Shown here: one piece after another, positions 1 to 35,307 of the stretch
Layout of the letters: every line of letters starts with the position of its first letter
How positions within the stretch are numbered: position 1 is the stretch's first letter
Source of the DNA: Candidatus Tenebribacter davisii
Lineage (GTDB): Bacteria > Cloacimonadota > Cloacimonadia > Cloacimonadales > TCS61
DNA: 35,307 bases
Direction of reading: 5' to 3'
NCBI GenBank assembly: GCA_030765535.1
Contig: JAVCCH010000115.1
Location: 1-35,307 of the forward strand
The notes under the pieces: model-generated
The model's input: only the letters and a program-made list of their open reading frames with translations
Told to the model about the DNA's origin: nothing
Databases searched by the model: none
Position numbers and translations under genes: made by a program

Positions 1-2
1 AA

Positions 3-884
3 TTAGGTCTGGGTTATGAAGTGCTACGGAAGATAAAACCGGATCTTATCTATGCTGCATCATCCGGTTTCGGGCATACAGGAGCTGAGTCAAAAAAACC
101 TGCATATGATCTTATTGCTCAAGCTAGGGGTGGTATAATGAGCATTACCGGCTGGCCGGAAACTCCTCCTACCAGAGTTGGCATGTCTACTGGCGATATA
201 ACAGCTGGTATGTTCACAGCAATTGGGATTTGCACTGCTCTTTTCCATAAAGAGAAAACCGGTGAAGGACAAAAGATCGATGTAGCAATGTTGGATTGCC
301 AGGTCGCCATATTGGAAAATGCTCTTGCTCGTTATCAAGTTGATGGCATATCCCCCACACCGATCGGTAATCGTCATCCTACTGTCAGTCCTTTCCAGGC
401 ATTTATGGCTAAAGATGATTATTTTATCCTGCCTATTGGGAATGATAATCTCTGGAAGAAATTTTGTAGTGCAGTAGGTAAAGAGGAGTGGGGAAATGAC
501 ACTAGATTTATAACTAATGCTGACAGAAATGACAATCAAGCAATTTTAATTCCTCTACTCGAAGAGCTATTCTTAACTAAAAATGCTTCCGAATGGGTTG
601 AACTCATCGAAGGATATGGCGTACCCAGCTGTCTTATAAACAATATTGAAAAAGTTATGAATGACAAGCAGGTACACGCCCGAAATATGATCGTGGAAGT
701 AGATGATGAAAAAGCAGGAACGATCAAAATTGCGGGAAATCCCATCAAAATGACGTCTATTCCTGAAGAACTTAAACGCAATCCTGTACCTGAATTAAGT
801 GAACACACATCTGAAATTCTGGGTAAGTATCTGGGATTTGACAAGGAGAAACTGAAACAATTAAAAGAAGATGGTGTGATATAG
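3..884 (+). CDS. Class III (CaiB/BaiF-family) CoA-transferase, 5' truncated by window edge
   Basis: The reading frame is open from base 3, with no start inside the window, so this is the C-terminal 293 residues of a protein usually near 400 aa. The first visible residues, LGLGYEVLRKIKPDLIY followed by a SGFG motif, match the conserved 'L.. INPRLIY.SISGFGQ.G' region of the CaiB/BaiF family, and SITGWPETPPTRVG, MSTGDITAGMF and 'IDVAMLDCQVAILE' continue that match. The family moves CoA between carboxylic acids by a mixed-anhydride route using an aspartate. That Asp lies close to the missing upstream part or to the GDI segment and I do not assign it. The substrate cannot be told from sequence. 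The stop codon (882-884) abuts the ATG of the amidase gene at 885, so the two are translationally coupled. A GTG at 21 is an in-frame internal codon, not the start. Confidence 0.9.
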   Translation, partial: LGLGYEVLRKIKPDLIYAASSGFGHTGAESKKPAYDLIAQARGGIMSITGWPETPPTRVGMSTGDITAGMFTAIGICTALFHKEKTGEGQKIDVAMLDCQVAILENALARYQVDGISPTPIGNRHPTVSPFQAFMAKDDYFILPIGNDNLWKKFCSAVGKEEWGNDTRFITNADRNDNQAILIPLLEELFLTKNASEWVELIEGYGVPSCLINNIEKVMNDKQVHARNMIVEVDDEKAGTIKIAGNPIKMTSIPEELKRNPVPELSEHTSEILGKYLGFDKEKLKQLKEDGVI

Positions 885-2162
885 ATGAAATTCATTTCTG
901 AGTGTTCTTTATCTAAAACTATTTCTCAGCTGCAGAATAGAAAATTAACTCCGGAAAAATTGATCAATAACCTTTGTGATAAATTGGATAAATGGGATTC
1001 AAAAATAAAAGCATTTCTTCCTGAACCAAATCGACGAGAACGTTTACATCAAGATCTAGATCAATTATATCAGAAATTCCCAAATCCTGATGAGAGACCA
1101 GTTTTATTTGGTATCCCGATCGGGGTAAAAGATATTTTCCATACTAATGGTTTCGCGACAAGAGCAGGATCGGATCTTCCCCCAGAAGCCTTAAAGGGAA
1201 ATGAAGCTGAAGTGGTATCAATACTTAAAAATGCTGGTGCTTTGATCATGGGAAAAACAGTAACAACAGAGTTTGCCTATTTCTATCCAGGTCCAACAGG
1301 AAATCCCCATGACTTAAATCATACTCCCGGTGGATCAAGCAGTGGTTCTGCGGCAGCAGTTGCAGCGGGATTTTGTCCTTTAAGTTTGGGAACTCAGACG
1401 ATAGGTTCAATCTCACGCCCTGCCTCTTTTTGCGGAATTATCGGATTTAAACCAAGTTATGGCAGAATCTCATCCGCTGGAGTAATTCCATTCTCACGAT
1501 CTGTTGACCATATAGGTTTTTTCACTCAGGATCTGAAAGGAAGTGAAATTACAGCTTCAATTTTATCTGAAAATTGGGATAATAATTCATTGGAAGTTAC
1601 AAAAAAACCTGTATTGGGAATACCGGAAGGGAAATATCTTCAACAGACTTCAGCAGAAGTTCTATCTGTTTTTTATAAAAACATCGAAGAATTATTACAA
1701 AAGAATTATATAATTAAATCGGTCCCTGCCATGAATAATATTGAAGAGATCAATGAAAAACACAGACTACTGAATGCTGCTGAATTTGCAGAAGTTCACA
1801 AAGACTGGATTAAACAATACAGAAACAAATATCATCGTGCATCTATTGATCTGATTGAAAAAGGTATGTGCGTTTCAAGTAGAGTTGTGAAAGATGCACA
1901 ACAAGGTAGAACAATGTTTCGCAAAGAAATGGAACAACTTGGGGAAAAGAACGGGATTGATCTTTGGATCTCTCCTTCTGCCCCTACTACTGCTCCTAAA
2001 GGATTGAATTCTACAGGAGATCCGATCATGAATCTTCCCTGGACATACGCTGGGCTTCCTACATTATCTATTCCTTTTGGATTTATTGAACAGATGCCAA
2101 TTGGATTTCAATTTGCAGGATATTACAATAAAGATGAAACATTATTCAGGTTAATTCAATGA
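885..2162 (+). CDS. Amidase signature family hydrolase
   Basis: A 425-aa enzyme of the amidase signature (AS) family, which hydrolyses amide bonds with a Ser-cisSer-Lys triad. All three residues are visible: Lys82 in PIGVKDIFHT, the cis-Ser Ser151 in the glycine/serine stretch GGSSSGSAAAVAAG, and the nucleophile Ser175 in QTIGSISRPASFCG. The 24-residue Ser151-Ser175 spacing matches FAAH and malonamidase. No signal peptide is present, so it is cytoplasmic. The C-terminus (PIGFQFAGYYNKDETLFRLIQ) ends about ten residues earlier than many relatives but includes the last conserved block. The ATG directly follows the CoA-transferase stop with no spacer, implying one transcript and perhaps one pathway in which an amide is hydrolysed and the acid is activated or transferred. 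GatA is unlikely because no gatB or gatC is adjacent. The substrate is unknown. Confidence 0.92.
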   Translation: MKFISECSLSKTISQLQNRKLTPEKLINNLCDKLDKWDSKIKAFLPEPNRRERLHQDLDQLYQKFPNPDERPVLFGIPIGVKDIFHTNGFATRAGSDLPPEALKGNEAEVVSILKNAGALIMGKTVTTEFAYFYPGPTGNPHDLNHTPGGSSSGSAAAVAAGFCPLSLGTQTIGSISRPASFCGIIGFKPSYGRISSAGVIPFSRSVDHIGFFTQDLKGSEITASILSENWDNNSLEVTKKPVLGIPEGKYLQQTSAEVLSVFYKNIEELLQKNYIIKSVPAMNNIEEINEKHRLLNAAEFAEVHKDWIKQYRNKYHRASIDLIEKGMCVSSRVVKDAQQGRTMFRKEMEQLGEKNGIDLWISPSAPTTAPKGLNSTGDPIMNLPWTYAGLPTLSIPFGFIEQMPIGFQFAGYYNKDETLFRLIQ

Positions 2163-2264
2163 TCAGTATAATTGAAAATTTATCCTCAGAAACTTTTTTC
2201 TTGCCATTGAACTATAAATAATTTCTTTTTGTGATAATCGTAATATGAATTTAGCAAATAGGGT

Positions 2265-2287
2265 TCTAATGAATGATATTCATTAGA
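2265..2287. promoter_or_regulatory. 23-bp hyphenated palindrome upstream of the permease
   Basis: Ten-base arms TCTAATGAAT (2265-2274) and ATTCATTAGA (2278-2287) are perfect inverted repeats around a 3-bp centre, 31 bp before the permease ATG. The AT-rich symmetry fits an operator for a dimeric repressor. As RNA it could also form a weak hairpin in the leader. It is the only long palindrome in this 155-bp gap. Confidence 0.45.
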
Positions 2288-2317
2288 TTGATGTGTAAAC
2301 AATAACAAGGAGTTTTT

Positions 2318-3574
2318 ATGAAAGATCTCAACAGTAAAAATTTTGTTCTTGGTTTTCAGCACATGTTCGTAATGTTCGGTGCTACTGTCTTAGTTCCCCT
2401 AATTACAGGGCTGGATGTAGGCGTAACACTTTTCGCAGCAGGTATAGGTACACTTTTATTTCATGTACTCACAAAATTTGAAGTACCTGTTTTCTTAGGT
2501 TCATCTTTTGCTTTTATTCCTGGTATTATAGCAGTAGCAACTGCTAATGGTGGATCTCTAGCAGAAGCATTAGGTGGTATTGTAATCGCTGGTCTGTTGT
2601 ATGTGGTTGTAGCTATTATTTTTAAATTCATTGATGTTCGAATATTGCATAAGATCCTGCCACCATTTGTTACAGGTCCAATAATTATTCTTATCGGTTT
2701 GATATTGGCTCCTGTCGCAATTCAAAATGCTAATGGTTCATTTGCAGCTGGCATAGTAGAATCAATAGGCGTAAATGGCTGCTGGTTTGTAGCTTTATTT
2801 ACTTTTGCAGTAGCAGTATTTGTTAAAGTATTCTTTGAAAAAGTAGGAGCAAAATTATTATCTATGCTTCCAGTTCTTATTGCTCTTATTTCAGGGTATG
2901 TATTGTCTATAATTCTTGGAATTGTAGATTTTACAGCAGTGAAAGAAGCTGCCTGGTTTGGTCTTCCAAAATTCTCATTACCTGTATTTTCAACACGCTC
3001 AATTTCAATAATAGTACCTATCGCAATTGTTACTATTGTTGAACACTTTGGTGATGTTCTCGCTATTGGTAATGTGGTTGGAAAAGACTTTATTAAAGAA
3101 CCTGGTATTCATAGAACATTATTGGGTGACGGACTCGCCACATCTCTTTCTGCTATGATCGGTGGACCTGCTAATACAACTTATAGCGAAAATACTGGTG
3201 CTGTTGCTCTAACTGGAGTTTTCAATCCAGTCATCATGAGAATCGCTGCTGTATTTGCAATAATTCTTTCTTTTGTACCTAAATTTACCTCGATCATTGG
3301 AACAATTCCCAGTCCTGTTATCGGTGGAATTTCTATTCTTCTATTCGGTATGATCTCATCTATCGGTATCAAGAACATGGTTGATAACAAAGTAGATTTT
3401 ACTAATGCAAAGATTCTTATGATCTCTGCTGCAATGCTTGTTCTGGGATTAGGTGGCGCTGAATTTACTGTTGGCAACTTCCATTTAGTAGGTTTAGGTC
3501 TTGCCGCTGTTGTTGGTATTATTCTTAATCTTATTTTGAATTTTGGCGAAATTAAAAAGAAAGAAGTAGAATAG
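2318..3574 (+). CDS. uraA: NCS2-family uracil/xanthine permease (UraA-like)
   Basis: A 418-aa polytopic inner-membrane nucleobase:proton symporter. The start LGFQHMFVMFGATVLVPLIT and the segment FLGSSFAFIPG are hallmarks of the NCS2 (UraA/UacT) family, with 14 hydrophobic segments expected. The two acidic residues that bind uracil and protons in E. coli UraA (Glu241, Glu290) are matched by Glu242 in VEHFGDV and Glu291 in TYSENTGAV, and His243 follows Glu242. These UraA-type residues favour uracil over xanthine. A good ribosome binding site, AAGGAG at 2307-2312, supports the ATG at 2318. It is preceded by a palindrome at 2265 and followed by a hairpin at 3590, so it is probably its own transcription unit. 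Salvage of pyrimidine bases is the likely role. Any link to the upstream amidase is only positional. Confidence 0.93.
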   Translation: MKDLNSKNFVLGFQHMFVMFGATVLVPLITGLDVGVTLFAAGIGTLLFHVLTKFEVPVFLGSSFAFIPGIIAVATANGGSLAEALGGIVIAGLLYVVVAIIFKFIDVRILHKILPPFVTGPIIILIGLILAPVAIQNANGSFAAGIVESIGVNGCWFVALFTFAVAVFVKVFFEKVGAKLLSMLPVLIALISGYVLSIILGIVDFTAVKEAAWFGLPKFSLPVFSTRSISIIVPIAIVTIVEHFGDVLAIGNVVGKDFIKEPGIHRTLLGDGLATSLSAMIGGPANTTYSENTGAVALTGVFNPVIMRIAAVFAIILSFVPKFTSIIGTIPSPVIGGISILLFGMISSIGIKNMVDNKVDFTNAKILMISAAMLVLGLGGAEFTVGNFHLVGLGLAAVVGIILNLILNFGEIKKKEVE

Positions 3575-3589
3575 TTATTAATAAAAACT

Positions 3590-3622
3590 AAAAGCCATTT
3601 CTCTAATTGGGAAATGGCTTTT
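3590..3622 (+). terminator. Hairpin after the permease gene
   Basis: A 12-bp perfect stem (AAAAGCCATTTC, 3590-3601; GAAATGGCTTTT, 3611-3622) with a 9-nt loop starts 16 bp after the permease stop codon and ends in a short T run, which fits an intrinsic terminator. Eight bases further on the first copy of the dispersed element begins. Confidence 0.8.
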
Positions 3623-3630
3623 GTTATATC

Positions 3631-3730
3631 TGGTGGAGTCAAGTGGACATTATCAGAACTTTGTTCTTGAATCCCAGTGATGAAATATTGCAGACATTTC
3701 GATTAATTGAGTTGTTAAAATGAAGCGAAT
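3631..3730 (+). repeat. Dispersed intergenic element, copy 1
   Basis: About 100 bp starting TGGTGGAGTCAAGTGGACAT. By eye it matches 10475-10573 in roughly nine of ten positions along its length, and its first ~45 bp match 21178 onward with three differences. It contains the small inverted repeat GAACTTTGTTC (3656-3666) and is followed by a 15-bp palindrome, CAACAAT-T-ATTGTTG, at 3733-3747. All three copies follow a strong hairpin on the + strand within 8 nt. The rest of the 346-bp gap (3731-3920) holds no convincing gene and presumably contains the promoter of the signalling operon, which I cannot place with confidence. Confidence 0.75.
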
Positions 3731-3935
3731 TACAACAATTATTGTTGAAATTCAAGTTCGACTGAAAAAAAGGGAGTATGCATGGTTTTTGAAAGAAAAA
3801 TTGACATAAACAACTCTAATTATCTGATCGTAACGGATATTCTTAGGAATATTGAATAGAAAAGATAAGGCTATAAAGGGTGTAAAATAAAAAGCACTCT
3901 GGCAGTAAAAAAATGGATTTTTGAAAGGAAACCTA

Positions 3936-6900
3936 ATGAAGAAAAGAATATGTCTTTTTTTATTCCTCGGCATCGTTCTGAATGTTTTCTCCCAAACAAA
4001 TATAGACTCTCTGAAAGCCATATGGAATGATCTGAACCAACCAGATTCAACTCGACTCTTTAGCATAGACAATATTGCCCAGGAATATTATCAATTATCA
4101 CAGACAGATAGTATAATCTTATACGCTCAGAAGGAATATGAATTTGCTGAACATCTCGGTGATAGTGAGAAAATGAGTGGAACTCTTATCATTATGGGTA
4201 TTGCATTTGAGTCTATGAATGAATACCCCAAAGCATTGGAAAATTACAATCGAAGTATGAAAATAGCCGAGAATGCAGGTAACAAGGAAGGAATTGCTGT
4301 AGCGCAGATGAATATAGGTATTCTTCAAATGCTACTTGGCGATTATGCTGAAGCAATAGATTACCTTACACGAAGTTTGAAAATTGCTGAAGAAATAGGC
4401 AACAGTGATTTACAAATCACAATATTACGTAATATTGGTATCATTTACATTTACCAGGATGATCCTGAAAATGGTTTAAGTTATACCAGACAGAGTTTGG
4501 CCATATCGGAAGAAAAAAACGATTTAGGAGGTCAGGCAAAAGCACTAAATAATATCGGGACAGCATACAAAGATAAAAAGGACTACGAAAAAGCCGCCGA
4601 CTATTTCAATAAAAGCTTAGTAATTAAAACTGAACTTGGCTATAAGAAAGACTTACCCAGCACACTCATCAATATCGGAATGTGTCAGGAGTACAACGGT
4701 AATTACTCCAAAGCCTTGGAATGTTTAAATAAGTCTCTAAAAATCAGCGAAGAAATTGAAGATAAGGAGCTTATTGCCAGATCACTAAGATCAATTGGAC
4801 ATGTTTACCATTCAAAAGGCGATTATGAAAATGCAATCAATTATAACCAACGATCACTTTCCCTCTCAAAAACAATAAAATCTCTTGTTTCGACTGAAGA
4901 AACGGCGAAAGAGCTTTATGATAATTATAAAGCATTGGGTAAGTACAAACAGGCTTTAGAGATGTACGAATTGTACATTGTTACACGAGATAGTCTTTTG
5001 AGTGAAAGAAATAAAGATGAAATAATCAGGCAAGAATATAAATATGCTTATGAAAAACAAGCCATAGTCGATAGTTTAGCCTTTGTTAAATTGCAAAACG
5101 AACAAGAGCTAAAACTTCAAAAATCAAAAACTCAGCAACTGGTTTTGATAATTGGTGTAATACTTTTGTTAGCATTTCTTGCTTATTTTTATAATAGGTT
5201 TCAGTTAATACGCAAGCAAAAAAGGATTATTGATCAAGAGATTTCAGAAAGGAAAAAAACAGAAAAAGAACTTAAAAAAGCTAAAATAATTGCGGAAACT
5301 GCAACTCAGGCCAAAGGTGATTTCCTGGCCAATATGAGCCATGAAATTCGTACACCAATGAATGCAATAATGGGTATGAATTATTTGCTACAGAAAACAG
5401 AACTCACTTCCAAGCAGTTTGATTATGCCAAAAAGATCGAGCGATCTGCTCAGAATTTGCTGGGAATTATCAATGATATTCTGGATTTCTCCAAGATCGA
5501 AGCCGGCAAGATAGATATGGAAATGATCGACTTTAATCTGAATGATGTGCTGGATAACCTTTCCAATATGATGAGCGTGAAAGCCCAGCAGAAAGACCTG
5601 GAATTGATCATTTCAAAACATTCGGATGTTCCCACATATCTTGTTGGAGACCCGCTCCGGTTAGGACAAGTGCTCATCAATCTTTCCACGAATGCTATCA
5701 AATTCACCGAAAAAGGTGAGGTTGAAGTGAAAACAGAGAAAATAGAATTAACTGATAAAGAAGCTTTTATCAAATTCTCTGTAAAAGATACCGGTATCGG
5801 GTTAACTGAAGAGCAAAAAGGCAAGTTATTCCAATCTTTCTCGCAGGCAGATGCATCTACCACTAGAAAATACGGTGGAACCGGACTTGGTCTTACTATC
5901 AGTAAAAAACTGACAGAATTAATGTGTGGCGAAATTGGCGTGGATAGTGTGCCGGGAGAAGGAAGTACATTCCATTTCACAGCACGTTTTGGCCTCTCTG
6001 CCAAAACGAAAGAAAAGATGCGGGTAATTCCGGAAGTACTGAATAATATGAATGTACTGATCGTGGATGATAATGTAACTGTGCTGGAAGTAATGACGGA
6101 TTATTGTCATGACTTCAGTTTTAAAGTGCAGACAGCCAATAACGGCAAGAAAGCTATAGAGATCCTACAGAAAGATCATACCATCCAAACTGTTTTTATG
6201 GATTGGAAGATGCCAATAATGGATGGTCTGGAAGCGGCTACTCGCATCAAAAACGATCCTAAGATTAAACCAAAACCCAAGATAATAATGGTTACCAGCT
6301 ATGGACGGGAAGAGATCCTGAACCGAGCTGAAAAAATCGGCTTAGATGGTTTTCTCATCAAGCCAGTAAGCCAATCGCTGCTTTTGGATACTGTTGTAGA
6401 AGCCTTTGGTGAAACTATCGCTTCTGATAGAAAAGATGATAAAAAACAAAAGAATACTGATGAGCTTGATGCAATTCGTGGTGCCAGCCTGCTGCTGGTA
6501 GAAGACAACGAGATCAACCAGCAGGTTGCAGTTGAATTGTTGGAAAGCGAAGGCTTCGTTGTAGACGTTGCCGATGATGGTAAAATCGGAGTAGAAAAAG
6601 TGTTTGCAAATCCCGACAAATATGATTTGATATTAATGGACCTTCAGATGCCGGTGATGGATGGCTACACAGCTGCTAAAACTATTCGAGCCAACAAAGA
6701 TTTCGATTGGCTGCCAATTGTAGCAATGACTGCAGATGCCATGAGCGGTGTAGAAGAAAAAGTTCTGGGTATCGGTATGAATGCCTACGTTACCAAACCT
6801 ATCGATGTGGAACAATTATACAAAACCCTGATCCATTGGGCAGATGCAGAAAAGATCAAACTGCGACAGAGCGGTGCAGAAGTAAAGAAAACCGATGAAC

Positions 6901-7517
6901 CAGCTGAAGTTGTACTGCCAGATATACCTGGCTTAGATATTGAAAATAGTTTAAAAAGAGTAGCAGGAAATAAGAAATTATATTTGAAGATCTTGATGCA
7001 GTTCAGCGAAAACAATCGCAATTTTGCTGAAGAAGTTTTAAAAGCTGTGAAAGATAAAGATCAGGAACTGGCTGTACGAACAGCGCACACGATAAAAGGC
7101 GTGGCTGGTAACCTTGGTGCAACCGATTTGTTTGATGCAGCTAAGGTCCTGGAATATCTATTACATGATGGAATTGAAGATTCTGATGCCATAAACAAAA
7201 CTCTGAATAATGTAATTGAATTATTGAATCCTCTTATCGAAGCTATCGATATTTTCCAACAGGAGCAAAAGAAAACAGAAGCAGCTGCAGAAACTCTGGA
7301 ATTGAATCTGGAAGATGTGAAACAGGTGATAGCTGATCTGAAAAATGATCTGGAACAATACAGTACGGAAGCAACTGAAAGTTTTGAAAAATTAAAGAGC
7401 ATGCTGAACGGCCATGGTTATGACCAGCAAATGGAAACAATGCAAACACGGATAGATGGTTATGAATTTGATGAAGCTATTGAATTATTGGACAAAATTA
7501 GTATCGATTTTAAGTAG
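3936..7517 (+). CDS. TPR-domain hybrid sensor histidine kinase (HisKA-HATPase-REC-REC-HPt)
   Basis: A 1193-aa complex phosphorelay kinase. I chose ATG 3936 (MKKRICLFLFLGIVLNVFSQ, a clear signal peptide) because AAAGGA at 3924-3929 sits before it. An in-frame TTG at 3921 lies too close to that site. Residues ~20-350 form a TPR array (repeated 'ALENYNRSMKIAEN.G' units), followed by a transmembrane helix near 402-421, a short coiled coil, and HisKA with phospho-His469 in MSHEIRTPMNAIMG. The HATPase_c domain shows NLSTNAIKF, DTGIGL and GGTGLGLTISK. Two receiver domains carry phospho-Asp756 (FMDWKMP) and Asp902 (LMDLQMPVMDG), and a C-terminal HPt domain carries His1051 (AHTIKGVAGNLG). The TPR sensor should lie outside the inner membrane and sense a protein or peptide. 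The HPt domain makes it a likely phosphate source for the four receiver proteins encoded just downstream. Confidence 0.95.
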   Translation: MKKRICLFLFLGIVLNVFSQTNIDSLKAIWNDLNQPDSTRLFSIDNIAQEYYQLSQTDSIILYAQKEYEFAEHLGDSEKMSGTLIIMGIAFESMNEYPKALENYNRSMKIAENAGNKEGIAVAQMNIGILQMLLGDYAEAIDYLTRSLKIAEEIGNSDLQITILRNIGIIYIYQDDPENGLSYTRQSLAISEEKNDLGGQAKALNNIGTAYKDKKDYEKAADYFNKSLVIKTELGYKKDLPSTLINIGMCQEYNGNYSKALECLNKSLKISEEIEDKELIARSLRSIGHVYHSKGDYENAINYNQRSLSLSKTIKSLVSTEETAKELYDNYKALGKYKQALEMYELYIVTRDSLLSERNKDEIIRQEYKYAYEKQAIVDSLAFVKLQNEQELKLQKSKTQQLVLIIGVILLLAFLAYFYNRFQLIRKQKRIIDQEISERKKTEKELKKAKIIAETATQAKGDFLANMSHEIRTPMNAIMGMNYLLQKTELTSKQFDYAKKIERSAQNLLGIINDILDFSKIEAGKIDMEMIDFNLNDVLDNLSNMMSVKAQQKDLELIISKHSDVPTYLVGDPLRLGQVLINLSTNAIKFTEKGEVEVKTEKIELTDKEAFIKFSVKDTGIGLTEEQKGKLFQSFSQADASTTRKYGGTGLGLTISKKLTELMCGEIGVDSVPGEGSTFHFTARFGLSAKTKEKMRVIPEVLNNMNVLIVDDNVTVLEVMTDYCHDFSFKVQTANNGKKAIEILQKDHTIQTVFMDWKMPIMDGLEAATRIKNDPKIKPKPKIIMVTSYGREEILNRAEKIGLDGFLIKPVSQSLLLDTVVEAFGETIASDRKDDKKQKNTDELDAIRGASLLLVEDNEINQQVAVELLESEGFVVDVADDGKIGVEKVFANPDKYDLILMDLQMPVMDGYTAAKTIRANKDFDWLPIVAMTADAMSGVEEKVLGIGMNAYVTKPIDVEQLYKTLIHWADAEKIKLRQSGAEVKKTDEPAEVVLPDIPGLDIENSLKRVAGNKKLYLKILMQFSENNRNFAEEVLKAVKDKDQELAVRTAHTIKGVAGNLGATDLFDAAKVLEYLLHDGIEDSDAINKTLNNVIELLNPLIEAIDIFQQEQKKTEAAAETLELNLEDVKQVIADLKNDLEQYSTEATESFEKLKSMLNGHGYDQQMETMQTRIDGYEFDEAIELLDKISIDFK

Positions 7518-7538
7518 TGAATTCGGGAGGAAAAGTTT

Positions 7539-8552
7539 ATGTCTAAACAATCCATTCTGGTAGTGGATGACACACCTGAAAATATCGATGTATTGAATGG
7601 TATCTTGAATGAAGAATATGATGTGAAAGTTGCAATCAATGGAATGATGGCTCTCAAGATCGCTCAGAAAATGAAGCCTGATATAATCCTTCTGGATATC
7701 ATGATGCCGGGCATGGATGGTTATGAAGTGTGTGAAGCATTAAAAGCTAACATGGAAACTCAGAAAATTCCAGTCATTTTCGTAACTGCCAAAAACCAGA
7801 TCGTCGATGAAGCACGCGGATTTGAAGTGGGTGCAGTTGATTACATCACCAAACCTGTCAGCCCTCCCATTGTTCTGGCGCGTGTTAAAACACAGCTGGC
7901 CATCTACGATCAAAGTCGGACTCTGGAATCTCTGGTAAAAGAGCGCACACAAGAGCTGGATGATACACGATTGGAGATTATTCGACGGCTTGGTAGAGCG
8001 GCTGAATATCGCGATAATGAAACCGGTATGCACGTGATTCGAATGAGCAAATATTCTCAACTAATTGCTAAAGAAATTGGTTTGGATGATGAACAGGCTG
8101 AACTTATTTTGAACGCATCTCCCATGCATGATATAGGTAAGATAGGAATTCCAGATAATGTACTTTTGAAGCCAGGTAAACTTACTAATGAAGAATTTGA
8201 TATTATTAAGCAGCATCCCGAGTATGGAGTAATGATAATGGGAGAACATTCCTCTGAATTGTTAAAACTTGCCAATGACGCTGCAAATTCGCATCACGAA
8301 AAATGGAATGGTAGAGGATATCCGAATGGTACAAAAGGCGAAGATATTCCACTTATTGGCAGGATCGCTGCTGTTGCTGATGTATTTGATGCACTTACCA
8401 GTGAAAGACCTTATAAAAAAGCCTGGACTATTGAAGATGCAGTCGGTTTGATCGAAAGAGAAAGTGGTGAACAATTTGATCCACGCATTGTGAAAGCTTT
8501 TGTGAATGTCTTGCCAGAAATTCTGAAAGTGAAAGAGCAGTATGCAGATTAG
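7539..8552 (+). CDS. Response regulator with HD-GYP domain (c-di-GMP phosphodiesterase)
   Basis: A 337-aa cytoplasmic RpfG-like protein. An N-terminal receiver (1-120) has the acidic pair Asp10-Asp11, phospho-Asp53 (LLDIMMPGMDG), Thr83 and Lys105 in YITKPV, so it is phosphorylatable. After a helical linker comes a complete HD-GYP domain (~145-330): His165, the HD pair His197-Asp198 in MHDIGKIGIPD, His226, His252-His253 and the GYP motif in NGRGYPNG. This domain family hydrolyses cyclic di-GMP to GMP or pGpG, using a bi- or tri-nuclear metal centre. GGGAGG at 7525-7530 is a strong ribosome binding site before the ATG, and the gene follows the hybrid kinase by 21 bp, so it is co-transcribed. 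Phosphotransfer from the kinase HPt is inferred. It would couple the TPR sensor to c-di-GMP removal. Confidence 0.95.
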   Translation: MSKQSILVVDDTPENIDVLNGILNEEYDVKVAINGMMALKIAQKMKPDIILLDIMMPGMDGYEVCEALKANMETQKIPVIFVTAKNQIVDEARGFEVGAVDYITKPVSPPIVLARVKTQLAIYDQSRTLESLVKERTQELDDTRLEIIRRLGRAAEYRDNETGMHVIRMSKYSQLIAKEIGLDDEQAELILNASPMHDIGKIGIPDNVLLKPGKLTNEEFDIIKQHPEYGVMIMGEHSSELLKLANDAANSHHEKWNGRGYPNGTKGEDIPLIGRIAAVADVFDALTSERPYKKAWTIEDAVGLIERESGEQFDPRIVKAFVNVLPEILKVKEQYAD

Positions 8553-8596
8553 TAAGAAAGTGCTGGGAAGATAGGTAGAATAAGGAAGGATTTTGA

Positions 8597-9598
8597 ATGG
8601 AAAGAGAAACAATTTTAATTGTGGATACTCCTACAAACATCGATGTTGCTAAAGGACTTTTGGAAGAAGATTAATAGATCAAGGTTGCCACAAATGGAAT
8701 GATAGCTCTTAAAATTGCACAATCAGAACCTTATCCCGATCTTATCCTGCTTGTTGTGATGACTGGTATGAGCGGATTTGAAGTTGCCAGAGAGTTGCAG
8801 ACACGTCCGTATACAAACCAAATTCCGATAATCTTTCTCACTGGCAAAACTGATGCAGAAAGTATAGCTAAAGGATTTGCAGCCGGGGGAGTGGGTTATG
8901 TCACCAAACCCTTTAATCCCAATGAACTGCAGGCGCGTATCAAAACTCATCTCAAATTGAAAGCAATGCGGGAAAAACTTGAAAACCTTTCGAGAAAACT
9001 TGGTAAATACCTTTCTCCTACTGTTTATGATTCAATATTTTCAGGTGAAAAAGATGTAAAGATCGAATCATACAGAAAAGTGCTTTCTGTCTGCTTTACA
9101 GATATTGTCAGTTTCACAAACACAGCAGAAAGTATGGATCATCACGAATTAACCAAATGGTTGAACGGTTATTTGAATGAAATGGCGATAATCACGATAA
9201 AGCACAAAGGAACACTCGATAAATTTTTCGGAGATGCGGTGATGGTATTCTATGGCGATCCCATTTCCTCCAGAATTGAAATTGATGCTTTGAACTGCAT
9301 CAAAATGGCTCAAGAAATGATAGAGAAAGCTAAAGAAATTGGAGTGAATATACGCGGGGGGATAAATACGGGAATGTGTACTATTGGTAATTTTGGCAGT
9401 GACGATCGCATGGATTACACCATCATCGGCAAAGAAGTTAATCTGGCATCACGTCTGGAATCGAATAGTAAACCGGGCAGGATATTATTTTCCGAAACAA
9501 CTTACGAAATGATCAAAGACACTATAAATTGTACTTCCCATGATCAAGTTCAAATGAAGGGAATTGATAGAGAATTCAAAACATATTTTGTAGATTAA
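8597..9598 (+). pseudogene. Receiver-class III adenylate/guanylate cyclase, receiver half disrupted
   Basis: AAGGAAGGA (8582-8590) and ATG 8597 begin a receiver domain (METILIVDTPTNIDV-like), but codons 26-27 are the consecutive stops TAA TAG at 8672-8677. In the same segment, one Asp of the acidic pair is gone (one codon missing versus siblings), the phosphoacceptor Asp is Val (GTT at 8753-8755), and MMPG is shortened to MTG. The frame then stays open to 9598. Lys in GYVTKPF is kept, and the catalytic homology domain is intact: metal-binding Asp in FTDIVSFT (9101) and in FFGDAVM (9233), Lys in DKFFGD, DYTIIG, and VNLASRLES with the transition-state Asn and Arg. Lys plus Thr at the base-selecting positions fits a class IIIb adenylate cyclase. 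A truncated product could start at ATG 8699, but no ribosome binding site precedes it. It is either a decaying gene, a cyclase freed from its receiver, or a sequence-quality artefact. Confidence 0.8.
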
Positions 9599-9610
9599 GG
9601 AGTGTAGAAA

Positions 9611-9982
9611 TTGTCTGAAAGAAAAACATTATTACTGGTGGATGATGCACCGGAAAACCTGGACGTGTTAAAAGGTTTGTTAAGTAACGATTATAATCTT
9701 AAAGCAGTTCCAAATGGCAAGATTGCCCTTAAAATTGCCGGCATGAATCCTCACCCTGACTTGATTCTTCTAGATATTCTAATGCCGATTATGGATGGAT
9801 TCGAAGTGCTGCAGGAATTACAAAACAATGAAGACACTAAACAAATTCCTGTTATTCTTCTTTCTGCTCTGGATTCAGAAGAAAACATAAAAAAAGGTAT
9901 GGATATGGGAGCAGTTGGTTACATTCCCAAACCCTTTGAACCGGATGTGATATTAAATAAAGTTGAAGAAATTTTAACATAA
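9611..9982 (+). CDS. Stand-alone receiver (CheY-like) protein
   Basis: A 123-aa single receiver domain with Asp11-Asp12, phospho-Asp55 (LLDILMPIMDG), Ser85 at the switch position and Lys107 in YIPKPF. It has no output domain, so it probably works as a diffusible phosphotransfer or binding partner. The start is TTG at 9611: AAGGAG (9597-9602) overlaps the stop of the upstream gene and lies 8 nt before the TTG, and no ATG is near. Its start (LLLVDDAPENLDVLKGLL) closely resembles the receivers of the two upstream proteins, suggesting it arose by tandem duplication. It sits 12 bp after the cyclase frame in the same operon. It may supply a working receiver function now that the cyclase's own receiver is broken, which is speculation. 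Confidence 0.9.
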   Translation: MSERKTLLLVDDAPENLDVLKGLLSNDYNLKAVPNGKIALKIAGMNPHPDLILLDILMPIMDGFEVLQELQNNEDTKQIPVILLSALDSEENIKKGMDMGAVGYIPKPFEPDVILNKVEEILT

Positions 9983-9993
9983 TAGGAGGATTT

Positions 9994-10419
9994 ATGAATG
10001 ATATTGAAAAGCCAAAAATATTAATTGTGGAAGATTCACCTGCTAATGTTCATATGTTGGTGGAACTTCTTAAAGATTTTCAATGCTATGTTGCTATTAA
10101 TGGAAAGAAAGCTCTAGCTGCTGTAGAATCTGGAACAGAATATGATTTGATCCTTCTTGATGTTATGATGCCGGTTCTCAGTGGATTTGAATTGAAACAA
10201 TATTTTAATCATAATTCCAAAGTCCGCAATGTTCCTGTTATTTTTATTACCAGCAAGGCTGAACAGAAAGATATTAAAAAAGGGATTGGGCTGGGTGCTG
10301 TTGATTATATTACTAAACCTTTCGATGCAGATGATGTTTTAACAAGAGTCAACCGAGCTTTACGAAACAAATGGGAACGGGAAAAATTTGTGGATAAGAT
10401 GACGGAGTTGAAGGCGTAA
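9994..10419 (+). CDS. Stand-alone receiver (CheY-like) protein with charged C-terminal tail
   Basis: A 141-aa receiver with Glu13-Asp14, phospho-Asp56 (LLDVMMPVLSG), Thr86 and Lys108 in DYITKPF. About 20 residues beyond the domain form a strongly charged helix (RALRNKWEREKFVDKMTELK) that could be a stump of a lost output linker or a protein-binding helix. AGGAGG at 9984-9989 precedes the ATG by four bases. It is more diverged from the other receivers in this operon. As the last gene of the + strand signalling unit it is followed by the 16-bp hairpin at 10437. A role in phosphorelay from the hybrid kinase is inferred from position. Confidence 0.92.
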   Translation: MNDIEKPKILIVEDSPANVHMLVELLKDFQCYVAINGKKALAAVESGTEYDLILLDVMMPVLSGFELKQYFNHNSKVRNVPVIFITSKAEQKDIKKGIGLGAVDYITKPFDADDVLTRVNRALRNKWEREKFVDKMTELKA

Positions 10420-10436
10420 TTATTACACCGTTAATA

Positions 10437-10471
10437 ACACATAAAGCCGCTCTATGAGCGGCTTTATGTGT
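10437..10471. terminator. 16-bp perfect hairpin between convergent operons
   Basis: Arms ACACATAAAGCCGCTC (10437-10452) and GAGCGGCTTTATGTGT (10456-10471) pair perfectly around a 3-nt loop. It lies 17 bp after the last receiver gene and 132 bp past the end of the opposing minus-strand operon, so it could stop both. A strong T run is missing on either strand. The 12-bp inner stem plus loop is identical to the hairpin at 21142, while the outer bases differ but still pair. Confidence 0.75.
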
Positions 10472-10474
10472 ACT

Positions 10475-10573
10475 TGGTGGAGGCAAGTGGATATTATCAG
10501 AACTTTGTTCACAAATCCCAGTGATGAAATATTGAATACATTTCGATTAATTGAGTTGATAATATGAAGTAAA
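10475..10573 (+). repeat. Dispersed intergenic element, copy 2
   Basis: About 99 bp beginning TGGTGGAGGCAAGTGGATAT, three bases after the 16-bp hairpin. It aligns without gaps to 3631-3730 with about a dozen mismatches, including shared blocks CCCAGTGATGAAATATTG and CATTTCGATTAATTGAGTTG. It lies between the convergent signalling and propeller operons and overlaps no gene. Confidence 0.75.
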
Positions 10574-10602
10574 TCCATTTGATGCATTCACCTTATTAAT
10601 CC

Positions 10603-11796
10603 TTATCTTGTATCATTACTTTTTTTTTGATTTAACCATATTTCATTGGAATATTGATTGGAACCACCATCAAAATTTGCAATAAATACATCATTGTATC
10701 CGTCCTTATCAAGATCCTTTATTACCGGACGCTGAAAAGGACTTAGAGTTCCAATTATTGAATTAGTTATTGTAAAATTACCCTTGCCATCATTACTCCA
10801 AACTACGCTGGCCTCTCCCAGATTTGTAATTAACAAATCGAGAGTCTTGTCACCATTTAAGTCTCCTACACATACTCTACCAAAAATTGAGCGAGATAGC
10901 TTTTGCCCACTATCTTTGAACATACCATTACCATCGTTTAACAATACTTTTGAAGGTGAATTATAATTACGGTTACCATTAGTAAACACAATATCCAAGT
11001 CCTTGTCATTATCAAAATCACCAAAAGAAGCTGCACCATTAACTATCATTGTATCTATCATTGTCCAGTATTCTCTAAACCGCCCCTCATAATTCATTAG
11101 TATTTTAAACCCACGGCCAAATTGTCTGCAGAAAATATCCATATCTCCATCAGCATCAATATCTAAAAATAGTGGATTCTCAGGAATCATAATATCGCTT
11201 TTTGTAAAATACCCTTTTCCATTGTTTATATATAAAATGTCAGGATTTTGATTATATTCGACAACAACATCAATATCTCCATCCAAATCTGCATCTAACA
11301 GTTGTACAGCGTTCCCGCTTAAATCTTTATCTCCTAGGATCTGTCCACTATCCTGAAATTGACCTTTACCATTATTGAAATATATTTTACTGGGTTTATT
11401 ATTATATTTTTTTTCATTTCCGGTTTTATAACCTGCACAGGTAATGAAAATATCAGGAGTACCGTCACCGTTTAAGTCATCAACCCCAACCCCATGACCT
11501 TGTTGCGTTAATTCCTGCCCGGAATCTGTAAAATTTCCTTTTCCATCATTAAATAACACCTGGCTGTTATTATAGCCCATATTTGAACAAACCGCATCCA
11601 GGTCGCCATCATTATCCAAATCTTCAAGAGCAACTTGAACTGTACTTTTTTTATCCGTATACTGATCATTCAATTTAAAATCAGCAAAGGATTTCTGGTC
11701 ATCGGTATTGTCTTGGCTATATAAACTAATGCTGATCAAAATAGTGAATATTATTAGATTAACAAGTGAAAATTTCGTCATTTTATTATTTTTCAT
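10603..11796 (-). CDS. Exported FG-GAP/VCBS-repeat beta-propeller protein
   Basis: A 397-aa protein with an N-terminal signal peptide (hydrophobic FSLVNLIIFTILISISLYSQ). The mature part contains seven copies of an Asp-rich calcium-binding loop of the type DLDNDGDLDAV, DLNGDGTPDIF, DADLDGDIDVV, DIDADGDMDIF, DFDNDKDLDIV, DLNGDKTLDLL and DLDKDGYNDVF. Seven copies fit a complete integrin-alpha-like seven-bladed propeller. No enzymatic motif or sorting domain is visible, so a calcium-stabilised binding protein in the periplasm or outside is likely. It is the last gene of an eight-gene minus-strand operon, 15 bp after the Kelch gene. The start at 11796 has only a weak ribosome binding site, and an in-frame ATG at 11781 would also keep the signal peptide. 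Confidence 0.9.
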   Translation of the reverse strand: MKNNKMTKFSLVNLIIFTILISISLYSQDNTDDQKSFADFKLNDQYTDKKSTVQVALEDLDNDGDLDAVCSNMGYNNSQVLFNDGKGNFTDSGQELTQQGHGVGVDDLNGDGTPDIFITCAGYKTGNEKKYNNKPSKIYFNNGKGQFQDSGQILGDKDLSGNAVQLLDADLDGDIDVVVEYNQNPDILYINNGKGYFTKSDIMIPENPLFLDIDADGDMDIFCRQFGRGFKILMNYEGRFREYWTMIDTMIVNGAASFGDFDNDKDLDIVFTNGNRNYNSPSKVLLNDGNGMFKDSGQKLSRSIFGRVCVGDLNGDKTLDLLITNLGEASVVWSNDGKGNFTITNSIIGTLSPFQRPVIKDLDKDGYNDVFIANFDGGSNQYSNEIWLNQKKSNDTR

Positions 11797-11811
11797 CTTT
11801 TATGTATCTTT

Positions 11812-12768
11812 TTAGTTTTTTGTTTCATCCGAAATCATCTCTCCTTCATAAACTGTAGGATAGGACTCCCAATTCGGATTACCACCGACGGTTCCACCAA
11901 TTAGATAAATTTTATTTTCTATGGTTGTGCATCCAAAAAACACGTTTTTTGCAGGTAATGGAGTTGTTTCTACCCATTCATCCATTTTAGATTTATAAAT
12001 AAAAACCTTCTTTGAACAATCATCTTTGCCATTTATAATAGTCTGCCCACCCAAAATAATAATCTCATTATTTACTACTACAGCTCCCGGTTTGAACAGT
12101 AATAATGGTAGATCGTTCTTCTGCTCCCATTTATTTGAGTTAATATTATAAGTTTCAACTGTTAATATATCACCCCAGATATTCTCCTTAGTCCCAGCTC
12201 CACCAATTACATAAATCAGAGAATCCAAGGTTACAACTGCAGCATTGTTTCTTAAAGAAGGAATAGCTGCTTTCTCCGACCAGGAATTGGACAGAACATT
12301 ATATGCTTCATTTATTTTAGTGATATTTTTCCAGGAAGTCAGGCCACCCATAATAAAAATATCACTGCCTGATACACCACAATCAATGTGTTGCCTGGCA
12401 GTTGGCATTGGTTCTAATAATCTCCATGTATCAGTTTGAGGGTTGTACTCTCGGTTAGCATCTTGAAACAGGTCGCCGCCTATGGCATAAATTTTCCCAT
12501 TAACAGCCGCTAATGCCAGATTCATCGCAGGCTTCGGGATGTCTGCCAGTTTTACCCACTGATTCTTTTTTGGAATGAATTTGTAAAAAAATGGAGGTAG
12601 AGCCTTGTCATTACGTCCTGTCACAAAATATATCTCATTGTTCAGGCTGACGGCTTCACCAGAATAATAACCTTCCGGAAGAGAGGCTAATTCTTTCCAG
12701 ACTATTGTTTGAGCAAAAGATATAGATATCGCAGTGAATAATATTATAGTGATTAATATTTTTTTCAT
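11812..12768 (-). CDS. Exported Kelch-repeat beta-propeller protein
   Basis: About 318 aa with a signal peptide (MKKILITIILFTAISISFAQ). Six Kelch motifs follow, each with a hydrophobic strand and Gly-Gly: KIYAIGGDL, DIFIMGGL, LIYVIGGAG, EIIILGGQ, KIYLIGGT and a weaker EIYFVTGR at the front, with the usual downstream Trp as in DTWRLLEPMPTARQH. This is a six-bladed propeller. It lacks the galactose-oxidase copper ligands as far as I can see, so it is probably a binding or structural protein. I prefer ATG 12768, which follows the previous stop by one base (TAA-A-ATG). An upstream in-frame ATG at 12783 overlaps the preceding gene by 14 bases and would put charged residues before the signal peptide. 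It is co-transcribed with the PD40 genes. Confidence 0.88.
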   Translation of the reverse strand: MKKILITIILFTAISISFAQTIVWKELASLPEGYYSGEAVSLNNEIYFVTGRNDKALPPFFYKFIPKKNQWVKLADIPKPAMNLALAAVNGKIYAIGGDLFQDANREYNPQTDTWRLLEPMPTARQHIDCGVSGSDIFIMGGLTSWKNITKINEAYNVLSNSWSEKAAIPSLRNNAAVVTLDSLIYVIGGAGTKENIWGDILTVETYNINSNKWEQKNDLPLLLFKPGAVVVNNEIIILGGQTIINGKDDCSKKVFIYKSKMDEWVETTPLPAKNVFFGCTTIENKIYLIGGTVGGNPNWESYPTVYEGEMISDETKN

Positions 12769-12769
12769 T

Positions 12770-13696
12770 TTACTTCCGTTCATTTTGTATTTTTAATTCT
12801 TTAATTATGTCAGTAGAAACCCAGAATATGTCCCAAGATTCTGTATGTCGCATAAAAAACAAGTATTTGCCATCAGGAGAAACAATCGGGAATCTTTCCG
12901 ATGTTTTCGTGTTTATATCTGGACCGAGGTTTAGCGGCTTTCCCCAGGTGTCATTCTCATCCTTAAAACAAAGATAAAGGTCAAGTCTACCAAATCCACC
13001 TTTCAGCGCAGAAGGAAAAATGATATAACTTTCATCTTGAGAAACATACAAAGGCCACCAATATGGAGTATTTTTATTGATACTGACTGTAGATGGAGAG
13101 TGAAATTTACCATCGGTATAGTTAAATCTGAGGAAATCGATTTTATTCTCTGCAAAGTTTCTGCCCATGGTATAGGCATTCCCTTTATCTGTTATGATTG
13201 GAGGTCTGTCATCACCATCGCTGTTAAAAGGATGCCCTGCATTGATGGGTTTGCTCCATTCATTATCCTTTCGTTTGGCATACCAGGTATCAATATACCC
13301 ATAACCACCAGGACGATTTCTGGAATAGAAGAATATTTTCTTGCCATCAGGAGAGAGAGTTGGCTGACCATGCAAATGTGTTAAATCATCCTTTACAAAA
13401 TCTGCTAATTTCGGTTTTGTCCAATTGTAATTTATAAATTTAGAGAAATAGATTTGTTCAGAAACATCACTTGAAAACCTCGACCAATAGATCTCATCTC
13501 CTTTGGGTGAAATAGCAACCTGGCAATGTTCTTGCCAAGTGGAATCGGAAACAATGCCGGGGGCAAATACTTCGGGAATTAATCCCGGTGGTGTAAGTCC
13601 GAAATAGGCATCTGTTGTTTCTAGAAAACTCTTCTCTATTTGAGTACAGCTAACAAAGCATAGTGCTATTAGCAATATAAATAGTAGTTTATTCAT
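12770..13696 (-). CDS. PD40 (TolB-like) propeller lipoprotein, paralogue 2
   Basis: About 308 aa. MNKLLFILLIALCFVSC is a lipoprotein-type signal ending in a cysteine, although the -3 residue (Phe) is not the classical Leu. The mature protein has WD40-like PD40 motifs: ISPKGDEIYWS, LSPDGKKIFFYS, VSQDESYIIFPS and VSPDGKYLFFMR. It is a tandem paralogue of the gene at 13701. The first ~55 mature residues (from CTQIEKSFLET through HCQVAISP.GDEI) are nearly identical while the rest has diverged. PD40 proteins are usually periplasmic or outer-membrane-linked binding propellers, and no catalytic motif is visible. The start at 13696 (TAG-TAAA-ATG after the previous gene) matches the paralogue's signal peptide length. 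ATG 13711 is an alternative that overlaps the preceding gene by 11 bases. Confidence 0.88.
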   Translation of the reverse strand: MNKLLFILLIALCFVSCTQIEKSFLETTDAYFGLTPPGLIPEVFAPGIVSDSTWQEHCQVAISPKGDEIYWSRFSSDVSEQIYFSKFINYNWTKPKLADFVKDDLTHLHGQPTLSPDGKKIFFYSRNRPGGYGYIDTWYAKRKDNEWSKPINAGHPFNSDGDDRPPIITDKGNAYTMGRNFAENKIDFLRFNYTDGKFHSPSTVSINKNTPYWWPLYVSQDESYIIFPSALKGGFGRLDLYLCFKDENDTWGKPLNLGPDINTKTSERFPIVSPDGKYLFFMRHTESWDIFWVSTDIIKELKIQNERK

Positions 13697-13700
13697 TTTA

Positions 13701-14630
13701 CTATCTATCATTTTGTTTTTTAAGTTCTTCGATTATATCAGTTGAAACCCAGAAGAAATCCTGCCCGGGTGTATGTCGCATAAAGAATATATATTTTCCA
13801 TCGGGAGACACAGTAGGAAAACGCTCTCTTAGTTCAGTATTAATTTTATCTCCCATATTAATTGGATATCCCCAACTATTATCCTGGGTTTTAAAACTGA
13901 TGTATAGATCAATATCTCCAAAACCTTCTGCCTGCATAGCTGCAAAAATAACATAGTCTTCCATAGGAGATACGTAAATGTTCCAGGCTGGTCGAAAATC
14001 TTTATTTATGACTATGGTATCTTTAACGGTAAATTTGTGATCTTCATATTGATACTTAATTATTTGATCTGAATTTTTGTAAGCATGGCCTTTTTTTGTA
14101 AATACAGGAGTATAGTTTTGACCTTCAGAATTATATGGTTGACCTACATTTATTGGTTCTTTGCTCCATTTACCGTTCTTTTTTTCAACATAATACGTAT
14201 TCATCGCTGATGTCATCCATGGACTTTTTACCTGATAAAAGAAAATTCTTTTTCCATCAGGGGAAAATACAGGTCCCCCATTTAATCCGTGTATATTATT
14301 TTTCGTAAACTCTGCCAATGCAGGCTTTGTCCATTTTCCGTTTTCCAATTTCGAGTGAAATAGCTGCTCAGTATTTTTTGAACCATCTTCTGATTTGTAT
14401 TTCCCTGTCCATGCCGACCAAAAGATTTCATCTCCCTGTGGAGAGATCGCTACCTGGCAATGTTCTGCCCAGGTGGAATCGGAAACGATACCGGGTGCAA
14501 ATACTTCAGGAATTAATCCCGGTGGTGTAAGTCCGAAATAGGCCTCTTTTGTTTCTAAAAAACTCTTCTCTATTTGGGTACAACTTACATAGACTAGAGC
14601 CATTAACATTATAAGCAGTAATTTTTTCAT
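13701..14630 (-). CDS. PD40 (TolB-like) propeller lipoprotein, paralogue 1
   Basis: A 309-aa protein with a lipoprotein-like signal MKKLLLIMLMALVYVSC. Its PD40 motifs are ISPQGDEIFWS, FSPDGKRIFFYQ, VSPMEDYVIFA and VSPDGKYIFFMRH. The pattern 'kWskpi.ng.pyNSeg' between blades is typical of OmpA/PD40-type export proteins in FCB bacteria. An AGAGGA ribosome binding site precedes the ATG. It lies 16 bp after the serine hydrolase gene and overlaps or abuts its paralogue at 12770-13696. The final segment (PGQDFFWVSTDIIEELKKQN) ends both paralogues alike. The role is unknown. A pair of related propellers points to a heteromer or to two related ligands. Confidence 0.9.
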   Translation of the reverse strand: MKKLLLIMLMALVYVSCTQIEKSFLETKEAYFGLTPPGLIPEVFAPGIVSDSTWAEHCQVAISPQGDEIFWSAWTGKYKSEDGSKNTEQLFHSKLENGKWTKPALAEFTKNNIHGLNGGPVFSPDGKRIFFYQVKSPWMTSAMNTYYVEKKNGKWSKEPINVGQPYNSEGQNYTPVFTKKGHAYKNSDQIIKYQYEDHKFTVKDTIVINKDFRPAWNIYVSPMEDYVIFAAMQAEGFGDIDLYISFKTQDNSWGYPINMGDKINTELRERFPTVSPDGKYIFFMRHTPGQDFFWVSTDIIEELKKQNDR

Positions 14631-14646
14631 TTCTATTTCCTCTTAT

Positions 14647-15801
14647 TTATAATTTTTGATCCATTTTCGCTATCTTGTTAGTCATTTCAACGCAAATACG
14701 ATCAGTAACTCCAAAATCACACGAATTGGTAACTACAACATAAGCTCTATCTATTGCAGGTGCGACCATAACTGCAGCATACCATATCTCATTACTTCCT
14801 CCATGAACCAGCACTATTCCTTTTGCCCATGGCTGTTCAGTCTCTTGGAATACTACCCATCCAGCTGCGTAAAAATCAATGGGTTCAATTAATTTATTTA
14901 AAGTTGCTCTATCAAGAAAGGCGTTCTCACCAGGCAATTGAAGTGAAATAAATTTAGCCCAGTCTTCTACACTGCAATGAACCCTACCCGCAGGACTTAT
15001 AGCTTCATTATAATATGCTCTACTAGGTTTCCATTTATTTCCAATCCATGATTTTTTATGACCCCAAGGTTGATCTATTGAATTATCCTTAAGAGGGTCT
15101 CCAATGCCAGCAGTTGTCATTCCAAGTGGCTCAAACAAACGTTCTTTGATTAAAATCTCCCAGCTTAAACCAGTAACTTGTTCAGCCATACAAGCAGCTA
15201 TAATGTAACCAAAGTTAGAATAATGCCATTCTCCAACAGTGTTAGATGGAGCAAAGATTATATTATCCTTCAATAAAGCAAGTCGTCTTTCTTTGATCTC
15301 TAAATCGGTATGTGCTAACTCGTCAATTGGATTTTTAGGAAGACCTGCACGATGAGTAAGTAATTGCCAAAGTGTTATATTTTTAAAACCATCGTGGATA
15401 TTATTTTTTAGTTCGGGGATGGCTTCTGTCAATTTCATATCCCAACTTAATTTACCATCTTTTACCAGAGTTGCAAGCATTGTAGCTGTCATAGCTTTTG
15501 AGCACGATCCAAGATGAACAAGATCTTTATCGGTCATAGCAACTGAAGTACCAGCTTTACGAACCCCTGCAGAACCAATTTCAATGATTCCATCACTCGA
15601 AATTACCGCAGCAATCATTCCCACAGCTTTCTTATCTTGAATTATTTTATCTAATTCTTTATCTAAATAATTCAATTTTTTCGCCTCCGGTTTATTTTGA
15701 GCATTTGCATCATTACTAATAAATGGATATAATATTAATGGTAATATCAGTAGAGCTACAATACTGAGTAACCAATTATTTCGTTTCGATAGATATTTCA
15801 T
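14647..15801 (-). CDS. Exported serine beta-lactamase-fold hydrolase (class C / DD-peptidase-like)
   Basis: A 384-aa member of the beta-lactamase/transpeptidase-like family. The N-terminus has a signal or anchor segment (LLSIVALLILPLILYPFI) ending near DANAQN. The three catalytic motifs are present: SxxK as Ser99-Cys-Ser-Lys102 in HLGSCSKAMTA, YxN as Tyr194-Ser-Asn196 in HYSNFGY, and HGG at 333-335 in LVHGGSNEIW in place of KTG, as in esterase/EstB and D-aminopeptidase relatives. This points to an esterase, peptidase or amidase acting outside the cytoplasm rather than to drug resistance. It lacks the C-terminal DUF3471 domain common in relatives, which instead occurs on the first protein of this operon. 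An AAAGGAT site precedes the ATG. The 70-bp gap upstream contains no terminator. Confidence 0.92.
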   Translation of the reverse strand: MKYLSKRNNWLLSIVALLILPLILYPFISNDANAQNKPEAKKLNYLDKELDKIIQDKKAVGMIAAVISSDGIIEIGSAGVRKAGTSVAMTDKDLVHLGSCSKAMTATMLATLVKDGKLSWDMKLTEAIPELKNNIHDGFKNITLWQLLTHRAGLPKNPIDELAHTDLEIKERRLALLKDNIIFAPSNTVGEWHYSNFGYIIAACMAEQVTGLSWEILIKERLFEPLGMTTAGIGDPLKDNSIDQPWGHKKSWIGNKWKPSRAYYNEAISPAGRVHCSVEDWAKFISLQLPGENAFLDRATLNKLIEPIDFYAAGWVVFQETEQPWAKGIVLVHGGSNEIWYAAVMVAPAIDRAYVVVTNSCDFGVTDRICVEMTNKIAKMDQKL

Positions 15802-15871
15802 ATTAGTTAAATCCTTTCTTTTATTTTAATCTTTAATAAATATCTGATATTATACCATAGAAGCCGAAGAA

Positions 15872-16969
15872 TTATTCCGCTGTCCTCGTAAGACGGAACC
15901 CATTGATAAGGCTTGCGGTACTCGGATCATAGTCGTATCGATTTGAAACACGGCAGTTGTAGGCATCGTACCCCCAATTGCCTCCACGCCTGATTCGTTC
16001 GATACCTGATTCAGGACCCAATGGATTTGTTTGAGCATCAGCAGTATAGCCACTATACCAATCCCAACACCATTCCCATAAATTACCACTCATATCATAA
16101 ATTCCTAACTGATTCGGTAATTTTGTACCAACCTCGTGAGTAGTTGGACCAGAATTTGAATCATACCAGGCATAATCTCCTAAATTATCTGTTGTACCGC
16201 TGTATTTATAATTATCAGTATGATTTACTCCACCCCTTGCAGCATATTCCCACTCGGCTTCGGTTGGCAGTCTATAACCATTTTTACTGAAGTCCCAACT
16301 TATATCAGTCCCATTTATTGTATAACAAGGATCTAATCCTTGTGAATTGCTCAATGCATTACAATACTCTACAACGGAATACCAAGAAACATAATAAACA
16401 GGATAATTTGGTCCAACTCCATAATCATGAGATGGATTAGAACCCATTACACTTTCCCATTCTCCTTGAGTAACCTCACACTTTCCCATATAAAAATTAC
16501 TGACAGTTACATCGTGAAGCGGCAGTTCATCACTGTCTCCTTCATTAAAATGGTCGCCCATGCTAAATGTCCCACCTTGAACAAAAATCATTTCTCTGGA
16601 TTCAATCGACACTGAGATTATATCCGTTCTTGTTTCATTGTCGCTTGTATCAATTGCTTTTACATACAAATTAACTGTACCGGATAATCCGATTGTGTTC
16701 CAACTATAGGAATATGGTGATGAAATATCCTCATATTGTTGTTCGCCAATATAGAAAATCACTTTCTTCACTGCTTCATTGTCAGTTGCTTCGGCTGTTA
16801 TTAGTATTTCCTCGGCTTGAGGTAATACTAAATCATTGGTCGGATAAGTTAATTGAATTTCAGGGACTGTTGAGTCATTCGGTCCGGTTGAATCATCGCT
16901 GCAACTTGTCATTATAAGTAAAAATGAAATAACAATTATTGCAAAAAATATTACTGTTTTTTTTTTCAT
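15872..16969 (-). CDS. FGE-sulfatase (SUMF1)-fold lipoprotein with N-terminal Ig-like domain
   Basis: A 365-aa lipoprotein: MKKKTVIFFAIIVISFLLIMTSC ends in a lipobox-like cysteine, followed by a Ser/Thr/Asp/Pro-rich linker. Residues ~33-125 form an Ig/cadherin-like sandwich (VPEIQLTYPTNDLVL... VNLYVKAIDTSDNET). Residues ~128-365 are an FGE-sulfatase domain with the hallmark strings IFVQGGTFSMGD, KCEVTQGEWESVMG, YRLPTEAEWEYAARGG, GIYDMSGNLWEWCWDWY and a final INGFRLTRT. In true formylglycine-generating enzymes two cysteines sit in the 'GGS..C..SYC.RYR' region. Here the matching stretch RRGGNWGYDAYNCRVSNRYD has one, so copper-dependent oxidation is doubtful. A binding role, as in C-type-lectin-like relatives, is more likely. 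A TGGAG site precedes the ATG. Confidence 0.92.
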   Translation of the reverse strand: MKKKTVIFFAIIVISFLLIMTSCSDDSTGPNDSTVPEIQLTYPTNDLVLPQAEEILITAEATDNEAVKKVIFYIGEQQYEDISSPYSYSWNTIGLSGTVNLYVKAIDTSDNETRTDIISVSIESREMIFVQGGTFSMGDHFNEGDSDELPLHDVTVSNFYMGKCEVTQGEWESVMGSNPSHDYGVGPNYPVYYVSWYSVVEYCNALSNSQGLDPCYTINGTDISWDFSKNGYRLPTEAEWEYAARGGVNHTDNYKYSGTTDNLGDYAWYDSNSGPTTHEVGTKLPNQLGIYDMSGNLWEWCWDWYSGYTADAQTNPLGPESGIERIRRGGNWGYDAYNCRVSNRYDYDPSTASLINGFRLTRTAE

Positions 16970-16998
16970 TTGATATTCTCCAATTTTTAATTATTGTT

Positions 16999-18780
16999 TT
17001 AACTTTTATTAATAATAATGTTTTGCATTGATTCTTCAAGAATTGTAACACCTGGCAAACTATCTTTAAGTTTCTCTATAGTCTGATAAACCTCGTCCTC
17101 TCCATCTTTGTTACCTATTGAAAAGTGACCTAAAATAATGTGCTTCGGTTTAATATACTTCTTAATAATCTCTATTCCCGGAGCATCTTCTCCCCAGAGC
17201 GAACCTCTATTAAGAATAGCTATATCTATATCCAAATTTTTAAAACCTAATGAATCAAACTCCTCAATTCCACTTACATCAGCTTGTTCCGAAACCCTTC
17301 CAGTGGCATCTCCAACATGCAATATTTTTACACCATCCAAATTGAATAGAAAACCTAAATTTTCAGTTCGTCCATTATCACCAGTATGTCTTAACCTTAA
17401 AATTTTCACATCAATATTATTCACTGTGGTATCAATTGATTTATACAAATCTGGAGTTAGTCCGACTATACGTGAAGTATCAACTGTGCAATTTTCAATT
17501 TCATTTAACTCTAATAAAGCTGATTGATTACAAATAACTTCTACACTACTGTTTTTCATTAAATACTCTGCAACCATAGGAGCTGAAAAATGATCGGGAT
17601 GTGTATGGGTTAACAGCATAAGATCAACTGATTCAAAAGGCTTATTTAATTTATTAATTTTATCAAGAACTACTGTCGATGGATATAAATATGAACTTGA
17701 AGTTCCGAAAAGAGCATCAATCATGACGGTTTTTGAAGCTGATGAAACCAGGAACCCCATATTTGCTATATATGTAACTTTGATCTCCGATTTAGCCGCA
17801 CCGGTAATCTCAACAATATTAGGTTTGGAAAGCACTCCTCCATTTGTTTTTAAAAACTTTGCTACATCACTATATCCCCAATCGTTTGCCAATGTAGCAG
17901 CTGTTCTGTTTGTATAATCAGTTTTATTAATATTCCACCCCATATCAACAAGCTTAGTTACCCAGGCCAGATTCCCACTTATGGCAGCATTATGTAATAA
18001 ATTTCTGCCTTTATTATCAAGGCTTGTAAGATCAGCTCCTTTCATCACAAGTTCTTCTAAAATATCTTGAAATCCATTTAAAACTGCTGAATGCAGAAGT
18101 TCATTCATTAGTTCTTTATCTTTTGGTAGCTCAGCTCCTTTTTGCTGTAATAGATCAACTATTTCATGACTATTATTTTCTATTGCAAGGATTATAGCTG
18201 ATTTCTTTTTATTTGTAGGCAAATTAAAATCTGCTCCAGCGTTAATTAGGAATTTGCTTATACGGTCTGACTTTAATTCAATAGCAGTATGCAATGCTGT
18301 ATTGCCACTTGTATCCTGCCCATTTAATTTACATTTATTGGCAACCAGGAAGGAACATAAATCGTAATGACTATAGTATGTAGCCAAGTGCAGAGCCGTT
18401 TTATTATCATTAGTCAAATTATTCAGATTTGCACCATTGTCTATCAATAAACGAAGGGTGGATATCTTGTTTGCAGCAACAGTATAATGGACAGCTTCCC
18501 AACCATTTCCTGAATTTTTGTAATTGATATTAGCTCCATTTTGCAATAAAAGATTAACAATACTATCCTTACCTAAAACAGATGCATATAATAGAGGTGA
18601 ATATCCACTATTTATAGAATCTACCAATCCTTTATTTTCATGAATCATCTGTTCTGCTTTTACATAATTGTCATTTCTGATTGTTTCAAAAATTGTTTGG
18701 GCATTAGCAACGGTTTGAATAAATATCACTAAAAGTGCAATTGAGATCAATCTAATGTGTTTGATTAATTCTATATTCAT
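16999..18780 (-). CDS. Exported ankyrin-repeat / metallo-beta-lactamase-fold fusion protein
   Basis: A 593-aa protein with a signal peptide (IRLISIALLVIFIQTVANAQ). Residues ~30-320 are about eight ankyrin repeats (for example DNKTALHLATYYSHYDLCSF and SGNTALHTAIELKSDRISKF). From ~335 to the end is an MBL-fold hydrolase: VTYIANMGFLV, the metal motif HxHxDH as His392-Thr-His394-Pro-Asp396-His397, ILHVGDATG with a further metal Asp, and ILGHFS near the C-terminus. The domain most resembles UlaG/RomA-type hydrolases that act on phosphoesters or lactones, but the substrate is unknown. AAGGAG 8 nt before the ATG supports the start. The domain order with an export signal is unusual: bacterial ankyrin proteins are usually cytoplasmic or effectors. 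It lies 21 bp after the SBBP gene. Confidence 0.92.
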   Translation of the reverse strand: MNIELIKHIRLISIALLVIFIQTVANAQTIFETIRNDNYVKAEQMIHENKGLVDSINSGYSPLLYASVLGKDSIVNLLLQNGANINYKNSGNGWEAVHYTVAANKISTLRLLIDNGANLNNLTNDNKTALHLATYYSHYDLCSFLVANKCKLNGQDTSGNTALHTAIELKSDRISKFLINAGADFNLPTNKKKSAIILAIENNSHEIVDLLQQKGAELPKDKELMNELLHSAVLNGFQDILEELVMKGADLTSLDNKGRNLLHNAAISGNLAWVTKLVDMGWNINKTDYTNRTAATLANDWGYSDVAKFLKTNGGVLSKPNIVEITGAAKSEIKVTYIANMGFLVSSASKTVMIDALFGTSSSYLYPSTVVLDKINKLNKPFESVDLMLLTHTHPDHFSAPMVAEYLMKNSSVEVICNQSALLELNEIENCTVDTSRIVGLTPDLYKSIDTTVNNIDVKILRLRHTGDNGRTENLGFLFNLDGVKILHVGDATGRVSEQADVSGIEEFDSLGFKNLDIDIAILNRGSLWGEDAPGIEIIKKYIKPKHIILGHFSIGNKDGEDEVYQTIEKLKDSLPGVTILEESMQNIIINKS

Positions 18781-18801
18781 AATCGATACTCCTTTTTATT
18801 A

Positions 18802-20595
18802 TTAATCTGCTAATTTAAGTATTATCGTTTCTCGTCCGTTTTGTAAGAATGTCATGCTTTCCACTTGTCCGTCATCTTTTGAATTAAATGTTATTTGAGC
18901 TTCTGTTATTGTTAAATAAAAAACATTTTCAGATTCAGGATAAATTTCAAATGGATCTTGACCGGTTACCTGAACTTTCAATTGCTTACCTTCTTTAGTA
19001 ACAGTAAAAGTAACTCCTGCTCGCAGTTCATATTCACCTACATAACTTTCAAGAATGGCATCATCAATAGGTTCATCTATAACTAATCGGCCTACCATAG
19101 TATAAGTAGGAGGTTCCATAATGGCATTTCTGGATACAGGAAATCCTGTAATTCCTGCTTCTGCGCGCTGTCCTGCTTCGGCAACAAAACTGATATTTCC
19201 AAATTTGTCAGGGTAGATATTAAATAGAAAACATGAGCCAAAGTAAGTTGAATAAAGGAGTTTACTATTTTTAATATCTATTACAGAGACAAAAGATTTT
19301 TTGCGAGCAAAAAAAGTGGAATTAAAAGTCTTCTCGCAAACTGGGTACTCTGAATACAAAGCGTTTTCTGTAAGTGGAAAATCGGCAGAACTTGTTGTTC
19401 CTCCAATTACAATAGTATCTTTATTAAGAAAATTCGCTGACATGACATGCTCGGCTTCACTTCCTCCCAACAGGGTAGAGTATTCTAAAGTCATATTATC
19501 AGAATTGAATACCGATATAAAGCAATCCTGCATGCCTTGACCTATTTTACTTATAGCATCATCAGTTACCGGAAAGCTTTCTTCGTTAGTGCTGCCACAT
19601 ACGATCAATCTGTTTGGCTTTGTCCATTTTAAATTAGAACTCATATATCCTTCGGCTGCGAAATAGCTTAAATACAAAATTTTGCTACCTGAGTCGTTTA
19701 TTTTGGCAATAAAATGATCAATTCTGGCTCTATTATTAGGTTCAATGAATTCTTTTCGGACAGCTTTATCAGTTACAGGTAGGTCTGCTGTAAGAGTACC
19801 GCCAGTGATATAAATATTGTCTTTATCATCAACATCAAGTCCAAGAATCATTTCCATCGAGCTGCTTCCAAAGAAAGTGGAAAATAGAAGCTTCTCTCCA
19901 TCTGGACTGAATTTAGAGAGGAAACCATGTTGCTTTTTATCTTCACTCTCTATTACACCTTTTGTTAGAGGAAAATCATGAGAGAGGGTTACCCCCGCAA
20001 GAATAATATTACCTTTAGAATCTATCTTTATACATCCACCAGAAACTGTTTCTTCAACAACTCCACCAATAAAGGTAGAAAATATGATATCAGTTCCAGT
20101 TGGGTTCATTTTAGTTAAGAAAACATCTCCAGCCCATTCTCCTTCACCATTGAAACTGGAATCATACACTCCTTCCGTTACAGGGAAATCTGATGATTCT
20201 GTTCCTCCTGCTAGATAAATAAATCCTTGTTCATCCACTGTTATAGCAGTATGATGTTCTCTTTTTGTACCACCAATCAGGGTGGCAAAGACGATTTCAC
20301 CTTTGGGAGTGAATTTTGCTACAAAGGCATCTGCTAATCCTAATCCTTTAAGTTCTGTTTGATATGCTCCTTCAGTAGCTGGAAAATTCTTATCTCTGGT
20401 ATTTCCTGAAATATAAGTAAACCCTTCGCTATCGGTATAAATATCGAAACCTGATGCGAATCTATCAGTGTGTGAAAGATAAGTAGAAAAACCAAGCTTA
20501 TATGCCAGGCTATCTGCAAATTCAATTGTCTGCGATATTAGAATTCCTTGACTTAAAAGAATTCCCAATAGAATAAAACCAACTTTTCTTAACAT
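18802..20595 (-). CDS. Exported SBBP-repeat propeller with C-terminal DUF3471-like domain
   Basis: A 597-aa protein with signal peptide MLRKVGFILLGILLSQGILISQ. About seven SBBP (seven-bladed beta-propeller) repeats occupy residues ~25-510. The repeating core is 'G.iyi.G.T.S.dFP.T.ga', seen in YISGNTRDKNFPATEGAY, YLAGGTESSDFPVTEGVY, ILAGVTLSHDFPLTKGVI and VIGGTTSSADFPLTENAL. The last ~80 residues (YVGEYELRAGVTFTVTKEGK ... GQDPFEIYPESENVFYL ... SMTFLQNGRETI) match DUF3471, a small beta domain normally found at the C-terminus of serine beta-lactamase-fold hydrolases. TAGGAG before the ATG is a good ribosome binding site. This is the first gene of the eight-gene operon, with its promoter presumably within 20596-20700. 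The protein is probably a periplasmic or surface binding protein. Confidence 0.9.
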   Translation of the reverse strand: MLRKVGFILLGILLSQGILISQTIEFADSLAYKLGFSTYLSHTDRFASGFDIYTDSEGFTYISGNTRDKNFPATEGAYQTELKGLGLADAFVAKFTPKGEIVFATLIGGTKREHHTAITVDEQGFIYLAGGTESSDFPVTEGVYDSSFNGEGEWAGDVFLTKMNPTGTDIIFSTFIGGVVEETVSGGCIKIDSKGNIILAGVTLSHDFPLTKGVIESEDKKQHGFLSKFSPDGEKLLFSTFFGSSSMEMILGLDVDDKDNIYITGGTLTADLPVTDKAVRKEFIEPNNRARIDHFIAKINDSGSKILYLSYFAAEGYMSSNLKWTKPNRLIVCGSTNEESFPVTDDAISKIGQGMQDCFISVFNSDNMTLEYSTLLGGSEAEHVMSANFLNKDTIVIGGTTSSADFPLTENALYSEYPVCEKTFNSTFFARKKSFVSVIDIKNSKLLYSTYFGSCFLFNIYPDKFGNISFVAEAGQRAEAGITGFPVSRNAIMEPPTYTMVGRLVIDEPIDDAILESYVGEYELRAGVTFTVTKEGKQLKVQVTGQDPFEIYPESENVFYLTITEAQITFNSKDDGQVESMTFLQNGRETIILKLAD

Positions 20596-21141
20596 AACTA
20601 CTCCTATGAATAAATTTTTGCTTATTTGTTATTTACTACTCAAATCAATTTTCGAAAAAACATTCATATTCGTACTATCAATTTCGGTATATTTTTTGCA
20701 TTTTATATGCCAAATACTTTTAGCTCTATTTTTCAGTAGGTTAGGGTTTTTTAAGTTGCGAATAGCATCAAATTGTTTTTCACAATCGACCAGTTTTATG
20801 TTCGCATGTGAACACGTCAGAGCAATTTATCAGGTAGATGCCGGATTTATCGATTATCTTGAAACTTGCTCAAAACAGTCTCTTCCACTATAAACTCCAG
20901 CACCAGAACATTAAATCGTACAGGCATTTCAGCATTGATCAGATGGCCAGTGTAAAGTTTTCATTTGGGTATCAGGGATATTTTTAGATACGATTCAGGA
21001 CTAAATTTCTACAAATTGAAAGCACAGAATTTTGAAAAAACAAAGAAAATGATCCTTATGAAGTAAGAAAATTTAGCCCAACGGTTTTTCGAAAGGGCAA
21101 CTTTTTTTTATGAAATAATGTCGAAAATCAGCAATCAATAA
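20596..21141. other. Gene-poor stretch with possibly eroded minus-strand coding fragments
   Basis: No supported gene is present. On the minus strand a 65-codon open stretch (20826 down to 20632, ending TAA at 20631-20629) reads like protein (KLVDCEKQFDAIRNLKNPNL) but has no start codon or ribosome binding site. Just upstream in another frame a ~37-codon stretch (KLYTGHLINAEMPVRFNVLV) ends at a stop. Together they may be remains of a frameshifted gene. I recognise no family. The first ~100 bp must also hold the promoter and leader of the propeller operon. The + strand reading frame at 20606-20893 is the hydrophobic antisense of this fragment. Confidence 0.35.
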
Positions 21142-21174
21142 AACGTAAAGCCGCTCTATGAGCGGCTTTACGTT
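21142..21174. terminator. 15-bp perfect hairpin preceding repeat copy 3
   Basis: Arms AACGTAAAGCCGCTC (21142-21156) and GAGCGGCTTTACGTT (21160-21174) pair perfectly around a TAT loop. The inner 12 bp and loop are identical to the hairpin at 10437. The outer pairs differ there (ACACA/TGTGT versus AACG/CGTT) yet both pair fully. It lies 200 bp beyond the end of the GH3 gene and has no adjacent T run. Confidence 0.7.
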
Positions 21175-21177
21175 GCA

Positions 21178-21262
21178 TGGTGGGGTCAAGTGGACATTAT
21201 CAGAACTTTATTCATGAATCCGAATGTTGAAATTCAAAATACTTTTCTTCTAGTAGAGCATT
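21178..21262 (+). repeat. Dispersed intergenic element, copy 3 (partly diverged)
   Basis: It starts TGGTGGGGTCAAGTGGACAT three bases after the hairpin. The first ~45 bases match copy 1 with three differences; beyond the AATCC block only scattered similarity remains. Here the element is in the same + orientation but lies downstream of minus-strand genes, so its orientation is not fixed to the neighbouring transcript. Confidence 0.65.
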
Positions 21263-21299
21263 TAATATTCTGATTTCTTTTTCTCTTTTATAATAGAAA

Positions 21300-21337
21300 A
21301 GTGTTCCAAACTAGAATGAAACTATGCTCAGAACACT
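21300..21337 (-). terminator. Possible terminator of the glucan operon
   Basis: On the minus strand, 37 bp past the GH3 stop codon, AGTGTTC (21337-21331) pairs with GAACACT (21306-21300) across a 24-nt loop, followed by TTTCTATT. The stem is short and the loop long, so this is a weak candidate. Confidence 0.35.
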
Positions 21338-21373
21338 AAAATATAGTATGCATCCTGAATACTCAGAAAGAAG

Positions 21374-23293
21374 TTAATGTTTATACTCCAAACCATAGCC
21401 AAACGGGAACAGCGGATTGTAATTTTCGTCACCAAGATTCCAGTTTTCATCATCATAACGAGGCCAGGAGAAACTCAGTTTTCCCTGAATGTCATAGTCA
21501 CCAAAGATAACATCGGCAACACCTTTACCTTCTGAACCAGGGAACCAGGCAACAACAAAAGCTTTTGATGCTTCCAATTCCTGATTGATAATTAGCGGAC
21601 GGCCGCAGATCATAACTGCCACGACTGGAACACCTTTACTCGTCAGGTTTTTAATAGTTTCGATATCTTCGGGGTGCAATTGGTGAAGATATAAATGAGT
21701 TCCATATGGTCCTTTTTTCATTATAGGAATAGGTTCGCCTTCCGAGGTTGAGCCTTTACTGATCTTTAATCCTTTAGCCAATCCTTCCACGCGAATATCA
21801 CCTAGCATTTCTGCATAGGGAACTTCACCGATAACCACAATAGCTACATCATGCTTTTCGGAGTCAGCATCAGAGCCGTCAACACTCAATTGGGCATTGG
21901 GTGCCATAGCCTGAATTCCTTCCCAGATTGATGTTCCTCCAACAATTGAGGATCTATGGGATATTTTGTTACTGACTTTGCTATTTCTTGGTTTTTCTTT
22001 TTCAGAATCAGACATGATATATGGTTTCTCAGCAGATTCGGCAGTATCGTCTACACCCTGCCAGGCAACTGTAAATCCACCACACTGATGTCCACGATTG
22101 TGAGCATTTTTTCCTGTAACTAAAATCCGAGCATTTTTATCTAAAGGAAGAATATCATCGTCATTTTTCAGCATAACCAAAGATTTTTGAACAGCTTCCC
22201 GGGCTACTTCACGATGTTCATCACAACCGAAACAGGAGTGATCCAAAGATAATTTTCTTTCTGCGGGTCGTGGTTTGTCGAACATTCCAAATTCATATTT
22301 TACACGCAAGATACGTCGAACAGCATCATCCAGGCGGTCCATAGTGATACGACCATTCTGAACATTTGTTTTTATATGCTCTATAAACTCTTTCCATCTG
22401 CCAGTGATCATGAACATATCAATGCCTGCATTTAAGGATTGAACTGCACATTCTTCGTAACTTTCGTCTATATAATCAATTCCATCCCAGTCGGAAATTA
22501 CAAATCCATCAAATCCTAATTCCTTTTTTAGCAAGTCTGTGAGTAAGAATTTATGCCCATGAAGTTTCTCGCCATACCAGCTGCTAAGAGAAACCATCAC
22601 CGTAAGGACGCCAGCTTTTATTGCTTCGATGTAAGGAGGAATATGAAGTTTTCTCAGTTCTTCTTCGGTAATACACATATCACCCTGGTCAATTCCGTGC
22701 AAAGTAGCACCGTCACCAACAAAGTGTTTCACACAGGCTATCACTTTATCTTCTTCATAATTTCCCTGTAGTCCTTTCACGAATCTGGGAGCATATTCAG
22801 CAACGATTTTCGGATCTTCGGAATAACTTTCATAGGTTCTACCCCAATGACTATTTCGAGCAACAGCCAGGGTGGGAGCAAAAGTCCAATCAACTCCTGT
22901 AGCAGCAATTTCTTTAGCTGTAGCAGCAGCAATTCGCTCTAATAGATTTGCATCATGAGCAGCACCTAAACCAATATTGTGTGGAAAAACAACAGCGCCC
23001 AAAACATTGGTGTTTCCGTGAATAGCATCTACACCATAGATTAGAGGAATAGCCAGATGATCTGCATCTTCTTCCATGGAAGAAGCCCAGTATTCGTCAT
23101 TCATCTTGATCCAATCCTCAGGCTTATTGTCACCTGGAACAGATCCGCCGCCACTCAAAACAGAACCAATATGATATTTTTTTACTTCTTCCGGAGTAAC
23201 AAATTGACGTTCCGGCTGCAAGAGCTGACCTATTTTTTGATCTAAAGTCATTTTTGCCAATAATGCGGAAACTTTACTTTCAATTTCTTTCAT
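21374..23293 (-). CDS. Glycoside hydrolase family 3 beta-glucosidase, cytoplasmic
   Basis: A 639-aa GH3 enzyme that removes glucose from the non-reducing end of beta-glucosides with retention. The TIM-barrel domain shows YGVDAIHGNTNV, FAPTLAVARNSHWGRTYESY, KHFVGDGAT and the nucleophile Asp268 in FVISDWDGID. The second alpha/beta domain shows VVIGEVPYAEMLGD, where the acid/base Glu of this subfamily is expected, and ends with the conserved PFGYGL segment. There is no signal peptide (MKEIESKVSALLAKMTLDQK), unlike periplasmic BglX, so it should act in the cytoplasm on imported oligosaccharides. Tandem ribosome-binding elements (AGGAG and AAGG) precede the ATG. It is 35 bp after the phosphorylase gene and last in the glucan operon. 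Confidence 0.95.
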   Translation of the reverse strand: MKEIESKVSALLAKMTLDQKIGQLLQPERQFVTPEEVKKYHIGSVLSGGGSVPGDNKPEDWIKMNDEYWASSMEEDADHLAIPLIYGVDAIHGNTNVLGAVVFPHNIGLGAAHDANLLERIAAATAKEIAATGVDWTFAPTLAVARNSHWGRTYESYSEDPKIVAEYAPRFVKGLQGNYEEDKVIACVKHFVGDGATLHGIDQGDMCITEEELRKLHIPPYIEAIKAGVLTVMVSLSSWYGEKLHGHKFLLTDLLKKELGFDGFVISDWDGIDYIDESYEECAVQSLNAGIDMFMITGRWKEFIEHIKTNVQNGRITMDRLDDAVRRILRVKYEFGMFDKPRPAERKLSLDHSCFGCDEHREVAREAVQKSLVMLKNDDDILPLDKNARILVTGKNAHNRGHQCGGFTVAWQGVDDTAESAEKPYIMSDSEKEKPRNSKVSNKISHRSSIVGGTSIWEGIQAMAPNAQLSVDGSDADSEKHDVAIVVIGEVPYAEMLGDIRVEGLAKGLKISKGSTSEGEPIPIMKKGPYGTHLYLHQLHPEDIETIKNLTSKGVPVVAVMICGRPLIINQELEASKAFVVAWFPGSEGKGVADVIFGDYDIQGKLSFSWPRYDDENWNLGDENYNPLFPFGYGLEYKH

Positions 23294-23328
23294 TTCCTTA
23301 TTCTCCTATATTTTTTTTTTGATATTAT

Positions 23329-26300
23329 TTAACAGAGTTCTATTTTTATTCGTCTAATTTCTCTGTTACGGATTTTTTCAGCAATTTCACCTCTTAGAGA
23401 ATCGCCAGAGAAGGCCTGAGAATTTCCATCCAGATCAATTATAGTCAAAATGGATAAAGAGACACCAGCAGATCCAAATGTATCCTTGCGACCTTTATTA
23501 TGATAAGTTACCAGGATTTCTCCCAGGAACATGAAGCTGAATGTGTTCGCTGCAAATTCAATTTCTTCCCATTTATCATCTAGAAGCAATCTACTTGTTT
23601 GAACTTCTTTAGTGAATAGCCATCCTGGCAATGCTGGCTTAAAGAGAAGCTGTAATTCACCATCCTGATTGATAGTAAAAGGATTTTGACCAACAGACAT
23701 AAAGTGTAATATATTCACAAACTCAGCTGTAGCTCCGCTTAAGCGAGCCACAAAACCGTTGCCGTGAATAGAAGAATCAGGATTAGCACTACTGACGATA
23801 AAGGAGGAATTTTCTAATATGCTTCTACCGTAGACCTCAGGCTTCAAGAAGGGAATGAATACATTTTTGAAATCCTGATAAAACTCTGTGTAAAGTTTAT
23901 TTCTAAGGAGTTCCAGCATATACTTATATTCCATATGCAGCCAGATCGATTCATTTTCAAACCAACCGGGTGAAAAAGTTCTTGCTCTGCCGATTTCCAT
24001 AGGCTGATCTTCTAGAGATTCATTCACTTTATACATCTTCAGTTTTTTATCAAAAAGGCCGCTTTTTCTGATATTACCCGCAAAAGTTTTAGCATGATCT
24101 GTGTTCGTATTGCATCGCAGGTAATGAACAGGACCTTCCAGGAAAAGCGGTAAAGGAGTTTGCTTGAACTTCCTGGCTCTGAAGCAGGTCAATCCTTTGG
24201 CATTGCGCTTCAGTTTCTTCTTGCCATCAGGTTCTTCAGTAGTAATCCCCTCATATTCAACGACTTCATTAACGAAATATGTAGAGATCACATTGTCTTT
24301 TTTATTCCAGGCCTTCTCGATACCTTTATCCAATTTTTTCAAGCCGGCTTTCAGGAAATCAACTAAATCACCAAAGGCCAACTCTTCTTCTTTTCCGCTG
24401 ATTCCAAGTCTAGTTTTCGCACGATATTTTTCTTTGATGGTTGTAGCTTTATTCCAAAATTCAAAAGGAGATAATTGAGCATTCAGAACACTTTGCAGTG
24501 CATCCACGAATTCCTTCATTTCTTCATATACCAGCCAATCTTTATCTTCCACATCAAGCTCATCAAGAGCCTTTAAGAGGAACAGAATATGGCGTTTTAC
24601 TTCCAAAGTTTCGCTAATACTGGAGCCCATCAATCCCGGCAAACCATTCAAAGCATCATACCAGTTTGGTTTATTCGTCTCCATTTCCACACCCACACCT
24701 TCTGCATCCAGAGAGGCTAGTTTGTTTACAATAAGAGAAAGCATTTTATTGAACAGGGAAGTGGTATAAACGTTACCTTTTCCATATTCGGAACGAACTT
24801 TATTCGGATCATGAGTGCGCTGGTTGATCTGCAGTTCTTTCTCTTCATCGAAAATCACAGAATTCAGCTGCATGGGTTTGTCGTCCCAGATCACATATTT
24901 ATCATCTCGAGGTTGAACACGATGAGGATTATCATAAAAAGAAAATGCTTTCTTCTCGAATAATATATGGTTTTTATTATCGGGATAAACAGCCAGGTAA
25001 TTTTCCAGTAAATCCAGGTTGTAAGTCCAATGATCAGTCCAGAAACCCTCTCCGTAACCAGTATCATATTTTTTATCACAGTGACCAAGCAGATCACCAA
25101 TAAAGTTTTCAGTATCACCATTTACAGCAATATTCTGTTCTTTCAAATGAATCATCAATTCACCTGGAGTAAATGGTTCCTGCAAATATGGACTGACGGA
25201 CTTCACGTATTCCAATCCCAGATATTCCGTTAAAATTTCATCTCCTTTTTCAGCATCAGAAATGGTAAAACGGATCTCTTTAATTACCAAGGGATTGAAG
25301 CCATCTAACTGCATCAAATTGTAAAAATGTTCTACATTACCTTCCCGAACATCAGGATTGAAGAAGAGATCACAGCGGCGATTCTGATTTACATCTCTGA
25401 AATTACCGTTTCCCTGAGAATACTGTGTCGGTGTAAGGCGATAATCATTATAATCTCTCTCCAGGTCTCCGTGTTTACGAGAATATAGATGCATAGTCGA
25501 AGATGTTTCCTTTCCTTTTAAAGTGTGTGGAAATCCACCGCGCAGAGCATTATCCAGGAAATTCTGTCTAGTATAATAATCTAAACCAGGTTCTTGACTG
25601 CAGATAAAATTATTCTGAGTAAGTGTTTTAACGATTTCCTGATTTGTCTGAGCCTTGTCATCAATATAATCTTTATTTGTAATGATAGGAACCAGCTCAT
25701 TCAGCTCTTGAACGGATCCTGTTTGACCAATTACGGAGGTATATGTGCAGGTTTCTTTCGGAGTAATGGATGTGTCAAAAATTCCCATTGCACACGGCAG
25801 TCGATTTTCAAAGATTTGTCCGGAAATCATTTCTTCTGAAGAAGATGTTAAAAACTTCTCAGGATAATTGTAATCTCCCCGGATTCCAAAAATTTTAACA
25901 GGATCTACGATCGGAGTAACTAATTTGGATTGGTTCTCTCCGGATGCAAAACCCAGATAAAAATTCCCCTTCTTAATTCTAACTACGTCAGGGCGGTCTG
26001 CAGGTTTTACCTTTCCCTTAAAGAAAGGAACACTATTCTCGTGGTTGACAACTTCTACAAATGCCTCTTGTAGTCGCCTCATGTGTTTCAGACCATTGTT
26101 ATCAATTCCATAAGGAACAATGAGTGGCAATCCATCGAGGACTTCTAATTTTACAGGAACTGTATTTAAATTTTCAATATTCAGTTTACGAATAAGACCG
26201 GCATAATTATCTTGAGGTACATTGAAATACTCTACTGTGAATTTGAGCCCCAGTGTATGATTGACTTCTTCAAGTATTAATTGAGCTGGTGTAATTATCA

Positions 26301-26652
26301 TGCGTTGAGTACGTTGTACCTGCTTATCTCGCAAATTATTTTGGAATGGTTCGTAGAACTTGATTGATTCATGGTCGGGCAGTTTTACGAATGTTCTGAA
26401 TCCCTGGTTTGAAACCAGATTATAAGCCCAGTTAGCGGGTAGGAATTCCATAATAGGATTATGTTTGCCCTCTACACCCATACTGCAAATACATTGACCT
26501 CGGTTAACGTAGAAAGTCCACATGGGAATGCCGTTTTTACCGGCAACACCCGGGAAAAAACTTGAGAATAACTTGGATGAATTGTAATCAGTAATGATAA
26601 ACTCACCTGTTTCATTTAATTGATATTGTTTTTTATTGAAAGGAGTCAACAC
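23329..26652 (-). CDS. GH-Q clan glycoside phosphorylase (GH94/GH149/GH161-like)
   Basis: An 1107-aa protein without signal peptide, hence cytoplasmic. It has the order of GH94-type phosphorylases: an N-terminal beta-sandwich (ITDYNSSKLFSSFFPGVAGKNGIPMWTFYVNRG), a helical linker, an (alpha/alpha)6 barrel, and a C-terminal beta-sheet part. The barrel includes GEGFWTDHWTYNLDLLENYL, where Asp540 is the likely general acid, and near the end comes SSFIVSSANPDSSIHGNGFVARLSGATAEF. Such enzymes split beta-glucosides with phosphate to release glucose-1-phosphate. The length is well above that of cellobiose phosphorylases (~800 aa) and near GH149/GH161 beta-1,3-oligoglucan phosphorylases. With GH17, GH30 and GH3 neighbours I favour a beta-1,3-glucan substrate. 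The start is GTG 26652 (AAGG five bases before), though TTG 26649 is possible. Family assignment needs a profile search. Confidence 0.85.
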   Translation of the reverse strand: MLTPFNKKQYQLNETGEFIITDYNSSKLFSSFFPGVAGKNGIPMWTFYVNRGQCICSMGVEGKHNPIMEFLPANWAYNLVSNQGFRTFVKLPDHESIKFYEPFQNNLRDKQVQRTQRMIITPAQLILEEVNHTLGLKFTVEYFNVPQDNYAGLIRKLNIENLNTVPVKLEVLDGLPLIVPYGIDNNGLKHMRRLQEAFVEVVNHENSVPFFKGKVKPADRPDVVRIKKGNFYLGFASGENQSKLVTPIVDPVKIFGIRGDYNYPEKFLTSSSEEMISGQIFENRLPCAMGIFDTSITPKETCTYTSVIGQTGSVQELNELVPIITNKDYIDDKAQTNQEIVKTLTQNNFICSQEPGLDYYTRQNFLDNALRGGFPHTLKGKETSSTMHLYSRKHGDLERDYNDYRLTPTQYSQGNGNFRDVNQNRRCDLFFNPDVREGNVEHFYNLMQLDGFNPLVIKEIRFTISDAEKGDEILTEYLGLEYVKSVSPYLQEPFTPGELMIHLKEQNIAVNGDTENFIGDLLGHCDKKYDTGYGEGFWTDHWTYNLDLLENYLAVYPDNKNHILFEKKAFSFYDNPHRVQPRDDKYVIWDDKPMQLNSVIFDEEKELQINQRTHDPNKVRSEYGKGNVYTTSLFNKMLSLIVNKLASLDAEGVGVEMETNKPNWYDALNGLPGLMGSSISETLEVKRHILFLLKALDELDVEDKDWLVYEEMKEFVDALQSVLNAQLSPFEFWNKATTIKEKYRAKTRLGISGKEEELAFGDLVDFLKAGLKKLDKGIEKAWNKKDNVISTYFVNEVVEYEGITTEEPDGKKKLKRNAKGLTCFRARKFKQTPLPLFLEGPVHYLRCNTNTDHAKTFAGNIRKSGLFDKKLKMYKVNESLEDQPMEIGRARTFSPGWFENESIWLHMEYKYMLELLRNKLYTEFYQDFKNVFIPFLKPEVYGRSILENSSFIVSSANPDSSIHGNGFVARLSGATAEFVNILHFMSVGQNPFTINQDGELQLLFKPALPGWLFTKEVQTSRLLLDDKWEEIEFAANTFSFMFLGEILVTYHNKGRKDTFGSAGVSLSILTIIDLDGNSQAFSGDSLRGEIAEKIRNREIRRIKIELC

Positions 26653-26697
26653 TACCGCCTTTTTAAATTTAATGTTTTTTATAACTCATAGAAATAA

Positions 26698-26728
26698 ACC
26701 TCAGCCGGCATGAAATACCAGCTGAGGT
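26698..26728 (-). terminator. Intercistronic hairpin after the large binding-protein gene
   Basis: ACCTCAGC (26698-26705) and GCTGAGGT (26721-26728) form an 8-bp stem, extended by two G-C pairs after a mismatch. On the minus strand it lies 9 bp beyond the stop of the 1329-aa protein and is followed by TTTATTTCT, so it may be a leaky terminator or a 3'-end stabiliser before the phosphorylase gene. Confidence 0.6.
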
Positions 26729-26737
26729 CGTTTGTTA

Positions 26738-29700
26738 TTATTTCATTAGGATCATTTTCTTTGTTTCGACAACGTTTCCGGCTTTCATCTTGTAGAAGTA
26801 AACGCCGCTTGCTGTGGTTTTGCCGTTATCGTCTTTACCATTCCAATGGATGTCATGGTATCCGGCTTCAAGTTCTTCATTCACAAGAGTTTTCAATTTT
26901 TCACCCTTGATGTTGTAAACTTGGAGCGTAACAAAACTATCCTCACTAAGACCATATTTGATCATCGTGGTTGGATTGAATGGGTTAGGATAGTTGCCGT
27001 CCAGTGAAGTTACCATAGGAACAAGTATTCCACCTGCGCCAGTATGTTCAACCGGAGCTGAATCTTCAGACATTGGGCCTACAAAGCCACCGGTAAATAC
27101 ACCTGCAACGTTATAGATGTAAGTTCCGGTTGATACGTTTCCATCAACATACAGACCAGAGTTCGAAGTTCCAATCTCAGTGCCGTCTCTGTAGATTATA
27201 TAAGATTCGATATCACGGGCTCCCAATGTTGTCCAGATAACTACGATATTTGGCCAGACAGAGTTTCCAGACACGTTAGTTGGTGCAGCAAGAACTACAT
27301 CTGCAGTAGCTGTGTTGGATGGTTCAGATTCTCCAGTTGGGTCTGTATAAGTCGCGATTACATAGTAATCATAACTACCAGCTTCAAGACCTTCATCCAG
27401 ATAATCTACTATAGCAGGATCAGAAATGTCGGCGATCCAGGATCCGTCACGATATACTTCGTAACCGGCCAGTGAACGTGAATTACTGTTATGCTGTTGT
27501 GTGATTACTCGCTTTCTGCTGCTTGCAGCTTCGAACATTCCATTATTTAGGCGGGAACTTGTACCGATTCTGCTTAAGCTTGGAGCGGTGGTTTTACTTT
27601 TGCTTGGTGTAAGGGCAACAACTTCACCATCAGAGCCTTCTACATAAGCTTGAAGATTGAAATTGTAAGCAAATCCAAGTGGAGTTAAAGGTTGCCACAA
27701 ATTATTGAAATAGCACATGTCGCCATAACCTTCGATAGATGGACCCAAATCGGTGCCTGCTGGATGCATTCCTTCATCATGAGAAACATCATAGCCAAAC
27801 CACAGATGAGTTGAAGCATCAATTATATGAGGAGTATCTAAGATGATCTCATTAAATTCTCCTACTATATAATCAGCAATTACTTGCTCATATTCTACTG
27901 TGCCTGCATCTGCACCTGACCATATCTTAAGTGTGAAATCTGCTGGATCATTTACGAAAATTTCTACTCTCATTAACGCAAGCCCATCATAAGCTGTCAA
28001 CATATCTGGATCCCACTTCGATGCACTACTGAAAGTATATGGAGCTGTTCCACCTTGAAGTCCAAGAGAGTTTCCATTTGTACCATCGTCCCAGCCAAAC
28101 CATTCACCTACTGCTCCACCAGGAAGTTCCCAGGTTACCAGTACATCATTGTAGTCTTGTACTGTAGACTGAACGTTGCTTGGCGGATTGAAAGAGGGTG
28201 ATGCATCACTATAGAAATAAATATTATCAAGGTAGATTGTAGAAGGAGTAACACCTTCCTGACCGTCGAATTTTAACTGAAAGATATCAGCCATGGAAAC
28301 ACCTGTAAAATCACCTAAAGGAATATTATAGCTATTCCATGTTTCTACTTCTATCGGTGTTAATGATACAAGATATTCTCCAGTTGAAGCACTAATTGGA
28401 GTCATCTTTACAACTGATGCATTATGAGTCCACATATCTATATGCATATAATCCATTGCAGAAAGATCTTGAGCTCCATCAAACTCTGTTCCCTGATAGT
28501 TAAAATTGTCGTATTTCATCATGTTGTTGCCGCCAATATCTTCGAATGTTACGATGGTTGTCTGTCCCCAGCCGGGATTAAAGTTCGTACCTTCAATACT
28601 GGTATATGAGCCACTAAAGATTGAAATTACATCATCAGCAGGTACGGTTGGATCAGGAGCAGCAACTGTTGGTACTGGTGGTTCAAGAGTAAAGATAACA
28701 TTGTAAGTGAGTATTGTCACTTCATCTTCGGCAGTAACCACAACTTCGGTAGTTCCAGGTAAAACAGCTGCATCATTTACAATGTGACTGGCATTTGGAT
28801 CGTTCGTAGTTGCAGTAACTGTTGGAACTATTACGGTACCATTTGGTAATTCGATATCATAACTTAAGATATTCGGATCAAATCCAGCAACTGTTGTTCC
28901 ATCAACCTGAAGATCACTAAGAGTAGCGTCTGAACCTGAAGCCGTAGGATTTTTCCAAAAATAGATATTATCTAAATAGATTGTTGAAGGAGTTACTCCT
29001 TCCTGTCCATCAAATTTCAGCTGGTGGATATCAGCCATCGAAACATCCGTAAAATCTTCTACAGAAATATCATAGCTATTCCATGAGCCTGCTTCAATTG
29101 GCGTTAACGATACAAGATGTTCTCCGCTTGAAGTGCTAATTGGAGTTGCCTTAACCACAGTTGCATCTGCTGTCCACATATCAATGTGTATATATTCCAT
29201 AAGTGAAAGGTCTTGTGCTGCAGCAAGTTGAGTTCCCTGATAATTGAAGGCATCATATTTCATCATTTCATTACCACCGATTTCTTCAAATGTTACGATG
29301 GTTGTTTGTCCCCAACCAGGATTGAAGTTTGTACCTGCCAGGTCAGTATATGCATCACTGTAGATTGATATTACATCTTCAGGAAGTGATGTTGGATCTG
29401 GAGCAGCTACAGTTGGTTCGGGTGATGGTTCTTCCACTGAAAAGTTTACACTGTATGTCAGGGTTGTGGTTCCATCTTCCGCTGTCACTGTAACTGTAGT
29501 TGTACCTGGTAGAGAAGCAGCATCATTTACTACATGACTGGCTGCCGGATCTGTAGTAGCAGCAGTTACTGCTGGAACTACTGAAGTACCTTCAGGTAGT
29601 TCTACATCATAATTCAATACTGCTGGTGAAAAACCAGCAACGGTGGTGCCGTCTACCTGTAGATCACTCAAGGTTGCATCTGTTCCGGGGGCTGATGATG

Positions 29701-30727
29701 AATAAAAATATATATTATCCAAATATAATACAGAAGGATTTACACCTTCCTGACCATCAAATTTCAATTGAACGATATCAGCCATGGAAACGCCGGCAAA
29801 ATCTGCCAGAGGAATATCATAACTATTCCAAGATTCTATTTCAATAGGTGTAATGTATGTAAGATTTTCTCCGGTTGAAGCACTAATTGGTGTTACCTTT
29901 ACAACAGTGGCGTTGGGAGTCCACATATCTATATGCATATAGTCCATCGAGGAAAGATCTTGAGCTCCGACAAATTCTGTTCCCTGGTAATTGAAATTGT
30001 CATATTTCATCATGAAGTTACCGCCAATCTCTTCGGTCGTAACAACAGTCGTTTGACCCCAGCCAGGATTAAAGTTCGTACCAGCAATGTCTGTGTATTC
30101 ATCACTGAAAACAGAAATTACATCAGCAGCAGGAACAGTTGGTACAGGAGCAGCAACTGTGGGTTCCGGAAGCGGTCCAGATACCTCCCCATCAGGGGCC
30201 TGAATATTATCAAAGTAGATTATGTTTTCCTGAGCTCTTGCAGTAAAATCAGGAATAATTACCATGGTTCCATAGGTATTACCAATTTGACCAGAAAAGT
30301 CGAAGCTTATTTCTTCCCACTGATCTGTAACTGTATTAGGGACAATTATTTGATAATTACCACTCATACCTTCAACTTTAAAGCCAATATCACTTATCTC
30401 AGTTTTATATACCATTATAGTTATGGTTGAGTTGGTTGCGTCAAAGGTATATTCACCATCATCAGAAGTATGACATAAAGCCCAGGGATTTCCATCTACT
30501 CTTGCTGTAAATTTTGCTACAGTTGCTGTAGTGTTTATCCCTCCGCTTACCGGGTTTGCTATAAATTCCAGGGGTGGATTATCGCCATTTTCAGCCATTG
30601 TCCAATTCCAATCTGCTCCAACTCCACCAGTTTCAAAATCAATAGTGTGAGTAACTTGTGCAAACGCCAGATTGCTTAGCGATATGATAAACAATAAAGC
30701 TATATAAGATACGATTGTTTTCTTCAT
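26738..30727 (-). CDS. Large T9SS-sorted multidomain protein with three glycan-binding-like repeats
   Basis: A 1329-aa exported protein with signal peptide (IVSYIALLFIISLSNLAFAQ). The domains in order are an N-terminal beta-sandwich (~25-178, starting THTIDFETGGVGADW), repeat 1 (~189-344), a cadherin-like sandwich (~345-430, DATLSDLQVDGTTVAGFSP), repeat 2 (~438-593), a second cadherin-like sandwich (~594-680), repeat 3 (~685-843), an Fn3/jelly-roll region (~845-1030), a basic Ser-rich stretch, Fn3 modules (~1085-1235) and a type A sorting domain (~1245-1329, NYPNPFNPTT to KKMILMK). The repeats (DVIS.FS..YT.I.GTNFNPGWGQ) resemble domains attached to GH16 laminarinases and surface glycan-binding proteins of Bacteroidetes laminarin loci. 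No catalytic domain is seen, so it is likely a surface glucan-capture protein. AAGGAGGG precedes the ATG. Confidence 0.9.
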   Translation of the reverse strand: MKKTIVSYIALLFIISLSNLAFAQVTHTIDFETGGVGADWNWTMAENGDNPPLEFIANPVSGGINTTATVAKFTARVDGNPWALCHTSDDGEYTFDATNSTITIMVYKTEISDIGFKVEGMSGNYQIIVPNTVTDQWEEISFDFSGQIGNTYGTMVIIPDFTARAQENIIYFDNIQAPDGEVSGPLPEPTVAAPVPTVPAADVISVFSDEYTDIAGTNFNPGWGQTTVVTTEEIGGNFMMKYDNFNYQGTEFVGAQDLSSMDYMHIDMWTPNATVVKVTPISASTGENLTYITPIEIESWNSYDIPLADFAGVSMADIVQLKFDGQEGVNPSVLYLDNIYFYSSSAPGTDATLSDLQVDGTTVAGFSPAVLNYDVELPEGTSVVPAVTAATTDPAASHVVNDAASLPGTTTVTVTAEDGTTTLTYSVNFSVEEPSPEPTVAAPDPTSLPEDVISIYSDAYTDLAGTNFNPGWGQTTIVTFEEIGGNEMMKYDAFNYQGTQLAAAQDLSLMEYIHIDMWTADATVVKATPISTSSGEHLVSLTPIEAGSWNSYDISVEDFTDVSMADIHQLKFDGQEGVTPSTIYLDNIYFWKNPTASGSDATLSDLQVDGTTVAGFDPNILSYDIELPNGTVIVPTVTATTNDPNASHIVNDAAVLPGTTEVVVTAEDEVTILTYNVIFTLEPPVPTVAAPDPTVPADDVISIFSGSYTSIEGTNFNPGWGQTTIVTFEDIGGNNMMKYDNFNYQGTEFDGAQDLSAMDYMHIDMWTHNASVVKMTPISASTGEYLVSLTPIEVETWNSYNIPLGDFTGVSMADIFQLKFDGQEGVTPSTIYLDNIYFYSDASPSFNPPSNVQSTVQDYNDVLVTWELPGGAVGEWFGWDDGTNGNSLGLQGGTAPYTFSSASKWDPDMLTAYDGLALMRVEIFVNDPADFTLKIWSGADAGTVEYEQVIADYIVGEFNEIILDTPHIIDASTHLWFGYDVSHDEGMHPAGTDLGPSIEGYGDMCYFNNLWQPLTPLGFAYNFNLQAYVEGSDGEVVALTPSKSKTTAPSLSRIGTSSRLNNGMFEAASSRKRVITQQHNSNSRSLAGYEVYRDGSWIADISDPAIVDYLDEGLEAGSYDYYVIATYTDPTGESEPSNTATADVVLAAPTNVSGNSVWPNIVVIWTTLGARDIESYIIYRDGTEIGTSNSGLYVDGNVSTGTYIYNVAGVFTGGFVGPMSEDSAPVEHTGAGGILVPMVTSLDGNYPNPFNPTTMIKYGLSEDSFVTLQVYNIKGEKLKTLVNEELEAGYHDIHWNGKDDNGKTTASGVYFYKMKAGNVVETKKMILMK
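28200..28673 (-). repeat. Glycan-binding-like internal repeat 3
   Basis: This segment encodes the third ~155-residue module (PTVAAPDPTVPADDVISIFS to YLDNIYFYSD). It has strong DNA similarity to the matching blocks at 28945 and 29697, at a period near 750 bp that includes the intervening cadherin-like module. Conserved features are GTNFNPGWGQTT, MMKYDNFNYQGTEF, MHIDMWT and LKFDGQEGV. Confidence 0.8.
28945..29416 (-). repeat. Glycan-binding-like internal repeat 2
   Basis: This segment encodes the second module (PTVAAPDPTSLPEDVISIYS to YLDNIYFWKN). It is followed at 28690-28940 by the second cadherin-like sandwich (TVAGFDPNILSYDIELPNGT), so the repeating unit is glycan-binding-like module plus cadherin-like module. 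Confidence 0.8.
29697..30163 (-). repeat. Glycan-binding-like internal repeat 1
   Basis: This segment encodes the first module (PTVAAPVPTVPAADVISVFS to YLDNIYFYSS), followed at 29437-29694 by the first cadherin-like sandwich. It is closest by eye to repeat 3 (shared MMKYDNFNYQGTEF and GAQDLS.MDYMHIDMWT). Confidence 0.8.
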
Positions 30728-30733
30728 TTTCCC

Positions 30734-30743
30734 TCCTTAAGGA
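30734..30743. promoter_or_regulatory. Palindrome overlapping the ribosome binding site of the 1329-aa protein
   Basis: TCCTTAAGGA is a perfect 10-bp palindrome containing most of the minus-strand AAGGAGGG site. A similar one, TCCTATAGGA, lies at 32227-32236 before the 465-aa protein. It may be a coincidence of AGGA-type sites. Confidence 0.25.
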
Positions 30744-30778
30744 AATAAAAATTATTCATAATAAATCTTAGAAATTGG

Positions 30779-30811
30779 AACAGCCGGCACTATATCAAAA
30801 TGCCGGCTGTT
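30779..30811 (-). terminator. Intercistronic hairpin after the small binding-protein gene
   Basis: AACAGCCGGCA (30779-30789) and TGCCGGCTGTT (30801-30811) form a perfect 11-bp stem with an 11-nt loop. It is 10 bp past the stop codon of the 465-aa protein and 50 bp before the next start. On the minus strand CCAATTTCT follows, with no real T run, so mRNA 3'-end protection or partial attenuation is more likely than full termination. Confidence 0.65.
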
Positions 30812-30821
30812 ATTATGTTTC

Positions 30822-32219
30822 TTACTTCATCAAGATCATTTTCTTAGTTGAAGTATAGTTTTCAGCTTTCATTTTGTAGAAGTAAACTCCACTTGCTACA
30901 GGTTTGGCGTTATCATCTGCACCATTCCAAACAACTGCGTGAGTGTTAGCTTCGAGGTCTGCATCTACAAGTGTGCGGACTTTTTCGCCTTTGATGTTGT
31001 AAACTTCCAATGAAACATGACCTGCTTCATTCAAACCGAAGCTGATGCTGGTTGTCGGGTTGAATGGATTTGGATAGTTATTTCCTAAAGCAAAATTAGA
31101 AGTGATTAAATCTTCATTAACGCTTACTACATCGTTATAGAAATATACATTATCAACATAAACAATATTAGGATCACCGGAAATGATCAATTGAGCAAGA
31201 TGGCCAGTTGTTGTTAGAGCTGTGAAATCAGACATTGGAATATCCAAACTTACCCACTCTTCAGTGGCTAAGGCCGGAGTTGTAGTCTCATCAAGAGTGA
31301 TTTCGTGTTCTACATCATCACCGCCACCCCAAGCGCCGTCAGCACCGAAATCTACAAGTTTGATCTTGAAAATTGCAGGAGCTGCTGTTGGATCTGGTGT
31401 CCATACATCCATATTGAAGTTTGTCATTTGTGTAGCATCTATAGTTTGCGATGTGAATTCGATTCCTGCAAATACCAGATTAGTGTAAAGCTTCACATCA
31501 TCACCGGCAACCTGAACATCAACAACATCTGCCTGATCCCATTCTGCTGACCAGGTATCAACTGGTACATTTGTATAAGCGTTGCTGAAGAGTGAAACAA
31601 CATTCTCAGCTAAAGCTGTTGGTATTGGAGCGGCTACAGTTGGGCCTACCGGAGGAGCACCTCCATCAGAAAATGTAATATTATCAAAATAACAGATATT
31701 ATCTTGAATTCTTCCAGCCAGATCAAAATCCGGGAAAATCACTAATTGGTCATATCCATCAGTTACTTGAGCAGCAAAGTCGAATGTGAGTTCTTCCCAT
31801 TCATCTACAACTGTATTGGCAACCTTAATCTCTCCCATCGACCAGCCGTCAGGTTTCACTAATTTAATTCCAACATCGCTCATCACAGATTTATAAACCA
31901 TTATCTTAATTGTGCTGTTTGTTTCGTTCAGATTATACGTACCAATATCTGCACCGTGTAATGTTTCACAGCCAGCCCAGGGTTGACCTGCTTGCAATGC
32001 AGTGAATTGTGCCACTGTCGCAGAAGTGTTAGCACCAGATGCATCTGGATTTGCTATAATCTCAACTGCAGGATTAGTATCATTTTCAAAGACTGTCCAT
32101 GTCCAGTCTGCTCCATATCCACCTGCTTCAAAATCGATTGGTGCGTTTTGTGCGAACATCATAGTATTCATCGCAAGGATGAACATAGAAACAATAAAAA
32201 ACATTATTGCTTTTTTCAT
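30822..32219 (-). CDS. T9SS-sorted glycan-binding-like protein
   Basis: A 465-aa exported protein with signal peptide (AIMFFIVSMFILAMNTMMFAQ). It contains an N-terminal beta-sandwich (~27-180, IDFEAGGYGADWTWTV) homologous to that of the 1329-aa neighbour. A glycan-binding-like module follows (~190-365, PTVAAPIPTALAENVVSLFS, AYTNVPVDTWSAEWDQ, YVDNVYFYND), and a type A sorting domain ends the protein (~378-465, NNYPNPFNPTTSISFGL to STKKMILMK). The middle module carries the 'VDTW...W' variant seen after GH16 laminarinase domains, different from the three repeats next door, so the two proteins may prefer different parts of the glucan. No catalytic residues are seen. AGGAGG precedes the ATG. It lies 30 bp after the GH17 gene. 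Confidence 0.9.
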   Translation of the reverse strand: MKKAIMFFIVSMFILAMNTMMFAQNAPIDFEAGGYGADWTWTVFENDTNPAVEIIANPDASGANTSATVAQFTALQAGQPWAGCETLHGADIGTYNLNETNSTIKIMVYKSVMSDVGIKLVKPDGWSMGEIKVANTVVDEWEELTFDFAAQVTDGYDQLVIFPDFDLAGRIQDNICYFDNITFSDGGAPPVGPTVAAPIPTALAENVVSLFSNAYTNVPVDTWSAEWDQADVVDVQVAGDDVKLYTNLVFAGIEFTSQTIDATQMTNFNMDVWTPDPTAAPAIFKIKLVDFGADGAWGGGDDVEHEITLDETTTPALATEEWVSLDIPMSDFTALTTTGHLAQLIISGDPNIVYVDNVYFYNDVVSVNEDLITSNFALGNNYPNPFNPTTSISFGLNEAGHVSLEVYNIKGEKVRTLVDADLEANTHAVVWNGADDNAKPVASGVYFYKMKAENYTSTKKMILMK

Positions 32220-32226
32220 TTTTTCC

Positions 32227-32236
32227 TCCTATAGGA
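32227..32236. promoter_or_regulatory. Palindrome overlapping the ribosome binding site of the 465-aa protein
   Basis: TCCTATAGGA is a perfect 10-bp palindrome overlapping the minus-strand AGGAGG site, matching in layout the one at 30734. No other gene in the operon has it. Confidence 0.25.
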
Positions 32237-32249
32237 ATTTGTTTTAGGA

Positions 32250-33356
32250 TTATTTTTCATGCTTCAACTCGCTATGTATTATGTAGTTTTGAAATGATTC
32301 TTTGGGTGTGCGATCTTCATGAAAAATACCCCAGTTTTTTTCAATTTCATTGGGTCCAGAATTTTCACCACCACCTTTCCAAGGTTCATCGAAGGCCTCG
32401 AAAAAGAAAGTGGTAATTTGGTTATCATTAACCCATTTATTTAATTCGATAAGAAATTTTCCCTGAGCTTTTATACTGACTTCACCTTTGATAAGTGAGC
32501 CCTGCTCTCCATCACCTTTTTTATCTGCATTATATACTGTAGCCCAGCCGATCTCTCCCAAAACGAGCTGCTTTTCCGGATGATTAATTTTAATATACTC
32601 ATAGTTCTCATCCAGCCAGGGGATGGCATTATCAAGTGTTTTTCCGTTCCAAAGTGGATAGATATGGGTTACAATAAAATCAATTTCTGAAGCCACAGCT
32701 TTGCTTTCTGGTTTATTCCAGAAGTTGTAATCATCTGCGGTTGTAACAGGAATAGTAATATTGTTTCTAACAGCACGGATATAGCGGATCAGATTCTTGC
32801 TGTTCATTCTATGCCAGGACCAGAAGACTTGAGTTTCATTGCCCACATTCACGGCTGCAATAATGTCTGGATATTTATTTGCCAGTTCAATGCAGCGTAA
32901 AACATTTGTAATGTTAGATTTCTTTGTTTCGGGGTCTTTTTCTTCATTTGCCAGCCAGATGCCCAGCATCACTTTGACGGGGATCATATTTTCCCGGATT
33001 ACTTCAAGAAGGCGTTCTGAATCATCGTCAGCATTATAAACACGGATAAGATTCCAGTGATTCGTGATAATATTAAGATCTTCAAGAATTTCTTCTTTGC
33101 TGGGGCCGATATTTCCCGGTGCCTGTCCTTTTCTATAACATCCGTAAGAAATTGCGTTTCCGATCCATTTGCCGTCCAAGTAAGGTTTAAACTCGCGCAC
33201 AGCAAAAGGTGTATCGGTCTCTAAGGTTTGTTCTGATTCAAGCTTAGCACGGATTTCCTCAATTGAGATTTTAGAAATATTTGAGTTTTTACTGCACGAA
33301 ATCAGAAGAGCTGAGAAAAGAAGTGCAATAATAAATATAAGATTAAGTTTTTTCAT
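32250..33356 (-). CDS. Glycoside hydrolase family 17 lipoprotein (beta-1,3-glucanase-like)
   Basis: A 368-aa lipoprotein: signal MKKLNLIFIIALLFSALLISC, lipid anchor on Cys21. The mature part is a single (beta/alpha)8 barrel resembling bacterial GH17 enzymes, starting at KWIGNAISYGCYRKGQAPGN, with the acid/base Glu174 in AAVNVGNETQVFW and the nucleophile Glu268 in LVLGEIGWATVY, both in the positions typical of clan GH-A. GH17 members cut or transglycosylate beta-1,3-glucans. The C-terminal FFFEAFDEPWKGG segment is also conserved in the family. TAAGGA precedes the ATG, and it follows GH30 by 14 bp. It should act at the outer membrane or in the periplasm on laminarin-type chains. Exo versus endo action cannot be decided here. 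Confidence 0.92.
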   Translation of the reverse strand: MKKLNLIFIIALLFSALLISCSKNSNISKISIEEIRAKLESEQTLETDTPFAVREFKPYLDGKWIGNAISYGCYRKGQAPGNIGPSKEEILEDLNIITNHWNLIRVYNADDDSERLLEVIRENMIPVKVMLGIWLANEEKDPETKKSNITNVLRCIELANKYPDIIAAVNVGNETQVFWSWHRMNSKNLIRYIRAVRNNITIPVTTADDYNFWNKPESKAVASEIDFIVTHIYPLWNGKTLDNAIPWLDENYEYIKINHPEKQLVLGEIGWATVYNADKKGDGEQGSLIKGEVSIKAQGKFLIELNKWVNDNQITTFFFEAFDEPWKGGGENSGPNEIEKNWGIFHEDRTPKESFQNYIIHSELKHEK

Positions 33357-33370
33357 CTTTTTTTTAATCC

Positions 33371-35038
33371 TTACATTTGAATCCGAACTGTTTGAACCGA
33401 ATTTGCCGCTATTGTTATTTCGGCAAATTTTGCGCCGATCTGCATATTATAGAAGATCGGTTTTGTTGTAGTATTCAATAATTGAACACTCAACATTCCA
33501 GCATCATTAATTGTAGCACAAGTATGCAGATCATCTTCACCAAGTTCAGCAGTATCTTTTTTGGTTTGAACAGCTTTGTCTCCAGGACGAATTGTGCGGC
33601 TGAATTGTGAAAGTACATGGAAGATCGGTGTGTAATAAACCTGTTTTGTTTCTGTATCGATCATGATCGGAGCTCCACAGAAATTTCCTACGTGATTGGG
33701 ACCACCATCGGCATCGAGAATAACATTCCAATCTACCCAGCCTGTAACCCAGTGATCAAGACTCACGATGATATTGCGAGCATATCTGTGTACTGGAACA
33801 TAAGCAGGATGATCTTCAGTTTTCACTCCCTGCCAGGTTACGGAATATGCCCAGTCTGTAGCGTTATCATTCCACCAGAATTCATCATTCTCAAACCAGT
33901 TAGCTTCTTTAAATTTTACCGGTTCAGTTACACCGTCCGGAGGATCTTTTCCCAGATCGTCAATGCAGCCTTCGGTGTGAACAATCGCATATTCAGGAAA
34001 TTTCTTGTGAACTTTTTCAAAAACATCTTCGAATACCTTGAATGTGCTTTCATACCAGTGAACAGCAGCACCATAAATGAACGGAGTTGTTTGTGTATCA
34101 GCAAAAATAACATCAGCCCAATGTTTCAGGCCATCTCTGTTTTGATCATAAATTAGTAGCTTTATATCAGAAAATCCGCTTTCCTTCAGACTTGGTCCCA
34201 GATGGTTTTTGATAAAATCATTCTGCGATTCCGGAGAAAAATTCATACTTTCCCACTGGCCATTATTTCCGTGAGGCTCGTTCACAGGAGTTAAACCCCA
34301 GATGTTCACGCCTTCATCTTTGTAGGCATCCAGATATTTTACAATGTAATCAGCATAAGTAGAAACATATTCTTCTTTTAACGATCCGCCGGTACCTTGC
34401 CAGTTATTTGCAGGAGCTCCGGGAATATACCATTCTTCTATGTCTTTCATCCAGGGTGGTGCAGTCCAAGCTGAGGAAATTATTCTCAGTTCTTTATCTT
34501 TTTGTTTGTTTTTAATTGCGATCGCTTCTTTGATCATCGGTAAAAGATCATAATTTTCGTCTTTTATCCCAGGATATTCTTTAGTATCGAAACCTTCTTT
34601 ATCCGGTGCAAGAGTGAAGCTTTCCAGTTTCACATCACCTTTTTTATCAACGTAGGAATATCGACCTTCTACGCAAAAATCACAAGCACCAATATGTGTA
34701 CGGGTTAAAGAGAAATTTGCTCCTGTTTCGCCATAAACCTGTTCCATTACTTCCTGTCGTTTTTCCGGTTCAAGATGGGCCAGTACAAAGGCAGAAGATT
34801 CTGTAAAAGATGACCCAATACCGTCTATGGTCTGTTTAATGCTGTCGGGATAGATGTGAATAACAGTTCCTTCAGCAATTCCGTTTTGGAATGTAACATT
34901 ATCCTGTATGGCAAGTTTGTCACCATCTGCTGAAGTAAGCATAATTTCGGATGTGGAAGAAAATTTATTCGTTCCACATCCGAAAAGTGATATTAAAAGA
35001 ATAATGAAAACGATTGTTTTAAATATATTCTTTCGCAT
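33371..35038 (-). CDS. Glycoside hydrolase family 30 lipoprotein (beta-glucosidase / beta-1,6-glucanase-like)
   Basis: A 555-aa lipoprotein: signal MRKNIFKTIVFIILLISLFGC with Cys21 lipidated. It has the GH30 barrel and side beta-domain: QTIDGIGSSFTESSAFVLAH, LTRTHIGACDF, SSAWTAPPWMKD, the acid/base Glu254 in WGLTPVNEPHG, and the nucleophile Glu356 in AIVHTEGCIDD. The C-terminal beta-sandwich ends IAANSVQTVRIQM. GH30 subfamilies 1 and 3 include beta-glucosidases and endo-beta-1,6-glucanases, and removal of beta-1,6 branches from laminarin would complement the adjacent GH17. Glucocerebrosidase-like activity is the alternative. A TAGGAT site precedes the ATG. It lies 9 bp after the symporter gene and is in the same operon. 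Confidence 0.93.
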   Translation of the reverse strand: MRKNIFKTIVFIILLISLFGCGTNKFSSTSEIMLTSADGDKLAIQDNVTFQNGIAEGTVIHIYPDSIKQTIDGIGSSFTESSAFVLAHLEPEKRQEVMEQVYGETGANFSLTRTHIGACDFCVEGRYSYVDKKGDVKLESFTLAPDKEGFDTKEYPGIKDENYDLLPMIKEAIAIKNKQKDKELRIISSAWTAPPWMKDIEEWYIPGAPANNWQGTGGSLKEEYVSTYADYIVKYLDAYKDEGVNIWGLTPVNEPHGNNGQWESMNFSPESQNDFIKNHLGPSLKESGFSDIKLLIYDQNRDGLKHWADVIFADTQTTPFIYGAAVHWYESTFKVFEDVFEKVHKKFPEYAIVHTEGCIDDLGKDPPDGVTEPVKFKEANWFENDEFWWNDNATDWAYSVTWQGVKTEDHPAYVPVHRYARNIIVSLDHWVTGWVDWNVILDADGGPNHVGNFCGAPIMIDTETKQVYYTPIFHVLSQFSRTIRPGDKAVQTKKDTAELGEDDLHTCATINDAGMLSVQLLNTTTKPIFYNMQIGAKFAEITIAANSVQTVRIQM

Positions 35039-35047
35039 CTAAATATC

Positions 35048-35307
35048 CTAAGATTTTTCTAAATTAAGTTCTTTAGTTTCAAGTTTTTGAGCATGACGTT
35101 TTTCCAGTTCAGTACGAACTTCATTTGCACGTTTTTCAGTTAAATCATAATTACGCATCAGTAAGATAGCGATCAGCGTTCCCAGTATTGGAAATCCGGA
35201 ATAAAAAATTCTCAATCCTGTTATCGCGCCCTCAGTTTGCGTAGCAGCACTGGCATCAAATCCTACTACTGACATAATAATACCAGTTAATAATCCTGCG
35301 ATAGCGA
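35048..35307 (-). CDS. GPH-family (MFS) sugar:cation symporter, C-terminal fragment
   Basis: The frame is open to the window edge, so the 5' part is missing. The 86 visible residues contain one to two membrane segments (AIAGLLTGIIMSVVGFDA and LRIFYSGFPILGTLIAILLM) and the charged tail YDLTEKRANEVRTELEKRHA. This end, with 'TGLR..y...P......a......Y.L.e.r...i...L..R', is typical of glycoside-pentoside-hexuronide:cation symporters such as MelB relatives. The location is the inner membrane. As the gene upstream of GH30, GH17 and the binding proteins, it is the likely importer of glucan oligosaccharides. An ATG at 35275 is internal, not the start. Confidence 0.85.
   Translation of the reverse strand, partial: AIAGLLTGIIMSVVGFDASAATQTEGAITGLRIFYSGFPILGTLIAILLMRNYDLTEKRANEVRTELEKRHAQKLETKELNLEKS

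Follow-up and report, generated by a model that had tools for sequence, protein, structure and literature searches.

Gene content and contig reconstruction

The window analysed here, a stretch of 35,307 nucleotides, is the complete contig C15 of genome G000, a 3.0-Mb, 95%-complete assembly of 218 contigs assigned to Candidatus Cloacimonadota. Positions 21374–35307 hold seven minus-strand open reading frames separated by gaps of 35, 85, 94, 30, 14 and 9 bp, which encode, in operon order, a symporter fragment, a GH30 and a GH17 family lipoprotein, two T9SS-sorted surface proteins (T9b and T9a), a GH161 phosphorylase and a GH3 enzyme (Table 1). The strong terminator-like hairpin that follows the GH3 gene probably marks the operon end, and the second hairpin, also strong and inside the operon, is a possible attenuator or processing site that could keep the cytoplasmic enzymes at a lower expression level than the surface proteins. 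Two further regions of the window are of separate note: positions 12770–14630 carry two neighbouring paralogous lipoprotein genes (~310 aa each) with near-identical N-termini and beta-propeller-like products, resembling a tandem duplication, and positions 16999–18780 encode a secreted protein with ankyrin repeats fused to a metallo-beta-lactamase-type domain.

Table 1. Features of the locus on contigs C15 (plain coordinates), C75 and C156 of genome G000
Feature	Location	Strand	Remarks
Terminator-like hairpin, 15 pairs	21142..21174	-	~200 bp past the GH3 stop
GH3, putative beta-glucan exohydrolase/beta-glucosidase	21374..23293	-	Pfam GH3 N and C domains, 2.8e-81
GH161, putative beta-1,3-oligoglucan phosphorylase, 1107 aa	23329..26652	-	phmmer to GH161A 9qqk 1.4e-215, 9h8v 3.4e-215
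Hairpin, 15 pairs, weak T-tract	26697..26729	-	between T9a and GH161
T9a, T9SS-sorted surface protein	26738..30727	-	one domA, three domB, linker domains, sorting tail
T9b, T9SS-sorted surface protein	30822..32219	-	domA 25-190, domB 191-372, type-A sorting tail
GH17 family lipoprotein	32250..33356	-	PDB 6fcg (GH17) 2.9e-19 (phmmer)
GH30 family lipoprotein	33371..35038	-	Pfam GH30 TIM barrel 1e-67, 229 bits, cut-off 23
GPH/MFS_2 cation:sugar symporter, C-terminal 85 aa	35048..35307	-	Pfam MFS_2 28.9 bits, cut-off 27
Same symporter, N-terminal 192 aa	G000:C75:3-578	-	match to full-length homologue L009:1257-2723
GH16 laminarinase-like lipoprotein, 908 aa	C75		after the symporter fragment
GntR regulator with LacI-type sensor domain	C75		divergent to GH16
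GH158-like/predicted barrel fusion, ~1,060 aa	G000:C75:4798-7086 and G000:C156:2-1015 (L096, L097)		divergent arm
Small lipoprotein, 206 aa	L097:1027-1647		directly downstream of the fusion gene
T9SS GH16-like protein, 602 aa			after the small lipoprotein; L098 homologue matches GH16 weakly
GH2_C-like protein, 601 aa			after the 602-aa protein; restriction-modification-like genes follow

The operon is truncated, as C15 stops at position 35307 inside the symporter gene. The full-length symporter homologue of a related genome has only two matches in the whole of G000, and these are complementary (residues 3-192 on C75 and 404-488 on C15), which rules out a second symporter gene as the source of the two fragments; against the GPH model TIGR00792 this homologue scores 193.6 for a cut-off of 231.35. 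No end overlap of at least 11 bp was found between C15 and C75, and we infer their link from the split gene, with about 211 codons missing in between, and from the same order being contiguous in genome G001, where the whole arrangement lies on a single contig of 78,035 bp (C80, the contig of L009). The last 127 bp of C75 are identical to the first 127 bp of C156. The region on C15 would correspond to two thirds, the distal part, of a locus for using beta-1,3/1,6-glucan of the laminarin type, a reading that we consider probable jointly with the working scheme proposed below. The initial annotation had described a compact operon of seven minus-strand genes that starts with a GPH symporter; the open reading frame calls agree with the seven genes and their short gaps (9–94 bp) and the symporter fragment matches Pfam MFS_2 above its cut-off, but only the C-terminal fragment of that gene is present in the window and about half of the locus is missing from it, being located on C75 and C156.

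Predicted enzymes for glucan breakdown

The GH30 protein has a signal peptide, a lipobox-like motif (LFGCG) and the catalytic motifs NEP and TEG. Its best PDB matches are GH30 glucosylceramidases (5e-56), its match to the model of the endo-1,6-beta-glucanase BT3312 (NF053856; 8e-57) reaches 193 bits against a cut-off of 700, and it likely removes beta-1,6 branches. The GH17 protein, also with a signal peptide and a lipobox-like motif (LLISC), remains under the Pfam cut-off (3e-5, 24.2 bits against 28.2), yet its alignment to 6fcg covers both catalytic-Glu segments (VGNE and GEIGWA), and no second GH17 was detected in a search of the whole genome. It is predicted to act as an endo-beta-1,3-glucanase or a transglycosylase.

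No Pfam-A model matches the phosphorylase, which aligns with 9qqk over residues 17-1025 with an identical segment around the catalytic Asp (wYDALNG). Membership of GH149 was rejected at 128 bits against a cut-off of 1150 bits, whereas GH161 structures score 720. The closest named relatives are from Candidatus Cloacimonadota (70–73% identity), and in the tree the protein is placed inside a supported Cloacimonadota group (95/94). By family, it is a putative beta-1,3-glucan phosphorylase. The characterized GH161 enzyme PapP phosphorolyses beta-1,3-oligosaccharides with a degree of polymerization of 3 or more and stops at laminaribiose (PMC6484121), which would explain the GH3 partner. The latter is most similar to the exo-1,3/1,4-beta-glucanase ExoP (3rrx, 1.3e-167) and barley ExoI (7e-135), and since neither GH161 nor GH3 has a signal peptide, both are read as cytoplasmic.

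Most of the genes had been identified correctly in the initial annotation; the "GH-Q clan phosphorylase" can now be assigned to GH161 by its end-to-end match to solved members. This enzyme set also points to the beta-1,3/1,6-glucan (laminarin-type) substrate that was proposed, and the suggested saving of energy by cytoplasmic phosphorolysis is judged plausible.

T9SS-sorted surface proteins

Both T9SS-sorted proteins end in a type-A sorting tail that exceeds the cut-off of 23 bits of the NCBIfam model TIGR04183 (T9b 40.7 bits, T9a 36 bits), and the genome encodes 112 T9SS tail matches and an SprA homologue (SprA_N, 7.8e-19). They are built from domA and domB modules that are shuffled and differ in copy number between relatives. 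No Pfam carbohydrate-binding module (CBM) matches either protein, and the profile of the family finds a single solved protein, 8qx6 ("PKD domain-containing protein"), over domA (8e-13), on which a literature search returned nothing concerning this locus. The AlphaFold model of T9b (pLDDT 80) has as its top Foldseek matches a CBM22 tandem, the Bacteroides surface glycan-binding protein B (SGBP-B) and CBM4, in line with the earlier description of two binding-like proteins, here predicted to be CBM-like beta-sandwiches. Since domB is also appended to a GH16 enzyme in a relative (L098), this predicted fold makes glucan binding by T9a and T9b likely.

A GH158-like protein with a predicted outer-membrane barrel

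The fusion protein is encoded in the divergent arm, and a further copy lies at L098:13411-16596; fourteen full-length relatives were aligned. A first assignment of its N-terminal domain to GH2, based on Pfam GH2_C, was superseded after PDB profile and fold searches: the profile search of the N-terminal half finds GH158 structures (GH158(Pro) 9oro, 2e-7; BuGH158 6pal, 1.6e-5) and Foldseek ranks GH158 first (4e-13). Residues N180, E181 and E281 are invariant in all 14 fusion proteins. Their aligned counterparts in BuGH158, an endo-beta-1,3-glucanase specific for laminarin, are N136, E137 and E220, whose mutation inactivates the enzyme (PMC7157763). We therefore classify this half as a putative GH158-like endo-beta-1,3-glucanase, distant enough from known GH158 that it may deserve its own subfamily.

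For the C-terminal half of ~600 residues, which no Pfam or NCBIfam model covers, about 26 beta-strands are predicted, a provisional count given the model quality (pLDDT 68, pTM 0.47). Its Foldseek matches comprise MOMP, AlgE, OpdK, BtuB and chitoporins, the C-terminal residue is Phe in 12 of the 14 proteins, and strand-like hydrophobic alternation exceeds that of shuffled sequences solely in this half. We predict it to be an outer-membrane beta-barrel; N-terminal modules of such barrels mostly face the periplasm, and the membrane side taken by the GH158-like domain would follow from the number of strands. The small lipoprotein encoded directly downstream, for which there is no Pfam match, has homologues that follow the fusion gene in loci of Cloacimonadota and Geobacteraceae (e.g., L015:9219-9938 and L014:9270-9911), and is a possible partner of the barrel.

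The presence of the alginate exporter AlgE among the matches raises the alternative of a locus for building or remodelling a beta-glucan, with the barrel as exporter and GH158 and GH17 as transglycosylases. There are exopolysaccharide systems in which glycoside hydrolases of the periplasm work alongside export barrels, transglycosylases occur among GH17 and GH72 enzymes, and phosphorylases are reversible. However, no glycosyltransferase is found among the genes of the locus, and a symporter with cytoplasmic GH161 and GH3 downstream of secreted endo-glucanases fits catabolism, which makes a biosynthetic role highly improbable.

Absence of SusC/SusD and the outer-membrane step

The genes that would lie past position 35307 were inspected on C75 and C156, where a GntR-type regulator was present on C75; neither these contigs nor C15 encode SusC or SusD. 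No SusD (PF14322) is found anywhere in the 95%-complete genome, and SusC (TIGR04056) has no match over the cut-off, only weak matches below it of the kind that Escherichia coli also gives. A SusC/SusD pair hidden beyond the contig end is thereby ruled out, and the initial annotation was right in describing a glucan locus without one.

Uptake by one of the seven TonB-dependent receptors (Plug-domain matches) that the genome does encode, with the GH158-barrel mainly serving as an anchored enzyme, appears quite unlikely. None of the seven lies within the locus, no SusC is detected over the cut-off and SusD is absent, and in a limited test, phmmer searches that used the receptors of this genome as queries gave no receptor in related loci. 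Apparent receptor matches in L011, L013, L050, L067 and L079 traced back to genes next to the query receptors, among them an ABC ATPase.

We regard the GH158-barrel fusion as the best candidate for passage of the outer membrane, better than the T9SS proteins, this being the least certain step of the whole scheme.

Distribution across genomes

Among 125 Cloacimonadota genomes, the fusion is present in 18, GH161 in 18 and both in 14 (Fisher p = 6.7e-12, related genomes not being independent); the remaining 4 of the 18 GH161 genomes are without the fusion. The locus is found again, its gene order almost unchanged, in further Cloacimonadota (L009, L010, L026 and L027), and ten loci of Neomarinimicrobiota and related genomes (L016-L025), some cut by contig ends, show a second gene order with GH16 and a ROK regulator, so that the gene set is far beyond chance. 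As the fusion is absent from the nine other members of the genus of the window, the distribution of the locus is patchy. The barrel occurs in 5 of 245 genomes of the Neomarinimicrobiota phylum, with four reading frames of fusion length and one broken; in the latter, the gene is split into three open reading frames by a frameshift or a sequencing error (L133:5742-8866), and the adjoining phosphorylase shares only 24% identity with GH161. At least six Neomarinimicrobiota loci contain GH158 without a barrel, and the barrel is therefore not obligatory. In a Gemmatimonadetes-labelled genome, GH17 and GH161 flank a peptide-type ABC transporter, which adjoins the terminal part of a GPH-like gene (L013:4191-9958).

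In Geomonas limicola (L015) and a Geobacter MAG, GH30 and GH16 lie opposite a set made up of GntR, GH158-barrel, small lipoprotein and GH161; the locus contains neither a T9SS protein nor a symporter. The GntR regulators (53–59% identity) and small lipoproteins (40–46%) are homologous between the phyla, which indicates one inherited or transferred unit. The synteny comparison hence extends the layout outside Bacteroidetes, as initially suggested, to Cloacimonadota, Neomarinimicrobiota and Geobacteraceae.

These loci also bear on the proposal of the initial annotation that T9SS-anchored binding proteins and the symporter replace SusC/SusD, which in its explicit form would dispense with a dedicated outer-membrane channel and leave the entry of small oligosaccharides to diffusion via general porins. 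In its favour, both the T9SS proteins and the symporter exist and are encoded inside the operon, and most Neomarinimicrobiota loci, having GH158 but no barrel, would depend on a different pore. However, neither binding proteins nor a symporter of the inner membrane can take glucan past the outer membrane; a barrel protein, co-inherited with GH161, is encoded in the locus itself, on its divergent arm; and the Geomonas and Geobacter loci keep the fusion, GH161, GH30 and GH16 without the T9SS proteins or symporter. We consider this proposal unlikely and do not retain the claim of replacement. That the fusion itself is a self-cutting outer-membrane glucan channel in place of SusC/SusD in Cloacimonadota, some Neomarinimicrobiota, the Gemmatimonadetes-labelled genome and Geobacteraceae, always accompanied by GntR and the small lipoprotein in the versions from Cloacimonadota and Geobacteraceae, is a possibility that we put forward tentatively.

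Proposed glucan utilisation scheme

In the catabolic scheme that we favour, T9SS-exported CBM-like proteins and GH16 enzymes would hold and cut the glucan at the cell surface, and the fragments would enter via the fusion's barrel, with its endo-beta-1,3-glucanase domain cutting chains at this outer-membrane pore. Judging by what is known of their families, the lipoprotein GH30 would take off beta-1,6 branches and the lipoprotein GH17 would shorten the backbone, after which the GPH symporter could import the linear oligosaccharides. In the cytoplasm, GH161 would phosphorolyse these as far as laminaribiose, releasing glucose-1-phosphate, and GH3 would hydrolyse the remainder, while the GntR/LacI-type regulator may govern both arms.

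Bacterial laminarin uptake has mostly been described via the SusC/D systems of Bacteroidota, and an enzyme-pore fusion could be a further way for glycans to cross the outer membrane. Laminarin is a major molecule of the marine carbon cycle (PMC7104365), and for uncultured anaerobes that live in sulfidic waters and sediments, the locus offers a route for glucan use that can be tested and in which ATP would be saved by phosphorolysis. The close version in Geomonas limicola, a named strain, implies that a culturable relative could serve for such tests.

Comparison with known systems

For Cloacimonadota, one study reports no more than generic beta-glucanases and glucosylceramidases (PMC8542988), and in the literature searched, of which coverage was partial, neither this locus nor a GH158-barrel (GH-porin) fusion nor laminarin use in this phylum was found to be described. 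Parts of the gene set are known from elsewhere: a laminarin locus with GH161, GH30, GH16 and GH1 from Bacillus weihaiensis (PMC6484121), and the combination of GH16, GH158 and GH3 with SusC/D from the 1,3GUL of Bacteroides uniformis, which comprises SusC, SGBP-A/SusD, SGBP-B, GH16, GH158 and GH3 (PMC7157763). The Cloacimonadota locus shares with 1,3GUL the GH16, GH158-like and GH3 enzymes, beta-sandwich surface binding proteins (as predicted) and a probable laminarin-type target, but is without SusC/SusD, has its GH158-like domain fused to a predicted barrel, and employs putative binding proteins that are T9SS cargo, a cytoplasmic GH161, a GPH symporter and a GntR-type regulator. With the Gram-positive GH161 loci it has in common secreted GH30 and GH16, cytoplasmic GH161 and a beta-glucosidase; in those bacteria, which have no outer membrane, GH161 is reported to be partnered with ABC transporters for uptake (PMC6484121), whereas here a GPH symporter, the GH158-barrel fusion and T9SS surface proteins are found instead. 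The architecture of the fusion resembles that of PgaA, in which a non-catalytic TPR domain precedes the porin that exports PNAG (PMC9384988), in that a soluble N-terminal module is followed by a C-terminal outer-membrane barrel (predicted in the fusion), but the module is GH158-like and glucanase-related and the locus is catabolic.

The laminarin PULs of marine Flavobacteriia contain GH17, GH30 and GH3. The Cloacimonadota locus follows the same logic of debranching and endo-cleavage, its GH17 having 6fcg as the closest solved relative, and differs from these PULs in having no SusC/D and in its putative phosphorolytic end step.
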